A DNA stretch of 64,000 nucleotides from NCBI GenBank assembly GCA_013178295.1, contig JABLWW010000014.1, forward strand, positions 62,001 through 126,000, given 5' to 3'. The position numbers and the translations under genes were made by a program. This stretch comes from Anaerolineae bacterium (GTDB taxonomy: Bacteria; Chloroflexota; Anaerolineae; Anaerolineales; Anaerolineaceae). The notes below the pieces were generated by a model that had not been told where the DNA came from, searched no databases, and saw nothing but the letters and a program-made list of their open reading frames with translations. Below, piece by piece: positions 1 to 64,000 of the stretch. How positions within the stretch are numbered: the stretch's first letter is position 1; each line of letters starts with the position of its first letter.

Positions 1-1
1 C

Positions 2-790
2 GGACTGGAGGGGGAACAGCGGCAGGTGGCGGCGGCGTGTTTTGGACTTTCGGATAACTGGGATCGGGCGCAGGAAGCCATCCGCGCCTGTGTAGAGTGC
101 GCCTGGCTGGAGGTGGTGGAGGATGTGATTGCCGCCCACAGTGGAGCGCTGGCGGGGGAGGCGGGCATTGTGGTTTTGGCAGGCACCGGATCGGTGGCGT
201 ATGGGGTTTCGCCGCGCGGTACCACCGCCCGCGCCGGGGGCTGGGGCGCCATCCTGGGCGATGAGGGCGCCGGGTATGTCATCGGGCTGCAGGCGCTGCG
301 CCGCGCGGCAAAGGCAAGCGACGGGCGCGGCGAAGCCACGCGCCTGACGCAGTGGGCTGCCGGGCATTTGGGCTACCCCGATCTGATGGCGCTCAACCAG
401 GCGCTGCTGGCAGGCAGCATTGGGCGGACGCAGATTGCCAGCCTGACGCCGCTGGTTGCCCGCGCCGCCCGCGAAGGCGACGCGGTGGCACAGCAGATTT
501 TTGCCCGCGCTGGCGAAGACCTGGCGCAGTGTGTTCTGGCAGTGGCGCGCCGTCTGGAATGGCGCGACCCCTCTGTCAGCTTTGCCGGGGGGGTGTTTGC
601 CGCCGGGGAGGTGATTCTGCAACCCTTCCGCCGTGCGCTCTCGGCGGCGCTGCCGCAGGCGCGCCTGCTGCCGCCGCGCTACCCGCCGCTGCTGGGGGCG
701 GCTCTGCTGGCGCTGCGCCTTGGCGGCAAGACGCTCACCCCTGACCTGCTGGCTGCCCTCGACCGTGCCTGCCGCACGCGCGGGATGTAG
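2..790 (+). CDS. BadF/BadG-type sugar kinase (N-acetylglucosamine kinase-like), 5' truncated
   Basis: This is the C-terminal part of an ASKHA-fold kinase of the BadF/BadG/BcrA family, whose sugar members phosphorylate N-acetylglucosamine with ATP in the cytosol. The frame is open from the first bases of the window, so the real start and the N-terminal phosphate-1 motif lie upstream. Visible hallmarks are the adenosine-side segment IVVLAGTGS and the motif GGWGAILGDEGAGY, followed by a helical C-terminal domain. A GTG at 26 lies in frame but need not be the start. The next gene is a GntR/UTRA regulator, a class that often controls amino-sugar genes, but it has its own promoter. The exact substrate cannot be read from the sequence; GlcNAc is the family default. 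Confidence 0.85.
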   Translation, partial: GLEGEQRQVAAACFGLSDNWDRAQEAIRACVECAWLEVVEDVIAAHSGALAGEAGIVVLAGTGSVAYGVSPRGTTARAGGWGAILGDEGAGYVIGLQALRRAAKASDGRGEATRLTQWAAGHLGYPDLMALNQALLAGSIGRTQIASLTPLVARAAREGDAVAQQIFARAGEDLAQCVLAVARRLEWRDPSVSFAGGVFAAGEVILQPFRRALSAALPQARLLPPRYPPLLGAALLALRLGGKTLTPDLLAALDRACRTRGM

Positions 791-796
791 CGGGCT

Positions 797-979
797 GTAG
801 GCTGGGGCTTGCCCCAACCTACGGCGCGAGGAGAGAACCCTCCCCTGAAAGGGGAGGGCAGGGTGGGGTCTTTAATCCGTAGCACCCCCGCGGCGGCATG
901 ACGTTGGGTTGCGGGGCGGGGGTGCCCTCCCCCGGCCCCTCCCGGCTCCCTGCGGGAGTGCTGCGCAAAGGGAGGGGAG
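797..979. repeat. Dispersed intergenic repeat family 1, copy A
   Basis: About 180 bp of noncoding sequence that recurs with few changes at 7671-7846. It opens with an inverted repeat around the GGGGC/GCCCC core, followed by the hairpin ccctcccctgaaaggggag and a second hairpin-rich stretch around gctccctgcgggag. It ends in gggaggggag. No credible gene lies inside. Together with the promoter at 1060-1088 it accounts for the 332-bp gap before the GntR gene. It looks like a REP- or MITE-like element; shorter pieces occur near 7858, 28304 and 60293. Confidence 0.8.
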
Positions 980-1059
980 TGCTGTGCGGGGGGGGAATCG
1001 GCGCGCCGCACCAACGTGAATATCTGATGTTCGCAACAAGGGTGTAGCCGCCATAAGAC

Positions 1060-1088
1060 TTGACAACGGGGGATAATTGATATATATT
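1060..1088 (+). promoter_or_regulatory. Sigma-70-type promoter of the GntR gene
   Basis: TTGACA (1060-1065) and TATATT (1083-1088) are separated by 17 bp. Transcription would start near 1095, giving a short leader of about 28 nt. No Shine-Dalgarno sequence precedes the ATG at 1123. Confidence 0.65.
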
Positions 1089-1101
1089 TATTACATAACC
1101 T

Positions 1102-1119
1102 GTATATATCAATATATAC
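1102..1119. promoter_or_regulatory. Dyad operator, probably autoregulatory, for the GntR/UTRA regulator
   Basis: gtatatatcaatatatac is a perfect inverted repeat with 8-bp arms and a 2-bp centre. It lies just upstream of the start codon and downstream of the predicted transcription start. GntR/HutC-type regulators commonly bind GTnTAnAC-like dyads, which this resembles, so autoregulation is a reasonable inference. Confidence 0.6.
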
Positions 1120-1122
1120 CAG

Positions 1123-1848
1123 ATGAACACTTCAGCCTCCCCAGTATACTTACAAATCATCGAGTCGATTCTGCAATCCATCCGCGATGGTGTTTATCAG
1201 CCCGGGCAGCAGTTGCCCACGCAGAGGGAGTTGTGCGAGCAGTATCACATCAGTCTGATGACCATGCGCAAAGTGCTGGATGAGCTGCACCGCATGCAGG
1301 TCATCCACTCCATTCCCGGCAAGGGGACTTATGTCAGTCCTCGAAGACAGGAAACCGATTATGGAACGTTGATTGGGTTTGAAGAGCAGATGGCGCGGCT
1401 TGGCTTGAAGCCGCGCACGCAAACGCTGGAAATCAAACGCATGCCGGCGCCTACGGTGATTGCCGAAATCCTGCGCATTCAACCCGGGCAGATGATCGTT
1501 TACGTTTACCGCCTGAGGTTTGCAGACGAACGCCCGATTTCGCTGTACAAAGTGTACATTCCTCTGTATCTTGCCCCTGACATTATCGAGAGAGGGCTGG
1601 CTGAAAAGTCGTTATTTAAAATGCTTCGAGAAGAGTATGGGTATAAGTTGGTGGGAAGCCGCAATACAGTCTCCGCGGTTGTTCCAGATGATGAAGCCAA
1701 ACGCCTGCTGGACTTGACGGAAACGACGGCTTTGCTGCTTAGAGAGCAGGTAACCTTCATTGAAACAGGGGAAGTGATCGAATACAGCGTGAATCTATCG
1801 CGCGGGGATATGTATTGCACACGTTATGATGAGGGGCAAATATTTTAA
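1123..1848 (+). CDS. GntR family (HutC/UTRA) transcriptional regulator
   Basis: A 241-residue cytosolic regulator. Residues 1-70 form the winged helix-turn-helix typical of GntR (SPVYLQIIESI, then LPTQRELCEQYHISLMTMRK, then GKGTYV at the wing). Residues 80-240 form a UTRA effector domain, which binds small sugars or sugar phosphates in characterised relatives. The length is the family norm. It sits directly upstream of a CUT1 sugar importer, a GH4 glycosidase and a PfkB kinase, so it most likely controls that operon in response to the imported sugar or its phosphate. A dyad lies right at its own start. The start ATG lacks an obvious ribosome binding site; the next in-frame ATG would cut into the HTH. 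Confidence 0.92.
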   Translation: MNTSASPVYLQIIESILQSIRDGVYQPGQQLPTQRELCEQYHISLMTMRKVLDELHRMQVIHSIPGKGTYVSPRRQETDYGTLIGFEEQMARLGLKPRTQTLEIKRMPAPTVIAEILRIQPGQMIVYVYRLRFADERPISLYKVYIPLYLAPDIIERGLAEKSLFKMLREEYGYKLVGSRNTVSAVVPDDEAKRLLDLTETTALLLREQVTFIETGEVIEYSVNLSRGDMYCTRYDEGQIF

Positions 1849-1962
1849 CCCGGATGAAGTGGAAAAAGTTTTTTAAGGAGGTGATTGGCAAAGCGCACTT
1901 TCGTTCGACTGGTTTAGTATCACACCTGATGATTAAGATGATAAACAAGGAGAGAAATTCAA

Positions 1963-3396
1963 ATGAATATCAAAAGAATGCTTTACATCGCGTTGGTTTT
2001 TGTGTTTGTTTTTGGGGCGGTTAGCTGCACCCCGGCTGCGCCTGCCGCTCCTGCTGAACCGGCTGCCCCAGCCGCACCCGCCGAGCCGACTGCCCCAGCC
2101 GCACCCGCCGAGCCGACTGCCCCAGCCGCACCCGCCGAACCGGCTGCCCCAGCCGCACCCGCCGAACAGGTTACTCTGAAGGTTTGGGATAACTTTACCC
2201 GCCCGGCTGAGACCGCCATCATGGAGGCGGTCGTTAAGAAGTATGAGGCTGACCATCCCAACGTCAAAATCGTTCGGGAAGCCAAAAGCATGGATGATTT
2301 GAAAGCCACGCTTGCACTTGCCCTGAAGAGTGATGACAGTCCAGATGTTGCCATGATCAATCAGGGCGAATCGGACATGGGCGCTTATGTCAAAGCGGGT
2401 TTGCTGCTGCCGATGGACGATTATGCCAAGAAGTTCGGCTGGTTTGACAAATTCCCGCAGAGCCTGGTTCGCCTCAACAGCTGGACGAAGGATGGCGCCA
2501 AAATGGGCGAGGGCAACTTCTACGGCATCCCCATTTTGGCGGAAGTGGTCGGCGTCTACTACCGCAAAGACCTTTTTGAGAAATATGGCATTGCTGTACC
2601 TGCCACGTTTGCCGAATTTGAAGCCGCCATCGCCACGCTGAAATCCAATGGCGAGACGCCCATCATCTTTGGCAACCTGGATGGCTGGCCGGCAATCCAC
2701 ACCTACAGCGAGCTGCAAAATGTCTATCAAGCCAGCCGGACGTGGTACGACGACTTTATGTTCATGACCGGAAAAGTAACTTTTGACACCCCCGAAAACC
2801 TGAAAGCTGCCCAAACCCTCAAAACCTGGGCAGAGGAGGGCGTCTTTATGGATGGCTTTGCCGGTGTTGGGTATGATGATTCGTACCAGCTGTTTGGCGC
2901 TGGTCAGGGCGCCATGCTTCTCACCGGCAGCTGGCTCAGCGGCGATCTTTCTGCCAGCCCCATGGCAGATAACATCGGCTTCTTTGTCGTGCCGCCGCTC
3001 GAGAAAGGCGGCTACAAGCTGACGGTTGGCGGCACCGGGTTTGCCTTTGGCGTAAGCGCAAAATCTCAGAAGCCCGACCTGGCTGCCGAGTACATCAACT
3101 ATCTGTATTCGGAAGAAACCGCCAAAGATTTGTTAGCCGCAGGTTTTCTCCCCGTCTATCCAGTGCAGGATGCCCAAATTTCCAGTGGCTTACTGGCGGA
3201 TATCGTCGCCGCATGGAACATGCTCGGCGCCACGAACTCGGTTGGCTATTATATGGACTGGGTTACCCCGACCATGTATGATACCATCACCGCCTCGCTG
3301 CAGGAACTGATGGGTGGAAAGATTACCCCGGAAGAATTTGTCGCCAAAGTTAATGACGACTACGTCAAGGGGCTGGAAGCAAAGGGTATCCAATAA
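1963..3396 (+). CDS. CUT1 sugar ABC transporter substrate-binding lipoprotein
   Basis: A 477-residue MalE-type (family 1) solute-binding lipoprotein. It has a signal peptide with lipobox AVSC (lipidated C22), then an Ala/Pro/Glu-rich spacer to about residue 67 built of imperfect AAPAEP-type repeats. The binding domain runs from VTLKVWDN to the end, including the motif TGSWLSGD. It would be anchored to the outer face of the membrane, with the linker holding the domain off the surface. The gene starts the importer operon with the permeases at 3467 and 4366 and is preceded by AAGGAG at 10 nt. A longer extended Shine-Dalgarno-like site lies far upstream at 1875. The substrate is not determinable; the adjacent GH4 enzyme suggests a glucoside or oligosaccharide. 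Confidence 0.93.
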   Translation: MNIKRMLYIALVFVFVFGAVSCTPAAPAAPAEPAAPAAPAEPTAPAAPAEPTAPAAPAEPAAPAAPAEQVTLKVWDNFTRPAETAIMEAVVKKYEADHPNVKIVREAKSMDDLKATLALALKSDDSPDVAMINQGESDMGAYVKAGLLLPMDDYAKKFGWFDKFPQSLVRLNSWTKDGAKMGEGNFYGIPILAEVVGVYYRKDLFEKYGIAVPATFAEFEAAIATLKSNGETPIIFGNLDGWPAIHTYSELQNVYQASRTWYDDFMFMTGKVTFDTPENLKAAQTLKTWAEEGVFMDGFAGVGYDDSYQLFGAGQGAMLLTGSWLSGDLSASPMADNIGFFVVPPLEKGGYKLTVGGTGFAFGVSAKSQKPDLAAEYINYLYSEETAKDLLAAGFLPVYPVQDAQISSGLLADIVAAWNMLGATNSVGYYMDWVTPTMYDTITASLQELMGGKITPEEFVAKVNDDYVKGLEAKGIQ

Positions 3397-3413
3397 GACT
3401 CATTACGAGCAAT

Positions 3414-3443
3414 GCAGGCAGGCTGATCTTTCGGCCTGCCTGC
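3414..3443 (+). terminator. Intercistronic hairpin between binding protein and permease genes
   Basis: A 10-bp perfect stem (gcaggcaggc / gcctgcctgc) with a 10-nt loop and no T-tract. In sugar ABC operons such hairpins commonly stabilise the upstream binding-protein mRNA and lower downstream permease expression. That role is inferred here. Confidence 0.7.
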
Positions 3444-3466
3444 CCCAAGCGTTAGGGATGCTGACA

Positions 3467-4369
3467 ATGGATCAGGCACAGGCAGCAGGCAGCAAGCGAA
3501 AGTTTCGGCTAATGCCGTATCTCTTTGTTCTACCCGCCTTTCTTTTCTTTTTTATCTTCATCCTTATCCCGGTGCTGAATACCCTGCGTTACAGCTTTTT
3601 CGATTGGACCGGTTTCAGTGATGCGGTGTTTGTTGGGCTGAGCAACTATCGCGAATTAGCTGCAGATCAAAATTTTCTAGCCGGTATTCTCAATAACCTC
3701 AAATTTATTTTCTTCTTCACGGCGCTTCCCATTGCCGTTGCGCTGGCGCTGACTGCGGCGCTATCGCGACGGCGACTGTGGGGAAGAAACATCTTCCGCG
3801 TCAGCTTTTTTGTATCTTATGTGATGCCGATGGTGGTGGTGGGCGTTGTCTGGCGCTGGATATACAACCCGGTCTTTGGCCCCCTCAACACCGCCCTCAA
3901 GTCGGTTGGTTTGCAGACGCTGGCAAAAGCGTGGCTGGGAGATTTTTCGCTGGCTTTTATTGCGGTGGGCATCATTGCCACCTGGGTGCAATATGGTTAT
4001 TGTCTGACCCTCTTTATGGCTGGCGTGCAGCGCATTGATGAAGCGTTGTACGACGCCGCCAAAGTGGATGGGGCAAACGCGTGGCATCAACTCCTCCATG
4101 TGACCATTCCCGGCATTCGCGCCGAAATATCGGTGGCGCTGGTTACCACGTTTATTGCCGCGCTGCGCGTGTTTGACCTGATTTTTGTCACCACGCGCGG
4201 CGGTCCCGGCTCGGAGACCATGGTTACCAGCCTGTGGCTGTACACCAATGCCTTCCAGATTAACCGTGTTGGGTATGCGGCAGCCATCGCGGTGGTGCAG
4301 ACCTTCATTATCCTGGCAATTTCTTATTTTCTCCTCAACCGCTCAAAACTGCAGGGAGGAACAGCATGA
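3467..4369 (+). CDS. CUT1 sugar ABC transporter permease (MalF-type)
   Basis: About 300 residues with six predicted membrane helices starting at LMPYLFVLPAFLFFF. The EAA loop that docks the ATPase is EALYDAAKVDGANAWHQL. The start at ATG 3467 is preferred because AGGGA lies 8 nt upstream; ATG 3458 is the alternative. The frame stays open further upstream, but that part overlaps the previous gene and looks like noise. The stop overlaps the start of the next permease by 4 nt (ATGA), implying translational coupling. No ATPase gene is in the operon, so a shared MsiK/UgpC-type ATPase elsewhere must energise it, as is common for CUT1 systems. Confidence 0.93.
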   Translation: MDQAQAAGSKRKFRLMPYLFVLPAFLFFFIFILIPVLNTLRYSFFDWTGFSDAVFVGLSNYRELAADQNFLAGILNNLKFIFFFTALPIAVALALTAALSRRRLWGRNIFRVSFFVSYVMPMVVVGVVWRWIYNPVFGPLNTALKSVGLQTLAKAWLGDFSLAFIAVGIIATWVQYGYCLTLFMAGVQRIDEALYDAAKVDGANAWHQLLHVTIPGIRAEISVALVTTFIAALRVFDLIFVTTRGGPGSETMVTSLWLYTNAFQINRVGYAAAIAVVQTFIILAISYFLLNRSKLQGGTA

Positions 4370-5238
4370 ACGGCAGTGCAAAGGCTTCGCCATCTCCAGT
4401 GTATTTTAGATTGCTGAACGCCGTCAGCAACGTTGTGATCTATGTTCTCCTGCTGGCTTTTCTTGTTTTCACTGTGGTGCCTTTCGTGACCATTGCGATG
4501 GCAGGTTTTAAAACCCCCGTCGAGCTGGTGGGCGGCGCCTTTACGCTTCCAAAGCAGTGGCTGTTCACTAATTATGTCAATGCCTGGAAGCAGGCGCATT
4601 TCGACTGGTATTTTCGCAACAGCGTCATTGTGGCACTGCCGGTGGTGGTCATTTCTACTGTTCTCTCCATCATGTCAGGCTATGCTTTTGCCCTGATGAA
4701 GTTTGATTTGAGCAAAGTCCTGTTTGCGATCTTCCTTTTGGGCATTATGGCGCCGCAGGAGGCTTATATCATCCCGCTCTACTATCTGCTGGTGGATATG
4801 GGGCTGAACGATACCTATTTTGCCATGATTCTCCCGCAGATTGCCATGAGCGTTTGTTTTGGCACTTTCTGGATGCGCGGGTTCTTTGCGGCGCTGCCCG
4901 GCGATTTGGTTGACGCTGCTCGTGTGGACGGATGCAACCCCTGGCAGGTGCTGTGGAGCGTCCTGGTGCCCAATGCATGGGCGGCAGTCTCCACCATGTG
5001 TGTCCTTTTTTTCATCTGGACATGGAACGATTTTATGATTGCGCTGGTCAACGTCTCTTCGGACGCGCTGCGCACACTGCCGCTGGGTCTGGCGTTTTTC
5101 CAGGGACGGCACACTGCCAACGTGCCTTTGGTATCGGCTGGAGCTACCATTGTTGCCCTGCCAAACATCGTTGTTTATCTGCTTTTTCAGAGGCAATTTA
5201 CCCGTGGCGTTACTTCCGGGACGCTTCACGGTCAATAA
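4366..5238 (+). CDS. CUT1 sugar ABC transporter permease (MalG-type)
   Basis: A 290-residue inner-membrane permease with six predicted helices. It is the second half of the heterodimeric channel with the product of the gene ending at 4369. The EAA docking loop reads LVDAARVDGCNPWQVL. The gene starts inside the previous stop codon and is followed after 18 nt by the GH4 glycosidase gene, so all are likely co-transcribed. It moves the sugar delivered by the lipoprotein at 1963 across the membrane. Confidence 0.93.
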   Translation: MNGSAKASPSPVYFRLLNAVSNVVIYVLLLAFLVFTVVPFVTIAMAGFKTPVELVGGAFTLPKQWLFTNYVNAWKQAHFDWYFRNSVIVALPVVVISTVLSIMSGYAFALMKFDLSKVLFAIFLLGIMAPQEAYIIPLYYLLVDMGLNDTYFAMILPQIAMSVCFGTFWMRGFFAALPGDLVDAARVDGCNPWQVLWSVLVPNAWAAVSTMCVLFFIWTWNDFMIALVNVSSDALRTLPLGLAFFQGRHTANVPLVSAGATIVALPNIVVYLLFQRQFTRGVTSGTLHGQ

Positions 5239-5256
5239 CGTGATATCGAGGTGTCT

Positions 5257-6636
5257 ATGAAGCTTACATTGATTGGTGGCGCAGGGATACGCGCTCCCCT
5301 GGTAATACAATCTGCATTAAAAAGGGCGGAGAAGATCCATCTGGACGAAATCTGTTTGATGGATATTGACGCCCATCAGTTGGAACTGATCGGCAAAATC
5401 TGCCAGCTCACCGTGAAACAAGCCGCTTCCGCGGTGCGCTTGTCGTTCACCACAGATGCCCGCAAAGCGTTGGAAGGCGCTGACTATGTCATTACCACCA
5501 TTCGCGTGGGTAAGGAGAAAGGGCGTGTCTTGGATGAGCGTATTGCGCTGGCGCACCGCGTTCTTGGTCAGGAGACGACCGGACCAGGAGGGTTTGCCAT
5601 GGCAATGCGCAGTATTCCTGCCATTCGTTATTATGCTGCCCTGATGCAGGAGATTTGTCCAAAGGCGTATATGTTCAATTTTACCAACCCGGCAGGGCTG
5701 GTAACCCAGGCACTGCGGGACAGCGGTTTTGAAAAAATCGTCGGGATTTGTGATGGCGCCAATGGGGCACAGCATTCGGCTGCCAGATATTTGCAAGTAC
5801 CCCCTGAAAGTGTGCGTACCAGGGTTTTCGGTTTGAACCATCTCTCCTGGTCAGACAGCATCCAGGTCAATGGAAAAGAGATGCTTCCCCGCCTGCTGGC
5901 AGATGAGGCTTTTCTCAAAAGCAGTGATATGCGCGTCTTTGAGCCTTCGCTGGTCAGAGAGATCGGTTTGTGGATGAATGAGTATCTCTATTACTACTAT
6001 TATGCCGATCAGGCTGTTCACAGTATTCTTGCCGAGCGGCGTACGCGCGGTGAAGAGATAATGGAACTCAACAAAAACCTGATTGATATGCTCAGCGAAA
6101 TTGATCCGGAACGCTATCCAGAAGAAGCCAGTCGAGCATATTGGGCATACAACGAGCGGCGCGGCGTGACCTATATGAGTTACGCCCGTCCAGATGGTAT
6201 CTCCATGGAGGAGGCGGATCGTTCAAGCTACTCCGGCGCCGCGGATGAGGCTGCCAGCGAGGGATATGCCGGGGTGGCTTTGAGGATTGTGGAAGCGTTT
6301 GAATCGGGTGAGAATGTCCATATTGCCGTCAATGTGCCCAACAACGGCGCAATTGCCTGTATGCGCAATGAGGATGTGGTCGAGATTTCCTGCGATGTGG
6401 ATAAAGAGGGAATACATCCGCTGCAGATTGGCAAGGTGCCCGAAGCGCAGGAACTGCTGATGCGCAGCGTAAAACAATATGAGCGCCTGGCTTCCGAAGC
6501 GATCCTGACCCGTTCGCGCCGCAAGGCGTACATGGCGCTCATGGCGCATCCTTTGGTGATGTCATATTCCCTTGCCCGCACGCTGGTGGATGAGTATCTG
6601 GATGCCCATCGAGAATTTGTCGGCGAATGGAATTGA
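5257..6636 (+). CDS. Glycoside hydrolase family 4 (NAD- and metal-dependent glucosidase)
   Basis: A 459-residue GH4 enzyme. GH4 members cleave alpha- or beta-glycosides, often 6-phosphorylated, by a redox-elimination mechanism using NAD+ and Mn2+. Visible features are the N-terminal Rossmann segment LTLIGGAGIRAP, the motif NFTNPAG (141-147), the metal-ligand Cys in GICDG (C165) and the metal-ligand His in GLNHLSW (H195). The residue after C165 is Asp. I chose ATG 5257; a GTG at 5251 is in frame and lies within the ribosome binding site. The importer is an ABC rather than a PTS system, so either the substrate is not phosphorylated or a separate kinase acts first. The PfkB kinase follows 3 nt downstream. 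Confidence 0.9.
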   Translation: MKLTLIGGAGIRAPLVIQSALKRAEKIHLDEICLMDIDAHQLELIGKICQLTVKQAASAVRLSFTTDARKALEGADYVITTIRVGKEKGRVLDERIALAHRVLGQETTGPGGFAMAMRSIPAIRYYAALMQEICPKAYMFNFTNPAGLVTQALRDSGFEKIVGICDGANGAQHSAARYLQVPPESVRTRVFGLNHLSWSDSIQVNGKEMLPRLLADEAFLKSSDMRVFEPSLVREIGLWMNEYLYYYYYADQAVHSILAERRTRGEEIMELNKNLIDMLSEIDPERYPEEASRAYWAYNERRGVTYMSYARPDGISMEEADRSSYSGAADEAASEGYAGVALRIVEAFESGENVHIAVNVPNNGAIACMRNEDVVEISCDVDKEGIHPLQIGKVPEAQELLMRSVKQYERLASEAILTRSRRKAYMALMAHPLVMSYSLARTLVDEYLDAHREFVGEWN

Positions 6637-6639
6637 CGT

Positions 6640-7575
6640 ATGTGTGCGAATCTGACCTATGATGTTTTAGTTGCAGGCACATATTTTTGCGACCTTGTGT
6701 TCACAGACCTGCCGGAGATGCCGCGCGTCGGGGCGGATATCTACGCCAGGGGCTTTGACATGGTGCCGGGAGGCACCTATTATATTGTGTTGGTCTTGAA
6801 CCGATTGGGGATGAAGGTTGCCTGGTTATGCGATTTTGGGAATGATATCTTCAGCCGTTTTGTGCTGGCGGAAGCCGAGAAAGCGGGCGTCAACACGTCC
6901 ACATGCCGCCGTTATGACCGTCCGAAACGAGTGGTGGCTGTCAGCTTTTCGTTTGCGCATGATCGCGGGTTCGTGAGCTACGAGGATGAAAAATACCGCC
7001 ACCCGGGCCTGGAAGAGTTATCCGCGTACAATTTCCGGGCGTATTTATCCCCCGGCATCAGCGATTGGGAACAGGTTGCGACAGTAAGCCGTCATCCAAG
7101 ACGCAAAGACTTTGTTCACTTCATGGACTGTCAGCATACTAACCTGACATTAACCACCCCCGGGCTGGCAGAAGCCCTGCAAAAGGTGGATATTTTTGCG
7201 CCCAATGAATGTGAGGCGCTGGCATTCACCGGCGAAGAAGATGTCTTCCGTGCGCTCGACAGGCTTGCCGAGATTGTTCCGACGGTGGTGATTAAGCGCG
7301 GCGGCAAAGGTTCTATTGCAAAGCAGGGACGCCAGACCTGGCAGGTGCCTGCGATTGACACGATTGTCAAGGATACCACCGGCGCCGGAGACAGCTTCAA
7401 CGCTGGTTTTCTGTATGCCTATTTGGCAGGAGAACCGATAGACCTCTGTCTGCGCTATGGAAATGTTACCGGCGGCTTGTCGGTTCAAAATACGGGATCA
7501 ATGCGCTGTGTGCAAATTGATCTTGTGCACGAGATGGCGAAGAACTATTGGAAATATAGCGCGGCATACACGTGA
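6640..7575 (+). CDS. PfkB family carbohydrate kinase
   Basis: A 311-residue ribokinase-fold sugar kinase, presumably acting on the sugar released by the neighbouring GH4 enzyme. Visible motifs are the N-terminal VPGGTYYIVLVLNRLG segment, APNECEA (187-193), VIKRGGKGS (217-225) and the C-terminal signature DTTGAGDSFNAGF with the catalytic base D251. The gene follows the glycosidase stop by 3 nt and is the last gene of the operon. It is followed by a noncoding repeat. Whether it is a fructokinase, ribokinase or another type cannot be decided from the sequence. Confidence 0.92.
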   Translation: MCANLTYDVLVAGTYFCDLVFTDLPEMPRVGADIYARGFDMVPGGTYYIVLVLNRLGMKVAWLCDFGNDIFSRFVLAEAEKAGVNTSTCRRYDRPKRVVAVSFSFAHDRGFVSYEDEKYRHPGLEELSAYNFRAYLSPGISDWEQVATVSRHPRRKDFVHFMDCQHTNLTLTTPGLAEALQKVDIFAPNECEALAFTGEEDVFRALDRLAEIVPTVVIKRGGKGSIAKQGRQTWQVPAIDTIVKDTTGAGDSFNAGFLYAYLAGEPIDLCLRYGNVTGGLSVQNTGSMRCVQIDLVHEMAKNYWKYSAAYT

Positions 7576-7670
7576 TGCACATGTGCCGCAGATGACACGG
7601 CACGCCTGGGCGGCTGCCTGTGCGAGGAAAACCCTCCCCCAAGCCCCTCCCGGCACGCAGCCGATGAGAT

Positions 7671-7846
7671 GATGGGGCAAGCCCCATCCTACGGCGCAAG
7701 GAGAGAACCCTCCCCTGAAAGGGGAGGGCAGGGTGGGGTCTTGAATCCGTAGCACCCCCGCGTCGGCATGGCGTTGGGTTGCGGGGCGTTGCCCTCCCCC
7801 AGCCCCTCCCGGCTCCCTGCGGGAGTGCTGCGCAAAGGGAGGGGAG
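7671..7846. repeat. Dispersed intergenic repeat family 1, copy B
   Basis: A near-identical copy of 797-979: the same ccctcccctgaaaggggag hairpin, the same gtagcacccccgcg segment, and the same end in gggaggggag. An extra partial unit with the core gatggggcaagccccatcc follows at 7858-7877. It fills most of the 461-bp gap between the PfkB gene and the isomerase gene at 8037; the rest of the gap holds the promoter at 7922-7950. Confidence 0.8.
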
Positions 7847-7921
7847 CCAATGCTTGCGATGGGGCAAGCCCCATCCTGCCGGTGGCGCGGGCGTGGGCGC
7901 GGCAATCTGCCGCCGATTCTA

Positions 7922-7950
7922 TTGACTCCCCAAACGTGAGGGGATATAAT
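7922..7950 (+). promoter_or_regulatory. Strong sigma-70-type promoter of the isomerase/oxidoreductase operon
   Basis: TTGACT (7922-7927), a 17-bp spacer and the consensus TATAAT (7945-7950). It lies about 90 bp before the ATG at 8037. The spacer contains a CCCC...GGGG dyad that could be a regulator site. Confidence 0.8.
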
Positions 7951-8036
7951 AATGTCATCCTGTAATAACAAGTTTTCGGCGTCAAACGCAGTTCGTTTTT
8001 TCAAAATCTATCTCAACCCGAATGGAGGAAAATAGG

Positions 8037-8897
8037 ATGAAAGTCGGTATTGACAGCTACTGTTACCATCGTTTCTTTGGCGAGGTGTACCCTGACCAGA
8101 AACCCCCTGCCAAAAACATGAGCATGCAGGATTTTCTTGCCCGCGCCAAACAGCTGGATGTGGACGGCGTCTCGCTTGAATCGTGTTTCTTCCCCACCTT
8201 TGACGCCGGATGGCTCAAGGAACTCAAAGCCCAGCTGGATGAATACGGCTTTGACCGCGTTTTTGCCTGGGGACACCCCGATGGGCTGGAGCGCGGCAAA
8301 AACGAAGCCGCCTTCAAGGAGATGCTCGAGTGCATCCCGCGCGCCAAAGCCATCGGCGCCACGGTGATGCGCGTGGTCGGCAGCAGCCTCATGTTCCGCC
8401 ACGAGCCGCACGGACCGCAGATCGAAGCCCTGACCAAATGGTTCAAGGAAGCGGTCAAGGTTGCCAAAGACTATGACATCAAGCTGGCGGTCGAAAACCA
8501 CATTGACTTTACCGCCGAGGAGATTCTGCAGCTGCTCAACAACGTCGGTTCGGAGTATCTGGGGCTTAACTTCGACACCGGCAACTTCCTGCGCCTGCTG
8601 GATGACCCGGTCAAGGGCATGGAGAAGCTGGCGCCCTATGTGTATGCCACGCACGTCAAAGACCTGATGCCCGATAAGACCGCCAGCCCGCTTGACTGGC
8701 ACTTCTTTGCCGGTGTGCCGGTCGGCTGGGGGCTGGTGGATAACTACAAACTGGCGCAGCTGCTGCACAAAGCCGGTTTTCAGGGCTTTTTGGCGGTGGA
8801 AATTGATCACCCGCACGCCGATTGGACTGACCTGGAGGACGAAGCCGTCTCGATCAGCGTCAAGAACCTCAAGAAGATCGCCGCTTCGCTCAAGTAA
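8037..8897 (+). CDS. Sugar phosphate isomerase/epimerase-family TIM-barrel protein
   Basis: A 286-residue protein of the xylose-isomerase-like TIM-barrel (AP endonuclease 2) superfamily. The likely metal ligands are all present: E153 (LAVENHIDF), D180 (NFDTGN), H206 (THVKD) and E255 (AVEID). The ATG at 8037 has GGAGGA 8 nt upstream; an in-frame ATG at 8022 encodes only five extra residues spanning that ribosome binding site. The gene is followed by an intercistronic hairpin and a Gfo/Idh/MocA oxidoreductase. Such pairs occur in inositol, keto-sugar and 3-keto-glycoside pathways, so an isomerase, dehydratase or lyase role on an oxidised sugar is plausible. The substrate is unknown. Confidence 0.85.
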   Translation: MKVGIDSYCYHRFFGEVYPDQKPPAKNMSMQDFLARAKQLDVDGVSLESCFFPTFDAGWLKELKAQLDEYGFDRVFAWGHPDGLERGKNEAAFKEMLECIPRAKAIGATVMRVVGSSLMFRHEPHGPQIEALTKWFKEAVKVAKDYDIKLAVENHIDFTAEEILQLLNNVGSEYLGLNFDTGNFLRLLDDPVKGMEKLAPYVYATHVKDLMPDKTASPLDWHFFAGVPVGWGLVDNYKLAQLLHKAGFQGFLAVEIDHPHADWTDLEDEAVSISVKNLKKIAASLK

Positions 8898-8910
8898 ACA
8901 GTGGACATTG

Positions 8911-8944
8911 TGGAGCGCAGAGTATCGTTTGTCTCTGCGCTCCA
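8911..8944 (+). terminator. Intercistronic hairpin
   Basis: A perfect 12-bp stem (tggagcgcagag / ctctgcgctcca) with a 10-nt loop between the isomerase and oxidoreductase genes. No T-tract follows, so it is more likely an mRNA-stability or attenuating element than a full terminator. Confidence 0.7.
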
Positions 8945-8983
8945 GCGTCTGTTGGTGGTTACAAATAGAAAGGAGAGGAAACC

Positions 8984-10147
8984 TTGAAAACGGTAAATGT
9001 CGCCATTATCGGGACAAAATTCATGGGCAAGGCACACAGCAATGCCTGGACAAACGCCCCCAAATTCTTCAGCGTGCCCTTCAAACCGGTGCTGAAGGTC
9101 GCCTGCGGGCAGGATAAAAAGGGCACCGAAGATTTTGCCGCCAACTGGGGCTGGCAGGAGGTGGAAACCGACTGGCGTAAGGTGGTCGAGCGCAAGGACG
9201 TGGACATCATTGACGTCTCTACCCCCACCTATCTGCACAAGGATATTGTCATCGCCGCGGCGCAGAACGGCAAACACATCTTCTGCGAGAAGCCCATGGC
9301 GCTCAGCTATGCCCAAGCCAAGGAGATGTACAATGCCGCCGAGAAAGCCGGTGTGCTGCACTACCTCAACCACAACTACCGCCGCTGTCCGGCGGTGAGC
9401 TACGCCCGCCAGATGATCGAGGAGGGCAAGATCGGCACCATCTACCACTGGCGCGGGGCGTATCTGCAGGACTGGATCACCGACCCCAACTTCCCGCTCA
9501 CCTGGCATCTGCGCAAGGAAAACGCCGGGGCGGGTCCACACTACGACCTCAACTCGCACAGCGTTGACCTGGCGCGCTTTTTGGTGGGCGAGATTAAAGC
9601 CGTCAGCGCCATGCTCAAACGCTTTATTGCCAAACGTCCGCTGCCGGGCGCCGGGGCGGGCACCTTCAAAGCCGGAGAGGGCGGCGGCCCAATGGGCGAG
9701 GTGACGGTGGACGATGCCGCCTTTATGGTGGCTGAGTTTGAAAACGGGGCGCTCGGTTCGTTTGAAGCCAGCCGCTTTGCCAACGGGCGCAAAAACTACA
9801 ACTACTTTGAAATCTACGGCAGCAAGGGCAGTCTGGTCTTCAACCTGGAGCGCATGAACGAGCTGCAGTATCTCAATTTGGAAGACCCCGCCGACCAGCA
9901 GGGCTTCCGCGATATTCTGGTGACCAACGCCACGCACCCCTACGTGGGCGGCTGGTGGCCCCCCGGGCACATCATCGGCTATGAGCATGAGTTTACCCAT
10001 GCCGTGGTGGATTTCCTCAAAGCCCTCGACAAAGGCAGCAAGATCAAACCCAACTTTGAGGACGGCATGCGCATTATGCAGGTGCTGGAAGCCGCCATCC
10101 TCTCCTCGGAGAGCGGGCGCAAGGTGGCGGTCAGCGAAATCCAATAG
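8984..10147 (+). CDS. Gfo/Idh/MocA family NAD(P)-dependent oxidoreductase
   Basis: A 387-residue dehydrogenase. The N-terminal Rossmann fold starts NVAIIGTKFMGKAHSNAW, a glycine-motif variant of the family. The family lysine is K103 in CEKPMALS. The C-terminal alpha/beta domain carries the substrate site, with HYDLNSHSVDLARFLVG matching the usual GxHxxDxxR-type region. Translation likely starts at a TTG at 8984, with AAGGAGAGG a few nt upstream; no ATG or GTG fits better. It is co-transcribed with the TIM-barrel gene at 8037. Relatives oxidise sugars or inositols at a hydroxyl group; the substrate here is unknown. Confidence 0.9.
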   Translation: MKTVNVAIIGTKFMGKAHSNAWTNAPKFFSVPFKPVLKVACGQDKKGTEDFAANWGWQEVETDWRKVVERKDVDIIDVSTPTYLHKDIVIAAAQNGKHIFCEKPMALSYAQAKEMYNAAEKAGVLHYLNHNYRRCPAVSYARQMIEEGKIGTIYHWRGAYLQDWITDPNFPLTWHLRKENAGAGPHYDLNSHSVDLARFLVGEIKAVSAMLKRFIAKRPLPGAGAGTFKAGEGGGPMGEVTVDDAAFMVAEFENGALGSFEASRFANGRKNYNYFEIYGSKGSLVFNLERMNELQYLNLEDPADQQGFRDILVTNATHPYVGGWWPPGHIIGYEHEFTHAVVDFLKALDKGSKIKPNFEDGMRIMQVLEAAILSSESGRKVAVSEIQ

Positions 10148-10160
10148 CCGTGCGTTTGCG

Positions 10161-10202
10161 AGACCTGACAGGGGCAGCAGGCTGGCGTCTGTCAGGTCTT
10201 TT
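10161..10202 (+). terminator. Intrinsic terminator after the oxidoreductase gene
   Basis: The stem agacctgaca / tgtcaggtct (10 bp) is followed by TTTT. The loop is long (19 nt) and the T-run short, so termination may be partial. Confidence 0.7.
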
Positions 10203-10222
10203 GCGCAGGATGCGAAAACATC

Positions 10223-10251
10223 TTGACATTATATTGTTATAACATTATAAT
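10223..10251 (+). promoter_or_regulatory. Consensus promoter with embedded dyad operator
   Basis: TTGACA (10223-10228), 17 bp, TATAAT (10246-10251): both hexamers match consensus. The spacer holds the perfect palindrome tgttataaca (10235-10244). Outside it ATTATA (10228-10233) mirrors the -10 TATAAT, giving a 24-bp dyad with a single mismatched pair. A repressor bound here would cover the whole promoter. A closely related sequence lies on the -10 of the ROK gene promoter at 11876-11891. Confidence 0.85.
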
Positions 10252-10392
10252 ATCTGCAAGACGCCTGCTCTCGTTCATCGCAGCCGTGCGCGCCGCAGCC
10301 GGGAGCAGGCAGGGATTGCCCTCACATAGAGGTAGAGGAAAGGAGGAACAGACGGCAGGATGGGGAGCGATGCTCGCTGCCGTCCAACGGAT

Positions 10393-11724
10393 ATGAAAGC
10401 CAAACTGCAACCGCTGTATTTTCAAAGCGCCGAAGACCCCGATTTTGTCAAACAGATGGGGCATCTGCAAACTGTGCTGGCGGAGGAAGCCGAGTTTTTG
10501 CCGCCCAAAGCGCTGGGCGAAAAACCGCCCGCCGCGGCGGATGCGGTCATCTTCCCCCAGATGCTGGGCGATGCCTACCGCCGTGTTGATCAGATACGCG
10601 CCATCAAACTGCCGCGTTTGGTGATCACCTCGGAATTTGGCACCGTCTCGATGTGGGATTGGGAGATCAACAGCTATCTGGCGTCGCTGGGGATCGCCGT
10701 GATGGCGCCCTACAACCTGGATCAGGCGCGCCACATCTGCCGCAGCCTGGCGCTGAAGAAAGAGCTGAAAAGCGCCAAATTCCTGGTGTATCAGGATAAC
10801 CCCGGCGAGGGGTTTCAGGCGGAGATCTTCAAGCGCTTCTACTGGTGGGAGGAGGAGTGCATCCGCAGCTTGACGGCAAAGTTTGGGTTCACGCTGGTCA
10901 AAAAGAGCTTCAAGGAGCTTGCCGAGCGCGCCAAAGCCATCCCTGATGCGCAGGCAAAGGAAGCCTGGCGCCAACGCAAAGACAACATCCCGGTGGAAAA
11001 GCTGAGCGAAAAAGCCATCTACAGCGCCATGAAGGTGTACCTGGCGCTCAAGCAGGATTTGGAAGCCGACCCGGATATCGTCTCAGCCGGGATCAACTGT
11101 CTCAACGAGTCGGCGTATTCGGATACCACCCCCTGTCTGGCGTGGAATCTGCTGTTTGAGGAGCAGAAGCTGGTGTGGGGGTGCGAGGCCGACCTGGTGG
11201 TGATGGTGACCGAGTATCTGGTGCACAAGGCGCTGGGTGTGCCCTTTATGATGACCAACCTTTACCCCTTCCTGATGGGGATGGCAGCCCTCAAACATGA
11301 GCGCATCCCGGCTTTCCCGCAGGTGGACGAGCGTCCGCAGGATCACATCCTCATGGCGCACTGCGGCTATCTGGGCGTGGTGCCGCAGTCGTTTGCCACA
11401 CAGTGGAAGGTGAACGAAAAGGTGCTGGCGATTGTGGACGACAATGCCCATGCGCTGGATGCACGCCTGCCGAAAGGGGCAGTAACGCTGGTCAAGCTGC
11501 TGCCGCCGTTTGACCGCCTCTCGGTGGTGCAGGGCGATCTGGTCAAATATGCCCAGTTCCCCGGCTCCGACTGCCGCAACGGGGCGGTGGTGCGCGTGGC
11601 AAACGGCCACCGCATGGTCAAGGATCTGGCGTCGCATCACTATATCGTCACCGTGGGCGATAACCTGCCTTCGCTGGAGTATCTGGCGCAGGTGTTTGAC
11701 CTGCAATGCCAGGTGCTGTCGTGA
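10393..11724 (+). CDS. L-fucose/L-arabinose isomerase-like protein
   Basis: About 443 residues, soluble, no signal peptide. Its layout recalls the FucI/AraA fold: N-terminal Rossmann-like domains (LYFQSAEDPDF, PRLVITSEFGT, ISSEW-type WDWEINSY), then a C-terminal part with a conserved Cys/His stretch (HILMAHCGYLGVVPQ) and a beta-rich end. It is somewhat shorter than classical L-fucose isomerase. I chose ATG 10393 because MKAKLQPLYF looks like a natural N-terminus; ATG 10360 is in frame and lies inside a hairpin. The gene is monocistronic, from a near-perfect promoter to the terminator at 11733, and shares an operator with the ROK gene downstream. The assignment to the isomerase family is moderate and the activity is unproven. 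Confidence 0.6.
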   Translation: MKAKLQPLYFQSAEDPDFVKQMGHLQTVLAEEAEFLPPKALGEKPPAAADAVIFPQMLGDAYRRVDQIRAIKLPRLVITSEFGTVSMWDWEINSYLASLGIAVMAPYNLDQARHICRSLALKKELKSAKFLVYQDNPGEGFQAEIFKRFYWWEEECIRSLTAKFGFTLVKKSFKELAERAKAIPDAQAKEAWRQRKDNIPVEKLSEKAIYSAMKVYLALKQDLEADPDIVSAGINCLNESAYSDTTPCLAWNLLFEEQKLVWGCEADLVVMVTEYLVHKALGVPFMMTNLYPFLMGMAALKHERIPAFPQVDERPQDHILMAHCGYLGVVPQSFATQWKVNEKVLAIVDDNAHALDARLPKGAVTLVKLLPPFDRLSVVQGDLVKYAQFPGSDCRNGAVVRVANGHRMVKDLASHHYIVTVGDNLPSLEYLAQVFDLQCQVLS

Positions 11725-11732
11725 CGTTGGGA

Positions 11733-11770
11733 GGGCGCTGCAACCGCAGGGGTGTTGCGGCGCCCGTTTT
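11733..11770 (+). terminator. Intrinsic terminator
   Basis: The stem gggcgctgcaac / gttgcggcgccc (12 bp with one G-T pair) has a 9-nt loop and is followed by GTTTT. It separates the FucI-like gene from the ROK gene. The gap 11725-11978 otherwise holds the ROK promoter and an AT-rich inverted repeat (gttaaa at 11823, tttaac at 11840). Confidence 0.8.
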
Positions 11771-11854
11771 ATCGGTTTTAGTCAAAAGATTTTTCAATTA
11801 TCAGACACTTTTGACATAAAAAGTTAAAAGATGCAGAACTTTAACAAAAACCTA

Positions 11855-11891
11855 TTGACTTTAAAAAAAATCTGGTTATAATGTTAACAAG
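11855..11891 (+). promoter_or_regulatory. Promoter and probable operator of the ROK gene
   Basis: TTGACT (11855-11860), 16 bp, TATAAT (11877-11882). The sequence ttataatgttaacaag (11876-11891) over and after the -10 closely matches the reverse complement of the dyad at 10228-10251, differing by loss of a central TA. This suggests that one regulator, most simply the ROK protein itself, binds both sites. Confidence 0.7.
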
Positions 11892-11978
11892 AGATTAAGG
11901 AGAGCAGGAGAGAAAGACCATCACGCCGCTTGTGTCGGGGTGGTATGTTTTGCCGCAAAAGGAACTCCCAAACGCCGT

Positions 11979-13256
11979 ATGAGTATCCCCCTTCCCCTTC
12001 AAGATATGACCGTTTTGCCGCATGACAACTCCGCGGCAGCCATACCGCCGCAGCGCGTGGCAGTCGCCTGGCAGGAAAAGGAAATCTTTGACCGCATCCG
12101 CCGTCAGGGCGAAGCCACCAAAGCCGAGCTGGTCAACCGTCTGCCCTATTCGCGCACCAAGATCAACCAGTGCATTGCCGATCTATTGGAGAAAGGGCTG
12201 GTCAAGACGGCTGGGGCGGGCGATTACACCGGCGGGCGGCGGGCGGTAACCTACAGCGTCAACGGCAGCGCGGCGCTGGTAGCAGGTGTGGATATCGGCG
12301 CCACCAGCGTTGACCTGGCGCTGGCAGACCTGGCGGGCAAAATCTATGCGCGGCTGGGCGAGCCAGCCGATGTGCGTGACGGGCCGCGTTTGCTGCTGGG
12401 GCGGGTGGGCGAACTGCTTGAGCAGATGCTGGCTGGGGGGGGGCTTGCGCGCCAGCGGCTGTTGAGCATCGGCGTGGGCGTGCCGGGCCCGGTGGATTTC
12501 AAGCTGGGCAAACTGGTCTCTCCCCCGATCATGCCCGGCTGGGATGGCTTCCCCATCATTGCCACGCTGCAGGAACGTTTTCCGACGGCGCACGTGGCGG
12601 TGGATAACGACGTCAACATCATGGCGCTGGGCGAAAAGGTGGGCGGCGCGGCGCGGCATGTGGATAATCTCATCTTTGTCAAAATCGGCACCGGGATTGG
12701 GGCAGGGATTCTGTGCAACGGCGAAATCTACCGCGGCAGCAACGGCTGCGCCGGGGATATCGGGCACATCTGCGTCAACAAAGAGGGTCCCATCTGCCGC
12801 TGCGGCAACATTGGCTGTCTGGAGGCCATGGCTGCCGGACCGGCGATTGCCGCCGCGGCGCAAAAAGCCGCCTTGGAGGGCAAAAGCCCGATCCTGTTGC
12901 GTCACTATGAAGCCAACGGCGGGTTTCTGCGCCCCGAAGATGTGGGGTATTCGGCAGGCGAGGGTGATCCGGTCTCGATTGACATCATCCGCAACAGCGG
13001 GCATCTGGTGGGCGATGTGCTTGCCAGCCTGGTCAACTTTTACAACCCCGGTATGATCGTCATCGGCGGCGGGGTGAGCAAGATCGGCAATCTGCTGCTG
13101 TCTTCCATCCGTCAGGTGGTGCTGCACCGCTCGCTGCCGCTGGCAACCCGCGATATGCGCATCATCTTTTCACAGCTGGGCGATGAAGCCGGGGTCACCG
13201 GTGCCATGGCACTGGCGGTGGAAAATCTGTTTGTGGTTCAAGGATACAGCGAGTAG
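11979..13256 (+). CDS. ROK family transcriptional regulator (NagC/XylR type)
   Basis: About 425 residues. An N-terminal winged HTH (roughly 35-90: EIFDRIRRQGEATKAELVNRL, then RTKINQCIADLLEKG) is joined to a ROK sugar-kinase-like domain. The latter shows the phosphate-1 motif VDIGATSVDLAL, GVGVPGPV, VDNDVNIMALGE, GTGIGAGI and the zinc site with H263 and CRCGNIGC (C273, C275, C280). ROK repressors release DNA on binding a sugar. It precedes an epimerase and a CUT2 importer, its probable targets. The start is uncertain: GTG 11940, ATG 11979 and ATG 12006 are in frame and none has a good ribosome binding site at normal spacing. Confidence 0.9.
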   Translation: MSIPLPLQDMTVLPHDNSAAAIPPQRVAVAWQEKEIFDRIRRQGEATKAELVNRLPYSRTKINQCIADLLEKGLVKTAGAGDYTGGRRAVTYSVNGSAALVAGVDIGATSVDLALADLAGKIYARLGEPADVRDGPRLLLGRVGELLEQMLAGGGLARQRLLSIGVGVPGPVDFKLGKLVSPPIMPGWDGFPIIATLQERFPTAHVAVDNDVNIMALGEKVGGAARHVDNLIFVKIGTGIGAGILCNGEIYRGSNGCAGDIGHICVNKEGPICRCGNIGCLEAMAAGPAIAAAAQKAALEGKSPILLRHYEANGGFLRPEDVGYSAGEGDPVSIDIIRNSGHLVGDVLASLVNFYNPGMIVIGGGVSKIGNLLLSSIRQVVLHRSLPLATRDMRIIFSQLGDEAGVTGAMALAVENLFVVQGYSE

Positions 13257-13289
13257 CACGCGTTTTTTTTTTGAGGAGCACAAGGAAAG

Positions 13290-14138
13290 ATGAAATTTGG
13301 CATCAGTTCATTTGTCTATGTTTCGCCCTGCACCACGCAGGCAGTGGCAGAGCTTGCCCCGCGCCTGCGCCAGATGGGGTTTGACCTGCTTGAGCTGGAT
13401 GTGGAGGCGGTGGAAGACCTTGACGTGCGCCAGGTGAAAGCCATCCTGGCACAGCACGGGCTGGGGGCTATCGTCTGCGGGGCGTTTGGACCGCAGCGCA
13501 ACCTGTGCAGCGCGGATGCCGCCATCCGCCAGAATGCCAAAGACTACATCCGCTGGCTGATTGACGCCGCGGCTGAGCTTGGATCGCCGACCGTGTGCGG
13601 TCCGATGTACTCGGCGGTGGGCAAGGAGCATCTGATGGACGAGGCAGCGCGGCGGGCGGAATGGCAGATGGCGGTGGACGGTGTGGCGGAGATGGCGCGC
13701 TACGCCCAGCCTAAGGGTGTGCGTCTGGCGCTGGAGACGCTCAACCGTTTTGAAACCGATATGCTCAACACCGCCGCTCAGGGGCTGGAATTTGCGCGTG
13801 CCACCGGCATGGACAACGTCGGGCTGCATCTGGATACCTTCCACATGCACCTCGAGGAGAAATCCAGCGCGGCGGCAATCCGTCTGGCGGGGGAGAAGGT
13901 GTTTCACTTCCACTGCGCCGAAAACGACCGCGGTGTACCCGGCAGCGGTCAGGTGCGCTGGGAAGAGGTGGCGCAGGCGCTCAAGGACATCCGCTATGAC
14001 GGTCCGGTGGTGATCGAATCCTTTACCCCGGCAGTCAAGGAGATTGCCCGCGCCGTGTGCATCTGGCGCGAGATCGCCCCCAGTCAGGATGCCATTGCCC
14101 AGCAGGGGCTGGCGTTCCTCAAGCGGCTGCTGGCGTGA
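13290..14138 (+). CDS. Ketose 3-epimerase (D-tagatose/D-psicose/L-ribulose 3-epimerase family)
   Basis: A 282-residue TIM-barrel enzyme of the expected length. The metal tetrad of the family is clear: E149 (LALETLNRFE), D182 (HLDTFHMHLEE), H208 (FHFHCAEN) and E243 (VVIESF). The sequence ENDRGVPGSG that shapes the active site is also present. Enzymes of this family invert C3 of ketoses such as D-fructose/D-psicose or L-ribulose/L-xylulose. AAGGA precedes the ATG. It sits between the ROK regulator and the CUT2 ATPase, so it probably converts the imported monosaccharide or its isomer into a form the central pathways accept. Substrate preference cannot be read from the sequence. Confidence 0.85.
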   Translation: MKFGISSFVYVSPCTTQAVAELAPRLRQMGFDLLELDVEAVEDLDVRQVKAILAQHGLGAIVCGAFGPQRNLCSADAAIRQNAKDYIRWLIDAAAELGSPTVCGPMYSAVGKEHLMDEAARRAEWQMAVDGVAEMARYAQPKGVRLALETLNRFETDMLNTAAQGLEFARATGMDNVGLHLDTFHMHLEEKSSAAAIRLAGEKVFHFHCAENDRGVPGSGQVRWEEVAQALKDIRYDGPVVIESFTPAVKEIARAVCIWREIAPSQDAIAQQGLAFLKRLLA

Positions 14139-14190
14139 GCAGGGCGGTTTTTGCAGGAGCATAAGAGAAAAAGGAGCAAGCAGAAAGAAT

Positions 14191-15780
14191 ATGGAGACAC
14201 AAACAATGGCGGTACAGGAGACCCAAGCGGAGACGCAGCCGCTGCTGGAAGTGCGCAACATCACCAAGCGCTTTCCGGGCGTGGTGGCGCTCAACAATGT
14301 TTCGCTCAAGTTCTACCCCGGCGAGGTGCACGCTGTGGTGGGCGAGAACGGGGCGGGCAAATCCACACTGATGAAAATCATTGCAGGGGCCTATACGCCC
14401 GATGCAGGTGAGATCATCCTGCAGGGCGAGAGGGTCAGCTTTGCCCACCCGGTGGAAGCTTATGCCAAAGGAGTCAGCATCATCTTTCAGGAGTTCAACC
14501 TTCTGCCGGAGCGTTCGGTGGCGCAGAACATCTTTTTGGGGCGCGAGCCGTCGCGCTTTGGCATCATTGACCGCCGCCAGCTGCACCGCGACACCGAAGC
14601 CGTCCTCAAGGAGCTGGGGGTCGAAAACCTAATCTCCCCCTCGGCGCTGGTCAGTTCGCTTTCGGTTGCCAACCAGCAGATTGTGGAGATTGCCAAAGCC
14701 ATCTCATACGATTCCAAAGTGCTGATCATGGATGAACCCACCGCCGCCCTGTCTTCGGTGGAGGTGAAGATGCTGGATGACCTCGTCGAGCGGCTTAAGG
14801 CGCGCGGCATGGCAATCATCTTCATCTCGCACCGCTTGGGCGAGGTGTTTGATATCGCCGATAAGATCACCGTGCTCAAGGATGGGCAGCTGGTGGGCAC
14901 GGTGCTCACCAAAAATACCACGCCGCAGGAAGTGGTGTTTATGATGGTCGGGCGCGAACTGGATCACTACTACCCGCCGCTGGGCAAGCCCGAAGACTTT
15001 GGCGAGGTGGTGCTGCGTGTCACAGACGGGTCAAACGACTTTCTCAAAAACATCTCTTTTGAACTGCGCAAGGGCGAGGTGCTGGGGGTAGCCGGTTTGC
15101 AAGGCTCCGGGCGCACCGAGCTGGCGCAGGCGCTTTTCGGCGTGGTGCCCTTTAAGGGTGGGACGCTGGAGGTGCACGGCAAGGTGCAGATGATCAAAAA
15201 CCCCACCCAGGCAATTGCCCTGCGCATGGGGTTTGTTACCGAAGACCGCAAGTCCGAAGGGTTGTTCCCGCGCCAGGCGATCTGCGATAACATGCTCCTG
15301 GCAGTGCGCTCGCTTCAGCCAGTGTTTGGCTATATCTTCAAGGACGGGCTGCCCAAAGAGCGCAAACTGGTGCCCGGGCTGGGCAAACGCGTGGACATCC
15401 GCACCGACAGCTACGACCGCGAGGTGCAGTTCCTCAGCGGCGGCAACCAGCAAAAGGTGGTGCTGGCAAAGTGGCTGGCATCCAAAGCCGATATTTTCAT
15501 CTTCGATGAACCGACGCGCGGCATTGATGTGGAAGCCAAAGCCGGCATTCACGATATGATCCGCGAACTGACCAAACAGGGCGTGGCGGTGTTGATGATC
15601 TCTTCCGAACTGCCGGAGATCATCGGCATGAGCGACCGCATTCTGGTGATGCGCGACGGGCGGATCGCTGGGGAACTGCCCGCCCAGTCGAGCGAGGCGG
15701 AAATTATGCTGGTAGCAACGGGTCACGGTCAGGCAGAAAACAATCATTCCAGCGTGCAGGCTGAAGCAGGAAAGGAATAA
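14191..15780 (+). CDS. CUT2 sugar ABC transporter ATPase (RbsA/XylG type, tandem domains)
   Basis: A 529-residue tandem ABC ATPase. The first domain has Walker A GENGAGKST (51-59), a Q-loop (IIFQEFNLL), the signature region SLSVANQQIVEIAKA and Walker B VLIMDEPTAAL. The second domain has the degenerate Walker A GLQGSGRTE typical of this family, LSGGNQQK and FDEPTRGIDV. It energises the permeases at 15787 and 16804. ATG 14191 is chosen because AAGGAG lies upstream and the N-terminus then starts shortly before LLEVRNITKRF; the longer open frame upstream overlaps the epimerase gene. Confidence 0.95.
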   Translation: METQTMAVQETQAETQPLLEVRNITKRFPGVVALNNVSLKFYPGEVHAVVGENGAGKSTLMKIIAGAYTPDAGEIILQGERVSFAHPVEAYAKGVSIIFQEFNLLPERSVAQNIFLGREPSRFGIIDRRQLHRDTEAVLKELGVENLISPSALVSSLSVANQQIVEIAKAISYDSKVLIMDEPTAALSSVEVKMLDDLVERLKARGMAIIFISHRLGEVFDIADKITVLKDGQLVGTVLTKNTTPQEVVFMMVGRELDHYYPPLGKPEDFGEVVLRVTDGSNDFLKNISFELRKGEVLGVAGLQGSGRTELAQALFGVVPFKGGTLEVHGKVQMIKNPTQAIALRMGFVTEDRKSEGLFPRQAICDNMLLAVRSLQPVFGYIFKDGLPKERKLVPGLGKRVDIRTDSYDREVQFLSGGNQQKVVLAKWLASKADIFIFDEPTRGIDVEAKAGIHDMIRELTKQGVAVLMISSELPEIIGMSDRILVMRDGRIAGELPAQSSEAEIMLVATGHGQAENNHSSVQAEAGKE

Positions 15781-15786
15781 AAAGCG

Positions 15787-16782
15787 ATGGCGACGACAAC
15801 GCTTCCCGCAAACGGTTCTAAGAACTTCTTTCGTTCGCTGCGCATCCCGCCGGTGTATTACTTTTTGGTGGTGGTGTTTGTCGGCGGGGCGATCCTCGAC
15901 TTTATCTTTGCCGATGGGCAGATGGTCACCAACCCGGCTATTCTGACCAATATCTTTGTGCGCTCGGTGGCGCTGGGGATTGTGGCGGTTGGGCAGACGT
16001 TTGTGATGATCGGTGCCTCGATTGACCTTTCGGTGGCGCTGGTGATCAGCGTCACGGCGGTGATGACCTCGTTCATCATGAACGGGCAAACCGAAAACGT
16101 CCCCAAAGCGATTGCAGTGGTGTTTCTCATCGGCGCCTTTACCGGGCTGGTCAATGGGTTGATTATCACCAAGCTCAAGGTTAATGCGTTTATCGCCACG
16201 CTGGGCACAACGCTCATCCTGCGCGGCGTGCTCAACGCCACGTTTGCCAACTTCAAGGGTTCCATCCCGCGCAGTTTTGAGTATTTTGGCTACGGGCGGA
16301 TTGGACCGATTCCGGTTTCCATTCTGGTGCTGCTGGTGGTGGTTCTGGCAGGGTGGTTTGTGCTGGCGCGCACACGCTACGGGTTTCAACTCTACGGCAC
16401 GGGCGGCAGCAGCGAGGTGGCGCGCCTTTCGGGTCTGCGCACCGACCGCGTCATCATCATCGCCCACATCATCTGCAGCATGACCGCCGTGCTGACCGGG
16501 CTGTTTGTGGTCAGCCGTCTGCGCGCCGGGGCGCCGTGGATCGGCACGGACGGCGTGTATGACCTCGAGTCGGTAGCCACTACGGTAATCGGCGGCACTG
16601 CGCTGGCAGGCGGGCGCGGCGGGGTGTGGGGCACGCTGGGCGGTGTGCTCATCTTTGGCGTGCTGGATACCCTGTTCAACCAGCTGGGCATCAATCCCTT
16701 TATGAAGAACATCCTGCGCGGTTTGATCATTATCCTGGCGGTTGCCAGCTATACCATCCGCTCAAAACGTGAAGCGGCATAA
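15787..16782 (+). CDS. CUT2 sugar ABC transporter permease 1 (RbsC type)
   Basis: A 331-residue hydrophobic protein with about eight to ten membrane helices. The BPD_transp_2 family motifs are visible: GIVAVGQTFVMIGASIDLSV near residue 65 and the C-terminal TTVIGGTALAGGRGGVWGT. It starts 6 nt after the ATPase stop. With the second permease at 16804 it probably forms a heterodimeric channel, whereas ribose-type systems often use a homodimer. Confidence 0.95.
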   Translation: MATTTLPANGSKNFFRSLRIPPVYYFLVVVFVGGAILDFIFADGQMVTNPAILTNIFVRSVALGIVAVGQTFVMIGASIDLSVALVISVTAVMTSFIMNGQTENVPKAIAVVFLIGAFTGLVNGLIITKLKVNAFIATLGTTLILRGVLNATFANFKGSIPRSFEYFGYGRIGPIPVSILVLLVVVLAGWFVLARTRYGFQLYGTGGSSEVARLSGLRTDRVIIIAHIICSMTAVLTGLFVVSRLRAGAPWIGTDGVYDLESVATTVIGGTALAGGRGGVWGTLGGVLIFGVLDTLFNQLGINPFMKNILRGLIIILAVASYTIRSKREAA

Positions 16783-16803
16783 GCGAGAGATGGAGTGGAG
16801 CGC

Positions 16804-17808
16804 ATGACTACGACAACACCTACTTTTTCTTCCCGGGCGGTTTCGGTTCTGGCGGCGATCTGGGGTTTCATCCGCAGGATACCGCCGATTTACCCGGTCT
16901 TCTTTGCCATCTTCATCACGGTGGGCTTTCTTAACCCCAACTATCAGACGATGAACGGCATCTTTGTCTTTCTGCGGCGGGCATCGCCGCTGGCGATCCT
17001 TGCCATTGGGCAGATGATGGTGCTGGCCTCGGGCGGCTTTGACCTTTCGCAGGGGTCGCTGGTAACGTTTGTCATCGTCGGCAGCTCGATGCTGCTCAGC
17101 AACGACCCTGCCAAAGCCTACTCCACCATCGGCATCATGATGGCGGTGGGGGTGCTGGTGGGGCTGATCAACGGCACGGCGGTCAGTTTTCTCAAAATCC
17201 CGTCGCTGATTGTTACGCTGGGGATGCTGCTGCTGGTGAAGGGCGTGGCGATGTATTGGAGCGGCGGGGCGCCCAAGGGCTACTTCACCGATAACTTCCG
17301 CGTGTTTGGGCGCGGCAACTTTGAGAACGTGCCCATTTTTGGCAAATTCCCGATTGCCCTGTTTATCATGCTGGTCATTGCCGTCGTCTTCTACTTTATC
17401 TTTCACCGCACCAACTACGGCAAGCAGGTGCTGGCGATCGGCGATAATGTGCGCGCTGCCCAGCTTTCGGGGGTGCGTGTGCGCGGCATCCGCGTGCTGA
17501 CGTTTGTCTTCTCTGCCTTTCTGACGGTGATTGCCGCCATCCTCTACGGTGGCTACGGCGGCATCTCGACCAACGTGGGCGATGGCATGGAATTTCAGGC
17601 GGTTTCGGCGGCGGTGATCGGCGGCACGCTGCTGCTGGGCGGTAAGGGTTCGGTGCCCAATGTGGTCTTTGGCGCCTTTACCCTCGAAGCGCTTTTCAAC
17701 CTGCTCAACCTGATTGGCTTGCCCAAACCCTACCGCGATGCGGTGCAGGGTTTGATCATCATCGGCGCGGTGGCGTATGCCGCCCTGACAACCCGCCGCA
17801 AGCAGTAG
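16804..17808 (+). CDS. CUT2 sugar ABC transporter permease 2 (RbsC type)
   Basis: A 334-residue paralogue of the preceding permease with the same family motifs: LAIGQMMVLASGGFDLSQGS, and AVIGGTLLLGGKGSVPNV near the C-terminus. ATG 16804 is preferred (GGAG 8 nt upstream); a GTG at 16795 is in frame. It is part of the ROK, epimerase and CUT2 operon and is followed by the binding protein after a 129-bp leader. Confidence 0.94.
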   Translation: MTTTTPTFSSRAVSVLAAIWGFIRRIPPIYPVFFAIFITVGFLNPNYQTMNGIFVFLRRASPLAILAIGQMMVLASGGFDLSQGSLVTFVIVGSSMLLSNDPAKAYSTIGIMMAVGVLVGLINGTAVSFLKIPSLIVTLGMLLLVKGVAMYWSGGAPKGYFTDNFRVFGRGNFENVPIFGKFPIALFIMLVIAVVFYFIFHRTNYGKQVLAIGDNVRAAQLSGVRVRGIRVLTFVFSAFLTVIAAILYGGYGGISTNVGDGMEFQAVSAAVIGGTLLLGGKGSVPNVVFGAFTLEALFNLLNLIGLPKPYRDAVQGLIIIGAVAYAALTTRRKQ

Positions 17809-17937
17809 AGATTTCTATACAAGTTGACGTTCTAGTGTGGAAGCATAAAGGAGGTGATTGGAAGCAAAGCAGAGTTGTCAAACATCAGTGCGTTTTTGCA
17901 AACAAAACATTTTTGTATGTTCAAAGGAGAAAAGAAA

Positions 17938-19296
17938 ATGAAAAAAAGCATGTTGTTGGTTGTATCAATGTTAATGGTGCTGGGGATGCTGTTGAGCGCA
18001 TGCCAGCCAGCGGCGCCCGCACCTGCCGAGCCAGCCGCCCCGGCTGAACCCGCTGCGCCCGCTGAACCGGCCGCACCGGCTGAACCCGCTGCACCTGCCC
18101 AACCGACCGAGGCAGCTGCACCCGCCGAGCCAGCCAAAGAAGAAGGCCCCAAGAACGCTGGTCTTCAGATGGACGCTGCCAAGGTTGCCCCGCAGTTCTT
18201 CAACGACGCTGACTTTGAAGAGTCATTGAAGCTGATGAAGCAGGCACCCCTCAATCCGGATGCCCCCATCTACCTGCAGTACCTCATCGAGAACCCGGTG
18301 GACACCACCCAGTTCAAGAAGGACCCCCCCTATAACATCTGCTTCTCCAACGCTGGCGTCAACAACCCGTGGCGTGTGGTCGGCTACATCACCATGCGCG
18401 AGCAGGTGGAAGAGCTGCGCGAGAAGGGTCTGATCAAGAACTTCATCCATGTGGATGCGCAGGGTAAAGATGAAAAGCAGATCGCCGACATCGAAGACCT
18501 GATCGCCACCAAGGGCAAATGCGACCTGCTCATCGTCTCCCCCAACACCTCCGAAGCCCTCACCCCCGCAGTGGAAAAGGCTTGCGCCTCCGGTCTGCCG
18601 GTGGTGGTCTTTGACCGCGGCGTGCTGACTGACTGCCCGACCGTCTTTGAGAAGACCATCGGTGGTTATGCCTTCGGTATCTCCGGTGCGCAGTTCATCG
18701 TTGACAACCTGCCCAACGGCGGCAAGGTGCTGGCATTCCGCATCCTGCCCGGCGTGGACGTGCTCGAACAGCGCTGGGGCGCAGCGAGAAAGATCTTTGA
18801 ACAAGCCAAGAACATTGACGTGGTCGGTGTCGAGTTTGACGACTACAACACCCAGAAGACCAACACCATCGTGCGCGACTACATTGACCGCTTTGGCTAC
18901 ATTGACGCCATCTGGATGGATGCCGGTGGTCCCGCAGTGGGCGCCCTCGAAGCCTATCAAGACCTTGGTCTGCCCTTCCCCGTCATGGTTGGCGAAGACC
19001 AGAACGACTACCTCAAGTTCTGGAAAGAGAACAACCTGACCGCCATCGCCCCCACCTTCCCCACCTTCCAGTGGCGCACGGCCGTTCTGGCTTCGGTTAT
19101 GATCCTGCAGGGCGAGACGGTGCAGAAGCGCTGGGTGCTGCCGCAGCCGGATGTGACCCAGGAAAATCTGGACAAGTACTACAATCCCGAGATGCCCCCG
19201 CTGCATTACGCACTGTGCGGCGCCGAGGACATGAAGAACTGGCCAGATGCCTGGAAGAACCCCGACACCACCAAGTACGTGGATGTTCTGGAGTAA
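17938..19296 (+). CDS. CUT2 sugar ABC transporter substrate-binding lipoprotein
   Basis: A 452-residue lipoprotein: signal peptide with lipobox LLSAC (C22), an APAEPA-type spacer to about residue 65, then a periplasmic-binding-protein-like I (RbsB-type) domain. It contains CFSNAGVNNPWRVV, LLIVSPNTSEAL and PVVVFDRGV. An extra 60-residue segment between spacer and domain (VAPQFFNDADFEESLKLMK) is not typical of RbsB. The ATG at 17938 has AAAGGAG upstream and gives a perfect signal peptide; a GTG at 17854 is in frame but is part of an extended Shine-Dalgarno-like motif. The gene ends the importer cluster at a strong terminator. Confidence 0.92.
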   Translation: MKKSMLLVVSMLMVLGMLLSACQPAAPAPAEPAAPAEPAAPAEPAAPAEPAAPAQPTEAAAPAEPAKEEGPKNAGLQMDAAKVAPQFFNDADFEESLKLMKQAPLNPDAPIYLQYLIENPVDTTQFKKDPPYNICFSNAGVNNPWRVVGYITMREQVEELREKGLIKNFIHVDAQGKDEKQIADIEDLIATKGKCDLLIVSPNTSEALTPAVEKACASGLPVVVFDRGVLTDCPTVFEKTIGGYAFGISGAQFIVDNLPNGGKVLAFRILPGVDVLEQRWGAARKIFEQAKNIDVVGVEFDDYNTQKTNTIVRDYIDRFGYIDAIWMDAGGPAVGALEAYQDLGLPFPVMVGEDQNDYLKFWKENNLTAIAPTFPTFQWRTAVLASVMILQGETVQKRWVLPQPDVTQENLDKYYNPEMPPLHYALCGAEDMKNWPDAWKNPDTTKYVDVLE

Positions 19297-19317
19297 ACCG
19301 GTAAATTAATGCTGTGT

Positions 19318-19351
19318 GAGCCCGCTCGTCCTTTTCGGGCGGGCTCTTTTT
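19318..19351 (+). terminator. Intrinsic terminator after the CUT2 binding protein
   Basis: The stem gagcccgc / gcgggctc extends with further G-C pairs and is followed by TTTTT. It closes the 11979-19296 operon and separates it from the isomerase genes at 19411 and 20358, although these may be reached by read-through. Confidence 0.85.
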
Positions 19352-19410
19352 CAAAATACTGTGCCCTTCATGCGGCGGGGGTTGCCCGCCGGAACAGAAA
19401 GAGGTTCCCC

Positions 19411-20283
19411 ATGATTGAGATTGGTTTTCATACCGATGCGTTTAACAGCAGTTACTGGAATTTTGAGCAGTGCCTGCAATGGGCGCAGAAGAACGATGTG
19501 CATTGGATTGAGTGCGGGATGATTGACGGCGTGAGCTGGATCCACGGTTTGGGCTACCAGCCGCATGTCGCCATGTGGGAAGACCCGCTGATGTGGCGCG
19601 AGAAAATGGAGAAGTACGGCGTGCGCTTTTCGCAGATTGACGCCGCCTTCCCCATGTCGCTGCCGCAGGGCGCCTCGCTGGGCGTCGAATATACCCTGCG
19701 CACCATCCGCTGGGCGTACCTGGCGGGGTGCGACCACATTGACACCACCGACGACCGCTATGCCCCCAAAGGGCTGAGCGACGATCAGGCGATGGAGATG
19801 ATGAAGCGCGCCTACGGGCAGATCATGGAAGTTGCCGAGCGCTACAAGATGATCATCGACATCGAGCCGCACGGCTACTACACCACCAAACCCGAATTTA
19901 TGGAGAAGATGCTGGCGTTTGTGGACAGCCCCTATCTGCGCCTCAACATGGATACCGGCAACACCTTTATCGCCGGTCAGGACCCGGTGGCTTTTCTGCA
20001 AAAGTTCAAACACAAGGTCAGCCATGTCCACGTCAAAGATGTGAGCGAATCGCTGGCGAAAGCCCTGCGCGGCGAGCTGACCGGGATTGCCGTCAGCCAG
20101 TGCGCCATCGGCGACGGCGTGAATGTGGAAAACATCAAGAAGTGCTTTGATATTCTGGTTGAGATCGGCTACAACGGCGTCGTCAGTCTGGAATGCGAAG
20201 GGCAGGGCGGCCCAATGATCGAAAAGAGCCTGGCGTTTGTGCGCGGGCTGGTGGATGACGCCAACCGGCGGATGAAGAAATAG
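19411..20283 (+). CDS. Sugar phosphate isomerase/epimerase-family TIM-barrel protein
   Basis: A 290-residue xylose-isomerase-like TIM barrel. Putative metal ligands lie in MIIDIEPHGYY (Glu), LNMDTGN (Asp), SHVHVKD (His) and VSLECEG (Glu). ATG 19411 follows GAGG at 8 nt and gives a normal N-terminus (MIEIGFHTDAFNSS); the open frame upstream runs through the terminator. It lies just beyond the CUT2 operon terminator and 74 bp before a second member of the same superfamily. It probably isomerises, epimerises or cleaves an imported sugar; the substrate is unknown. Confidence 0.82.
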   Translation: MIEIGFHTDAFNSSYWNFEQCLQWAQKNDVHWIECGMIDGVSWIHGLGYQPHVAMWEDPLMWREKMEKYGVRFSQIDAAFPMSLPQGASLGVEYTLRTIRWAYLAGCDHIDTTDDRYAPKGLSDDQAMEMMKRAYGQIMEVAERYKMIIDIEPHGYYTTKPEFMEKMLAFVDSPYLRLNMDTGNTFIAGQDPVAFLQKFKHKVSHVHVKDVSESLAKALRGELTGIAVSQCAIGDGVNVENIKKCFDILVEIGYNGVVSLECEGQGGPMIEKSLAFVRGLVDDANRRMKK

Positions 20284-20357
20284 CGCCTGCACAAGAGGAA
20301 CACTCCGCCCGCGGCGGAGGATGCGAAGCGAGTGGTAGAGGAAGGAGACTGTGAGGA

Positions 20358-21185
20358 ATGGGAAAAATCTATTTGGGCATTAACATGGAATTTGTCCGCC
20401 ACCACGACAAACCCTTTGCCTGGGGCGTGCAAAAGGCGGCGGAAATCGGCTATCAGTATATTGAGCCGATGGTGCACTGGGGGCGCGAACTGCTCAGCGA
20501 GGCAGGCTACTTCCACAGCGTCTCAATGTATGATGATCCGCTGTGGGCGCGTGAACTGTGCGAAAAGCACAACATCAAGATGTCGGGGCTATCCTCGCAC
20601 ACCCCGCTGTGCAAGCCGGAAATCAGCGTCGAATATCTCAAACTGGCAATCCGCTGGGCGGCCGATGCCGGGGCGCCGGTGGTTAACACCGATGAAGGCC
20701 CCAAACCGCTGTGGACGACCAAAGAGCAGGACTATATGCTGATGACCTACACCCTGACCGAGGCGGCGCGGGTTGCCGAGCGCTATGGAATCAAGATCGG
20801 GCTGGAGCCGCATCAGCAGTACAGCAAATCGCCTGACGGGCTGGACAGCATCTACAACCTGGTCAAGTCGCCCGCCATCGGCATCAATTACGACACGGGC
20901 AACAGCTATCTGGCAGGCACTGCCGACACCTACGAGTGGCTCGAGCGGGTCAAAGACCGCCTGGTGCATCTGCATGCCAAGGATATCAGTTTTGCGCAGA
21001 GCGGCGAGGAGCGCGGCAAGGTCACCGGCACGCCGGTGGGCTGCGCCTGCGGCGACGGCGTGGTGGACTGGAAGCGGGTGATTGACATCTGCAAGACCTG
21101 CCCCAACGACATCGTCTTCAGCGTCGAGTGCGGCAACGTTCCGGATGCCATCAAGAGCTTTGAACATCTCAGCAAGCTGATCTGA
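20358..21185 (+). CDS. Sugar phosphate isomerase/epimerase-family TIM-barrel protein
   Basis: A 275-residue member of the same superfamily as the preceding gene, clearly diverged from it. The ligand-bearing segments are IGLEPHQQY, INYDTGN, VHLHAKD and FSVECGN. An unusual cysteine pair (GCACGDGV) lies near residue 230. The ATG has GAGGA close upstream. It follows the gene at 19411 by 74 bp and is probably co-transcribed with it. The two may catalyse successive steps on one substrate. A weak hairpin follows the stop. Confidence 0.82.
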   Translation: MGKIYLGINMEFVRHHDKPFAWGVQKAAEIGYQYIEPMVHWGRELLSEAGYFHSVSMYDDPLWARELCEKHNIKMSGLSSHTPLCKPEISVEYLKLAIRWAADAGAPVVNTDEGPKPLWTTKEQDYMLMTYTLTEAARVAERYGIKIGLEPHQQYSKSPDGLDSIYNLVKSPAIGINYDTGNSYLAGTADTYEWLERVKDRLVHLHAKDISFAQSGEERGKVTGTPVGCACGDGVVDWKRVIDICKTCPNDIVFSVECGNVPDAIKSFEHLSKLI

Positions 21186-21202
21186 TTGTGGTCTCTTCTC
21201 AG

Positions 21203-21230
21203 ACCGCCGAACGGGTCTCGCGGCGGTTTG
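21203..21230 (+). terminator. Hairpin after the isomerase pair
   Basis: The 7-bp stem accgccg / cggcggt has an 11-nt loop and only TTT after it. A stronger 9-bp hairpin (ccgccgggg / ccccggcgg, 21254-21281) follows. Together they lie between convergent genes and may end transcription from both sides. Confidence 0.5.
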
Positions 21231-21332
21231 GGTTGTGGACATTTTATGCTCCACCGCCGGGGTGTTGCACCGCCCCGGCGGAACGCGTTGCTGCCGCTTT
21301 TTGCCCGGCGCGCGGCGTGTGCCAAAACCGAC

Positions 21333-22250
21333 CTATGCGGCGCGCAGCGTCTCGCGCAGCGCTCTCACCAGACGATCGGCTTCATTGCCGTCGTACGCGA
21401 GGTATCCCTGAATGTGCCCCAGCGCCGACGGAGGCTCCCCCTGCGCACGGAACGCGTTGGGGGTCATGTGCAGTTCTTTTTTGAAGGCGCGGTAAAAGGT
21501 TATCTCGTTTTGATAGCCGCAGCGGTGGGCAATGTGATAGATGGAGTAATCGCTGTTGAGCAGAAGACGTTTTGCCGCGCGGATGCGGTAGAAGCGGATC
21601 ATGTCGCCGATGGTCAGACCGATGACGTTCTTCAGAAGCGGATAGAGAACCGCCGGGCTCATCGCCAGGGCGCGGCAGACATCCTCGACACCGATCTGCT
21701 CGGCGTAATGCTGTTCGATAAAATCGTTCAGCTGGTTGAGCAAATCAATCTCGCCAGAGGCTACCGGGCTGTTCTGCACAATCGAGTACTCTCTGGTATC
21801 GAGCAGATTGCCCACCAGTTTGTAAAATTCTCCTTCGATGTGGATTTGATAACCGGGCTTTCTTTCCTGCAGGTAGATGTAGATATTTAAAATGTTGCCG
21901 ACAATCTCGGTGTACTTTTGCCCGCGCTCGGCGTTGGTCTGGCTGATGTTGAAAAGGTAACGGCGTCTGGCACTGCCGATTTTCTCAAAAATCTCGGGCG
22001 AGAACTGAATAAAGAGACAGATGTTGTTGCCCGGCGCAGTGAGGGCGTGTGCCTGGCGGCTGTTAAAGACGTAGATATCCCCGCTTGTCAGCATGGTCTC
22101 TTTGTTTTCGTTGCGGATGTTGAGGCTGCCTTTGAGGACAAAGACGATTTCGTAATCGTAATGCCAGTGAAAGGCACAGCTTTCGATGTTGGCGATGAAG
22201 AACTTAAAGGGCAGATTCTTGATGTGGCTGATGCTCTCAAGAATATACAA
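21333..22250 (-). CDS. AraC family transcriptional regulator
   Basis: A 305-residue regulator. An N-terminal cupin-like sensor half (FHWHYDYEIVFVLKGSLNI, then GDIYVFNSRQAHAL) is joined to a C-terminal double HTH (GVEDVCRALAMSPAVLYPLLK, then YSIYHIAHRCGYQNEITFYRAFKKEL). About 40 extra residues follow the second HTH. It starts at a TTG (22250) with GGAGAG upstream, 41 bp after the GH3 gene, so both form one minus-strand operon. It most likely senses a sugar and controls the GH3 gene and the divergent CUT1 importer starting at 24757. Confidence 0.92.
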   Translation of the reverse strand: MYILESISHIKNLPFKFFIANIESCAFHWHYDYEIVFVLKGSLNIRNENKETMLTSGDIYVFNSRQAHALTAPGNNICLFIQFSPEIFEKIGSARRRYLFNISQTNAERGQKYTEIVGNILNIYIYLQERKPGYQIHIEGEFYKLVGNLLDTREYSIVQNSPVASGEIDLLNQLNDFIEQHYAEQIGVEDVCRALAMSPAVLYPLLKNVIGLTIGDMIRFYRIRAAKRLLLNSDYSIYHIAHRCGYQNEITFYRAFKKELHMTPNAFRAQGEPPSALGHIQGYLAYDGNEADRLVRALRETLRAA

Positions 22251-22291
22251 CTGTTCTCTCCAAAAGGCGTTTGTCTTTGCAAACGAGCGGG

Positions 22292-24418
22292 TTACAGGGT
22301 GAATGACCCTTTGAGCAGGTGTCTATCCGACCCGTTTGGGCCGATATATGCCTGGTAGAGCATGTTTTCAAGCTCCCAGCTGCCTTTGATATCATTATAC
22401 CAACAAAGCCTTTGGATGGGACAGCGGATGACCACGCGTTTTTTCTCCCCCGCCTTGAGCGGCAGGCGCTCAAAACCTCTCAGCAGTTTGTGCGGGCGGT
22501 CGGTTTTGGAATGGTCAAAGCCGACGTAAAACTGCACCACCTCTTCGCCGTCCATGCTGCCGCAGTTTTCCACATCGCAGGCGGCATACACCGCTTCGGC
22601 GTCGCTCCAAAAGGCGGCGTCGCTGTAGCGGTAGGTGGTGTAGGAGAGACCAAATCCGTACGGCAGGGCGGGTTCAATCCCCTTCTTTTCCAGACGGGTG
22701 TAGCCGTGATAGTATTCATAGAACTGCTCTTCGGTATCCCATTGGATGGGGGGGAGGTGTTTGGCATCTCTGACGAGGGCAAAGGGCAGTTTGCCGCTGG
22801 GGTTCACCTCGCCGAAGAGGGTTCTGGCGAGGGCGGTGCCGCCTTCCATCCCGGGGTAGTATGCCATCAAAATGGCGGCGACGTCGTCCTTCCATTCCTC
22901 GATGAGGATCATATTTCCGCCGATGAGCACGACGATGGAGCGGCGGTTGAGCGGCGCCACTTCTTTGATCAGGCGGATATCGCTGGGGTGGAGGGAAAGC
23001 GACTGGGTGCGGTCTCCGCCGGTGTGTGTGCGTGATGGGCGTGCGGTGGAGGAGGTATCTGCGGGGAGATGATCGAGGGGGACGAATTCGCCCTCGTCCT
23101 CATGCGTATAGCCAACAACGAAAACCACCGCGTCCACCATTTGCGCCAGTTCTTTGGCGTTTTGCAGGTTACTGCCGTCGCTGTAAAAAACTTCGCAGAT
23201 GTTAAGACTGGCGATCCCGTCAAAGGGGGTCACTGCATAGGGGGGAAAGACGCGGCTGGAGCCGTGATCGCCCATGTTGTCCTGATCGCCTAAAGCGCCG
23301 ATGACTGCCAGCTTTTTGATGTTGTGTTTGGAAAGGGGCAGGGTGCGGTGCTCGTTTTTGAGCAGGGTGATGGACTTTTCCGCCGCTTCAAGCGCCAGCG
23401 CAGTGTGGGCTTGGCAGGCGATCACGGCGGGGGGATAGGTCTCGTTTGCGCTGTGGTCTGCGCCCAGCGCCAGCATGGTGCGCACAATGCGCAGGGCGGC
23501 CTCGTCAATGACCGTCTGGCTGACCTCTCCCGCCTGTACGGCGCGCAGCAGGTTTTCGCCATAGAATTTGGTATCGCACATTTCGATATCCAGTCCGGCG
23601 TTGGCTGGGGCAACGGTTTCGCGGATTCCCTGCCCAAAATCGCTGATGACAAAGCCGTCAAAGCCCCATTCGTCTTTGAGCACGCTGCGGATGAGATAGT
23701 GGTGATGCCCGCAATGGACGCCCTGATAGCGGTTGTAGGCGGTCATCACGCTGGCGGCGCCAGCGCGGATGCATTCCTCAAAATGGGGCAGGAACACCTC
23801 GCGCTCGGTGCGCCTGGCGCATTCCACGCTGACCTTGTAGCGTGAAATTTCCATACTGTTAAAGGCATAGTGCTTGACGCAGGCGATGACGCCGTGTTTT
23901 TGCACCCCTCTTACCAGCGCGCTGCCCATTTGCCCCAAATGAAAGGAATCCTCGCCGTAGGTTTCCTGGCTTCTGCCCCAGCCCGGATGGTAGGGCAGGT
24001 TGATGCACACCCCGCCAAAGAAATTCCCCCCATGTGCCCGCACTTCCCTGGCAATGGCTTCGCCAATGCGCTCTTCCAGATGCACGTCAAACGTGGCGCC
24101 GCGCGCCATGCTGACGGGAAAACAGGTGGAGTTTCCGCATACCACCCCGCGCGGTCCATCGCAGAATTGAATTTCGGGAATGCCAAACGCCTCGCACCCG
24201 CCAGCCGGGTAGGGGCGCAGGTTGTAGCGGTCGCTGACGCCAATTTCAAAACCCACCATGGCATCAATGTTGGTTTTGCCCCCCATCAGCGCCACCTTTT
24301 GCGCCAGGCTCATTTGGGCTACGATGCGGCGTGCCTGTTGGGTGTATTTTTCTCGAAACGCTTTTGTGCTGAAAGCGGGTTGTTCAGGCTGGTTTGGGTG
24401 ATTTGGCAAAGCATTCAT
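22292..24418 (-). CDS. Glycoside hydrolase family 3 (beta-glucosidase/beta-xylosidase type)
   Basis: A 708-residue cytosolic exo-glycosidase with no signal peptide. The GH3 N-terminal barrel carries FCDGPRGV (residues 86-92), the KH motif in CVKHYAFNSME (182-183) and the probable nucleophile D260 in GFVISDFGQG; most GH3 enzymes have Trp rather than Phe after this Asp. The second domain (SIVVLIGGN, YYPGMEGGTALA, GEVNPSGKLP) and a C-terminal fibronectin-III-like domain complete the usual three-domain layout. It probably hydrolyses the oligosaccharide imported by the divergent CUT1 system. The precise linkage is not deducible. Confidence 0.92.
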   Translation of the reverse strand: MNALPNHPNQPEQPAFSTKAFREKYTQQARRIVAQMSLAQKVALMGGKTNIDAMVGFEIGVSDRYNLRPYPAGGCEAFGIPEIQFCDGPRGVVCGNSTCFPVSMARGATFDVHLEERIGEAIAREVRAHGGNFFGGVCINLPYHPGWGRSQETYGEDSFHLGQMGSALVRGVQKHGVIACVKHYAFNSMEISRYKVSVECARRTEREVFLPHFEECIRAGAASVMTAYNRYQGVHCGHHHYLIRSVLKDEWGFDGFVISDFGQGIRETVAPANAGLDIEMCDTKFYGENLLRAVQAGEVSQTVIDEAALRIVRTMLALGADHSANETYPPAVIACQAHTALALEAAEKSITLLKNEHRTLPLSKHNIKKLAVIGALGDQDNMGDHGSSRVFPPYAVTPFDGIASLNICEVFYSDGSNLQNAKELAQMVDAVVFVVGYTHEDEGEFVPLDHLPADTSSTARPSRTHTGGDRTQSLSLHPSDIRLIKEVAPLNRRSIVVLIGGNMILIEEWKDDVAAILMAYYPGMEGGTALARTLFGEVNPSGKLPFALVRDAKHLPPIQWDTEEQFYEYYHGYTRLEKKGIEPALPYGFGLSYTTYRYSDAAFWSDAEAVYAACDVENCGSMDGEEVVQFYVGFDHSKTDRPHKLLRGFERLPLKAGEKKRVVIRCPIQRLCWYNDIKGSWELENMLYQAYIGPNGSDRHLLKGSFTL

Positions 24419-24486
24419 GTCTCTTTCCTGGTATTCCCGTCTTGTATATCAGGAAGTGAATCCGCGCGTGTTTATCTCTGTTTTCT

Positions 24487-24495
24487 TTTATACCA
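24487..24495 (-). promoter_or_regulatory. Possible extended -10 promoter of the GH3-araC operon
   Basis: On the minus strand TGGTATAAA fits an extended -10 element (TGnTATAAA) about 70 bp before the GH3 start. No clear -35 is visible. The rest of the 338-bp divergent gap (24419-24756) is AT-rich and contains no gene; a gaggaggcgat-like site sits at 24672. Confidence 0.35.
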
Positions 24496-24756
24496 TCAAA
24501 CCCCCCGCGCGTATGATCCGCTGCGGCGGAATCAGAAGAATTGTTATAAGACGCATAAAAAATGTTAGTCCAGGCGGTGATAAATCTTTTATGATATGTA
24601 GTGTGGGAAAGAAAATTTTATGCGGCGCAGGGCTTGATCTTTGAGATGCGCCATTCAGCTTGACAGTGTGAGAGGAGGCGATGCCAGTTCGGTTGATATT
24701 TTTTTGCTGACCCTGTTCGCATCTATTCACCCAAATTTTTAGATTAAGGAAAAGAG

Positions 24757-26223
24757 ATGAAAAGAAGAATCAATGTTTTGATGAGCGTGTGTCTTTTTGT
24801 AACGCTGGCGGTGTCGCTGGCGGCTTGCGGCGCTCCGGCAGCGCCCACAGCCGAAGCCCCTCAGGCGCCCGCTGCGCCTGCCGAACCCGCCGCGCCTGCT
24901 GCTCCCGCTGAGCCTGCCGCGCCAGCCGCCCCTGCCGAGCCAACCGCTCCAGCTGAGCCAGCGCAGGAAACCGACTTTATCTCGTGGTATCAATATGACC
25001 AGAACAACGAAGACCCCGCCAGTGATGAGCGCGTCGGCAATGCCTATCTGCGCAAGACCATCCCGGAATTCAACGCCGCCTTTGAAGGCAAATGGAACTG
25101 GGTGAACATCCCCAAAGCCTTTGACAAGCTCTACACCGAGCTGGTGGCGGCTTCGATCTCCGGCGGGGATGTGCCCGATGTCTTTGAGAGCGGCGCTTCG
25201 AACCTCAACTTGATGTACAACAATGGGGTTGCCATGGACCTGACCGACTGGGCGAAGCAGCAGCCGTGGTACAACGATCTCGACCCGCATGCCGTCCAGG
25301 CATGTATGCGCGATGGCAAGCTGTACTGCATCCCCTTTGCACAGCGCCCGTTTGTTACCTTTGTTTGGGCAGACCGCTTCCCGGCGGGGTATCCTGCCAC
25401 CACCGATGAATTCCTCAAGGAATCCGAGCGGCTCAAAAAGGAAGGGCTGTATTCCATGACGCTGTTCGGCTCGACGGCGTTTGACGGTGCGGCGGTCTAC
25501 CGCGGTTACTTCACCATTATCAACTCATTTGGCGGCTCCTACGATGACGGTGAGGGCAACCTGCGGCTGAATACCCCCGAGAATGTCGCCGCGATTGAAT
25601 TTATCCGCGAGCTGGTTAACAAGCAGTATATGCCCGAAATCATCTTTGCCGGTGGTTTCCAGGAAGAAGAAGCCTTCAAGGATGCTTCAGCCGCTTCGAT
25701 CCCGACCGGCATCTTTGGCTACCGCTACATCAACCCGCTCACCGCACCCAGCGGCAAGAAGTATGATAAGGGCAACGAAAATGATATGCTGGATGCCATT
25801 GAAGCCGGTGATGTGATCATCTCGCCCTCGTTTGCGGCGCCTGGCAAAGTCCCCGGCTGCAACAATGATGTTTCCGCACTGGCGATCCCGGTGGGCGCCA
25901 AGCACCCCGAAGCCGCATACGACTATATCAACTGGCTGATGGATCCGACCCGCAATGCCGAGTTCGTCTTTGGCCCCGGCGCCGGCATCCCGGTGCTGAA
26001 GAGCGCTATGTCTGACCCCAAGTTCCAGACCGCCTTCTATCAGCAAGCCGCCAAAGCGGTGGAAAAAAGCGCCTGCACCCCGTGGTTTGGATCGCTGGAG
26101 CGTCCCGAGGAGGCGGGTGTGCTGATCGTCAACGCCATCTACAAACTGGTGAAGGAAGATCCCACAGCCGATATTGCCACAGTACTCACACAGGCAGAAA
26201 AAGAGTACAATACCAATAACTGA
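24757..26223 (+). CDS. CUT1 sugar ABC transporter substrate-binding lipoprotein
   Basis: A 488-residue family 1 solute-binding lipoprotein. Lipobox SLAAC gives a lipidated C24, followed by an Ala/Pro/Glu spacer to about residue 70. The binding domain runs from TDFISWYQYDQNNEDP and includes YRGYFTIINSFGGS and YDYINWLMDPTRNAEF, typical of the class. It is divergent from the GH3-araC operon and is followed, after a terminator-like hairpin, by two permease genes. It probably binds the oligosaccharide cleaved by the GH3 enzyme. Confidence 0.93.
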   Translation: MKRRINVLMSVCLFVTLAVSLAACGAPAAPTAEAPQAPAAPAEPAAPAAPAEPAAPAAPAEPTAPAEPAQETDFISWYQYDQNNEDPASDERVGNAYLRKTIPEFNAAFEGKWNWVNIPKAFDKLYTELVAASISGGDVPDVFESGASNLNLMYNNGVAMDLTDWAKQQPWYNDLDPHAVQACMRDGKLYCIPFAQRPFVTFVWADRFPAGYPATTDEFLKESERLKKEGLYSMTLFGSTAFDGAAVYRGYFTIINSFGGSYDDGEGNLRLNTPENVAAIEFIRELVNKQYMPEIIFAGGFQEEEAFKDASAASIPTGIFGYRYINPLTAPSGKKYDKGNENDMLDAIEAGDVIISPSFAAPGKVPGCNNDVSALAIPVGAKHPEAAYDYINWLMDPTRNAEFVFGPGAGIPVLKSAMSDPKFQTAFYQQAAKAVEKSACTPWFGSLERPEEAGVLIVNAIYKLVKEDPTADIATVLTQAEKEYNTNN

Positions 26224-26265
26224 TCCTCCTCTTTTGCGAACCGACACGGATCAGCTATGTAGGAT

Positions 26266-26323
26266 GCTGCAGGGTGAAAAGTGTACCGAGATGGATCAAG
26301 CTTTTCACCTTGCAGCGCTTTTT
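26266..26323 (+). terminator. Attenuating hairpin between binding protein and permease genes
   Basis: The stem gctgcagggtgaaaag / cttttcaccttgcagc (16 bp with one G-T pair) is followed by GCTTTTTCTT. It looks like an intrinsic terminator placed inside the importer operon. Partial read-through would give much more binding protein than permease. The remaining sequence to 26422 holds no gene. Confidence 0.8.
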
Positions 26324-26422
26324 CTTCCTTTTGGTGCCGGTTAAGGGTCTCATTTAAACAACTGGGGTTAATATTTAATCGGGTTATCGGATTTTGATTG
26401 TGATAGAAAGGCGGGCTGTTGC

Positions 26423-27352
26423 ATGATAAGACAGGCAAACTACCGTCTGCGCAGGAGTTATCCCTTTTGGCTGCTGCTGCCCACGCTGGTGATTCTGCTG
26501 GTGGTGCAGGTCTACCCGGCGCTGTATACCGTTTGGCTGAGCCTGCAGGAGCGCAAGGGCAGTGGCTGGGTTTTTGTGGGGATTGACAACTATAAAAAGC
26601 TGCTCGGATCAGCCATTTTTAGTGAAAGTGTGGGGCACACGGTGATTTTTCTGGTGGGCTACACCGCGCTGACGCTCGCCGTGGGTTTTGGTGTGGCGCT
26701 GCTGCTCAAAAATACCACGCTTTTTTCCGGTGCTTATATCACCATTCTTTTCATTCCGTGGATCATTGCCGATATTGTGGTTGGGCTGGTGTTCCGTCTG
26801 CTGGTGGTGCCCGATTATGGCTTGCTTTCGGGCATTTTGCAGAACCCGGCGCTGTTTCCGCCTGCGGGGCTTTCGGTGCTGACGGCAAACCGCCCTGACC
26901 CGTGGTATGGTGAGTTTCCCTTTCCGCCTTCTCCGGCGATGGTGTTTCTGATTATCGCCGCGGCGTGGCGGGCGTTACCCTTTGTTACCCTGCTGATCCT
27001 GGCGGCGCTGCAAACGGTGCCCAAAGAAGTGCTGGAGAGCGCCCAGATTGACGGCGCCAGCCGCTGGCAGAGCATCCGCCATATTACCATCCCGCTGATT
27101 ATGCCTGCGATGGTGGTGGCGCTCTTTAATTTAATTCTAGGCGGGATGAACGGCGTCGGGATGGTCTTCAGTCTGACGGGAGGCGGTCCGGGCACCTCAA
27201 CCTATATCCTCAGCTATCTGCTGTATTCGATCGGCTGGTCGCGCCTGCAGTTTGGGCGGGCAGCAGCTTTGGCGCTGATCATTGCGGTGGTCAACTGGCT
27301 TTTGATTGTGGGGGTGCTGCGTATCACCCGTGTAAACGAAAGGAGCCGCTGA
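26423..27352 (+). CDS. CUT1 sugar ABC transporter permease (MalF-type)
   Basis: A 309-residue permease with six predicted helices, beginning PFWLLLPTLVILLVVQVYPA. The EAA loop is EVLESAQIDGASRWQSIRHI. GAAAGG precedes the ATG. Its stop is separated from the next permease start by a single nucleotide, so the two are translationally coupled. No dedicated ATPase gene is present in this operon either. Confidence 0.93.
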   Translation: MIRQANYRLRRSYPFWLLLPTLVILLVVQVYPALYTVWLSLQERKGSGWVFVGIDNYKKLLGSAIFSESVGHTVIFLVGYTALTLAVGFGVALLLKNTTLFSGAYITILFIPWIIADIVVGLVFRLLVVPDYGLLSGILQNPALFPPAGLSVLTANRPDPWYGEFPFPPSPAMVFLIIAAAWRALPFVTLLILAALQTVPKEVLESAQIDGASRWQSIRHITIPLIMPAMVVALFNLILGGMNGVGMVFSLTGGGPGTSTYILSYLLYSIGWSRLQFGRAAALALIIAVVNWLLIVGVLRITRVNERSR

Positions 27353-27353
27353 G

Positions 27354-28292
27354 ATGTCTTCTCCTGCGATTGGCAACCGAAAAAAATGGGGTCTTTTTCT
27401 GACCAATCTCCTGCTGGTGCTGGCGTGTTTGGTCGCCATTCTGCCCATTGCCACCACCGTGATTATCTCATTCAAGAAGCAAGCCGATATTACCCGCAAC
27501 CCGCCGGTGCTCTTCCCGTGCGATACGCCGCAGAAGCGCTTTGATTTGAGCGCCTGCCGCTGGGCAACGGAGGGGTATCAGCGCGTGTTTGCCCCCAAAC
27601 CGTCCGAAAGTTCGCCGCTGGGGTTTGTCCTGACGGGCAAGCTGGTGCGCATTTATATCCCCAATACACTGCTGTATGCCGTCTCGACTGCTCTGCTGGT
27701 GATGATTGCTGCCAGCCTGGCGGGATTTGTGTTTTCGCGCTATCACTTTCGCGGGCACAATGCCCTCATGGCGGCGATTATGGCGGTGACCGGCGTGCCG
27801 CTGTTGACCAATCTGCTGGCGCTGTATCAGATGGGCATCTCGCTGCGCAAAAATTTTCCCTTCTACGATGACCGCGTCTTTCTGATTTTTGTGTATGTGG
27901 GCTTCTTTTTGCCCATCAGCGTGTGGATTGTCAAGGGGTTTTTTGATGCCATCCCGCGCGAACTGGAAGAGGCGGCAATGATCGAGGGCTGCACCCCGCT
28001 GGGGGCGCTGTTCCGCATCACTGTGCCGCTGGCGCTGCCGGGCATGGCTTCGGTGTTTCTGCTGACCTTTGTCAATGTGTGGAATGAGTTTATCGTGGCG
28101 TATCTGCTGGTGAGCAAGAATGAACTGAAGCCAGCCATGTTTGGGCTGTATGATTTTCTCAGCCAGAACATCATCAATTTGCAGGTGATTGCCGCGGCGT
28201 GTATCATCATTGCGCTGCCGATGGTGGTGCTGTTTCTGTTTGCGCGCAATGCCTTTCTCAAGGCGATGGTGGAGGGCGCTGTCAAAGGGTGA
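27354..28292 (+). CDS. CUT1 sugar ABC transporter permease (MalG-type)
   Basis: A 312-residue permease, partner of the gene at 26423. The EAA loop is ELEEAAMIEGCTPLGALFRI. Between the first and second helices lies an unusual extracytoplasmic insertion of about 60 residues (roughly 40-100) with two cysteines in the segment FPCDTPQKRFDLSACRW, which could form a disulfide. The gene ends the importer operon. Confidence 0.92.
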   Translation: MSSPAIGNRKKWGLFLTNLLLVLACLVAILPIATTVIISFKKQADITRNPPVLFPCDTPQKRFDLSACRWATEGYQRVFAPKPSESSPLGFVLTGKLVRIYIPNTLLYAVSTALLVMIAASLAGFVFSRYHFRGHNALMAAIMAVTGVPLLTNLLALYQMGISLRKNFPFYDDRVFLIFVYVGFFLPISVWIVKGFFDAIPRELEEAAMIEGCTPLGALFRITVPLALPGMASVFLLTFVNVWNEFIVAYLLVSKNELKPAMFGLYDFLSQNIINLQVIAAACIIIALPMVVLFLFARNAFLKAMVEGAVKG

Positions 28293-28303
28293 TGGGGCAA
28301 ACC

Positions 28304-28325
28304 GATGGGGCAAGCCCCATCCTAC
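28304..28325. repeat. Short piece of dispersed repeat family 1
   Basis: Contains the inverted-repeat core gatggggcaagccccatcc found in the larger copies at 797-979 and 7671-7846. It is the only repeat part present in this 57-bp gap. Confidence 0.6.
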
Positions 28326-28337
28326 AGGCGGGCATAG

Positions 28338-28343
28338 TATAAT
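28338..28343 (+). promoter_or_regulatory. -10 element placed for a leaderless mRNA
   Basis: TATAAT ends 6 nt before the GTG start at 28350, so transcription would begin at or next to the start codon. No matching -35 is visible at 17 bp. Confidence 0.45.
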
Positions 28344-28349
28344 AGGGGG

Positions 28350-29243
28350 GTGAGCGCCAACATCCGCAAAGGGTATCCCATTGCCGTGCTTGCCACCACC
28401 TTTTTGGCAACGACGGCGATTTTCATCGGCTATCTGACGCGCACGGTGGGGATGGCGGCACTGCTGATGGCGCTGTGGCGCAACATTGGGATTGTGCTTC
28501 TGCTGCTGGTGGGGCTTGCCCTGATCAGCCGCCGTTTGCTGCGGCTGGGGCGGGCAAATGTGCGCTTCTTTTTGCTGTTTGGGCTGGTGCTGGCGCTGTT
28601 CAACAGCGCCTGGGCGTTTTCGGTGCTGCTCAACGGGGCGGCGGCAGCCACCGTGCTGGCGTATGGCGCCACGGCATTCACCGTGCTGCTGGAGCGCCTG
28701 CTGTTTGGCGAGCGGCTGCGGCTGACGCGCCTGGCGGCGGTGGCGCTCAGCCTAACGGGTGTGCTGCTGGTGGCGCGGGCGTATGACGCCTCTGCCTGGC
28801 GGCTGAACGGGTGGGGCATCTTTGCCGGGCTGGGGGTGGCGCTGTTGTATGCGGTCTATAACCTGATGGGCAAGGAGACAGCGCGGCGCGGCATCAGCTC
28901 GTGGACGGCGCAGCTGTATTCGTTTGGGCTGGCGGGGGGATATCTGCTGCTTGCCAACCTGGTGCTGGGCGGCGGGGCGGGCGGTGGTTTGCTGCCGCGC
29001 ATCCCGCTGACGGGCTGGCTGGCGCTGGGCGGGCTGGCAACGGCCAGCGTGCTGGGATATGGGCTGTATGTGCTTTCGATGAAATATCTGGCAGCCAGCG
29101 TCTCAAACCTGATTGCCACGCTCGAGCCGGTGATCACCGCCCTGTTGGCGTATGTGATCCTGGGCGAGCGGCTGCTGGGGGCGCAGATTGTTGGGGCGGC
29201 GCTGATCGTCGCCGGGCTGCTGCTGGCGCGGCTGGGCGAGTAG
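28350..29243 (+). CDS. EamA/DMT family transporter
   Basis: A 297-residue integral membrane protein with two EamA repeats of five helices each, the standard ten-helix drug/metabolite transporter plan. The N-terminal repeat starts at GYPIAVLATTFLATTAIFIG and the second near GWGIFAGLGVALLYAVYNLMGK. The conserved Glu near the repeat end is present (LEPVITALLAYVILGERLLGAQ). The start is a GTG directly after a TATAAT box, suggesting a leaderless message. It is probably an exporter of an amino acid or metabolite; the substrate is unknown. It ends right before the direct repeat at 29248. Confidence 0.9.
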   Translation: MSANIRKGYPIAVLATTFLATTAIFIGYLTRTVGMAALLMALWRNIGIVLLLLVGLALISRRLLRLGRANVRFFLLFGLVLALFNSAWAFSVLLNGAAAATVLAYGATAFTVLLERLLFGERLRLTRLAAVALSLTGVLLVARAYDASAWRLNGWGIFAGLGVALLYAVYNLMGKETARRGISSWTAQLYSFGLAGGYLLLANLVLGGGAGGGLLPRIPLTGWLALGGLATASVLGYGLYVLSMKYLAASVSNLIATLEPVITALLAYVILGERLLGAQIVGAALIVAGLLLARLGE

Positions 29244-29247
29244 GGGG

Positions 29248-29295
29248 GTGTCTCCTGCCGCCGCCTAGTCCCGCCGCTGGTCGGGGGGCGGCAGG
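29248..29295 (+). repeat. Direct repeat family 2, left copy (candidate island boundary)
   Basis: 48 bp starting gtgtctcctgccgcc and ending ggggggcggcagg. It matches 39160-39207 at 46 of 48 positions in the same orientation. Inside it, cctgccgcc and ggcggcagg form a 9-bp stem. It lies between the convergent ends of the EamA gene and the ATPase-kinase gene, so it may also serve as a bidirectional terminator. Confidence 0.85.
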
Positions 29296-29321
29296 CTTCT
29301 CATATCTGTCGTCGTGCCACG

Positions 29322-30941
29322 TTAGGTTTTCTTCTGTCGAGAGCGCGGATGGGGAATTGCCACCTGAAGGAGGGTTCCGCTGCCATTGCAGTTCTGAATG
29401 CTCAGATGCCCGCCTAGCAACGCTACCCTTTCAGTGATTCCCAGCAGACCGTAATGTTCCTTTGCTGCCATCGTGGAAAGGTCAAAATCCGCTGGCAGGC
29501 CTACGCCGTCGTCCGCAACAGAGAGCAGAATGGTGCGCGGTGTGGAATGTTTGAGGCTGATCCGAACATGTTGCGCGTTAGCGTGTTTTTCGATGTTCCT
29601 CAAGCTTTCTTGAATGATGCGGAAGATGGAAAGTTCGGTGGCTTCGGGTAGCCGGATGAGGCGCGGGTCAATGTTCAGTTCAACGGGAATGTTGGTTCTC
29701 TCTTTCCAACCATCAACAAAGGAGGTGATGGCTGAACCCAGCCCTAAACTATCAATTGTCGGTGGGCGCAGATTGCTACATATCTGCCGCAGTCCTTCCA
29801 CCAGTTTACGAATATCGTAGCGGATAAAGCGCAGGGATTCTCGAATTTTAGCAGGGGTTTTTTCGTTCTGCTCAATCCGCTCCAATTGGTAATTGAGCCG
29901 CAGCAGGTCTTGTATGCTCTGGTCATGCAGCTCCCTTGCCAGCGATTTGCGCTCGTCCTCGCGGTTGGAGAGCAAACGACGGTGCGCATCCTGAAGCGCC
30001 TGATTGGCTTTGTTCAGCGCCAACACCTGTTCGTTGAGCTGTTTGAGGAGCTGTTTGTTCAAGGAGTCTTGAGCGGCTAGGTCTCTTTCGAGCAGAATCT
30101 GGTTGTGGCGCAGAATTTCTGCCCGTTCACGTGCCCGATAGTAGCTGTCTAGTGCCCAAATCAGCGGGGTGATTTGCTGCTGGTCAGTGGTGCCAACCAG
30201 ATCGGCTACCAGGGTCTCGCGGTTGACTTCGTCCGTTCTGTAAGTCGCCACCAGACATCCCTCGCGTAGTACAAGGATGCGGTCAGTAACTGTAAAGAGA
30301 TGGTCGAGATTGTTGCTGCTAAAGATGACAGCTTTTCCCTCCCTCTGCCACTGCTGAATGAGCGTCAGCAGCCTTTGCTGATAGTGAAACCCAAGCAGGG
30401 CAGCGGTGTCGTCCACTAGAATCATGCGCGCTGGTTTGATCATTGCGCGGGCAATGGCAATCAGCTGGCGGTACTCGATGGAAAGGGTATTGATGTTGTC
30501 GTGCAGCGATGGCAGCGAAACATCCAGCTGGCTGAGCACCTCGCTGGCAATCTCGTCCATCTTCTTTTGCGGAGAGATGAGCCTTTTGCCCTTCCACTGT
30601 GGGAAGCCAAGCTCATTGCCCAAAAAAATGTTGGCACAAATGTCGAGATCTTCCACAATGCGCGGCTCCTGGTGGATAACCTCGAACCCAAAACTGCGCG
30701 AGTTAAAGGGCCAGCGCAGCCGTTTGCCGTCAAAGCGCATCTCGCCCTGATCAGGGAAGTGAATGCCAGCCAGGATAGAAGCCAAAACTGACTTTCCTGC
30801 GCCGCCCCATCCAGCAAGCCCCACCACCTCACCGGCAAAGACTTCAAAGCTGATATCTTTGAGAACCAGCAAAGGGCCTAGATGTTTGGTCAGTCTGCTG
30901 ACCTTTAACAGAGGTACATCGTCATCAAGAAAGGGACACAT
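29322..30941 (-). CDS. Sugar-ABC-type ATPase domain fused to a NarL/LiaS-type sensor histidine kinase
   Basis: About 539 residues, cytosolic, no membrane helices. Residues 10-250 form one ABC domain like the first half of RbsA-type ATPases: Walker A GWGGAGKS (44-51), Q-loop EVIHQEP, NIFLGNE, signature LSIEYRQ (153-159). The Walker B reads MILVDDTAAL, not DEPTAAL, and the switch histidine is Asn (FSSNNLD, N210), so hydrolysis should be weak or absent. Residues 260-325 form a coiled coil. A HisKA_3 dimerisation helix carries H339 in SLARELHDQSIQDL, and an HATPase domain has ESLRNIEKHA, VADDGVG and GLLGITERV. The ATG at 30941 overlaps the regulator stop by 17 nt; an upstream TTG at 30974 is possible. 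Its partner is surely the response regulator encoded just upstream. The ATPase part is most likely a sensor of transporter state or sugar flux. Confidence 0.9.
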   Translation of the reverse strand: MCPFLDDDVPLLKVSRLTKHLGPLLVLKDISFEVFAGEVVGLAGWGGAGKSVLASILAGIHFPDQGEMRFDGKRLRWPFNSRSFGFEVIHQEPRIVEDLDICANIFLGNELGFPQWKGKRLISPQKKMDEIASEVLSQLDVSLPSLHDNINTLSIEYRQLIAIARAMIKPARMILVDDTAALLGFHYQQRLLTLIQQWQREGKAVIFSSNNLDHLFTVTDRILVLREGCLVATYRTDEVNRETLVADLVGTTDQQQITPLIWALDSYYRARERAEILRHNQILLERDLAAQDSLNKQLLKQLNEQVLALNKANQALQDAHRRLLSNREDERKSLARELHDQSIQDLLRLNYQLERIEQNEKTPAKIRESLRFIRYDIRKLVEGLRQICSNLRPPTIDSLGLGSAITSFVDGWKERTNIPVELNIDPRLIRLPEATELSIFRIIQESLRNIEKHANAQHVRISLKHSTPRTILLSVADDGVGLPADFDLSTMAAKEHYGLLGITERVALLGGHLSIQNCNGSGTLLQVAIPHPRSRQKKT

Positions 30942-31980
30942 CCGCAATAATTTGTCGTAAGGAAGCAATATCAATATCCTTTTTATCCAAAAAAGCTATT
31001 GCCCCAGCTTCAGTACTCATGCGGTGGAATTCTTTATCGGGGTAAGCGCTGATGACTACAATTTTGAGGTTGGCGTCCTTCTTGCGTAGCAACTTGGCAC
31101 ACTGGATGCCGTCTTCTTTACCCAAAATGACATCTACAAGAACTAAATTGGGCGAGATATGCTCGATCAGATGCACGGCTTCGCATGTATTTTCTGCCTC
31201 ATAAACCATTGTCTTGGGAGAGACGATGTTGATCGTTTGACGCAGTTCGTAGCGGAAGCGGGCGTTGTCATCTACCAGTAGAATGGATGTCATTGATTGC
31301 ACAGTAAAATTAACCTTCTCCGTTTCTATGTTTGCTTGTGGGGACGCCGCGCTGAGGATTTCGGGGTGTTGTAGGGCAAAATTGACCGCTTCCAAGCGGC
31401 TCTGCACGTTCAACAGGCGGTAGAGCTTGGTGAGGCAGTTCTCTACTGTCTTGACGCTAATCCCCATTTTGAGGGCAATGTTGCGGTTATCCAACGATTG
31501 CATCAGCAGTTGCAGCAGACTGCTTTGACGCGCGGTGAGCACGATAGGGGGCTTTTTGCGTTCGTCCGGATGGAGCAGCTTGTTGACCAGCGGGCTGGCG
31601 ATCCACTTCTCGCCGCTCAGCACCTGATCGACCGCCATTTTGAGTTGAGGAATGGGCTGACCTTTGAGATGGTATCCATCGGCGCCAGCCGATAGCAGCC
31701 CCTTGACGTAGAAATCATCGTCGTAGGCGCTGATGACCAGAATTTTCAGGTTGGGGTAAGCGGCTTTGATCTTACCCAATGAGGAAACTGGTTCAAAGGC
31801 GGGCATGGTAACATCCAGTAAGAGCAGACTCGGCGCTGTTTCTGCCAGCTGAGCAAACAACGAGGGACCATCCCATGCTTCGCCCACGATGAGCATGTCC
31901 TCGTATTGCTCCAAAATGTCGCGGATGCCCTGCCGTACCAGGCTGTGATCATCAGCGATTAATATCCTCGTGGAAGGCAT
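30925..31980 (-). CDS. Response regulator with REC-LuxR HTH-REC architecture
   Basis: A 351-residue cytosolic regulator. REC1 (1-125) has D10/D11, phosphoacceptor D56 (LLLLDVTMP) and K106. A NarL/LuxR-type HTH follows (147-205: LTARQSSLLQLLMQSLDN, then MGISVKTVENCLTKLYRLL). A linker leads to a second complete receiver (231-351) with VDDN, D283 (LVLVDVILG) and K333 (FLDKKD). NarL-family regulators normally stop after the HTH, so the C-terminal receiver is unusual. It is the first gene of a two-gene operon with the ATPase-kinase, whose start it overlaps. It is divergent from the GH35-CUT2 operon, its most likely target. The -10 lies 6 nt before the ATG with no ribosome binding site, so the mRNA is probably leaderless. 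Confidence 0.92.
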   Translation of the reverse strand: MPSTRILIADDHSLVRQGIRDILEQYEDMLIVGEAWDGPSLFAQLAETAPSLLLLDVTMPAFEPVSSLGKIKAAYPNLKILVISAYDDDFYVKGLLSAGADGYHLKGQPIPQLKMAVDQVLSGEKWIASPLVNKLLHPDERKKPPIVLTARQSSLLQLLMQSLDNRNIALKMGISVKTVENCLTKLYRLLNVQSRLEAVNFALQHPEILSAASPQANIETEKVNFTVQSMTSILLVDDNARFRYELRQTINIVSPKTMVYEAENTCEAVHLIEHISPNLVLVDVILGKEDGIQCAKLLRKKDANLKIVVISAYPDKEFHRMSTEAGAIAFLDKKDIDIASLRQIIADVSLS

Positions 31981-31986
31981 ACTTTC

Positions 31987-31995
31987 ATTTTAACA
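31987..31995 (-). promoter_or_regulatory. Extended -10 promoter for a leaderless regulator-kinase mRNA
   Basis: On the minus strand TGTTAAAAT is an extended -10 (TGnTAAAAT) followed by 6 nt and the ATG of the response regulator. The remaining divergent region to 32182 is C/G-run-rich (ccccta...ggggaggggg) and shows no further gene. Confidence 0.5.
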
Positions 31996-32182
31996 CATCT
32001 TCGTTGTGATACGGATGGGGGTTTTCCCCTATCCCCAAAGAGGGAATTTTCTAGCTGGGGAGGGGGTTATTCTCTACACTGTGGGGAGGGAGAAATATGT
32101 TACATTGTCTTTTAAACTCTGCGGCACAGCTCTCAGCAAACAACAGTCACGTCTTTTATTTCTTTTTCACAGGAGGTTATCT

Positions 32183-34285
32183 ATGCCGGGTCGTTTACCT
32201 ATACTGGTTGGGGATCACCAGTTCCGAATTAATGGAGAGGAGGTTCCCGTTTACAGCGGCGCTGTTCACTATTGGCGGCTGGAGCGCGACAAATGGGATG
32301 ACATCCTCGAAAAGGTCAAAGGGATGGGATTCAACACTATCACCTCATATATCCCATGGGAGGTGCACGAAATCCGTCGCGGTGAGTTTGATTTTGGCCA
32401 AATCAACCCAAGCAATGATATTGATGCTTTTATAACGCTGGTCGAATCGAAGGGTATGAGGATGATTGTCCGCCCGGGTCCGCAAATCAATTCCGAGTTG
32501 ACTTGGTTTGGCTATCCGCGGCGCATTTTGGAAGATCCTGAGCTTCAGGCAAAGACTGCTATGGGCAGTAAAGCCATTCTGACCCAAGTGCCCAAGCCCA
32601 TCCCGGCACTGAACTACGCCTGCGACAAATTCTTCGAGGAGACTGCTATCTGGTTTGATGCCATTATGCCCATTTTGGCGAAACATGCTTATCCAAAGGG
32701 TAATTTGGTTGCTGTTCAGGTGGATAACGAGATGGCTTTCTTTTTTCACATCAACCCGTATGAATGCGACTTCAGTGCTGATGCCATCCGCAACTATCAG
32801 AAGTTTCTGCAGCAAAAGTACGGCAGTCTGGACGAACTCAATTCGGTGTACCGTTGCGGGTATGCTAGTTTTGAAGAGGTGCAGCCCCCCAAGCGGTTTG
32901 AGGGCGAGAAAAAGGAAGACATTCCCTACTATACTGACTGGATCGAATACCGCGAGCGTTATCTGGTCGATTCGCTCTCGCGCCTGGCAGATATGATGCG
33001 AGCGCGCGGGTTGGAAAATATTCCTCTCTTCCACAATTACCCCCATCCGCTGGGCCCAGGTGGCGCTGCTAGCGGGATCACCACTCCCTTTAACCTGCTT
33101 GCACTGGAGGATAAGCTGAATTTTGTCGGTTTTGATATTTATTCGCGCCGTGAGCTATACGAGCATGTCAAGACGGTGGTTTCATACGTGGTGGGTACCA
33201 GTCGCTTTCCCTTTATCCCTGAGTTTATTGCCGGTGTCTGGCCATGGTATCTCAACCCCGGTGGATTTGAAGATGAGGAATTTGTTACGAAGGCAGCGCT
33301 CATGAACGGAATCAAAGGCTCCAGCCGTTACATGATTGTGGAGCGCAACCGCTGGCTGGCTTCGCCTGTTCGCCGTGATGGGCGTGTGCGCCCCGATAAC
33401 TACAATATGTTCAAGCGTGTCAATCAGATGGCGTTGGAAAATGCCTTTGTCGGCAATGAGCGTGTGGCGGATGTGTTGCTGCTTGCCAATCGTGAGTATG
33501 ACCGTCTGGAAGCCGCCAGCGTCCTGGTGACCTTCCCTGGTGATTTTCTGGAGGTGCTGTTTGGCTTTTCGGAATATCCCAACTATATGACTGTCTCCGA
33601 AAAGACGCTTGGCTTCTCCGAGGCAGTACAGGTGCAAAAATCCAACTGGTTCTCTCAAAGCTACAAGACCCTTACCGAAAGCGGCTATCAGTTCCTCATC
33701 AGCGATACTGATCTGCCGCTGGAGAGGTTAAAACGATACAAAGCGCTGGTGCTTGGTTCGTTTGAGTACATGAACACCGCTTTGCAGAAAAAGCTGGTTC
33801 AATTTGCAGAGGAGGGCGGCGCCGTGTTGCTTGGGCCGCGAATCCCTACGCTGAACGAGCGCATGCACAAAGACCTGACCCTGATGACGCATCTGGTTGC
33901 CGCTAACAAGCGCCTTCTCGTGCAAGATGGGGTGGAGCTTGCCCATATCTATCAGATTGGGAAAGGCTGTGTGATGGTGCTCCAGAGTCTTGACCTCCTT
34001 CCCAAAGCGCTTCCGGCGGCTTTGGACAGACTAGAACTGTCCCGTGTTGTTAAAAGCGACCCGCGATTGGATGTAACCATTCACAAATCTCCCAAGAAGC
34101 CGGATAAGATGGTGGTATTTGTGTGTAATCCTACTGCTAGCCCCATTGAAGCCGAGATTGATCTCAAGATAAAAGTCAAAACCATTCGCGAAATTTGGGA
34201 AGACCGCTTGGTCAGACATACCACAGGGACGTTTTCTGAATCCCTGCCGGCACACAAGATTATGGTTTATGAATGCACTTTGTAA
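32183..34285 (+). CDS. GH35-like beta-galactosidase (clan GH-A)
   Basis: A 700-residue, apparently cytosolic glycosidase. The N-terminus is GH35-like: VYSGAVHYWRLERDKWDDIL, then MGFNTITSYIPWEVHEIRRG and the RPGPQINSEL segment. The acid/base Glu is E183 in VQVDNEMAFF, where GH35 usually has ENEYG. The nucleophile is probably E347 in FIPEFIAGVWPW. The C-terminal half carries a beta-galactosidase trimerisation-like region (ALVLGSFEYMN, GGAVLLGPRIP) as in GH42. ATG 32183 has AGGAGG 8 nt upstream. It heads the operon with the unknown protein and CUT2 importer and is divergent from the two-component genes. It likely cleaves a beta-galactoside or related glycoside. Confidence 0.85.
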   Translation: MPGRLPILVGDHQFRINGEEVPVYSGAVHYWRLERDKWDDILEKVKGMGFNTITSYIPWEVHEIRRGEFDFGQINPSNDIDAFITLVESKGMRMIVRPGPQINSELTWFGYPRRILEDPELQAKTAMGSKAILTQVPKPIPALNYACDKFFEETAIWFDAIMPILAKHAYPKGNLVAVQVDNEMAFFFHINPYECDFSADAIRNYQKFLQQKYGSLDELNSVYRCGYASFEEVQPPKRFEGEKKEDIPYYTDWIEYRERYLVDSLSRLADMMRARGLENIPLFHNYPHPLGPGGAASGITTPFNLLALEDKLNFVGFDIYSRRELYEHVKTVVSYVVGTSRFPFIPEFIAGVWPWYLNPGGFEDEEFVTKAALMNGIKGSSRYMIVERNRWLASPVRRDGRVRPDNYNMFKRVNQMALENAFVGNERVADVLLLANREYDRLEAASVLVTFPGDFLEVLFGFSEYPNYMTVSEKTLGFSEAVQVQKSNWFSQSYKTLTESGYQFLISDTDLPLERLKRYKALVLGSFEYMNTALQKKLVQFAEEGGAVLLGPRIPTLNERMHKDLTLMTHLVAANKRLLVQDGVELAHIYQIGKGCVMVLQSLDLLPKALPAALDRLELSRVVKSDPRLDVTIHKSPKKPDKMVVFVCNPTASPIEAEIDLKIKVKTIREIWEDRLVRHTTGTFSESLPAHKIMVYECTL

Positions 34286-34305
34286 AAGGTTGAGGAGGAA
34301 TTGCC

Positions 34306-35112
34306 ATGTTACACGAAAACCCCCTGATGGCAGATATTGATGTTGATCATTGGAGAAATATGCAGCAGTTGCTGTTGGAATCATCCAAAACCAAGCGCAG
34401 AATTATCATTATTCATGAACAGGGCGAGATTCTGAAGTTTATCCATTCACAACGGCTGGAGATTGTCAAGCGTGTTGAGCGTGTGGATGATCCGCAAAAG
34501 ACTGCTGAAAAGGTGTATAAAGATAATGCCGCCATTACCGATTTTGTGATGGTGCTAGAGCGCAAAAGTGTTGAGCGCTACTTTGCCAAAGTTCAAGATT
34601 CGTGGACAGCCGCAGAGGATCTGGATGTCTATGTTCACCGCATGTTTGCCATGCTGGATGAGTACCCCGATGGCATTGTTACCTACCCGGGGCGCGCCCG
34701 TGTCAATCTCGGTTTACAGTGGCGGGTGGGTGCCAAGTACGAAAGCGTCCAAGAAGCCGTGCGCAGATTTGTCCCACCGCAGAGCACTGTCTTCTTTGGC
34801 ATTTTTGAGGGCAATCGCCTTTGGGCAAGCCTGTTGCTGGGTTTTGACGCCGAGAGGAAGATTGACATCATCACCACCGCCGATCCCAGCGAGCTTTCTC
34901 TAACGGGAGACTGGCAAGAGCAGTCGAAACAGTTGGTCGAGTGGGTCAACAAAAAATACCCACGCTGTGCGATTGGCGTCTTCACCAGTCTTGAGGATGC
35001 TAAACGCATTCTGAAAGATGAGGAGAAAATGAAACGGATTGCTGAAGCGCGCCAACGGGGCGGTCTGTTGATTGATCCACTGCCAGCAGTGCTGAGCGAG
35101 GCGCTGGGCTGA
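34306..35112 (+). CDS. Conserved-looking protein of unknown function
   Basis: 268 residues, no signal peptide and no membrane helix. I do not recognise the family. It looks alpha/beta: an N-terminal strand-helix unit (RRIIIIHEQGEILKFIHS), a charged helical stretch (50-110), and a C-terminal half with STVFFGIFEGNRLWASLLLGF and CAIGVFTSLEDAKRIL. A possible start is ATG 34306 after GAGGAGG. It lies 20 bp after the glycosidase gene and about 100 bp before the CUT2 binding protein. It belongs to the putative ATPase-kinase system block and has no counterpart in the other three importer operons of this window, which makes it a candidate accessory component. Confidence 0.75.
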   Translation: MLHENPLMADIDVDHWRNMQQLLLESSKTKRRIIIIHEQGEILKFIHSQRLEIVKRVERVDDPQKTAEKVYKDNAAITDFVMVLERKSVERYFAKVQDSWTAAEDLDVYVHRMFAMLDEYPDGIVTYPGRARVNLGLQWRVGAKYESVQEAVRRFVPPQSTVFFGIFEGNRLWASLLLGFDAERKIDIITTADPSELSLTGDWQEQSKQLVEWVNKKYPRCAIGVFTSLEDAKRILKDEEKMKRIAEARQRGGLLIDPLPAVLSEALG

Positions 35113-35156
35113 GGAGGGGACACCTTTTGTTTTGTCTCACAGGTAAAGTCATGCCA

Positions 35157-35180
35157 TACAATCAAACAGATGTCTGTTTG
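35157..35180 (+). promoter_or_regulatory. Possible promoter -10 with adjacent perfect dyad
   Basis: TACAAT (35157-35162) has a weak -35 TTGTCT at 19 bp. Directly after it lies caaacagatgtctgtttg (35163-35180), an inverted repeat with perfect 8-bp arms. It is a good operator candidate for the response regulator or another factor controlling the CUT2 genes. Confidence 0.5.
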
Positions 35181-35212
35181 AAATATACATAGTGAAGAAA
35201 GGAGAAATTGAG

Positions 35213-36490
35213 ATGAAAAGTAGATGGTTTTATATTGTGTTAGGTTTGACTTTGGTCTTGGGCTTGATGGGGACGGGTTGCACGCCTGCCCCCGCTGCCC
35301 CGCCAGCAGAGGCCCCCGCTGCTCCGCCAGCAGAAGCCCCCGCTGCCCCGCCTACCGAGGCGCCTGCTGCTCCGCCAGCAGAAGCCCCCGCTGCCCCGCC
35401 TACCGAGGCGCCTGCTGCTCCGCCAGCAGAAGCCCCTGCCGCTTTTGACCCTGTTGCCGCTCTGTCAGCGCTCGAAGGGCAAGTCTTTTCCACCGGGCCG
35501 CGCGGCGAGACCCCCACGGCTGCCAGCGAGGTAGCCCTCTCGGAGGAGGATCTGGCAAAAATCAAGGAAATGAAAGCCAAAGCCGCTATTGTCCTGCACT
35601 ACGCCGGCAATGACTGGTCCAGCGCTCAGGTGGCAGGGCTGAAAAGTCAGTTTGAGAAAATGGGAGTAGAAGTAGTGGCCGTAACTGATGCCGGCTTCAA
35701 GCCTGAAAAACAGGTGTCAGATATTGAGACTGTTCTGGCAATGAAACCCAACATCATCGTTTCTATTCCTACCGACCCGGTCGCGACGGCTTCCGCCTAT
35801 AAGAGCGCTGCGGACGCCGGCGTTAAGTTGGTCTTTATGGATAACGTTCCCAATGAAGTAGAGCAAGGCAAGGATTATGTCAGTGTCGTCTCTGCCGATA
35901 ATTATGGCAACGGCATTGCCGCGGCACATCTGATGGCGAAGAGCATCAACGGTGAAGGAAAAATTGGCGTGATCTATCACGAAGCTGATTTCTTTGTTAC
36001 CAAGCAGCGCTATCAGGCGTTCACCAAAACCATCAAAGATAATTACCCTGCTATCGAAATTGTCGAGGAGCAGGGCATCACCGGGCCAGATTTTGCTGGC
36101 GATGCGGAGAAAGCCGCCTCGGCGATGATGACTAAGCACTCCGACCTAAAGGGCATTTGGGCGGTTTGGGATGTGCCTGCTGAGGGGGTGATGGCGGCTG
36201 CCCGCGCCATGGGGCGCGATAAGGATTTGGTCATTACCACCATTGACCTTGGCTTGAACGTGGCGGTGGAAATTGCTAAAGATGGCATGGTCAAAGGGCT
36301 TGGCGCGCAGCGTCCGTTTGATCAGGGTGTTACCGAAGCTATATTGGCAGGCTACGGGCTGTTGGGTAAGGAAGCCCCTGCCTATGTGGCGCTGTACATG
36401 CTCCCAGTGGATAAGAACAACGTTCTGGAAGCGTGGAAGACGGTCTATCATTCCGATCCTCCTGCTGACCTTGTCAATGCGGCAAAGTGA
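35213..36490 (+). CDS. CUT2 sugar ABC transporter substrate-binding lipoprotein
   Basis: A 425-residue RbsB-type lipoprotein. The lipobox MGTGC gives C23; the spacer to about residue 80 consists of repeats of APAAPPAE and APAAPPTE encoded by a 48-bp tandem repeat. The ligand-binding domain starts near residue 120 (KAAIVLHYAGNDWSSAQVAG) and shows VSIPTDPVATASAYKSAADAG and FMDNVP. ATG 35213 has AAAGGAG upstream; a GTG at 35192 is in frame but precedes that site. It delivers substrate to the importer encoded at 36587 and 38092. Confidence 0.92.
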   Translation: MKSRWFYIVLGLTLVLGLMGTGCTPAPAAPPAEAPAAPPAEAPAAPPTEAPAAPPAEAPAAPPTEAPAAPPAEAPAAFDPVAALSALEGQVFSTGPRGETPTAASEVALSEEDLAKIKEMKAKAAIVLHYAGNDWSSAQVAGLKSQFEKMGVEVVAVTDAGFKPEKQVSDIETVLAMKPNIIVSIPTDPVATASAYKSAADAGVKLVFMDNVPNEVEQGKDYVSVVSADNYGNGIAAAHLMAKSINGEGKIGVIYHEADFFVTKQRYQAFTKTIKDNYPAIEIVEEQGITGPDFAGDAEKAASAMMTKHSDLKGIWAVWDVPAEGVMAAARAMGRDKDLVITTIDLGLNVAVEIAKDGMVKGLGAQRPFDQGVTEAILAGYGLLGKEAPAYVALYMLPVDKNNVLEAWKTVYHSDPPADLVNAAK

Positions 36491-36586
36491 TTTTTTTTGA
36501 CAGGCTCTGTTTCTCCCCGGCGGGGCAACCCGCTGGGGAGAACGACCGGTGTATTCCCAGATAGGTGTGGAAAGGTTCCCAACAAG

Positions 36587-38095
36587 ATGAGACCGATTGT
36601 CGCCGCTATGCGGGGAATCGTTAAAGAGTTTAATCATATTCGAGTGCTGGATCAGGTACATTTTGAACTGCAGCAGGGTGAGATTCATGCTTTGCTCGGG
36701 GAAAATGGAGCAGGCAAATCAACCCTGATGAAGATATTGCGAGGTGTTTATTACCCCGAAGAAGGCGAAATTTTGATTGGAGGAAAGCCCGTGCGGTTGC
36801 GTTCGGCGCAAGATGCGCGCGCCAACGGGGTTGCAATGGTCTTTCAGGAATTTAGTCTGGTGCCTTCTTTGACAGTCGCCCAAAATATCTTTCTGACACG
36901 CGAATCGCGCAGCCGATTGGGGCTGATTGACGACCGTCGCGATAAAAAAAGAGCGACAGCGTTGCTACGGGAAATGGGGGTGGAGTTGGATCCGGGACTG
37001 CGGGTGGAACAATTGAGCACGGGCTATCGCCAGCTCACCGAGATTGTTGCCGCTCTCTCACAGGATGCGCAGATTCTTATCCTTGATGAACCGACTGCTT
37101 CCTTGACCCATACTGAAACGATGGCGCTTTTCAGCCTTTTGCGCAGACTCAGGGAGCGCGGTATCTCCATCATTTATATCTCGCACCGTATGGAAGAGGT
37201 CTTTCAGATTGCGGACCGCGTAACTGTGTTGCGGGATGGTAAAAATATTATTACCGAAGATATCCAAAACTTAACCATTCAACAGGTCATTGAGTATATT
37301 CTTGGACGCAAGGCAAACGACGAAGTCCCTCGCTCTGCATTCCAGCATGAGCCCGGCTACGTTCCTTTGCTTGAGGTAGTGCGTATGAACTGCGGCAGGG
37401 GTGTGCGGGATGTCAGCTTTCGTCTATATTCTGGTGAAGTGCTGGGCATTGCCGGGTTGATGGGTAGTGGCAGAACTGAACTGGCTCAAACGCTGTTTGG
37501 CATTACCCCGCCGCAGTCGGGTGAGATCTACGTGCGGGGAAAGAGAGTTGTCATTGCCAGTCCCGAAGACAGCATGAGGGCGCGCATGGCGTTTATTCCC
37601 GAAGACCGGCGTCAGCAAGGGTTAATTACCATGCATACCATCAAGGATAATTTTGAGCTTCCATTGGTGGTTTTAGGCAGATTGGCAAAGCGAAAAATAT
37701 GGGTGGATGACCGTCGCTCTGCTAGCCTTGCCGAGACCTACGTACAGCAGCTCAAGGTGCGCACTGATTCAATCTACAAAGAAGTGCGTTTGCTCTCGGG
37801 AGGCAACCAGCAAAAAATTGTTATCGCCAAGTGGCTCAGTACCGACCCCGATATTCTCATTATGGATGAGCCAACTGCTGGTGTGGATATTGGTACGAAA
37901 ACGGAGATCCTGGAGTGTGTACGGCAATTGGCAAATAAAGGCAAGGGCGTGCTCATCATCTCTTCTGAATTGCAGGAACTGCTCGCGGTCAGCGATCGTA
38001 TAATTATCCTCAAAGAGGGCAGCATCGTGCAGGAAATGCAGCGCAGTGACATTCAAAGCGAACAGCAACTACATCATATTCTTCAGGGAGCGTGA
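36587..38095 (+). CDS. CUT2 sugar ABC transporter ATPase (RbsA/XylG type, tandem domains)
   Basis: A 502-residue tandem ATPase. The first domain has Walker A GENGAGKST (38-46), VFQEFSLVP, signature LSTGYRQLTEIVAAL and Walker B LILDEPTASL with switch ISHRMEE, all intact. The second has GLMGSGRTE and LSGGNQQK with IMDEPTAGVD. The start at ATG 36587 has AAAGG 11 nt upstream; the open frame begins at 36497 inside intergenic sequence. It overlaps the permease start by 4 nt (GTGA). Its first domain is the closest relative in this window of the sensor ATPase domain at 29322, especially around GYRQ versus EYRQ. Confidence 0.94.
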   Translation: MRPIVAAMRGIVKEFNHIRVLDQVHFELQQGEIHALLGENGAGKSTLMKILRGVYYPEEGEILIGGKPVRLRSAQDARANGVAMVFQEFSLVPSLTVAQNIFLTRESRSRLGLIDDRRDKKRATALLREMGVELDPGLRVEQLSTGYRQLTEIVAALSQDAQILILDEPTASLTHTETMALFSLLRRLRERGISIIYISHRMEEVFQIADRVTVLRDGKNIITEDIQNLTIQQVIEYILGRKANDEVPRSAFQHEPGYVPLLEVVRMNCGRGVRDVSFRLYSGEVLGIAGLMGSGRTELAQTLFGITPPQSGEIYVRGKRVVIASPEDSMRARMAFIPEDRRQQGLITMHTIKDNFELPLVVLGRLAKRKIWVDDRRSASLAETYVQQLKVRTDSIYKEVRLLSGGNQQKIVIAKWLSTDPDILIMDEPTAGVDIGTKTEILECVRQLANKGKGVLIISSELQELLAVSDRIIILKEGSIVQEMQRSDIQSEQQLHHILQGA

Positions 38096-39099
38096 AACCA
38101 GTGATTGAAAAAACTTCTTCCGACAACCATCCCCCTGTTTCCATTTCTGCCGCTTTTACTCATTTTTTCAGGCGGTTTTATTGGCGGGATTACGTTGTTT
38201 ATATGACCTTTGTAGTCATCTTTGCCATCTTTGCGGTGGCGTTGTATCCCAGTGGCTTTCTCAATCCCAACAATCTGCTCAATATTTTGAGACAAACCGC
38301 TACCATCTCGGTGATGGCAGTGGCAATGACCTTTGTACTGGCGGCGGCAGAGATTGACCTTTCGGTTGGTGCGGTGGCGGGTTTGGCTTCGGTAGTCACC
38401 GCAATGAGCATTGCCAGGTATGGTATTGTTGCTGGCGTTGTGGCGGGTTTGACCACAGGGCTTTTGGTGGGGTTGATAAATGGTTTTTTGGCAACTCGCA
38501 TTGGTATCCCCTCGTTTTTGGTAACATTGGGAATGCAAGGGATTGCGACTGGCACCGCCATGTGGGTAACACAAACTGCCCCTATCCCCATTGCTAACCA
38601 AATGTACACCTACATCTTTGGCTCCGGAAACGTTGGCCCCATCCCAACTTTGTTTATCTGGACTCTGGCAGTTTTCCTAACGGGGCATTTATGTCTCAAA
38701 GCAACACCGTTTGGACGCCAGGTACTCGCCACTGGCGGCAACGAGACAGCGGCAAGGTACAGTGGCATCAACACCAAAAAGATCAAGTACATTACCTTTG
38801 TGGTCATGAGCATGATTGCTGCTCTGGCAGGGATGCTATATGCTGGACGTCTCCATTCGGGGCGATTTCAGTGGGGGCAGGGGGATGAGCTATCGGTGAT
38901 TGCGGCGGTGGTTTTGGGGGGTACCAGTCTGTTTGGCGGGAAAGGATCTGTAATTGGCACCATCATCGGAGCAATTTTGATTGGTCTGATCAACAATGGT
39001 CTGATACTGATGGGTTTGGAAGCAAGCCAGCAGATGATTGTACGCGGCGCCATCATCATTTTTGCGGTGGCGCTGACCGGCAGAAAGGCGCAAAGCTAG
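38092..39099 (+). CDS. CUT2 sugar ABC transporter permease (RbsC type)
   Basis: A 335-residue membrane permease with about eight to ten helices. Family motifs are VMAVAMTFVLAAAEIDLSVGAV and AAVVLGGTSLFGGKGSVIGT. It starts at a GTG inside the ATPase stop. It is the only permease of this system, so the channel should be a homodimer. That leaves two identical docking sites, normally filled by the RbsA tandem ATPase. The sensor ATPase-kinase at 29322 could in principle compete for such a site. Confidence 0.93.
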   Translation: MKPVIEKTSSDNHPPVSISAAFTHFFRRFYWRDYVVYMTFVVIFAIFAVALYPSGFLNPNNLLNILRQTATISVMAVAMTFVLAAAEIDLSVGAVAGLASVVTAMSIARYGIVAGVVAGLTTGLLVGLINGFLATRIGIPSFLVTLGMQGIATGTAMWVTQTAPIPIANQMYTYIFGSGNVGPIPTLFIWTLAVFLTGHLCLKATPFGRQVLATGGNETAARYSGINTKKIKYITFVVMSMIAALAGMLYAGRLHSGRFQWGQGDELSVIAAVVLGGTSLFGGKGSVIGTIIGAILIGLINNGLILMGLEASQQMIVRGAIIIFAVALTGRKAQS

Positions 39100-39140
39100 G
39101 GCAGAGGGTTTGGGGAGGAGGTGCCGCCGCATTTTGGCTA

Positions 39141-40748
39141 CTATGGGGCGGCAAGAGATGTGTCTCCTGCCGCCCCATAGTCCCGCCGCTGGTCGGGGGG
39201 CGGCAGGTCGGGGTGGCGGTAGGTGATTTCTCCGCCCTTGATGGTGCACAGCACGCTGATATCCTTGATGTGCCCCGGCGGCACGCTGAGCGGGTCTTCC
39301 GCCAGGATGGTAACGTCCCCCAGCTTGTCCAGCGTCAGACTGCCTTTGCGATGTTCCTCAAAGGCGATCTCTGCGCCGTTGATGGTAAACATCTCCAGCG
39401 CCTGGTGGGGAGAGATGCGCTGGCTGGGGTTGGAGTGGTTGACGGCGGCATGGATGCCCAGCAGCGGGCTGAGCGGGGTGACCGGGCTGTCGGATCCGCC
39501 CGCCACCAGCAGCCCGCCTGCGATCAGCTCGGCGATGGGGTCCATCAGCAGGCTGCGCTCGACGCCCAGCAGTTCGGGATAGCCGTCGTCGTGCGGCCAA
39601 AAGTAGTTGAACGGCGGCTGGATGGAAACCATCACCCCAAGGCGGCGCGCCTTTTGGGTGAGCGGAGGGTTGGAGACCTCCCAGTGTTCAATGCGGTGGC
39701 GTTTGGGGCGCTGCGGCAGACGCTGCTGCACGGCTTCGACTGCCCGCAGTGCCTGGGCAACGGCGGCGTCGCCCACGGCGTGCATGCTGACCTGCATCCC
39801 GCAGCTCTGCGCTTCAAAAATCATCTCGGTCAGTTCTTCATCGGAGAAGTACAAACAGCCGCTGGTGGTTGGGTCTTGCAGATAGGGCTGGGTGAGGGCG
39901 GCGGTCATCTGGCTGCCGATGTCGCCATCCAGCCCGCTGGCGCCGCACCCGCCGATGCGCGGCAGACCGAGCGCTTCAACTTCTTCCACCGAGCGCGTCT
40001 GCGGGTAAAAGACCACCCGCACCGGCAGTTCTTCCAGCAGGGGCAGCACCTCGGCAATAAACGGCGGGTCGTCCATGGCGTGCAGGGTGGTGATTCCGGC
40101 TTCGGCGGCTTGACGGGCGGCGCGGCGCGCCAGTTCGCTGTAGCCGATCTGACGGGTGAATGCCTCTTCGAAGGTATCGCGCCAGGCGGCGTTTGCCTGC
40201 GCCAGCAGCACCCCGTTGGGGTTGCCAGCCGCGTCGCGCTGGATGCCGGGTGTGTCTGCGGGGATGGCGGCGCGCTGCAGCGCCATGCTGTTGAGCACCG
40301 AACTGTGCCCGGTGCGGTGGACGATGACCAGCGGGTTGGCGGGGGCGATCAGGTCAAGCTCCTGCAGGGTGGGGTAGCGCTTTTCGCGCACGTGCCCGTC
40401 GTCATACTGGGTGCAGTAGATCAGCTCGCCGCGCGCTGCGGCTGCTACCGCCTGCTGGATGCGGTCAAGCGTCTCCACCACGCTGGGGATGTCGGTCAGG
40501 TCAACGCTGCTGGCGATCAGCCCGCTGTGCGCCAGATGGGCGTGCGAATCGATCAGCCCCGGCAGTACGGTTGCCCCGGCGGCGTCAATGTGCGGCAGCC
40601 GGTCGGGGATAGTTTCCTTGATTTGCCGCCACCAGCCCACCGCCACGATATATCCCTGATAGATGACCAGCGCATCGGCCGCGGGGCGGCGTGGATCCAT
40701 GCTGTGGATGTTGGCGTTGTAGATTGCCAGCGAACCTTTCGGGAACAT
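39141..40748 (-). CDS. Amidohydrolase family protein (YtcJ/amidohydrolase 3 type)
   Basis: A 535-residue metal-dependent hydrolase. The N-terminal beta-sandwich is followed by the metal motif HAH in LPGLIDSHAHLAHSG (69-71), later His residues (VIVHRTGHSS, SMHAVGDAAV, HRIEHWEVS) and the Asp of GGSDSPVTPLSPL. The length matches the family. SD AGGAGAG precedes the ATG. The last ~20 residues (DLPPPDQRRD and onward) are encoded by the direct repeat at 39160-39207, so the original C-terminus may have been shorter or different. The substrate is unknown; relatives act on formamides and N-substituted amides. Confidence 0.9.
   Translation of the reverse strand: MFPKGSLAIYNANIHSMDPRRPAADALVIYQGYIVAVGWWRQIKETIPDRLPHIDAAGATVLPGLIDSHAHLAHSGLIASSVDLTDIPSVVETLDRIQQAVAAAARGELIYCTQYDDGHVREKRYPTLQELDLIAPANPLVIVHRTGHSSVLNSMALQRAAIPADTPGIQRDAAGNPNGVLLAQANAAWRDTFEEAFTRQIGYSELARRAARQAAEAGITTLHAMDDPPFIAEVLPLLEELPVRVVFYPQTRSVEEVEALGLPRIGGCGASGLDGDIGSQMTAALTQPYLQDPTTSGCLYFSDEELTEMIFEAQSCGMQVSMHAVGDAAVAQALRAVEAVQQRLPQRPKRHRIEHWEVSNPPLTQKARRLGVMVSIQPPFNYFWPHDDGYPELLGVERSLLMDPIAELIAGGLLVAGGSDSPVTPLSPLLGIHAAVNHSNPSQRISPHQALEMFTINGAEIAFEEHRKGSLTLDKLGDVTILAEDPLSVPPGHIKDISVLCTIKGGEITYRHPDLPPPDQRRDYGAAGDTSLAAP
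39160..39207 (+). repeat. Direct repeat family 2, right copy (candidate island boundary)
   Basis: 46 of 48 bp identical to 29248-29295, same orientation. An additional 12-bp hairpin (tatggggcggca / tgccgccccata, 39142-39179) overlaps its left part. It overlaps the 3' end of the amidohydrolase gene and lies 60 bp after the end of the CUT2 permease gene. Confidence 0.85.
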
Positions 40749-40848
40749 TTTCTCTCCTGTATTTGAACCAGTGTTCCCCCGGGCACAAGGCGGGGAGGAA
40801 ATGCCGCAGCGATGTATTTTGTTAAAAAGCGTAGCGGGTTTGCGCGTC

Positions 40849-41880
40849 TCATTCGGAAGAGGCGCAGCGAAACCCTAAATTGCCATACCAGTAGACCGGC
40901 ACGGAGCGGTAGCGGATGGAGGCGCGGATCCACCAGATGCCGTTGCTCCACGGGCCGCCGCGCCAGATGTGCTCGTCGCTCATCTCGTCCATGTTCTCAC
41001 GCCCGTCGTTGGGGTCGTAGGGGTAGGGGCGCACCAGCGTGCTGGTCCATTCCCACACATTGCCCGACATGTTGAGCGCGCCGTAGGGGCTGGCGCCCTT
41101 GGGGAAGGCGTCCACCGGGGCGGTTTCGGGATAGCCGTCGTCATAGTTGGGGTTGGCGTGCGTCTTGGGGCAGTTGATGTCGCAGAAGTTGACCAGTTCG
41201 CCGGTGGGCGGTTCGTTGCCCCATGGGTAGCGGCGCCCATCGGTGCCGCGGGCGGCTTTTTCCCATTCGGCTTCGGTGGGCAGCCTTCTGCCAGCCCATT
41301 CGCAGTATTTGCGCGCCGTGAACCAGGTAACATACAGCACGGGGTAGTTGTCGAATTCGGGGTTACCGTAGTACCACTCGCGGGTGTAGGAGCGGGTGTA
41401 GTTGGGCGGGTCGCAAACGCCGTCGGCGACGCATTTGGCAAACTGGGCGTTGGAGACCTCGTATTTGTCAATCCAAAAGCCGGGCAGCGAGTAGGTGAAC
41501 TGCGGAATTTCGGGGTAGGCGCGTCCGCCTTCTTCGGTTTGCTTGGCGTCGGGGTCGTTGCTGCCCATGATAAACTCGCCAGCCGGGACATAGACCTGCA
41601 CCATGCCGTCCTTTGGCGAGGTGCGCGTGGCGCCGGGCGGGGGTTCAGTCGGCTCGGCGGTGGGGGTGGGTGAGGGCTCGGCCGTGGGCGGCTGGGTCGG
41701 CTCGGCGGGGGGCGGCTGGGTTGGCTCGGCGGCGGTGGGGGAGACGGGTGGCGCTTCTTCGGCGGCGGGGGCGGCAGGCGGCTGTGCCACTGCCGAGGGA
41801 GAAGAACAGGCTGCCAGCACGATCACCGGCAGCGTGAGCAGACACAACGATAATAATACACCTTTATGAAAAGCTTTCAT
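40849..41880 (-). CDS. Surface lipoprotein with formylglycine-generating-enzyme (SUMF1) fold
   Basis: A 343-residue lipoprotein. Lipobox VLAAC gives C25. A Pro/Thr/Glu spacer follows to about 95, then an FGE-sulfatase domain: GEFIMGSNDPDAK, FWIDKYEVSNAQFAKCV, YPVLYVTWFTARKYCEWAGRRLPTEAEWEKAARG in pieces, NMSGNVWEWTS and the C-terminal LGFRCASS. Several Cys are present but I cannot assign the copper-binding Cys pair of true FGEs. Many bacterial members are ligand-binding or kinase-associated rather than enzymes. I chose ATG 41880; ATG 41886 is two codons earlier. The gene is monocistronic, with a possible extended -10 (TGGTAGAAT, minus strand) at 41948-41956. Function unknown. Confidence 0.85.
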   Translation of the reverse strand: MKAFHKGVLLSLCLLTLPVIVLAACSSPSAVAQPPAAPAAEEAPPVSPTAAEPTQPPPAEPTQPPTAEPSPTPTAEPTEPPPGATRTSPKDGMVQVYVPAGEFIMGSNDPDAKQTEEGGRAYPEIPQFTYSLPGFWIDKYEVSNAQFAKCVADGVCDPPNYTRSYTREWYYGNPEFDNYPVLYVTWFTARKYCEWAGRRLPTEAEWEKAARGTDGRRYPWGNEPPTGELVNFCDINCPKTHANPNYDDGYPETAPVDAFPKGASPYGALNMSGNVWEWTSTLVRPYPYDPNDGRENMDEMSDEHIWRGGPWSNGIWWIRASIRYRSVPVYWYGNLGFRCASSE

Positions 41881-42043
41881 TGCCATTGACCTTCGTTCTG
41901 CACAGATGGTTGCTGCGGGGGATACGCCCCACAGGCAACAAGAAGCAATTCTACCACATTTTGCGCTTGGAGAGGTTAACAAGCGCTGTGCTCACAATGT
42001 GCAGAATGCCCGCTGTGCGGGGGTCGGCGTTTGTGCGTCTGCG

Positions 42044-43150
42044 CTAGGCGTTTTGGCGGACGCGGATGCGGGCGATGATCAGCAGGGCTGCTCCGCCCAG
42101 CGCCATGACGGCTCCCTGCACCCACAAGGGCTGGAAGAAGAGCCGCGCCAGACGGGCAAGGCTGGCGGACACTTCGGCGCGCACCAGTTCTGAGGTCTGC
42201 GCCAAAAGGGCATTGCTTATCAGGTTTGCCAGCAGCGGCTGCGCCGCGCCTGCCAGCAGCAGCGTCAGCGCGCCTGCCACCAGCAGCGGGATGCCGGCAT
42301 ATATCCCCAAACGGCGGCGGTCGAAACGGCTGAGCGCCAGCAGCGCCAGCAGAAAGACCAGCGCCAGCACCCACATCCAGTGTGCTGCAAAACGCACCCG
42401 CCGCAGCAGCGTTTTGACTGCCTGCGGGTTGGCAGATGGGCTTTCTTCCAGCATTTTGCCAAAGTTGAATTCCAGTGGGACGTTCTCGTTGACGATCTCC
42501 AGGGCGTGGACGTAGTCGTCAATTTGATCCGTACGGTAGGGCATGGGGAACTGGCACAGGTTATAGAGCACCTCCACGCCGGGCGGCACCTGCGACAGCC
42601 GCGCCTGAAAATCTGCCACCTCTTCGGGCTTGCACTGCGGCAGGGCGGCATAAGCGGTGAGGATGGCTTCTTTGCCCTCATTGCCGCTCACGCGCGCCTT
42701 GAGCGGCTGCATGTTCCACACCAGCTTGGGAGCGGGGTCGGGCGAGTCGATCCATGTATACAGGGCGTCCACACTGACCGAAACCAGATGGTTAATGAAG
42801 TCATCGGTCACCAGCAGTTTTTTGATGGCGCGCCAGTCGTCCAGGCTGACAAAAGACAGCAGCAGGGCAATATCAGGCTCGTCCACGCCGCTCAGCGCTT
42901 CGCCGCGTTCCACACGCTGGCGGGCGCGCTGTTCGGAGAAGGCTTGCAGCACCGCCGCAACCAGGTCTGATTTGACCATCTCATCCGTCAGTGTCTGTTT
43001 GACCAGCGGCGGGTTGAACAGCACCCGCCAGACGTCAAACCCCACCGCCCCCACAACCGCGGTGATGACAAACAGCACACCCAGCACAATCACAGCCGCG
43101 CGGCGCCCTGTGCTGCGCGGCTGTGATTTTGAGACATTCTGACTCTCCAT
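42044..43150 (-). CDS. Membrane protein of unknown function
   Basis: 368 residues. One N-terminal helix (VIVLGVLFVITAVVGAVGF), a long extracytoplasmic region (roughly 45-270) and three C-terminal helices (WVLALVFLLALLALSRF, YAGIPLLVAGALTLLLAG, VMALGGAALLIIARI). The extracytoplasmic part has paired Cys (LPQCKPEEV, LYNLCQFP). ATG 43150 is chosen because AGGAGG lies 8 nt upstream. It overlaps the end of the lipoprotein gene at 43152 by a few bases of leader, so both form one operon. I do not recognise the family. Confidence 0.8.
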   Translation of the reverse strand: MESQNVSKSQPRSTGRRAAVIVLGVLFVITAVVGAVGFDVWRVLFNPPLVKQTLTDEMVKSDLVAAVLQAFSEQRARQRVERGEALSGVDEPDIALLLSFVSLDDWRAIKKLLVTDDFINHLVSVSVDALYTWIDSPDPAPKLVWNMQPLKARVSGNEGKEAILTAYAALPQCKPEEVADFQARLSQVPPGVEVLYNLCQFPMPYRTDQIDDYVHALEIVNENVPLEFNFGKMLEESPSANPQAVKTLLRRVRFAAHWMWVLALVFLLALLALSRFDRRRLGIYAGIPLLVAGALTLLLAGAAQPLLANLISNALLAQTSELVRAEVSASLARLARLFFQPLWVQGAVMALGGAALLIIARIRVRQNA

Positions 43151-43151
43151 C

Positions 43152-43664
43152 TTACTCGCCTCCTGACGCATAAACAAGCGTATATTCCCACGTCTCTGCC
43201 CCCTGCCGCTGGAGCAGCAGTTTGCCGTCTTCTTGCATCCTGCCGCTGATCGTGCCCATCAGCTGGTCGGAATTGGGCGGGGCAAGCGCAAAGCGCACTT
43301 CTTTTCCGTCAAATTGATAGGTGCCGTGGTTGTATCTGCTCATCGTGGCGGGCGAAAGATACCCCGCCACCGCTTTCCATGACTCCTGACAGCTGCCATA
43401 GCCCTGCACAAACAAATCAATCACCTCGCCGCCGGGGAAGAAACGCACGATGTTGAACTCGTCCTCGTCAATGGGCGATTTCCAGCAGAAGGCGGCGTCC
43501 AGGGCGCGCGCTGCACCCAGTGTGGGGAGCGGGGTGAGGGTAGGAATGGGGACAGTAAGCGTTGGCGGCTGGGTTGGTTCGGGCGGCGGCGCAGCAAGCT
43601 GCATGACGTCGCAGGCGGAGAGCAGCCAGACAAAAACAGCTGCCAAAAGAGCGAATTTTCGCAT
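43152..43664 (-). CDS. Small lipoprotein of unknown function
   Basis: 170 residues. Lipobox LLSAC (C18) is followed by a Pro/Thr-rich spacer (PPEPTQPPTLTVPIPTLTP) and a compact domain of about 110 residues with two Cys (DAAFCWKSP, GYGSCQES) that may form a disulfide. GGAGGA precedes the ATG. It has a clear promoter at 43696-43724 and is followed directly by the membrane protein at 43150, its probable partner. Confidence 0.8.
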   Translation of the reverse strand: MRKFALLAAVFVWLLSACDVMQLAAPPPEPTQPPTLTVPIPTLTPLPTLGAARALDAAFCWKSPIDEDEFNIVRFFPGGEVIDLFVQGYGSCQESWKAVAGYLSPATMSRYNHGTYQFDGKEVRFALAPPNSDQLMGTISGRMQEDGKLLLQRQGAETWEYTLVYASGGE

Positions 43665-43695
43665 TTTGTCCTCCAGCGAACGCTTGTTTTTTTAC

Positions 43696-43724
43696 ATTAT
43701 ATATAGAAAATTTGCAGATTTCAA
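43696..43724 (-). promoter_or_regulatory. Sigma-70-type promoter of the lipoprotein/membrane protein pair
   Basis: On the minus strand TTGAAA (43724-43719), 17 bp, TATAAT (43701-43696). The ATG follows 32 bp later. Confidence 0.8.
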
Positions 43725-43763
43725 GCAGGCTGTCCGCTTTTTGCCCGCTGTATGGTGGCTGGT

Positions 43764-43976
43764 TTAGGTGTTCGATGAGTGGCAGCCGCCTGCCAGCGGA
43801 CAGCCGCAGCAAGCCGCGGCGGGGCTGCTGCTGCAAACGGTGTGCACCCGTCCGCGCCGCTCCAAATCTGCCAGCATTGCGCGCACCAGCTCCGCGTCGG
43901 CGTCCAGTCGGCGCGCCAGGTCGGCGAGGGTGAATACGCCTCCCTGACGGGTCATTTCCAGCAGGCGTTCGAGCAT
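43764..43976 (-). CDS. feoC: FeoC-like winged-helix protein with C-terminal cysteine cluster
   Basis: 70 residues. The N-terminal helix-turn-helix (MLERLLEMTRQGGVFTLADL, then LVRAMLADLERRGRV) is followed by a Cys-rich tail (VCSSSP, CCGCPLAGGC) that could bind an Fe-S cluster, as in FeoC proteins. It starts 1 nt after the feoB stop, with GGGAGG upstream. FeoC proteins regulate FeoB stability or expression. The longer upstream frame lies inside feoB. Confidence 0.85.
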   Translation of the reverse strand: MLERLLEMTRQGGVFTLADLARRLDADAELVRAMLADLERRGRVHTVCSSSPAAACCGCPLAGGCHSSNT

Positions 43977-43977
43977 C

Positions 43978-46026
43978 TCAACCTCCCAGCGCCCGCGCCA
44001 GCGTATACACGCCCGCCCCAGCCGCAAACGAAACCACCAGCATCAGCAGCACATTGACCGCCGCCCACTTCCACGATCCGCTTTCCTGCCGCAGGACGGC
44101 AAGCGTTGCCGCGCAGGGGATGAAGAGCAGTGCAATGGTCATAAACGCCAGTCCGGAGGCGGGTGAATAGGTTGTTGCCAGCGTCTGCGCCAGCCCGCTG
44201 TCTTCGCCGCGCCCAAAGAGCACGCCCAGCGTGGCAACGGCATTCTCCTTTGCCAAAAAGCTGGAAAGCAGCGCCACCGTCAGCCGCCAGTCCAGCCCCG
44301 CCAGACGTCCCAGCGGCGCAAAGAATCGACCGATCTGCGCCAGGTAGCTGGTTTCCATCTCGCCGCCGGGCAGCACCGCAAGCGCCCACACCCCCAGCGA
44401 AAAGAGCAGGATGAGCGTGGCGGCTTTGCGTATAAATGCCAGCGAGCGCTGCCACACCAGCAGGGCGATGGTGCGCAGGTTGGGGATGTGATAGAGCGGC
44501 AGTTCCATGATGAATGCCGAGCGTTCACCCTTGAACAGCAGACGGTTGAGCGCCATCCCGCTCACGACCAGCAGCAGCAGTGCAAAGAGCACCAGTCCCC
44601 ACGAGACAAGTGCCCCCTGTGCGCCAAAAAAGGCAGCCGCCAGAAAAGCCAGCACCGCCATACGCGCCGCACACGGCACCAGCGGCGCCAGCAGCATGGT
44701 CAGCAGGCGCGCTGGCCAGGATTCGATCACCCGCGTCCCCATCACCGCTGGGACGTTACAGCCAAACCCCAAAAAGAGTGGCAGAAACGACTTGCCGTGC
44801 AGCCCCATGGCGTGCATCAAGCGGTCCATGACAAAAGCGGCGCGCGCCATGTAGCCCACATCTTCCAGCAGCCCAAAGACAGAAAAGAAGATGACCAGAA
44901 TGGGCAAAAAGGTGATCACCGCTCCCGCGCCGCCGATCAAGCCGTCTATCACCAGCCCGCGCAGCCAGAAGGGCGCCGCCGCAAGCCAGCCTCGGGCGGT
45001 TTCTGTCAGCGGCATAAGCAGGGCGCTTTCCAGCCATTCCTGCAGCGGCGCGCCGATGGTGAAAGTCAGCCAAAACACCGCCCCCAGAATGAGCGCCAGG
45101 ATGACCAGACCCAGCACAGGGTGGGTGGCAAAGCGGTCGAGACGGTCGGTGAGGCTCATCTGCCCGCCGATCGGACGGTGCACCGCCGCCCGCAGCATGC
45201 GTTCGATCCACGCATAGCGCCCCGAGGCGATTGCCAGCCCGGCGTCATCGTGCGCTTTGAGCAGCGCGTGCAGGCTCTCCCAGCGTTCTTCGGGGAGGTG
45301 CGCCTGCATCTGACGCAGGATTTCGCCGTCGCCTTCCAGCAGTTTGCTTGCTGTCCAAGCGGCGGGGTAGTCCGGCGGGACAAAGCCGGTGATCAGCTGC
45401 TGCGCCTGATCGAGCACCTGCTGATGGTCGGGGCGGATGGCGGGCAGACGGCGCGGCGGAAGGAGATAGCTGCCCGTCAGACAGTCTTCAATCACGTCCA
45501 GCAGACGCCGCACGCCCTCGGCGCGGGTGGCAACCAGCGGCACCACCGGCACCCCCAGGGCGGCTTCCAGCACCGGGACGTCAATCTGAATCCCCTGCTG
45601 GGCGGCGACATCCATCATGTTGAGCGCCACCACCAGGGGGGCGGGCAGGGCAATCAGTTCCGCCACCAGATACAGACTGCGCTCCAGATGGGCGGCGCTG
45701 ACCACCGCCACCACCAGGTCGGGCTTTTCGTGCAGGATGTACTCGCGGGCGATGATCTCCTCCGGCGAATTTGCCGAGAGGCTGTACGTGCCGGGCAGGT
45801 CAACCAGACGCAGGGTGCGCTGGTGATGGACGAAGCCGCCCTGACGCTGTTCGACCGTCTTGCCGGGCCAGTTGCCCACATGCTGGTTGAGACCGGTGAG
45901 CAGATTGAAAAGGGTGGATTTGCCCATGTTGGGCTGCCCCGCCAGGGCAATCACGGCAGTACGTTCGGCTGGCGGGTGGACGGCCGGGGCGCTGTGTTGT
46001 TGTGCACTGCGGAGGGCGTCGTTCAT
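43978..46026 (-). CDS. feoB: Ferrous iron transporter FeoB
   Basis: 682 residues. The N-terminal G domain has GQPNMGKST (30-38), the G2/switch-I region GNWPGKTVE, G3 VDLPGTYSL and G4 NMMD. A GDI-like helical region precedes the membrane part, which begins near residue 305 and carries the two Gate motifs, including FGCNVPAVMGTR and LVPCAARMAVLAFL, with their conserved Cys. The size is normal. It imports Fe2+ across the cytoplasmic membrane together with FeoA. The start overlaps the feoA stop by 4 nt. Confidence 0.96.
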   Translation of the reverse strand: MNDALRSAQQHSAPAVHPPAERTAVIALAGQPNMGKSTLFNLLTGLNQHVGNWPGKTVEQRQGGFVHHQRTLRLVDLPGTYSLSANSPEEIIAREYILHEKPDLVVAVVSAAHLERSLYLVAELIALPAPLVVALNMMDVAAQQGIQIDVPVLEAALGVPVVPLVATRAEGVRRLLDVIEDCLTGSYLLPPRRLPAIRPDHQQVLDQAQQLITGFVPPDYPAAWTASKLLEGDGEILRQMQAHLPEERWESLHALLKAHDDAGLAIASGRYAWIERMLRAAVHRPIGGQMSLTDRLDRFATHPVLGLVILALILGAVFWLTFTIGAPLQEWLESALLMPLTETARGWLAAAPFWLRGLVIDGLIGGAGAVITFLPILVIFFSVFGLLEDVGYMARAAFVMDRLMHAMGLHGKSFLPLFLGFGCNVPAVMGTRVIESWPARLLTMLLAPLVPCAARMAVLAFLAAAFFGAQGALVSWGLVLFALLLLVVSGMALNRLLFKGERSAFIMELPLYHIPNLRTIALLVWQRSLAFIRKAATLILLFSLGVWALAVLPGGEMETSYLAQIGRFFAPLGRLAGLDWRLTVALLSSFLAKENAVATLGVLFGRGEDSGLAQTLATTYSPASGLAFMTIALLFIPCAATLAVLRQESGSWKWAAVNVLLMLVVSFAAGAGVYTLARALGG

Positions 46027-46265
46027 GACTGCTGCTCCGTAATGAGGATGCGCTGCGCCTCACCGCGTCCGAGCGCCACGCGCGTCTGGCGCACCTCGAC
46101 CAGCAGCGGGCCATGTCCGTAGTTTTGCAGCATGGCGATCCTCACCCCTGGGGTAAAGCCCAAGGCGGCAAGGCGGGCGGTCAGCCCGCGCCCGCCATTC
46201 AACGCCAGAAGTGTGCCCTGATGACCGGGTTTGAGATCGCACAGAGGTAGGGGGGGAGTTGTCAT
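46023..46265 (-). CDS. feoA: Ferrous iron transport protein FeoA
   Basis: 80 residues with an SH3-like fold: LKPGHQGTLLALNGG, then RLAALGFTPGVRIAMLQNY and the C-terminal VALGRGEAQRILI. It is a small cytosolic partner of FeoB and the first gene of a feoABC operon with 4-nt coupling to feoB. The promoter carries a probable iron-responsive dyad. Confidence 0.95.
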   Translation of the reverse strand: MTTPPLPLCDLKPGHQGTLLALNGGRGLTARLAALGFTPGVRIAMLQNYGHGPLLVEVRQTRVALGRGEAQRILITEQQS

Positions 46266-46303
46266 GGTTAGCCCTTTGTGTTTTGTGTGGATTAAGTTTT
46301 AAT

Positions 46304-46335
46304 ATTAGTATATGCTAATACTATAGCGGAGTCAA
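46304..46335 (-). promoter_or_regulatory. feo promoter with DtxR-like dyad
   Basis: On the minus strand TTGACT (46335-46330), 17 bp, TATACT (46312-46307). The dyad attagtatatgctaat (46304-46319) overlaps the -10 and part of the spacer. TTAG...CTAA arms resemble sites of DtxR/MntR-type metalloregulators, and a classical Fur box is not evident. Repression when iron is plentiful is inferred. Confidence 0.65.
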
Positions 46336-46397
46336 GGGGCGCTTGCGTTCCCGCCGGGCGGCGGCTTGCTTATTCTGTGTGCGGCGTTTGTTGCTGT

Positions 46398-46423
46398 TTG
46401 ACAACCAATGGTAAAATTATAAT
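46398..46423 (+). promoter_or_regulatory. Possible promoter of the kinase-cyclase operon
   Basis: TTGACA (46398-46403) and TATAAT (46418-46423) are good hexamers, but the spacer is only 14 bp, so the pairing may be wrong. The region 46341-46510 contains no gene. Confidence 0.4.
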
Positions 46424-46510
46424 AACAACGATGGTGCGTTAACAAATCTTGCTAGCTGGCTGTGCAGTTCTCCGCGCAGCCTATGAAAGGGAAAAGGGGC
46501 AAAACAGGGT

Positions 46511-48838
46511 TTGAACGGGCTTGCTGTGCTCCGCCGCTGTTCATCCGTTGCCGCAGTTGTGTTGCGGCGATGGGCGGGGGTGTGTCTTGCCCTCGTCCTG
46601 CTGGCGTTTCCCTTGGCTGGTGGTGCGCATGCCGCTCAGTCCGTGCCTGCCCACCCGGCGATGGTGCTCATCCTCAATTCCTACCATCCCGGTTTGCCCT
46701 TTTCGGATGGCGAAATGGAGGGCATCCGCTCCACCCTGCCGCCCGATACGATCTACCGCATCGAGTACATGGACTCCAAGCGCATTGCCAGCGATGCCTA
46801 CCGCCGTCTGCTGTTTGAAACCTATCAGATGAAATACGCCACCCAGCGTTTTGACCTGATCTTCTCGCTGGATGACGATGCCCTGCACTTTTTGCTGCAA
46901 TACGGCGATGCCCTTTTTCCCGATACGCCGGTGGTCTTTTGCGGCGTCAACCGCTTTGAGGATGCCATGCTGGAGGGGCATGCGCAGTACACCGGCGTGG
47001 TGGAGACGCTGGACAACGAGAAGACGATTGAGGTTGCGCTGCAGCTGTGGCCCAAAGCGCAGCGCGTGCTGGTCATCACCGATAACACCACCACCGGAGT
47101 GTTCAACCGCCAGTACGTCCAGCGTCTGGCGCAGAGCGGTTCTTTTGACGTTCCGCTGGAGTTTCTCGACCGCGGCGAGGGGCTGCTGCTGAGCGAGCTT
47201 GTTGAGGCGGTGCGCCGCGCCCCGCCTGACAGCGTCATCTACTACGCCGACTTTTTTCAGGATCGCAGTGGGAAGACGCTTGACCCGGGGCAGGTGATGG
47301 AAGCTGTTTCGGGGGCGGCGCCTGTGCCGGTCTTTGTGCATGGCGCGATGTATCTGGGGCATGGGGCAGTGGGCGGCAAGGTGAGCGGGGGCAGGTATCA
47401 GGGCGAGGAAGCCGCCCGGCTTGGGCTGCGCATTCTGCAGGGGACGCCCGCGGCGCAAATCCCCGTGCAAAAAGACCCCGTGACGCGCTACACCTTTGAC
47501 GCACGCCAGCTCAAACGCTGGAATATTTCGTCCTCTTTGCTGCCGCCGGAGAGCGTGGTGATCAACCGCACCGATACCTTCTATCAGCGGTATGCGCTCT
47601 ATATCTGGGCGGCGGCGGCTTTTATCCTCGTCGAAACCATCCTGCTGGCGGGGCTGGTGTTCAACTTTCTCCAGCGGCGGCGGGCGGTTGCCCGTCTGGC
47701 GCGCAGCGAGGAGCGCTTCCGTCAGCTGGCAGACCTGCTGCCCCAGCCGCTGTTCGAAGCCGATCTGCAGGGCAGGGTGACGTTTGCCAACCAGCAGGCG
47801 TACCGCACCTTTGGCTACCAGCCGCAGGAAGTCGAGGATGGGCGGGTGAGTGTGTTCGATGTCATCGCCCCCAGCGAGCGCCAGCAGGTGGCAGACGATT
47901 TGCGTAGCCTGCTGCAGGAGCATAGCAAACACCGCGAGTATCTGGCATTGCGCGGGGATGGCAGCACCTTCCCGGCGGATGTGTACGTCTCGCTGATCCA
48001 CGACAACGGCCGACCGATTGGTCTGCGCGGGCTGGTGATTGACATCAGCGAGCGCAAGGAGATGACCGAGCGCATGATCCAGTCGCAGAAGCTTGCCGAT
48101 TTGGGCACGCTGGCGGCAGGCATTGCCCACGAGATCAACACCCCGCTTCAGGTCATCACCGCCAGCAGCGAAAACCTGCTTGCCAGCCTGCGCCGCGGAG
48201 AGGTGCAGATCGAAAGTTTGCAGCGGCGGGTGGATCACATCCACACCAGCGGCTGGCGCATCGCCGCTATCGTCAAATCGCTGCTTGCCTATGCCCGTCA
48301 AAGCGAGGGGCAGATGGGGCGGCATCACCTCAACGACCTGGTGCAAAACGCCCTGCTGCTGGTGGAGCACCAGATACGGGTGTGGTCGAACGTGCAGGTG
48401 ATGTTTGAGCCTGGCGCTGACCTGCCGGAGTTGACCTGCGATGCCAACAAGATCACGCAGGTCATCCTCAACCTGCTGACCAATGCCCGCGATGCCATGC
48501 CGCACGGCGGAAGTATCATCCTGCGCACCGGCTTTGACGCCGAACGCGGCATGCTCACCCTGACGGTCAGCGACACAGGCGAGGGCATGTCGGCTGAGGT
48601 GCAAAAGCGCATCTTTGATCCTTTCTACACCACCAAGCCGCCGGGCAAGGGCACCGGGCTGGGGCTTTCGATTGTCTTTGGCATCGTGCGTGCGCACGGC
48701 GGTGAGATCGCGGTGCAGAGCGCCCCGCGAGAGGGCAGCACCTTTGTGGTGTGTCTGCCCCTTCAGCCGCCGCCCGCGCAGGAAACGCCGGACGACGCGG
48801 CGGAGGAGCCGCTGCCCCCGCGCTGGAGGGAAACGTGA
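46511..48838 (+). CDS. Membrane sensor histidine kinase with ABC-substrate-binding-like sensor and PAS domain
   Basis: 775 residues. A signal/anchor (17-42) is followed by an extracytoplasmic domain of the ABC_sub_bind type (VLILNSYHPGLPFSDGEMEG, DLIFSLDDDALHFLLQYG, PVVFCGVNRF) to about 345. Then come one membrane helix (YIWAAAAFILVETILLAGLVF), a PAS domain (395-515), a HisKA-type dimerisation domain with the phosphorylated His in AAGIAHEINTPLQVI, and an HATPase (N-box LTNARDAM, DTGEGM, GTGLGLS). No receiver is attached. The start at TTG 46511 is uncertain. It overlaps the next gene by 4 nt (GTGA), so it probably feeds a response that includes cyclic-di-GMP synthesis. Confidence 0.9.
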   Translation: MNGLAVLRRCSSVAAVVLRRWAGVCLALVLLAFPLAGGAHAAQSVPAHPAMVLILNSYHPGLPFSDGEMEGIRSTLPPDTIYRIEYMDSKRIASDAYRRLLFETYQMKYATQRFDLIFSLDDDALHFLLQYGDALFPDTPVVFCGVNRFEDAMLEGHAQYTGVVETLDNEKTIEVALQLWPKAQRVLVITDNTTTGVFNRQYVQRLAQSGSFDVPLEFLDRGEGLLLSELVEAVRRAPPDSVIYYADFFQDRSGKTLDPGQVMEAVSGAAPVPVFVHGAMYLGHGAVGGKVSGGRYQGEEAARLGLRILQGTPAAQIPVQKDPVTRYTFDARQLKRWNISSSLLPPESVVINRTDTFYQRYALYIWAAAAFILVETILLAGLVFNFLQRRRAVARLARSEERFRQLADLLPQPLFEADLQGRVTFANQQAYRTFGYQPQEVEDGRVSVFDVIAPSERQQVADDLRSLLQEHSKHREYLALRGDGSTFPADVYVSLIHDNGRPIGLRGLVIDISERKEMTERMIQSQKLADLGTLAAGIAHEINTPLQVITASSENLLASLRRGEVQIESLQRRVDHIHTSGWRIAAIVKSLLAYARQSEGQMGRHHLNDLVQNALLLVEHQIRVWSNVQVMFEPGADLPELTCDANKITQVILNLLTNARDAMPHGGSIILRTGFDAERGMLTLTVSDTGEGMSAEVQKRIFDPFYTTKPPGKGTGLGLSIVFGIVRAHGGEIAVQSAPREGSTFVVCLPLQPPPAQETPDDAAEEPLPPRWRET

Positions 48839-51525
48839 GCGCGGCGCGCAGGCTTCTGCCTTCCTTTATGGAAGAATCGGATGGGGCGATCCTTCTGCTG
48901 GACGCGGCCGGGGGAGTGCTGGAGGGCAATGCCGCTGGAAGACGGCTGGCGGCTTGCCTGCTGTGCGGAGAGGGGGAGGGTGCGCGGCTTGCCGACCTGC
49001 TGCCGCAATGGGTGCAACAGGCACAGGGAGGGACGCTGCGGCGCACCTGCTGGTTGGAGGATGGGAAGGAACGCAGTTTTGAAGCCCGTCTCAGCTCTAT
49101 TTCCAAGCGCGGCACGGCACGCTGGATGCTGCTGCTGCACGACATCACCGATCTGACGCAGATGCAGGAAGACCTGCACCGCGAGCGCAGCCTGCTGCGC
49201 ACGGTGATTGATAACCTCCCCGATGCCATCTATGTCAAAGACCGCCAGGGGCGCAAAACGCTCGCCAACCCGGCGGATTTGCGCAACGCCGGACTGAGCG
49301 ACCCCGCCCAGGCGCTGGGCAAGACCGATATGGAGGTGTTTTCGCCCGATTTTGCCCGTCAGACACACGCCGACGACCAGGCGGTGATGCGCAGCGGCGA
49401 GCCGCTGCTGCGGCGCGAGGAGCTGCTCGTCAGACCCGACGGCCAACAGCGCTGGCTGCTCACCTCTAAAATCCCCCTGCGCGATGCGCACGGCGAGGTA
49501 ATCGGGCTGGTGGGCATCGGGCACGATATCACCGAGCGCAAACAGATGGAGCAGGCGCTGGGCGAAAGCGAAGCGCGCCTGCGGGCTATTTTTGAAAACA
49601 GCCCGATCGGCATCCTCACCACCGACGCCGACGGGCTGGTCACCGCCATCAACGCCGCCTACCTGCGTATCATCGGCGGCGAGGGGCGCGCCGATGCGAT
49701 TGTGGGCAAGGTCAAAATGCCCGAACTGGAGAGCATGAAAAGAGCCGGGGCGCAGCGTCTGTGGCGGCAGCTGTTTGAGCGGGCAAAGCCCTTCAAAGTC
49801 GAGCTGACCTTTGAGACCACCTTTGGCAAACGTCTGACAGCGGCTTACTCGGCTGTGCCGCTGTTGGACGAGAACGGACGCATTACCGGCAGCGTGGTGT
49901 GCATCGAAGACCTGAGCGAGTATTACCGCGCCCGCCAGACAGCCGAAGCCCTGCGCAGCGTGGCGGAGCAGCGCGCCGCCGAAGCCGAAACCCTGCGGCT
50001 GGCGGGCGCGGCGGTGGCTTCCAGCCTCAACGCCGAGGAAATCATCCACCGCATCCTTGAGCATCTGCAGCGTGTCGTCCCCTATTACAGCGCCACTGTC
50101 CAGCTGGTGCGCGGCGAAGAGGTGGAGGTGGTGGGGGCGCACGGCGTGGAAGCGCATGTGCTGCTGGGCAAACGGTTTTCGATCTCCTCTGGCACGCCCA
50201 ACGCCGAAATTTACCGCCAAAAATGCCCTCTGCTGGTCACAGACCCCGCTGGACGTTACCCGAACTTTGACCTGCCCGACTATCACTCGATGGCGGAGTG
50301 GCTGGGCGTGCCGCTCGTCTTTCAGGGGCGTGTGCTGGGGATTCTGGCGCTCGATTCGCCCTTGCCGGGCTATTTCAGTGAGCAGCGCATCCGTCTGGCG
50401 TGCGCCTTTGCCGACCAGGCTGCCATTGCGCTCGAAAACGCCCGCCTGTATGCTGAAGCCCAGCGCAGTGCCACCGAACAGTCCATTCTCAATGAAATCA
50501 GCCGCTCGATCTCGTCTAAGCTCAAGCTGGAAGAACTGCTGGAGGTGGTCTATGCGCAGGTCAACCGCTTTATCCCGGCGCGCAACTTTTTTGTGGCGCG
50601 CTACGATGCCGCCGCCGACGAGTGGTACACCATCTTTGCCCGCGCAGAGCGCGACTCTATTGCCGCGTTGCAGCAGCGCTATCCCTCTGACGAGGGCGTC
50701 ACCGGCTATATCATCCAGACGCGTACCCCGCTGCTGTTCATCAGCACCGACGACTATCAGGCATACCTCGAACGTACCGGGCGATCCTTTATAGGGATTG
50801 TCCCCAAATCCTGGATGGGCGTCCCGCTGATTGCCTCTGACCAGGTGGTGGGGGTGATGGCGACCCAGAATTACGAGCGCGAAAACTTTTACACCTTGCA
50901 GGATTTTGACTTCTTCAAGACCATCGCTGCCCAGATCGCGGTTGCCTTCGAAAATGCTTATCTTTTTACCCGCATGGAAGAGCTGGCAGATACCGACGCT
51001 CTGACGGGGATTTTCAACCGGCGCAAATTCTTTGCCGAAGCCGAACGAGAAGTCCAGCGCGTCCTGCGCTATCACGGCATGCTGGCAGTGGTCATGTTTG
51101 ACCTGGATCATTTCAAGCAGGTCAATGACCGCTACGGTCATGCCGAGGGCGACCGCGTGCTGCGGGCGGTGGCGCGCTGCTGCAACGAGGTGCTGCGCAA
51201 GACAGATATCTTTGGGCGTTACGGCGGCGAGGAGTTTGTTGTGCTCATGCCCGATACGGGCGTGGGGGGTGCCCGCCAGGCTGCTGAACGGCTGCGCCAG
51301 CAGGTTGCCGCCATGGGGATGCCCACCCCGCAGGGCGAAGTGCAGGTGACCGCCAGCTTTGGCGTGGCTGTGCTGGGCGGTGAATGCCAGACGCTGGATG
51401 CCTTGCTGGTCAATGCCGACCAGGCGATGCTGCAAGCCAAGCGCATGGGGCGCAACCGCGTCCGGGTGTATACGCCGGGCATGGCCGCAGACGACGCAGA
51501 GGGTTCACAGATGGCGCAGATGTAG
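48835..51525 (+). CDS. PAS/GAF-regulated diguanylate cyclase
   Basis: 896 residues, cytosolic. Three PAS domains (about 10-110, 115-245, 250-370), two GAF domains (about 395-560 and 570-735) and a C-terminal GGDEF domain. The latter is complete: DALTGIFNRRKF, MFDLDHFKQVNDRYGH and the active-site loop RYGGEEF, so it should make cyclic-di-GMP from GTP. The start at GTG 48835 has GGAGGG 4 nt upstream and overlaps the kinase stop. It has no membrane helix, so its cues are probably small molecules or redox or gas signals bound in PAS/GAF. Confidence 0.92.
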   Translation: MSAARRLLPSFMEESDGAILLLDAAGGVLEGNAAGRRLAACLLCGEGEGARLADLLPQWVQQAQGGTLRRTCWLEDGKERSFEARLSSISKRGTARWMLLLHDITDLTQMQEDLHRERSLLRTVIDNLPDAIYVKDRQGRKTLANPADLRNAGLSDPAQALGKTDMEVFSPDFARQTHADDQAVMRSGEPLLRREELLVRPDGQQRWLLTSKIPLRDAHGEVIGLVGIGHDITERKQMEQALGESEARLRAIFENSPIGILTTDADGLVTAINAAYLRIIGGEGRADAIVGKVKMPELESMKRAGAQRLWRQLFERAKPFKVELTFETTFGKRLTAAYSAVPLLDENGRITGSVVCIEDLSEYYRARQTAEALRSVAEQRAAEAETLRLAGAAVASSLNAEEIIHRILEHLQRVVPYYSATVQLVRGEEVEVVGAHGVEAHVLLGKRFSISSGTPNAEIYRQKCPLLVTDPAGRYPNFDLPDYHSMAEWLGVPLVFQGRVLGILALDSPLPGYFSEQRIRLACAFADQAAIALENARLYAEAQRSATEQSILNEISRSISSKLKLEELLEVVYAQVNRFIPARNFFVARYDAAADEWYTIFARAERDSIAALQQRYPSDEGVTGYIIQTRTPLLFISTDDYQAYLERTGRSFIGIVPKSWMGVPLIASDQVVGVMATQNYERENFYTLQDFDFFKTIAAQIAVAFENAYLFTRMEELADTDALTGIFNRRKFFAEAEREVQRVLRYHGMLAVVMFDLDHFKQVNDRYGHAEGDRVLRAVARCCNEVLRKTDIFGRYGGEEFVVLMPDTGVGGARQAAERLRQQVAAMGMPTPQGEVQVTASFGVAVLGGECQTLDALLVNADQAMLQAKRMGRNRVRVYTPGMAADDAEGSQMAQM

Positions 51526-51550
51526 CGCAGTCGTTTGTCCGCATTTTTGG

Positions 51551-51599
51551 TTGACGGGGGGTGTGAAGGTTGCTATAATGTGAATGCACACGTGTGCAT
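51551..51599 (+). promoter_or_regulatory. Promoter and perfect palindromic operator of the LacI-family gene
   Basis: TTGACG (51551-51556), 17 bp, TATAAT (51574-51579). Directly downstream lies ATGCACACGTGTGCAT (51584-51599), a perfect 16-bp palindrome over the transcription start. This is the expected place for LacI-type autorepression. Confidence 0.85.
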
Positions 51600-51612
51600 C
51601 AAGGAGACTGCC

Positions 51613-52644
51613 ATGCCGGTAACCATCAAGGATATCGCCAGAAAAGCGGGTGTCTCGCACGCCACCGTTTCGCGCGCTCTCAACGGCAGTCCGCTGATCT
51701 CGCAAGAGACCACGCTTGCCATCCGCAAGCTGGCGGAGGAGATGGGTTACCTGCCCAGCGCCGCGGCGCGCGGGCTGAAGACCAGCCGCTCGCATGTGCT
51801 GGGGGTGATCGTCAGCCGCATCGGCAACCCCTATTTTGGCGAGATTGTTCAGGGGATCGAGGATGCCCTCAAGGGCACAGCCTACAGCATCTTTGTCGCT
51901 TCTTCGCATCTGGATGCCGCTGTTGAGGAGAATATCGTGCGGGCGTTTGGTGAGCATCGCGTGGACGGTGTCATCGTGGCAACTGCCTCCTTTAGCCGCA
52001 GCCAGGTGCACCTGCTGCGCCGTTACGGCATTCCCATTGTTGCCATCAATTCCTCCTCACCGCAGGATTACCGCTTTTGCATTGCTCATGATGATGTCTA
52101 TGGCGCCCGGCAGGTAGCCCGTCATCTGATTGCGCTGGGACACCGCCGCATTGCCTATATCGGCAACATGCGCGCCGCGCAGATCAACCATGACCGCATT
52201 GTGGGCTTCAAACAGGAGATGGAGAGCGCCGGGATTGCGCTGGATGCCAATCTGATGATCAATCTGCAGTGGAGCGAGATCGAGAACGGCGTGGAGGGAA
52301 TGACCACCCTGATGAGGCGCAAAGACAGACCCACCGCCGTTTTCTGTTTCAACGACCTGATTGCCATTGGCGCATTGCAGGTGGCGCAGCGCATGGGCAT
52401 TCGCGTGCCGCAGGAGATTTCCATCACTGGTTTTGACAACATCACCTACTCTGCCTATACTCTTCCGGCGCTGACCACCTTTGACCAGCCCAAACGGCTG
52501 ATTGGCGCCGAGGCGGCTGGTATGCTGCTGGATTTGATCAACCGCCGCGGCAGTGGCGGGGACGATGAGCGGGCGGCGCCCGCCGCGCGGCTGCTGCGCG
52601 GCAAACTGCTGGTACGCGAGTCCACTGCCCGCTGTATGTCTTAG
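51613..52644 (+). CDS. LacI family transcriptional regulator
   Basis: 343 residues. The N-terminal HTH (VTIKDIARKAGVSHATVSRA) is followed by the hinge helix (AAARGLKTS) and a periplasmic-binding-protein-like effector domain (VLGVIVSRIGNPYFGEIVQG, VDGVIVATA, PTAVFCFNDLIAIGAL, ISITGFDNI). AAGGAG precedes the ATG. It has its own promoter with a perfect operator. No catabolic genes are adjacent: the upstream gene is a cyclase and the downstream gene is convergent, overlapping it by 4 nt. Its targets may therefore be elsewhere. Confidence 0.95.
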   Translation: MPVTIKDIARKAGVSHATVSRALNGSPLISQETTLAIRKLAEEMGYLPSAAARGLKTSRSHVLGVIVSRIGNPYFGEIVQGIEDALKGTAYSIFVASSHLDAAVEENIVRAFGEHRVDGVIVATASFSRSQVHLLRRYGIPIVAINSSSPQDYRFCIAHDDVYGARQVARHLIALGHRRIAYIGNMRAAQINHDRIVGFKQEMESAGIALDANLMINLQWSEIENGVEGMTTLMRRKDRPTAVFCFNDLIAIGALQVAQRMGIRVPQEISITGFDNITYSAYTLPALTTFDQPKRLIGAEAAGMLLDLINRRGSGGDDERAAPAARLLRGKLLVRESTARCMS

Positions 52645-55600
52645 TATCTGCCGATCTCGGAGGGATTCTCCTCCTCGCTGGGGCGCTCGAGCGGGAACCA
52701 CAGGGTGAAAGTACTGCCCATGCCCTCCTGACTGTGGACTTCGATCTCGCCGCCGTGCAGCCGCACAATTCCAGCGACAATCGAAAGCCCCAGCCCGGTG
52801 CCCTTGCCCACCTCTTTGGTGGTGAAGAAGGGGTCAAAGATGCGCTTTTGCATGGCAGGCGGGATGCCGCTGCCCTGATCGCTGACTTCCAGCGCCACGC
52901 GGCGGTGTTCGCCGTCGAAACGGGTGCGGATGACGATCTGTCCGCCGCCGGGCATGGCGTCGCGGGCGTTGGTCAGCAGGTTGATCAGCGCCTGCGAAAT
53001 CTGGTTGCGGTCGCAGTACAGGTCGGGCAGGTCGGGCGTCAGTTCGGTGAGGACAAAGACGCTGCTCCAGCTGCGCAGCTGATGCTCGATCAGCAGCAGC
53101 GTATCGTGGACGATGTGATTGAGGTCGTGGGTGTCGAACTTCTGCGAGGAGGGGTGGGCATAAGCCAGCAGTGAGCGGACGATTTCCGCCACGCTCCAGG
53201 CGCTGCGGTGGACGTTTTCGAGCTTGGCTTGCAGCCGCGCCGCATCGGGCAGGTTGCCTGCGGAAATCTGGCGGATGAGGTTTTCGCTGGTGCCGGTGAT
53301 GATTTGCAGCGGGGAGTTGATCTCGTGGGCGATGCCAGCCGCCAGCGTGCCCAGGGCGGCCATCTTCTCGTTGGCGAGCATGGCTTCCTGCAGCTGTTTG
53401 CGCTCGGTGATGTCGGTCAGGGTGGCATAGACCTGATGCGGGCGCTCTTCGTCGGGGCGGAAGAGCGGGATGGCGTCAATCAGAACCCAGCGGTATGCGC
53501 CTTCGCGGGGGTTGAAGACGCCCATGGTCACGCCGAGCACAGGGCTGCCGCTGCGCAGGGCAAGGGCGCTGGGGTGCTCTTCAGGGGCAAATGGGCTGCC
53601 GTCCTCGTGGATGGCGCGCCAGCGTGGGTCGGTCATGGTGTGGGTTGACATCTCCTCCTGCGTCAGCCCAAGGATGCGCAGCGCGGCCGGGTTGGCGGAG
53701 AGGATGCGCCCCTCACCGTCGCCGTAGAGCACGCCCTGTACCATGGTTTCATACAGTGTGCGGTAGCGCTGTTCGCTTTCGGCAAGTGCTTCGAGGGTGC
53801 GTTTCTGCTCGGTGATGTCGCGGGCGGCGGCGTAGATGCTCTTGCCGTGCGGGAAGGAGCGCCACTCCAGCCAGCGGTAACTGCCGTCTTTGCAGCGGTA
53901 GCGGTTGATAAAACTGGGAATTTCGCTCTGCTGATCAAGAGCGGCGACTGCCTCCAGCGTGGCGGGCAGATCGTCGGGGTGAACAAAGTCCACAAAGCGT
54001 TTGCCCTCCAGCTCATTCAGCGGGTAGCCAAGCACCCGCTCCCACTCGCGGTTGAGCTTGCGGAAGTAGCCGTCGGTATCGGCGATGCACAGCAGATAGA
54101 GCGAGGAGGCGAAAAAGCGCTCGATTTCCTCGTTTTTCTCGCGCAGCGCTTCGAGCGTGGCGCGCTGCTCGGTGATATCCATGGCGGCGGCGTAGATGCG
54201 CTCGCCGATCTGGTGCGAATGCCACGAAAGCCAGCGGTAGCTGCCGTCTTTGTGGCGGTAGCGGTTGACAAAACCGCGCAGCTCGCCCTCGCGCTGCATG
54301 ACCTCGATGACCTTGAGCGTCTCTTCCAGGTCATCGGGGTGGAGGAATTCCAGGTCTTGATGCCCGATCAGTTCGTCCAGCCGCCAGCCGAGCACCCGCT
54401 CCCACTCGCGGTTGAGGCGCAGGAAGATGCCGTCCACCGTGAGGATTGCCAGCAGGTCAAGGGCGGCGTTGAAAAAGCCTTCCAGCTCCTCACTGGTGCG
54501 GCGCAGGGCTTCTTCGGCGTGTTTGCGCTCGGTGATGTCGGTGATGGTGGCGCCGATCAGCGGCGGGGCGCCGGGGCGCTCGATGCGGAATTTGCGCGTC
54601 TCAAAGATGTATTCTTTGCCGTCCAGCGCCTTCCAGGTCTCTTCATATTGGATAAAGCCCTCTTCCAGCGCCTGGCGGTCTTTGGCGAGCATCTCCTCGG
54701 CAGTCTCGGGCGGGAAGGTCTCGTGCGGGGACTTGCCCAGCCAGTCTTCGGCGGGGAACATCTGGCGGAAAGCCTGGTTGACATAGATGGGACGCGACTC
54801 GTGGTCTTTGATCAGCACCAGGCTGGGGGCGTTGTCCATAAAGGCGCGCAGGCGCGCTTCGTTCTCGCGCAGGGCTTCTTCGGTCTGCATGCGGGCGGTG
54901 ATATCGCGGATGGCGGCGATGTGCACCGGGCGTCCGCGCAGTGTCAGGTGGCTGGCGGTGATCTCGACCGGGAAGACAGTGCCGTCCTTTTTGCGGTGGT
55001 AGCGCACGGGGATGGAGGTGAGACCGGTCAGCGTGGCACGGCGGGTTTCATCCGGCTGGGCGGAGAGGTCAACGTTGCGCAGCTGCAGCAGTTCGCGGCG
55101 GGTGTAGCCGTAGAGCGCCTCGGCTGCCAGGTTGGCGTCCAGGATCAGCCCGCTCTCGTTGTCAATGAGAAAGATGGCGTCCGACTCGGTGTTGAACAGC
55201 AGGCGGTAGCGCTCCTCGCTCTGGCGCAGCGTCTCTTCGGCAACGATCTGGGCGATCAGCCCGCCCAGCTGGCTTTCGGCGATGGCTTCGGCAAGCTTGC
55301 GTTCGTTGGCGGTGATGCGCTGGCGCGTGTGCGATGCCAGGTTGAGCAGGGCAATCACCCTGCCGCCGTACGCAATGGGGATGACCGCCAGCGTGCGGAT
55401 GCCCTCCTCACGCAGATCATCGAAGATGGGGGCGGGGAATTCCTCGGCGGGATGGTACATCATCTCGCCTCTGCGCACCAGCTGCGAGTGGAGCGACCCG
55501 CCTTCGTAGCGGGCAACGCGCTGCACAAACCCTTCGGAAAGCCCGTGGTGGGCAGCCAGTTCAAGCCCGCCGCCGATCGGGTCCACCAAATAGATGCCGC

Positions 55601-58124
55601 CGCTGTCAAACTCTTGCAGCTGGATGAGGATATCCAGCAGGGCTTGCAGGCTGGCGTGCAGCCCGGAGGCGCGCCGCAGGCTGATCGCCAGGTCGCGCTG
55701 CAGGTCGCGCAGACGTTCGGTGCGGCGCTGCTCGGTAACGTCAATGATGGTGTAAAGCACCTTGCGGTAGTCGTTTTCGCAGCCGGGGGCAACCCGCCAC
55801 AGCAGGCGCACGTCAAAAGGTTCGCCGCGGCGGTTGTAGTTGACCTTTTCCAGTTCACAGTAAGGTTTGCCCTCTGCCATAGTGGTCAGCGTGGTGAGGT
55901 TGGGTTCTTGCATGACGTCGCCGATGCTGTGGGTGAAGATTTCTTGCAGTTCCGCGAGCGTCTCGCAGGCGTAGAGCTGCAGGGCGGCTTTGTTGGCGGA
56001 GATCAGGCGCAAGCTGGTATAGGCGGTTTGCATTTCATCGGGGTGCTGGCGCATGTATGCGGCGATGTCTTCCACCCCCTCCGCCTGCAGACGTTTGAGG
56101 ATGGCAAACGCCTGGCTGTGATCCTGCTCCATGAGGGCGACCGGGGAATCTTCAAACAAACTGCGGTAGCGCCGCTCGCTTTCCTGCAGGGCAAGCTCTG
56201 CCTGGCGGTGCTGGGTGATGTCGAGGGCGGTCACGATGACCCTGTCGTAGGTCTGCTCACTGCCGGGCGCCACCTGCCATATCAGACGGATAAAGAGCAT
56301 CCTGCCGTCTTGCGTGTAGTTAACCCTTTCGCCCTCATAGCGCAGTTTGCCCTCGCCGATGGCAATCAATCCATCGGCGATGGTTTGGTCGTCGGCGCTG
56401 GCGGTATAGTGGGTAAAGCCGCGCCGCATGTCTTCGAGGTCGGCGTAACCGTAGAGCTGCAGGGCAGCGCGGTTGACGTCCAACACACGGATGGCGCAGT
56501 GGATCTGCTGCATCAGCTGCGGGTGGGCGTGCAGATGGGCGCGCAGGTCGCTGATGCCCTGTGCTTTGAGGTCTTCGAACATGGCTTTGGCAGCCGAGAA
56601 ATCCTCTTCGCTCATCGGGACGGGCGACTGCTCAAACAGCGTGCGGAAGCGCTGCTCGCTGACGCGCAGGGCGTCTTCGGCGCGTTTGCGTTCGGTGATG
56701 TCCAGGATGGTATTGATCACCTTGCCGTAGGTCTGCTCGTAGCCGGGGGCGACCTTCCAGATGAGCTGGATGATGCGCTCCTCGCCTTGGCGGGTGTAGT
56801 TGACCTTTTGCATTTCGTGGCGGATTGCGCCGCGGGCGAGGGCTGCCATGCTGACGATGGTGCCCTCATGCATGCCGCCAGCGGTGTACTCCATAAAGGC
56901 GCGCTGCATCTCCTCCAGGCTGTCATAGCCATAGAGCTGCAGGGCGGCGCGGTTGGCATCCACCAGGCGCACGGCGGCGTGCAGCTGACGCAGGATGTGC
57001 GGGTTGGCGCGCAGGTGGGCGGCGATGTCGTCCACGCCCTGCGCTTTGAGGTCTTCGAGCATGGCTTTGGTTGCCGAGTAGTCTTCTTCCGTCATGGCAA
57101 CCGGCGAATCGTCAAACAAACTGCGGTAGCGCTCCTCGCTCTGGCGCAGGGCGTCTTCGGCGCGTTTGCGCTCGGTGATGTCCATCAGGGTGACAATCAC
57201 CCGCTGATAGGGCTGCTGCGTGTTGGGAAGCTCCTGCCAGATGAGATGGATATAGATGGGTTCGCCCTGACGGTTGTAGTTGACCTTCCACTCCTCGTGG
57301 CGCGTCTCGCCGGCGGCGATGGTGATCATATCTTCTACCAGCAGGTTTGCATTGCCCGCACCGACAAAAGCGGCAAACTGGCGGTCGAGCTCGGCGGCGC
57401 TCTGGCAGTCGTAGAGCTGCAGGGCGGCTTTGTTGGCTTCGATGACACGCACGCTTTGCAGGGCGCGGGCGGCGTCTTCGGGGTGGGTTTGCAGATGGGC
57501 GCGCAGGTCGCTGATGCCTTCGGCTTGCAGCTGGCGCACCACCTGCGCCACGCCGGAGAGGTCTTCTTCCATGATGGGGATTGGCGAGTCGTCAAACAGG
57601 AGGCGGTAGCGCTGTTCGCTTTCCTGCAGGGCGCACAGGGCTTCTTCGTGTTCCTCCACCTGCTGTTCAAGTTCTTGGGTGAGGGTCTGCAGGCGTTCGG
57701 TGCGCTCGGCGATGCGCGCCTCGAGGTTTTGCTGTTCGCTTCTCAGCCGCTCCGTCATGGCGTTGAAGGCGTGCGTGATCTGACGCAGTTCCTCGGCATG
57801 TGGCAGGGGGAGGGGCTGATCGGGCAGTGCGCCGCCGCTGGCGGTCTGCATGGCGCGCTGCGTAATGGCTTGCAGCGGCTGATAGACCAGCTTGTGGGCG
57901 AGAAAGATGAGCAGGGAGAAGACGAACAGCAGGGGGACAGCCACCCACAGCACCACCTGCTGGATAAACGGCTGGTGCAGTTCGGCATGGCGCAGAATCT
58001 CGGGGTGTCCGGTGAGGTGGCGGTCGAGGACAATCAGCACCGAGAGCAGCACTACCCCCAGCGCCAGGAGCAGGGTGATAGGGATAATGACCTGCAGTCG
58101 GATGGTTTGAAAGCGCTTGAACAA
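52641..58124 (-). CDS. Giant membrane-bound PAS/GAF histidine kinase with four tandem variant-PAS modules
   Basis: 1827 residues. Two N-terminal helices (11-33, 58-78) flank a short outer loop; a HAMP-like segment and coiled coil lead to residue 168. Then come four PAS-like modules of 160 residues each (about 169-808), every one with an atypical insertion (for example EEDFSAAKAMFEDLKAQGIS) followed by a VRVIEANKAALQLYD-like strand. Next are a GAF domain (about 820-980), five ordinary PAS domains (about 995-1590), a HisKA domain (AAGIAHEINSPLQII) and an HATPase (LTNARDAM, DQGSGI, GTGLGLS). No receiver is present. Its stop codon overlaps that of the convergent LacI gene. The 480-bp DNA periodicity shows recent internal duplication. 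Confidence 0.92.
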   Translation of the reverse strand: MFKRFQTIRLQVIIPITLLLALGVVLLSVLIVLDRHLTGHPEILRHAELHQPFIQQVVLWVAVPLLFVFSLLIFLAHKLVYQPLQAITQRAMQTASGGALPDQPLPLPHAEELRQITHAFNAMTERLRSEQQNLEARIAERTERLQTLTQELEQQVEEHEEALCALQESEQRYRLLFDDSPIPIMEEDLSGVAQVVRQLQAEGISDLRAHLQTHPEDAARALQSVRVIEANKAALQLYDCQSAAELDRQFAAFVGAGNANLLVEDMITIAAGETRHEEWKVNYNRQGEPIYIHLIWQELPNTQQPYQRVIVTLMDITERKRAEDALRQSEERYRSLFDDSPVAMTEEDYSATKAMLEDLKAQGVDDIAAHLRANPHILRQLHAAVRLVDANRAALQLYGYDSLEEMQRAFMEYTAGGMHEGTIVSMAALARGAIRHEMQKVNYTRQGEERIIQLIWKVAPGYEQTYGKVINTILDITERKRAEDALRVSEQRFRTLFEQSPVPMSEEDFSAAKAMFEDLKAQGISDLRAHLHAHPQLMQQIHCAIRVLDVNRAALQLYGYADLEDMRRGFTHYTASADDQTIADGLIAIGEGKLRYEGERVNYTQDGRMLFIRLIWQVAPGSEQTYDRVIVTALDITQHRQAELALQESERRYRSLFEDSPVALMEQDHSQAFAILKRLQAEGVEDIAAYMRQHPDEMQTAYTSLRLISANKAALQLYACETLAELQEIFTHSIGDVMQEPNLTTLTTMAEGKPYCELEKVNYNRRGEPFDVRLLWRVAPGCENDYRKVLYTIIDVTEQRRTERLRDLQRDLAISLRRASGLHASLQALLDILIQLQEFDSGGIYLVDPIGGGLELAAHHGLSEGFVQRVARYEGGSLHSQLVRRGEMMYHPAEEFPAPIFDDLREEGIRTLAVIPIAYGGRVIALLNLASHTRQRITANERKLAEAIAESQLGGLIAQIVAEETLRQSEERYRLLFNTESDAIFLIDNESGLILDANLAAEALYGYTRRELLQLRNVDLSAQPDETRRATLTGLTSIPVRYHRKKDGTVFPVEITASHLTLRGRPVHIAAIRDITARMQTEEALRENEARLRAFMDNAPSLVLIKDHESRPIYVNQAFRQMFPAEDWLGKSPHETFPPETAEEMLAKDRQALEEGFIQYEETWKALDGKEYIFETRKFRIERPGAPPLIGATITDITERKHAEEALRRTSEELEGFFNAALDLLAILTVDGIFLRLNREWERVLGWRLDELIGHQDLEFLHPDDLEETLKVIEVMQREGELRGFVNRYRHKDGSYRWLSWHSHQIGERIYAAAMDITEQRATLEALREKNEEIERFFASSLYLLCIADTDGYFRKLNREWERVLGYPLNELEGKRFVDFVHPDDLPATLEAVAALDQQSEIPSFINRYRCKDGSYRWLEWRSFPHGKSIYAAARDITEQKRTLEALAESEQRYRTLYETMVQGVLYGDGEGRILSANPAALRILGLTQEEMSTHTMTDPRWRAIHEDGSPFAPEEHPSALALRSGSPVLGVTMGVFNPREGAYRWVLIDAIPLFRPDEERPHQVYATLTDITERKQLQEAMLANEKMAALGTLAAGIAHEINSPLQIITGTSENLIRQISAGNLPDAARLQAKLENVHRSAWSVAEIVRSLLAYAHPSSQKFDTHDLNHIVHDTLLLIEHQLRSWSSVFVLTELTPDLPDLYCDRNQISQALINLLTNARDAMPGGGQIVIRTRFDGEHRRVALEVSDQGSGIPPAMQKRIFDPFFTTKEVGKGTGLGLSIVAGIVRLHGGEIEVHSQEGMGSTFTLWFPLERPSEEENPSEIGRY
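55740..57630 (-). repeat. Four tandem 480-bp coding repeats
   Basis: Within the giant kinase gene the string tagagctgcagggcg recurs with ends at matching phase near 57414, 56934, 56454 and 55974, each exactly 480 bp apart. Other shared landmarks (tcaaacaaactgcggtagcg-like) repeat at the same distance. No indels are needed to align the units. Boundaries are approximate. Confidence 0.85.
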
Positions 58125-58215
58125 AAGAGCAGCCCGTCCCGCAAAAGAGGATCTGTTTTTTTTTATTGTAGTATGAAATAGAAGAAAAAGCTATGCCGTC
58201 GGCGCGGCTGTTTTT

Positions 58216-59880
58216 TTACATTTCTTCGCCAAAGCGCCCGGCGGTGGTGGCAGCGTCCGTGTGCGGCGTCTGCGGCGGGTGGAGGGGGAAGCGCAGGGTG
58301 AAGCGCGCACCTTTGCCCGGTTCGCTGTACACCTCGGCGCTGCCGCCGTGCGCCTTGAGGATGCCGCGCACCACCGAAAGCTCCAGCCCGTCACCCTTGC
58401 CCAGCGGCTTGGTGGTGAAAAAGGGGTCAAAGATGCGTCCCAGCAGGTGCGGCGGGATGCCCTCGCCGCTGTCTTCAATGCTGAGGAGCACCTGCTGGCT
58501 TTGCGTGTCAAAGCTGCTGCGCACCGTCAGCTGCCCGCCGCGCGGCATGGCGTCCACGGCGTTGGTCAGCAGGTGCAGCAGGGCGCGGATGACCTGGGCG
58601 CGGTCGCACTCCACCGGCGGCAGTTCCTGTGCCAGATGCACCTCCAGCTGGACGGGGAGGGCTTTGATGCGGTTTTCGACCATCAGCAATGCCTCATGCA
58701 CTGCCTGGTTGAGATCGCACGGCGTCAGGCTTGGCAGACCGGGGGCAACATACGAGCGCACGGCGCTGACGATGCGCGCCACCCGCCAGGCGTTTTCGGA
58801 GATGCTCTGCAGGTAGCGCTGCTGGCGCACAAGGTCGAGTGTGCCTTTTGCCAGTTCGCTCAGCAGCCGCTCGCTGGCGGTGGTAATGATCTGCAGCGGG
58901 GTGTTGATTTCGTGGGCGATGCCCGCCGCCAGCGTGCCCAGACTCGCCATTTTTTCGTTTTCCTGCAGTTGGGCTTGCATCTGATGGTAGGCGGTGGTAT
59001 CGCGCACGGCTGCCACCACGCCGTCAATCTCGCCCTGCGCGGTGCGCAGCGGGGTGTAGATGCTCACGTTCCAGCCGCTTTTGCCGCTGTGCGGGATGAC
59101 GTAGCGCATTTCCGGTGTTTGCACCACCTCGCCCGCCAGGGCGCGGCGCAGCAGCCCCTCGGCGCCGTAGTCTTTGAGGAAGGGGAAGGTTTCCCACGGG
59201 CATTTGCCCACCACCTGACTGGCGGGCACGCCGGTCATCTCTTCCATGTAGCGGTTCCACATCTTATAGCGCAGATGGCGGTCATAGACGATGACGCCCT
59301 CGCCCAAACAATCGAGCAGGGTATCCACAAACTGCCACGACTGGCGCAGGGCTTCCTCGGCGGCGCGGCGGACGCTGATATCGAGGATGATAGCGACAAA
59401 CAGCGGCGGGGTTTCATCGCCCAGATATTGCAGATGCACCTCAACCGGATAGGTGGAACCGTCCTTGCGGCGGTGGATGGTCTCAAAGACCTGCACCGGC
59501 TGTGATCCATCGCGCAGGGGCGTCAGCAGGGTTTCAAAGCGCGGCGGGTCAAATTCGGGTTTGAGATCCAGCGGGGTGAGAGTGCGCATCTGGCGCATGG
59601 TGTAGCCCAGATTGTGCAGGGCGGCGCGGTTGGCGTAGCAAAAGCGCAGGCTGGCGGCGTCGAACACATACACCTCGTTGAGCGACTCTGCGACGATGCG
59701 CGTCAGTAATCGCTGCCGCGCGCGGCGGCAGCCCTTTGCCTGTTCCTGCTCGATATTTGTTTGCCAACCCGGATCCAAAATGTTCCCTCTCGCGGAAAAA
59801 AGTGCATGCGGTTGACTGGAAGACCCCCGTGGCGGCGGCGATGAAGGTTCTTGTGTGCGGTGCGCTCCGACAACCACCAT
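58216..59880 (-). CDS. Cytosolic PAS-PAS histidine kinase with altered G2 box
   Basis: 554 residues. After a poorly ordered N-terminus come two PAS domains (about 60-185 and 190-305), a HisKA domain with AAGIAHEINTPLQII, and an HATPase with LTNAVDAM and DSGEGI. The G2 box reads GKGDGLELSVV where sister kinases have GKGTGLGLSIV, losing a Thr and a Gly that contact the ATP lid, so activity may be reduced. It starts at ATG 59880, only 5 nt after a TATAAT, so the message is probably leaderless. No receiver is attached. It is downstream of and divergent from the pilin gene. Confidence 0.9.
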   Translation of the reverse strand: MVVVGAHRTQEPSSPPPRGSSSQPHALFSARGNILDPGWQTNIEQEQAKGCRRARQRLLTRIVAESLNEVYVFDAASLRFCYANRAALHNLGYTMRQMRTLTPLDLKPEFDPPRFETLLTPLRDGSQPVQVFETIHRRKDGSTYPVEVHLQYLGDETPPLFVAIILDISVRRAAEEALRQSWQFVDTLLDCLGEGVIVYDRHLRYKMWNRYMEEMTGVPASQVVGKCPWETFPFLKDYGAEGLLRRALAGEVVQTPEMRYVIPHSGKSGWNVSIYTPLRTAQGEIDGVVAAVRDTTAYHQMQAQLQENEKMASLGTLAAGIAHEINTPLQIITTASERLLSELAKGTLDLVRQQRYLQSISENAWRVARIVSAVRSYVAPGLPSLTPCDLNQAVHEALLMVENRIKALPVQLEVHLAQELPPVECDRAQVIRALLHLLTNAVDAMPRGGQLTVRSSFDTQSQQVLLSIEDSGEGIPPHLLGRIFDPFFTTKPLGKGDGLELSVVRGILKAHGGSAEVYSEPGKGARFTLRFPLHPPQTPHTDAATTAGRFGEEM

Positions 59881-59885
59881 TTATA

Positions 59886-59894
59886 TTATAGCAT
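59886..59894 (-). promoter_or_regulatory. Extended -10 promoter placed for a leaderless kinase mRNA
   Basis: On the minus strand TGCTATAAT is a perfect extended -10, followed by 5 nt and the kinase ATG at 59880. No ribosome binding site can fit between them. Confidence 0.65.
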
Positions 59895-59946
59895 AATACC
59901 TCAGCGGCGGATTCGTTTTTGTAAGGTGTCTGCAAGGTCAAAGGTA

Positions 59947-59974
59947 TTGAATTTTTTGTGGTTCACCCTATAAT
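59947..59974 (+). promoter_or_regulatory. Promoter of the pilin-like gene
   Basis: TTGAAT (59947-59952), 16 bp, TATAAT (59969-59974). The ATG lies 55 bp downstream, with AAAGGAG at 60013. Confidence 0.7.
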
Positions 59975-60029
59975 ATAAAGCATGGAAGCGGGTTATTCCA
60001 AATTTTGAAAAGAAAGGAGTTGAGCAGTC

Positions 60030-60176
60030 ATGTTATTCGCACCGAAGGAAAAAGGTCAAGGTCTGGTAGAGTATGCCTTAATTCTTGTTTTGGTAGCTGT
60101 CGTTGTGATTGTTATTCTTGCTCTACTTGGTCCTGCAATCGGTAACATCTTCAGCAACATCATCAACGCCATTTAG
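60030..60176 (+). CDS. Flp/Fap-type pilin (48 residues)
   Basis: A small gene encoding 48 residues: a short charged N-terminus (MLFAPKEKGQG), then the class III (Flp) signature GLVEYALILVLVAVVVIVIL with the Glu at +5 of the mature pilin, and a short tail (GPAIGNIFSNIINAI). Prepilin peptidase would cut after the Gly. Base composition is lower in GC than its neighbours. It stands alone with its own promoter, ribosome binding site (AAAGGAG) and terminator; no Tad secretion genes are in the window. It would need a Tad-type machine encoded elsewhere. Confidence 0.88.
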   Translation: MLFAPKEKGQGLVEYALILVLVAVVVIVILALLGPAIGNIFSNIINAI

Positions 60177-60208
60177 GCATAACCCGACCTACCCAATGTA
60201 TTCCCGAC

Positions 60209-60236
60209 AAAAGACCCCGCCAACGCGGGGTCTTTT
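60209..60236 (+). terminator. Strong intrinsic terminator after the pilin gene
   Basis: A perfect 12-bp stem (aaaagaccccgc / gcggggtctttt) with a CAAC loop. The flanking A and T tracts make it functional in both directions. Confidence 0.92.
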
Positions 60237-60292
60237 GTATTGGGCTACGCATGTTCGCAGGGCGGGGTTCACCCCGCCGTTGCCGATGGGGC

Positions 60293-60340
60293 GATGGGGC
60301 AAGCCTTGCCCTCCCCCGGCCCCTCCCAAAGGGAGGGGAG
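60293..60340. repeat. Partial copy of dispersed repeat family 1
   Basis: Starts gatggggcaagcc and ends aagggaggggag as in the larger copies, but lacks the middle section. It lies between the pilin terminator and the end of the cyclase gene at 60384. Confidence 0.6.
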
Positions 60341-60383
60341 ACTGCGGGTGGCGGGCGTCTTGCGATGGGGCTATGGGGGGCAG

Positions 60384-62891
60384 TCAAACACACTCGACGC
60401 GGTTGCGTCCGTTCTGCTTGGCGGTGTAGAGCGCCCGGTCGGCGCGGTTGATGAGGGCTTCGATGCTGGCATCCTCCGGCTGCATGACCGAGACGCCAAA
60501 GCTGGCGGTGATGCGGGCACTGCCCTGCTCGATGCGGAACAGGCGAGCTTCGATCGTGCGGTGCAGCCGTTCGGCGGCTTCGCGGGCTTCTGCCAGCGGG
60601 GTTTCGGGCAGAAGGAGGACAAACTCTTCGCCGCCGTAACGGGCAAGCAGGTCGCTGCCGCGCAGCGACTGGCGGCAGACCTCAGCAAACTGGATCAGCA
60701 CCTGGTCGCCGCTGCTGTGCCCGTAGGTGTCGTTGATCTGTTTGAAGTGGTCAAGGTCAATCATCACCGCCGCCAGGGGCTTTTTGTAGCGCCGGGCGCG
60801 CAGAAATTCCCTCTGCGCCTGCTGGAGGAAGTGGCGGCGGTTGTACAGCTGGGTGAGGGCGTCGTGGGTGGCGAGCTGCTCCAGCTGGCGGTAGAGCAGG
60901 GCGTTGTGCAGGGCGATGCTGATCTGTTCGGCAGCCTGGCAGAAGAGGGCAAACTCTGTCTGGCTGAAGCTTCTGCCGGGCTGGTAATGCTCGCTGGCGA
61001 CCGCCCCCAGCAGACGCCCGCCGCTGTGCAGCGGCGCGCCCATAAACGATGTGGGCATCAGCCCCAGGTTTTGCCGCCGGTGGTGGCGCAGAAAGACGTC
61101 AATCTCCTCTGGGTTGGCGAGCAGCAGCGGCTGGTTGTGCTGGATGATATAGCCGGTGATGCCCTGACGGATGGAAGCAGTAGGGACAACCCGGCTTTCG
61201 TCTGCGCCGCGCAGGTAAATGCGCTCCCATTCGGCTTTTTCGGGATGGTAGAGGACGATGAGCAGCATGGGCAGGTCAATCAGACGGCGCAGCTGCTGGT
61301 CGGCGGTGGTGAGCAGTTCGTCCAGGTTGAGCTGGGCGGTAATGGCGTGCAGGATTTCGATGAGGACGGACTGCTCGGTGGCGGTGCGGCGTGCTTCGGC
61401 GTAGAGGCGGGCATTTGCCAGCGCAACCGAAAGCTGGGCGGCAAAGACCTCGCCCAGATGCTGTTCGCGGGCGCTGAAAGGGGCTGCGGCGGAGCGGTCG
61501 AAGTGCAGCAAGCCGTTGTAGCCTTCCTGGTCGAAGAACGGGACGGTCATGACTGCGCGCTGGGCTGGCTGCGGCGGGGGGAGGAAGCCGGGCAGCGGGT
61601 CGCTTGTTTCGGCGCTGCGCAGTGTCTGGCGGGTTGCGAGGATGGCGGTGTAGGGGGTGGCTGAAAGCGAAAAGCGCTGCCCAATGAGCGGGGCGGGGGA
61701 CGGGAGGCGGCTGTAACCGGCTGCCACGCGCAGCGTGTTGCCGTCCTGCAGGGTGATGCTGGCATGATCGAAGGGGATAACGTGTACGATGCGCTCGAGG
61801 ATGAGTTGAAAAAGGCGGTCATAGTCGAGGGCGGCGCTGATGTCGAGCGCCGTCTGGCGGATGGTTTCTTCGGCGGCTTTGTGCTGGGTGCGGTCATGGA
61901 GGGTCAGCAGATAGCCGCCCTCACGGGGGTCTGCCAGGGGGGATAGGCGCACATCCACCCAGCGCGGCGGGTCGCCGGGCAGGGTGGTTTCAAAGCAGCT
62001 GGGTTTGCCGCTTTGTACGGCAGTTTCCACATCTGGGCAGGCAGCCAGCAGGGTGCGGCTTTGCTTGCCGAGGATATCGCCTTCCAGGTTGAGCAGCTGG
62101 CGGGCGGTGCGGTTGATTTCCACCAGCTGGAGGCGGCTGTTGAAGATGAGAATGCCGCTGTCGATCTCGTCAAAAATCTGCTCGATCGCTACCGGCGAGA
62201 GGCTGATCAGACGGTAGCGGGTCAGCCCGATGTAGAACCCCAAGACGGTCAGCAGCATCCCCATCGGGGTGATATCCAGATAGGGAATGGGGTTCAGCCC
62301 GCTGAGGTACATGATGCTGAACGCCAGCGGCGAGAGCAGACCAATGATCATGATGCTCATCTGCTGCTGGTAGGGCGGCGCAGCTTTGCGCCAGGCGTGT
62401 CCCAGCCGTATCAGCGCCCATCCTGTTGCCAGATAGATATATGCCACCAGCACCCAAAACCACCAGCCGTGCTCGTAGATGAGGATATTGCGCGCCTGGT
62501 CTGCCCAGCGGAAGCCGCTCCACATCCAGCCGTGCAGCGGGTTGCTCCAGGCAAACAGCAGGGTGAGCAGTGAGATGCCCCATGTGAGCAGGGTCAGGCG
62601 GCGTGTGCGCGGGATGTTGAGATAATCGAGCACAAAGGCAAGCAGCGTGGGGACAATACTGACCGTGCCGATGTATTCCAGCTGCGACCAGAGCACCTTT
62701 GCCGGTATGGTGGTTACCAGTGCTTCGATCCCGGCGCACAGGTTCCACTCTGCCACCGCCGCGGCAAACAGCGCCAGCATGCGCCCCCCCGGAGCGCGGC
62801 GCAGCTTCCACGCCCGCCAGACCACCAGCAGAGCAATCAGCGTGGTGGCAAAGTACAAAAAGACAAACGGCAGGTCGAATGGCGAGCGCAT
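60384..62891 (-). CDS. Membrane diguanylate cyclase with 7TM (HisK_N-type), PAS and GAF domains
   Basis: 835 residues. Seven N-terminal membrane helices (to about 220) resemble the 7TM sensor found at the N-terminus of some histidine kinases and cyclases. A PAS domain (about 235-350), two GAF domains (about 360-510 and 520-670) and a C-terminal GGDEF domain follow. The latter has DALTQLYNRRHF, MIDLDHFKQINDTYGH and the intact RYGGEEF loop, so it should be an active cyclase. A TATAAT box on the minus strand (62926-62921) lies 30 bp before the ATG. It shares the PAS/GAF/GGDEF plan with the cyclase at 48835. Confidence 0.92.
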   Translation of the reverse strand: MRSPFDLPFVFLYFATTLIALLVVWRAWKLRRAPGGRMLALFAAAVAEWNLCAGIEALVTTIPAKVLWSQLEYIGTVSIVPTLLAFVLDYLNIPRTRRLTLLTWGISLLTLLFAWSNPLHGWMWSGFRWADQARNILIYEHGWWFWVLVAYIYLATGWALIRLGHAWRKAAPPYQQQMSIMIIGLLSPLAFSIMYLSGLNPIPYLDITPMGMLLTVLGFYIGLTRYRLISLSPVAIEQIFDEIDSGILIFNSRLQLVEINRTARQLLNLEGDILGKQSRTLLAACPDVETAVQSGKPSCFETTLPGDPPRWVDVRLSPLADPREGGYLLTLHDRTQHKAAEETIRQTALDISAALDYDRLFQLILERIVHVIPFDHASITLQDGNTLRVAAGYSRLPSPAPLIGQRFSLSATPYTAILATRQTLRSAETSDPLPGFLPPPQPAQRAVMTVPFFDQEGYNGLLHFDRSAAAPFSAREQHLGEVFAAQLSVALANARLYAEARRTATEQSVLIEILHAITAQLNLDELLTTADQQLRRLIDLPMLLIVLYHPEKAEWERIYLRGADESRVVPTASIRQGITGYIIQHNQPLLLANPEEIDVFLRHHRRQNLGLMPTSFMGAPLHSGGRLLGAVASEHYQPGRSFSQTEFALFCQAAEQISIALHNALLYRQLEQLATHDALTQLYNRRHFLQQAQREFLRARRYKKPLAAVMIDLDHFKQINDTYGHSSGDQVLIQFAEVCRQSLRGSDLLARYGGEEFVLLLPETPLAEAREAAERLHRTIEARLFRIEQGSARITASFGVSVMQPEDASIEALINRADRALYTAKQNGRNRVECV

Positions 62892-63088
62892 GGGCAGCCG
62901 GGCATAAAAATCTTACCATGATTATAGCCCGATTTGAGGATATTTGCGATACGGGCAGACAGGGCAATGTGGGGAAGACAGGTATCACGCGTAGGCGCAT
63001 GGCGGGGCGCTGGAACGTTTCTTGCACAATATCCAACGGTGAGATTTGAAATGCTGCATATCAATACAGTAATCTACGGAGAGAAACG

Positions 63089-64000
63089 ATGACCCAGCAA
63101 CATAAGGAGGGATGGCATAGTCCGCAGGACAGCATGTTCGAACATCTACGGGAACTGACAGATGCACTGCCGATCGGGATTGTTCTACGGCGCGAAGATG
63201 GAACGGTGTATTTCAACCGCACCATTGGCGGGGTAACCGGCTATTCTCCCGCCGAGCTGTGCGATCTGACCGCGCTCGAGCGGGTGATCCTGCCGCAGCA
63301 TCAGCCGCTGCTGCGCGTGGCAACGGCGATCGAGAGCGACCGCCCTTCGAGCCATTATGAGGTGCAGCTGGAGCGCAAGGGCGGCGGACGGGCATGGGTG
63401 GACGTCAGCGCGCGGCGGGTTGACTGGCGGGGCGAGCGTGTGCAGATGATCAGCCTGATGGACATCACCCGCTACAAGGTGCTGGAGGAGCAGTTGATCC
63501 GCAACGCCATGTATGACGGGCTGACCGGGCTGCCCAGCCGCTGCCTGCTGGAAGACCGTCTGCGCGAGGCGCTGGCGCATGCGCGGCGCACACGCAGTCT
63601 GCTGGCGGTGGTGCTGATTGACATCCACCGCTTCCGCGAGATCAATGAGCTGATCGGCAGTCAGGTGGGCGACCAGCTGCTGATGCAGGCGGCGCGGCGG
63701 CTGGGTGAGATGGTGCGCGAGAGCGATACGCTGGCGCGCGGCACGGATGACGATTTTGTGGTGGTGCTCAACCATCTGAAGGAAGCGCAGGACGCCGAAC
63801 GGGTGGCGCGCAAACTGCTGACGGTGTTCCGCGAGCCGTTCACCGCCGAGCCGCACCATGTCTATCTGGATGCCAGCGCTGGGTTTGCCATCTATCCGCG
63901 CGATGGCAGCACGCCGGAGGAATTGGTGAAGAACGCCGCCAGCGCCCTGACCTTTGCCAAGAATAATCTCAAAGACCGCGTGATGGCGTTTGAGCCTGCC
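63089..64000 (+). CDS. PAS-GGDEF protein, 3' end outside window
   Basis: 304 residues are visible and the frame is still open at the window edge. A PAS domain (about 15-140: MFEHLRELTDALPIGIVLRR, then RTIGGVTGYSPAEL) is followed by a GGDEF-fold domain (about 150-304: YDGLTGLPSRCLLEDRLREA). The active-site loop reads RGTDDDF instead of GGDEF, and the metal-binding region is VLIDIHRFREINEL. Catalysis is doubtful. Such degenerate domains usually precede an EAL phosphodiesterase domain, so an EAL domain beyond 64000 is likely. The ATG has GGAGAG upstream. Confidence 0.85.
   Translation, partial: MTQQHKEGWHSPQDSMFEHLRELTDALPIGIVLRREDGTVYFNRTIGGVTGYSPAELCDLTALERVILPQHQPLLRVATAIESDRPSSHYEVQLERKGGGRAWVDVSARRVDWRGERVQMISLMDITRYKVLEEQLIRNAMYDGLTGLPSRCLLEDRLREALAHARRTRSLLAVVLIDIHRFREINELIGSQVGDQLLMQAARRLGEMVRESDTLARGTDDDFVVVLNHLKEAQDAERVARKLLTVFREPFTAEPHHVYLDASAGFAIYPRDGSTPEELVKNAASALTFAKNNLKDRVMAFEPA

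Follow-up and report, generated by a model that had tools for sequence, protein, structure and literature searches.

A histidine kinase joined to a degenerate sugar-importer ATPase domain in Chloroflexota, and its possible place in permease-based receptors

The window, that is, the whole 64-kb stretch of DNA analysed here, encodes a protein of 539 residues (P0001; 29322..30941, minus strand) in which a degenerate ATPase domain of the CUT2 class of sugar importers continues, in a single open reading frame, into a histidine kinase. We consider it reasonably probable that this protein is a soluble kinase whose crippled CUT2 ATPase acts as an input domain docking on a permease, and that it controls sugar uptake together with a response regulator of REC–HTH–REC architecture. 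A more specific proposal, toward which we lean by a little, is that an ABC importer has been made into a receptor: the sugar-binding protein (SBP) would capture the ligand, the permease would signal, and the pseudo-ATPase–kinase would stand in for the ATPase and control an adjacent true importer. The case is built from sequence comparisons, namely the fusion and its conservation, the motif losses, the gene neighbourhoods, a clade of dedicated permeases, the co-variation of these permeases with the ABC half, the family of the regulator and a palindrome in its promoter.

The fusion protein and its family

The sequence-only reading of this DNA had described one uninterrupted frame, 29322-30941, joining an RbsA-type ABC domain to a HisKA_3/HATPase kinase. 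Both the open reading frame (539 codons) and Pfam bear this out, with ABC_tran at residues 27-180 (E 2e-20), HisKA_3 at 330-394 (1e-11) and HATPase_c at 436-531 (4e-9). By the nearest ABC models and motif alignment, the ABC (NBD) half comprises residues 11-250 (30192..30911). It is followed by a linker of fixed length, residues 250-330 (29952..30194), delimited by alignment and predicted to be one long helix, then by the HisKA_3 dimerisation and phospho-acceptor domain (29760..29954), and finally by the HATPase_c catalytic domain (29349..29636), with its conserved N-box and G-boxes; all of these lie on the minus strand. The kinase half is a HisKA_3 kinase in its residues, as the phospho-acceptor H339 is invariant in 80/80 members and N449, D477, G479, and G481 are nearly so, and UhpB is a high-scoring model for it. 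The nearest named models of the ABC half are the N-terminal halves of AraG, YtfR, XylG, AlsA, and RbsA, and in a domain tree the ABC halves of the fusions form the sister group of the single-domain ATPases plus the RbsA N-halves. Models and tree thus agree on homology to the CUT2 (RbsA) importer ATPases, but the layout is not that of RbsA, the single ABC domain being fused to a kinase instead of doubled or free-standing.

The protein is soluble. Its best 19-residue hydropathy mean is 1.47, compared with 2.6-2.8 in permeases, and none of its 19-residue stretches reaches transmembrane hydropathy. A fold model recovers the ABC fold and the long helix only (mean pLDDT 63, pTM 0.45) and is weak because it was predicted without homologues. 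The 3.95 Mb genome from which the window comes has one copy of the fusion.

Full-length homologues are found in dozens of genomes, and the fusion is therefore real and not a product of sequencing error. Leaving out the window's own genome, 61 of the 396 genomes surveyed in the class have matches at E < 1e-100. These number 63, far more than chance would give, and most of them align across both halves at 40-59% identity; in a survey of the phylum (400 genomes), 27 match at E < 1e-70, many of them from other classes. Chloroflexus aurantiacus is among the dozens of Chloroflexota genomes with the full-length fusion. No full-length match was found among PLSDB plasmids, where none covers 80% of the protein, and a related-locus search returned only unrelated ABC proteins. 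In 78/80 members the linker between the ABC and kinase halves is 81 residues long, the remaining 2 having 80, and residues P259, W262, L277, R322, and E328 within it are invariant. Two genes joined by a sequencing error, the circumstance that the sequence-only reading had named as fatal to itself, are thus ruled out by 80 aligned homologues with a linker of constant length. As judged from these comparisons, the fusion family is ancient and conserved. In one member (L136:7154-10681), the frame continues beyond its usual end, to 1175 residues, through low-complexity sequence resembling the antisense of another gene.

The motifs of the 80 fusions were compared with those of CUT2 ATPases encoded in the same neighbourhoods, 12 with a single domain and 44 with two. 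The window's ABC half keeps Walker A (GWGGAGKS, K50) and the Q-loop Gln (Q91), as had been read from the sequence; across the fusions, the Walker A Lys is present in 73/80 and the Q-loop Gln in 69/80, and the segment after the Q-loop, NIFLGxE (N104, F106, L107, G108, E110), is kept. The signature, which the same reading took to be kept, is not: LSGGQ is replaced in the window by LSIEYRQ, with E156 (codon 30474..30476, minus strand) in place of the signature Gly. In the alignment of all 80 members, 79 have Glu as this fourth residue and one has Asp, so the change is common to the family. In transporters the position is Gly in all 12 single-domain proteins and in every C-half (44/44), and 43/44 N-halves have either Gly or Ala there. 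The switch His, correctly reported as Asn in the window (N210), occurs in 0/80 fusions versus 56/56 single-domain and N-half transporter ATPases. Replacement of the Walker B Glu-Pro pair holds for the window, where the motif reads VDDTAAL (D177-D178, Asp for Glu), but not for the family, in which the catalytic position is Glu in 34/80 and Asp in 34/80.

With Glu in place of the signature Gly and without the switch His, the ABC half would be unable to run an ATPase cycle; in the window, the signature Gly, Walker B Glu, and switch His are all replaced (E156, D178, N210). A working transport ATPase is ruled out by these losses. Blocked turnover had been proposed before and now stands on firmer ground, although the reason is partly a different one, the signature Gly-to-Glu change together with the loss of the switch His. 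The signature change corresponds in position to G551D (LSGGQ to LSGDQ, Gly to Asp), a gating mutation of CFTR. G551D causes a severe gating defect in CFTR (PMC3434365). In the fusions, a change resembling G551D has been made permanent by evolution.

ABC domains dimerise and HisKA_3 kinases require dimers, so the observed fusion could be explained if the ABC half had been inherited for dimerisation only and sensed nothing. We regard this as highly improbable, given that the Q-loop and docking segment, Walker A and a linker of constant length are kept family-wide and that the neighbours of the fusion genes are importer parts.

Gene neighbourhoods and dedicated permeases

Neighbourhoods of up to 20 kb around 79 homologues were collected and, with the window, make 80 loci. 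The fusion does co-occur with CUT2 genes, a point that the earlier reading had proposed to check: a CUT2 permease or binding-protein gene is present in 66/80 loci, a permease in 60, and a regulator of the window's type in 53. For background, the share of a genome lying that near any CUT2 permease was taken from 20 of these genomes; it averages about 3% and does not exceed 7% (both upper bounds). Since the loci are related, no probability is attached to the contrast. Several gene orders recur in separate lineages. In the Herpetosiphon-type genomes (L139-L142, L144, L145), CUT2 genes adjoining the fusion are absent. The fusion gene of these genomes is found downstream of a radical-SAM (MqnC/MqnE-like) gene.

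In the receptor-type (R) arrangement, the kinase gene comes directly after those for a dedicated permease and, in most cases, an SBP, with a regulator gene ahead of the permease. No ATPase is encoded between permease and kinase, and the genes are mostly ≤50 nt apart. This arrangement is found in 16 loci (L042, L043, L045, L046, L048, L051, L053, L055, L058, L077, L101, and L134-L138). The kinase of L135 and L136 is preceded by a longer gap, with less secure gene calls in between. L045, L046, L077, and L134-L138 have no regulator in this position; theirs is at another place or past the end of the contig. Loci L134-L138 have an SBP–ATPase–permease set and, behind it, another permease, in most cases another SBP, and then the kinase, which consequently occupies the place expected for an ATPase. 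The SBP of the operon is dedicated to the kinase in, for example, L055, L058, L101, L134, L137, and L138; the binding protein of the window is part of a full transporter operon. Among PDB structures, the second-best match of the receptor-type binding protein is the arabinose-binding protein 6sw4. Replacement of the ATPase beside an otherwise complete pump in several relatives suggests that a transporter has been turned into a sugar receptor. Given that the dedicated permease of 16 relatives has no ATPase of its own, the importer would have become a receptor, and we consider the receptor reading likely for the R loci.

The binding proteins show some peculiarities of their own. CUT2 binding proteins near the fusions are often 600-1440 aa long, with two to four binding-protein domains per chain. 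Such long genes occur in L042 (13120-16065), in L043, in L064 and in 16 others, as well as in the window's genome (C5, C8, C20), and L042 has three nearly identical long copies. In L053 (2748-4865), permease and sugar-binding protein form one chain of 705 residues with an extra membrane segment between them.

In a tree of 78 permeases, the 16 from R loci form one clade with support of 95/95. Closest to this clade stands the permease of a transporter in L042; there, the R locus and that transporter have a binding protein of the same kind in common. The permeases of L057, L068, L081, and L083, automatically labelled as dedicated, were left out of the R set because they sit in transporter clades. 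The coupling helix, by which a permease engages its ATPase, reads x(R/S)(S/D)ERAL in the R permeases, the GN and the second Ala being lost, whereas the transporter permeases keep GGN..A(A) in 56/57 cases.

Across the 16 R loci, distances among ABC halves and among permeases are correlated with an r of 0.87. With the kinase half as a control for shared descent, the partial r between ABC half and permease is 0.68 (jackknife 0.64-0.74, partial Mantel p 0.001), and that between kinase half and permease, given the ABC half, is 0.01. The corresponding ABC half–permease values in two transporter-type clades are 0.03 and 0.15. In the eight loci with both kinds of permease, the partial r is 0.61 with the R permease and 0.36 with the transporter permease. 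Co-variation of the ABC half with the R permease, in this small sample, is an indirect sign of docking, which would predict it. Together with the 16 R loci in which no ATPase stands between permease and kinase, it lends support to the earlier suggestion that the degenerate ATPase would serve as a permease-docking sensor.

A cytoplasmic sensor of nucleotide or energy status, whose ABC half binds ATP or ADP alone and for which the CUT2 genes are mere regulated targets, would fit the retention of Walker A in most members of a family whose catalysis seems to be abolished. Some members do lie away from CUT2 genes, and regulator genes commonly adjoin their target operon. Such a sensor would leave unexplained the operons of permease, with or without SBP, and kinase that have no ATPase, as well as the dedicated permease clade and the co-variation just described, and for these reasons we find it quite unlikely.

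The second (T) arrangement is that of a complete transporter beside the kinase or sharing its operon. A complete transporter is nearby in 49 loci, including the window's, often in one operon in which the kinase gene is last. It could therefore be proposed that the kinase is a sensor of transporter activity, with its ABC half pairing or competing with the active ATPase on a working CUT2 transporter, and that it reports flux, much as BceS does for the cycling of BceAB. Several loci have single-domain ATPases of 254-275 aa, with which mixed pairs could form, and BceAB-BceS is an established case of a kinase under the control of an ABC transporter (PMC10314905). However, an ATPase gene is missing between permease and kinase in the receptor-type loci, the transporter-type loci, where it would be most needed, show no co-variation of ABC half and permease, and the double ATPase of the window's transporter would already fill both sites. 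We think this reading unlikely.

In the mechanism that we prefer, docking of the kinase on a permease, a sugar-loaded binding protein would engage the CUT2-type permease, and the ABC half of the kinase would occupy the coupling helix, the usual site of the ATPase. Movement of the permease would then be passed through the helical linker of fixed length to the kinase core, which would phosphorylate the regulator. The regulator, in turn, would act at a NarL-like palindrome, switching on the sugar importer and the receptor itself. Docking, the direction of the signal, the ligand and the binding of the regulator to the palindrome are inferred.

The response regulator, its putative operator and the window's sugar operon

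The cognate response regulator (P0002; 351 aa; 30925..31980, minus strand) has, by Pfam, the architecture REC–LuxR-type HTH–REC, and the end of its gene overlaps the kinase gene by 17 nt. Its REC and GerE HTH domains and the conserved D56 place it among the NarL/FixJ regulators. Both REC domains keep the acidic pocket, the phospho-acceptor Asp and the Lys, the acceptors being D56 (50/50) and D283 (49/49). The second receiver, complete and situated behind the DNA-binding domain, is conserved in about 50 relatives.

An unsupervised dyad search of the regulator and binding-protein promoters returned GGGGA-N2-TCCCC in 16 loci, versus ≤3 in shuffled sequences. The extended site, TAGGGGANNTCCCCTA, is a 7-2-7 inverted repeat of the heptamer TAGGGGA. 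With ≤2 mismatches allowed, it occurs at 35 sites in 41,468 bp of SBP and regulator promoters versus 7 in 1,220,235 bp elsewhere, and it is present in 32/67 loci, whereas none of up to 30 control palindromes, made by permuting the half-sites, reaches more than 1 locus. In C. aurantiacus, two tandem sites precede the binding-protein gene. The window's putative operator, TGGGGGTTTTCCCCTA (32016..32031, no strand assigned), lies 36 bp ahead of the start of the regulator gene, in the intergenic region that separates this gene from a divergent glycosidase–transporter operon, and it is the sole site within the window at ≤2 mismatches. The window's genome as a whole has five places at two mismatches, its own included, a number not above that of a reversed-pattern control. 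Two of the off-window sites were looked at, one in a secA-like coding region and the other near an rpoB-like gene, and are taken as chance. For such palindrome-like sites, only the position is telling and not the genome-wide number. NarL dimers use a 7-2-7 inverted repeat (PMC7419079), and binding of the present regulator to the palindrome would be of this kind.

The divergent operon, on the plus strand, begins with a GH35/42-type glycosidase (Pfam; 32183..34285), whose ATG at 32183 is preceded by AGGAGG and whose longest open reading frame starts at 32006. Next come a 268-aa protein with no Pfam or NCBIfam match (34306..35112), a CUT2 sugar-binding protein (Peripla_BP_4 in Pfam; 35192..36490), an RbsA-type double ATPase whose motifs are intact on comparison (36497..38095), and an RbsC-type permease (Pfam; 38092..39099), whose coupling helix, GGNETAARYSGI, aligns with those of ordinary transporters. 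It is likely that the kinase and the regulator control this sugar operon, and possible that the kinase reads a permease. The permease at 38092, which the sequence-only reading had put forward as the partner, is not favoured: it has its own double ATPase (RbsA), it is an outlier in the permease tree, and transporter-linked loci of this sort show no specific co-variation.

In the window's genome, a 98%-complete assembly, no dedicated (R) permease was found (best 41% identity) and no R-type binding protein (best 26%). Therefore, unless these parts were missed, the receptor form does not transfer unchanged to the window, and with the dedicated permease missing, the docking partner of the window's kinase is uncertain. 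This kinase may read a working transporter, or its dedicated partner may have been lost or left unassembled. Elsewhere in the window (46511-62891), a row of genes encodes several large histidine kinases rich in PAS domains and proteins resembling diguanylate cyclases; one of these products has 1827 residues.

Relation to known systems

In the open-access literature searched, neither an ABC importer ATPase domain joined to a kinase nor a kinase replacing such an ATPase is described, in agreement with the earlier remark that no characterised sensor kinase is built this way. Kinases controlled by ABC transporters, by importer-type binding proteins and by transporter-like membrane proteins are already described. 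The transporter-built sensors known are secondary transporters, together with kinases that watch a working ABC pump. If the present proposal is true, the exchange of an ATPase for a kinase in an ABC importer would be a new way of building a membrane receptor, and it would show how an ATPase-like domain reads the movement of a permease without ATP turnover. Since there are culturable hosts, such as Chloroflexus aurantiacus, and the receptor operons are small (permease, SBP, kinase, and regulator), tests by reconstitution are possible. The palindrome is a ready reporter and offers a route to predicting regulon and ligand across the phylum.

The ABC half is homologous to RbsA, AraG, and XylG and to the single-domain CUT2 ATPases, from which the fusion differs by the Glu or Asp in the signature, the lost His, the single domain, and the kinase. 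With the NarL/FixJ regulators, the fusion's regulator shares REC, a LuxR-type HTH, and a 7-2-7 inverted-repeat site; unlike them, it has a second complete REC at its C-terminus, and the heptamer is TAGGGGA.

BceS is a kinase without a ligand sensor of its own that is controlled by BceAB and regulates the genes of that transporter (PMC10314905). The BceAB-BceS/BceR systems, which are antimicrobial-peptide modules of Bacillota, resemble the fusions in their linkage to an ABC transporter, here found in 66/80 loci. However, the membrane helices of BceS itself touch the transporter and the ATPase of BceAB works, whereas the fusion is soluble, lacks transmembrane helices of its own, and carries the ATPase-like subunit itself. 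In addition, the receptor-type operons, unlike those of BceAB, have no ATPase between permease and kinase. UhpC, a secondary transporter of the major facilitator type, is the receptor for the kinase UhpB. In CbrA, a fused sodium-solute symporter is the transporter-like sensor for the histidine kinase (PMC7096432). UhpC-UhpB and CbrA likewise have a membrane receptor derived from a transporter, but ABC importers and ABC ATPase domains have no part in either. In XylFII-LytS of clostridia and AraP-AraS-AraT of Geobacillus, an importer-type sugar-binding protein feeds a kinase that controls a sugar transporter, as would be the case here. The membrane helices of these systems belong to the kinase. 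In the receptors proposed here, by comparison, the kinase carries an ABC domain, and an intact permease of the CUT2 type would form the membrane part.

What the first reader, a model, noticed from the sequence alone, without database searches (positions are those of the whole stretch)
30925..31980. Response regulator with receivers at both ends of a LuxR-type HTH
REC1 (D56, K106), HTH and REC2 (D283, K333) are all complete. NarL-family regulators normally have one N-terminal receiver. The second may act as phosphate sink, dimer switch or second input. Its start coincides with a Met (residue 230), hinting at fusion of a once separate receiver gene.
Basis: partly seen in the sequence, partly recalled or inferred. 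Interest (0 to 1): 0.6.

Follow-up and report, generated by a model that had tools for sequence, protein, structure and literature searches.

The report
Sugar-transporter-linked sensor with dual-receiver regulator
The odd regulator is one half of a conserved sugar-sensing system, so far seen only in Chloroflexota bacteria, whose sensor kinase carries a disabled copy of a sugar-importer motor; this suggests that an importer has been turned into a receptor.

Summary
In detail: 30925..31980(-) is one intact REC-LuxR HTH-REC gene. It is neither a frameshift product nor a one-off: full-length homologs lie in 25 of 101 related genomes (own included), cut copies in two more. Both phospho-sites are intact in 27 of 27 informative alignment rows.

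The bigger surprise is next door. The overlapping downstream gene (29322..30941) is a histidine kinase fused to an ABC-importer NBD. That NBD keeps Walker A but has lost the switch His (0 of 55), the signature Gly (Glu in 52 of 55) and often the catalytic Glu. RR and ABC-HK co-occur (both in 25 of 101 genomes; one alone in 2+2) beside CUT2 sugar-importer genes. In ten of 80 loci a permease (with or without binding protein) directly precedes the ABC-HK without an ATPase between.

A NarL-like 7-2-7 operator, TAGGGGA-WW-TCCCCTA, plus a third fixed half-site, lies upstream of RR and/or binding-protein genes in 59 of 80 loci, and at 32016-32031 here.

Best reading: the pseudo-NBD kinase docks on the sugar permease and reports ligand; the RR switches on importer and glycosidase genes. 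Docking, phosphotransfer and the role of REC2 are inferred.

The parts
30925..31980 (-). Response regulator REC1-LuxR HTH-REC2, 351 aa
31630..31965 (-). REC1 (residues 6-117), phospho-acceptor D56
   Evidence: Pfam; conservation
31375..31542 (-). LuxR/GerE HTH (residues 147-202)
   Evidence: Pfam; mean column identity 0.74
30928..31293 (-). REC2 (residues 230-351), phospho-acceptor D283
29322..30941 (-). ABC-HK: importer NBD fused to a HisKA_3 histidine kinase, 539 aa; overlaps the RR gene by 17 nt
30189..30911 (-). Pseudo-NBD (residues 12-252 of P0002): Walker A GWGGAGKS kept; signature LSIEYRQ, Asp at the catalytic Glu position, Asn at the switch His position
29955..30182 (-). Predicted long helical linker (residues about 255-330 of P0002)
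   Evidence: AlphaFold2 model
29760..29954 (-). HisKA_3 dimerisation/phosphotransfer domain (residues 331-395), phospho-His H340 with the HDxxxQ pattern
   Evidence: Pfam; invariant in 23 of 23
29349..29636 (-). HATPase_c kinase domain (residues 437-532)
   Evidence: Pfam; N450, D478, G480 invariant in 23 of 23
32016..32031 (.). Predicted operator, 7-2-7 palindrome TGGGGGTTTTCCCCTA (20.7 bits), centre about 43 bp upstream of the RR start
32040..32047 (.). Imperfect third half-site of the operator, on the side of the divergent enzyme/importer operon
32183..34285 (+). GH35/GH42-type glycosidase (probable start ATG 32183; the listed ORF starts at GTG 32006), first gene of the divergent operon
   Evidence: Pfam; start; homologs
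34306..35112 (+). 268-aa protein, no Pfam match, kept in the same order in relatives
35192..36490 (+). Sugar-binding protein (Peripla_BP_4)
36497..38095 (+). Two-domain CUT2-type importer ATPase
38092..39099 (+). Importer permease (BPD_transp_2)

Best explanation
A transporter-coupled two-component system for sugars. A sugar-binding protein delivers ligand to a CUT2-type permease. The ABC-HK, a soluble histidine kinase expected to be a dimer, docks on the cytoplasmic face of that permease through an importer-derived NBD that should still bind ATP but not hydrolyse it normally; conformational changes of the importer or receptor pass through a coiled coil to the kinase. The kinase phosphorylates the dual-receiver regulator, most likely on REC1. 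REC1-driven dimers bind the 7-2-7 palindrome; REC2, also phosphorylatable, sets the higher-order assembly that occupies the third half-site, or gates it. The output is expression of the importer genes (in the window also the glycosidase), with autoregulation. SHOWN: architecture, residue conservation, co-occurrence, gene neighbourhood, permease-kinase operons in relatives, loss of NBD catalytic motifs, the operator-like motif and its placement. INFERRED: docking, sensing, phosphotransfer, binding of the motif by this RR, activation rather than repression, the role of REC2, and the sugar.
For: RR and ABC-HK co-occur: each in 27 of 101 genomes, both in 25; RR and HK distances correlate, r=0.73 over 56 loci, label shuffles at most 0.29. 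Importer genes: 25 of 26 loci with at least 5 kb on both sides have an importer part, 24 at least two of three kinds. In ten of 80 loci a permease, alone, fused to a binding protein or followed by one, directly precedes the ABC-HK with no ATPase between, and these permeases mostly form a clade of their own. NBD: Walker A Lys 54 of 55, Q-loop Gln 52 of 55, switch His 0 of 55, signature Glu 52 of 55, catalytic Glu 18 of 55, while 32 of 32 N-halves of neighbouring importers have the His and the Glu. Kinase motifs invariant in 23 of 23. NBD tree: sister to single-domain importer ATPases. Operator: dyad in 33 of 45 intergenic regions, shuffles 8-11; 69 sites in 64 kb upstream of RR/SBP genes against 15 in 911 kb elsewhere; third half-site also outside the training set; 7-2-7 geometry as for NarL (PMC4549865 passages).
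Against: No direct evidence of contact between the NBD and a permease. The window has no dedicated permease next to the pair, so the importer's own permease would have to serve. In 22 of 80 loci no ABC-HK is in the DNA fetched (most are cut by contig ends, but L086, L112 and L131 have at least 5 kb on both sides). A strict motif search over whole genomes does not separate genomes with the RR (6 of 27) from those without (11 of 74). 15 of 29 loci without a good site upstream of the RR have none anywhere in the DNA fetched. Another regulator could own the motif.
Confidence: 0.55

Rival explanations
1. The ABC domain is a cytosolic ATP (energy-state) sensor or dimerisation module that never touches a permease; linkage with importers reflects only the regulon.
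For: Walker A and the Walker B Asp are kept; no membrane part in the ABC-HK; many loci lack a dedicated permease.
Against: Permease-kinase operons without an ATPase, a permease clade that goes with the kinase, the kept Q-loop Gln, and origin from an importer ATPase clade.
Confidence: 0.25
2. REC2 is a phosphate sink or timer for REC1, and the rest is an ordinary NarL-type regulator.
For: REC2 has a full set of phosphorylation residues in 27 of 27 rows and a flexible, poorly conserved tether.
Against: Beyond the phosphorylation site REC2 is nearly as conserved as REC1 (0.66 against 0.69), which a pure sink would not need; a third half-site suggests more than a simple dimer.
Confidence: 0.2
3. 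REC2 is the receiver of a second, unlinked kinase, so that the RR integrates two inputs.
For: REC2 is of a Spo0F/CheY-like type, unlike REC1, and only 28% identical to REC1.
Against: No second kinase recurs nearby: one further HK match in 80 loci, counting only HKs that my ABC-HK profile can find.
Confidence: 0.2
4. The motif belongs to another regulator of the sugar genes and not to this RR.
For: No binding data; the motif is missing from the fetched DNA of 21 of 80 RR loci.
Against: Placement at RR and importer promoters of a conserved pair, NarL-like 7-2-7 geometry; no other recurrent regulator gene was seen among the recurring neighbours.
Confidence: 0.15
5. Frameshift or misassembly made a false double-receiver gene.
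For: None found.
Against: 26 full-length loci and 80 named loci from many separate assemblies.
Confidence: 0.01

Closest known systems
NarL/LuxR-family response regulators (VraR, LiaR, NarL, ChrA)
   Same: REC1-HTH aligns over full length with solved family members; predicted operator has the 7-2-7 geometry reported for NarL (PMC4549865, passages).
   Different: A second complete receiver after the HTH; different heptamer; a third fixed half-site.
HisKA_3 sensor kinases (MctS, UhpB, NarX matches)
   Same: HisKA_3 and HATPase_c with all motifs.
   Different: No membrane or extracytoplasmic sensor; an importer NBD in their place.
CUT2 sugar importers (RbsA/AraG/XylG-type NBDs)
   Same: The ABC part matches their N-halves best; neighbours are CUT2-type SBP, ATPase and permease.
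   Different: A single NBD, catalytic residues lost, fused to a kinase.
Bce modules (BceAB-BceS)
   Same: An ABC transporter and a histidine kinase form a sensory unit (PMC10314905, abstract).
   Different: There the kinase and transporter are separate membrane proteins and the transporter answers antimicrobial peptides; here the kinase itself carries the NBD and is soluble.
Ks-Amt5 and the S-component/5TMR kinases
   Same: A transport module reused as sensor for a histidine kinase (PMC5764959, abstract; PMC11109136, passages).
   Different: There the membrane (substrate) part is fused to the kinase; here it is the motor part.

Membership tests
NarL/LuxR-type response regulator | N-terminal receiver with acid pair, Asp, Thr/Ser, Lys followed by a GerE HTH | tested here: met
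NarL/LuxR-type response regulator | ends after the HTH (one receiver) | tested here: not met
   second Response_reg stretch; so a variant
NarL/LuxR-type response regulator | binds inverted heptamers with 2-bp spacer | tested here: inconclusive
   a conserved 7-2-7 motif lies upstream; binding not tested
HisKA_3 histidine kinase | HisKA_3 with phospho-His plus HATPase_c with N and G boxes | tested here: met
ABC importer ATPase (CUT2) | catalytic set: Walker A, signature, catalytic Glu, switch His | tested here: not met
   Walker A met; switch His 0 of 55, signature Gly replaced by Glu in 52 of 55, catalytic Glu 18 of 55
ABC importer ATPase (CUT2) | NBD fold and sequence relationship | tested here: met
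Bce-type module | membrane-embedded (intramembrane-sensing) kinase next to a Bce-type transporter with a large extracytoplasmic loop (feature from the abstract of PMC3023708, search listing) | tested here: not met
   kinase has only ABC_tran, HisKA_3, HATPase_c; permeases are BPD_transp_2
transporter-derived receptor ('transceptor') | a transport-related domain senses ligand and controls a kinase | not testable with these tools
   inferred from fusion and operons

The most novel reading that the evidence does not exclude
A sensory ABC importer: in Chloroflexota an importer's motor subunit was converted into a catalytically dead NBD fused to a histidine kinase, so that binding protein plus permease act as a sugar receptor. 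Its output is a double-receiver regulator that reads a three-half-site operator, with the second receiver controlling the extra protomer.
Probability: 0.45. Interest if true: 0.82.

Novelty: new variant of a known kind. Interest (0 to 1): 0.7.

Why it matters
How bacteria couple nutrient transport to gene control is known for a few transporter-kinase pairs. A kinase that carries the transporter's own motor domain, stripped of catalysis, would show directly how an importer evolves into a receptor, and would let importer conformation be read out as kinase activity. The double-receiver regulator with a predicted operator gives a concrete way to ask what a second receiver does.

Tried and rejected
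Frameshift or misassembly: rejected. REC2 as a recent duplicate of REC1: not favoured, 28% identity. Met230 as trace of a separate gene: rejected, not conserved. A strict motif count in 101 genomes did not separate genomes with from those without the RR. An own-genome scan for GGGGAWWWCCCC with one mismatch gave 124 forward and 114 reverse places (control 44 and 40) and was not used to name a regulon. A consensus promoter and terminator scan of 31900..32250 found nothing. A possible second REC-HTH-REC in the genome (L007, long frame) was read: the frame holds an ordinary REC-HTH regulator with extra codons upstream. Paper searches for the RR architecture, for the ABC-HK fusion or for such a system in Chloroflexota gave nothing relevant. 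Only the held open library was searched, so a description elsewhere is not excluded.

Limits. Gene labels in the neighbourhoods come from profiles that I built from the first 27 neighbourhoods and the window and then applied to the 80 named loci. The two sets overlap: several contigs are the same. The motif matrix was trained on the regions it was scored on. The less dependent parts are the dinucleotide-shuffle test and the sites in loci that score under 12 upstream of the RR; three of those 29 loci (L110, L097, L105) had still given a weak site to the training. In one search, 13 of the 14 loci with such a site were used (L109, at a contig edge, was left out), and each site was realigned over up to three offsets, which raises the chance level. 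One search returned 80 of 181 relatives; I saw no titles of the other 101. One search holds 55 ABC-HKs: the window and 54 from the 80 loci that passed a coverage filter. The control on other GerE places was made by eye from two tables.
Full report
OBSERVATION. The ORF 30925..31980(-) encodes 351 aa. Pfam finds Response_reg twice and GerE once. REC1 carries D10, D11, D56, S84, K106; REC2 carries D237, D238, D283, S311, K333. Each is identical in 27 of 27 informative rows of a 28-row alignment, K106 in 28 of 28. AlphaFold2 gives two confident receivers and an HTH with a low-confidence linker 213-228 (mean pLDDT 86.1, pTM 0.43), so the relative placement of the domains is not known. The best Foldseek matches are LiaR, VraR, ChrA and RcsB for the REC1-HTH part.

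NOT AN ARTEFACT. In 101 related genomes (own included) the protein search gave 26 loci in 25 genomes aligned over essentially 1-348, the non-own ones at 46-52% identity, plus one edge-cut copy and one cut in REC1; the next hits align about residues 1-205. With a profile, 27 of 101 genomes match at E <= 1e-60, and 28 of 400 genomes drawn from the phylum. A scan of one genome for each of 84,980 species found 181 relatives, of which the best 80 were returned; all 80 titles name Chloroflexota or groups that I recognise as belonging to it (Anaerolineae, Caldilineaceae, Thermoflexia, Chloroflexales, Roseiflexaceae and others).

THE PARTNER. The downstream gene overlaps the RR gene by 17 nt (first ATG of the domain-bearing frame at 30941). 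Pfam finds ABC_tran, HisKA_3 and HATPase_c and nothing else. The ABC part matches AraG/YtfR/XylG N-halves best, the kinase part MctS and UhpB. Its own genome holds one such fusion. Full-length relatives (680 bits or more) are in 27 of 101 genomes. Both genes are in 25, the RR alone in G067 and G079, the kinase alone in G066 and G089, and G012 has two of each. Several of these genomes are fragmented drafts. Pairwise distances of RR and kinase correlate with r=0.73 over 56 loci (label shuffles at most 0.29); shared ancestry of the genomes contributes to this.

A DISABLED MOTOR DOMAIN. I compared 55 ABC-HK NBDs with NBDs of neighbouring importers: 32 N-halves, 32 C-halves, 17 single domains. Walker A Lys is kept in 54 of 55, Walker B Asp in 54, Q-loop Gln in 52. 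Signature position 4 is Glu in 52 of 55 (Gly or Ala in 32 of 32 N-halves, Gly in 32 of 32 C-halves). The catalytic Glu is present in 18 of 55 (32 of 32 N-halves). The switch His is present in 0 of 55 (32 of 32 N-halves, 16 of 17 singles). The kinase part is complete: H340, D341, Q345, N450, D478 and G480 in 23 of 23. From general knowledge of ABC proteins, this domain should bind ATP but not hydrolyse it normally. The model shows an NBD, two long helices (255-291, 295-358) and the kinase core (mean pLDDT 80.6, pTM 0.51); Foldseek matches the NBD to importer ATPases such as MalK. In a midpoint-rooted tree all 55 form one clade (0.986), sister (1.0) to 9 single-domain importer ATPases, 7 of which adjoin permease genes in these same loci. 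The simplest reading is that the sensor domain came from an importer's motor.

NEIGHBOURHOOD. In the window the pair is divergent from an operon of a GH35/42 enzyme, a 268-aa protein without Pfam match, an SBP, a two-domain ATPase and a permease. The same set is in L049 and L061 and, complete or cut by a contig end, in L074, L075, L098 and L128 (L049 and L098 appear to be the same contig, 48,562 bases). Of 80 named loci, 58 show the ABC-HK in the DNA fetched (two of them cut). Of the 26 with at least 5 kb on both sides, 23 have it, 25 have some importer part and 24 at least two of three kinds. As a rough control, by eye, none of the 13 other GerE places of the genome lies within 10 kb of a two-domain importer ATPase of the list, while this one is 5 kb away.

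PERMEASES WITHOUT A MOTOR. In ten of 80 loci a permease directly precedes the ABC-HK with no ATPase between: six as RR-permease-ABC-HK (L076, L077, L078, L082, L087, L091) and four with an SBP gene between permease and kinase (L092, L113, L151, L153). Gaps to the kinase are small (-4 in L077, -32 in L087, 3 in L091). In L076 permease and SBP are one 705-aa protein, and L078 has an ORF of like length. L039, L063 and L065 of the first set show such an arrangement too (L063 and L153 appear to be the same region). In a tree, 12 of the 14 permeases so labelled, L124 included, form one clade (0.984) with one unlabelled member; the other two (L039, L065) form a pair elsewhere; importer permeases lie outside both groups. 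This is the strongest hint that the ABC-HK sits where an ATPase would sit. In six further loci the ABC-HK follows the permease at the end of an operon that does have an ATPase (L101, L102, L111, L126, L132, L142). The window has no dedicated permease next to the pair; there the importer's own permease would have to serve.

OPERATOR. In 45 RR/divergent-gene intergenic regions the dyad GGGG-N3-TCCC occurs in 33 (best word in eight dinucleotide shuffles 8-11). A symmetric 16-bp matrix gives TAGGGGA-WW-TCCCCTA; 49 of 78 upstream regions score 12 bits or more (0 in mononucleotide shuffles), most centred 40-75 bp upstream of the RR. This matrix was trained on the same regions. Of the 29 loci that score less than 12 there, ten have a site of 13 bits or more upstream of the SBP gene, four have one with no labelled gene start in range, fifteen have none. 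Over the 80 loci, 69 sites lie in 64,118 bp upstream of RR or SBP genes and 15 in the other 911,262 bp; 59 of 80 loci have at least one. A third half-site, TTTCCCC, sits at fixed distance (C in 40 of 44 non-redundant sites at its best column). In 13 sites outside the training set it scores 5 or more in 9 (random positions 0.9%), and the better-scoring side is the one facing the SBP gene in 11 of 11 sites whose SBP is on the contig (with the gene positions), though weakly in some. The window's site is 32016-32031 with an imperfect third half-site at 32040-32047. NarL prefers inverted heptamers with a 2-bp spacer; the engineered test site was TACCCCTAAAGGGGTA (PMC4549865, passages): same geometry, different heptamer. 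A strict motif search over 101 genomes found it in 6 of 27 genomes with the RR and 11 of 74 without, so the argument rests on placement, not on abundance in the genome.

WHAT THE SECOND RECEIVER MAY DO. REC2 is intact in all informative rows, tethered by a poorly conserved linker (mean column identity 0.31) and itself well conserved (0.66, against REC1 0.69 and HTH 0.74). Its best solved relative by sequence is Spo0F, and it is 28% identical to REC1. No second kinase recurs nearby as far as my profiles can see (one HK match in 80 loci). I favour a role in assembly on the three-half-site operator; sink and second input remain open.

LITERATURE. Precedents for transporter-coupled kinases are Bce modules (PMC10314905, abstract), Ks-Amt5 (PMC5764959, abstract) and the S-component/5TMR link (PMC11109136, passages). 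My searches for the RR architecture and for ABC-NBD/kinase fusions found nothing relevant. The library holds open papers only.

VERDICT. The larger finding is a conserved Chloroflexota sugar-linked module with a pseudo-NBD kinase. I rate it a new variant of transporter-coupled two-component systems, interest 0.7.

Noticed in passing
L076:2748-4865; L078:9476-11608: Permease and sugar-binding protein in one polypeptide (BPD_transp_2 then Peripla_BP_4; Pfam run on L076 only), directly upstream of the ABC-HK: possibly a one-piece membrane receptor.
   Followed up: partly
C-halves of importer ATPases in L074-L153: Second halves of the two-domain ATPases have Arg for the Walker A Lys (31 of 32), Glu for the Q-loop Gln (31 of 32) and Ser for the switch His (32 of 32): degenerate in their own way.
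   Followed up: no
SBP genes of about 720-745 aa, e.g. L042:10447-12678, L052:4995-7166, L055:2837-5071, L056:6444-8630: Binding-protein ORFs about twice the usual length next to the pair, perhaps duplicated or fused SBPs.
   Followed up: no
window 14044-19296: A second CUT2-type importer set (ATPase, two permease-like ORFs, binding protein) in the same window.
   Followed up: no
window 22292-29243: GH3-type glycosidase on the minus strand and an SBP_bac_8 / two BPD_transp_1 importer set without an ATPase gene directly beside it, then an EamA-like transporter.
   Followed up: no
window 34306-35112: 268-aa protein without Pfam match, always between the GH35/42 enzyme and the SBP in relatives that have the set.
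   Followed up: no
own genome C6:144269-144280 (outside the window): A GGGGAATACCCC site lies 53 bases before a CUT2-like ATPase match at C6:144333; a possible second target of the regulator.
   Followed up: no
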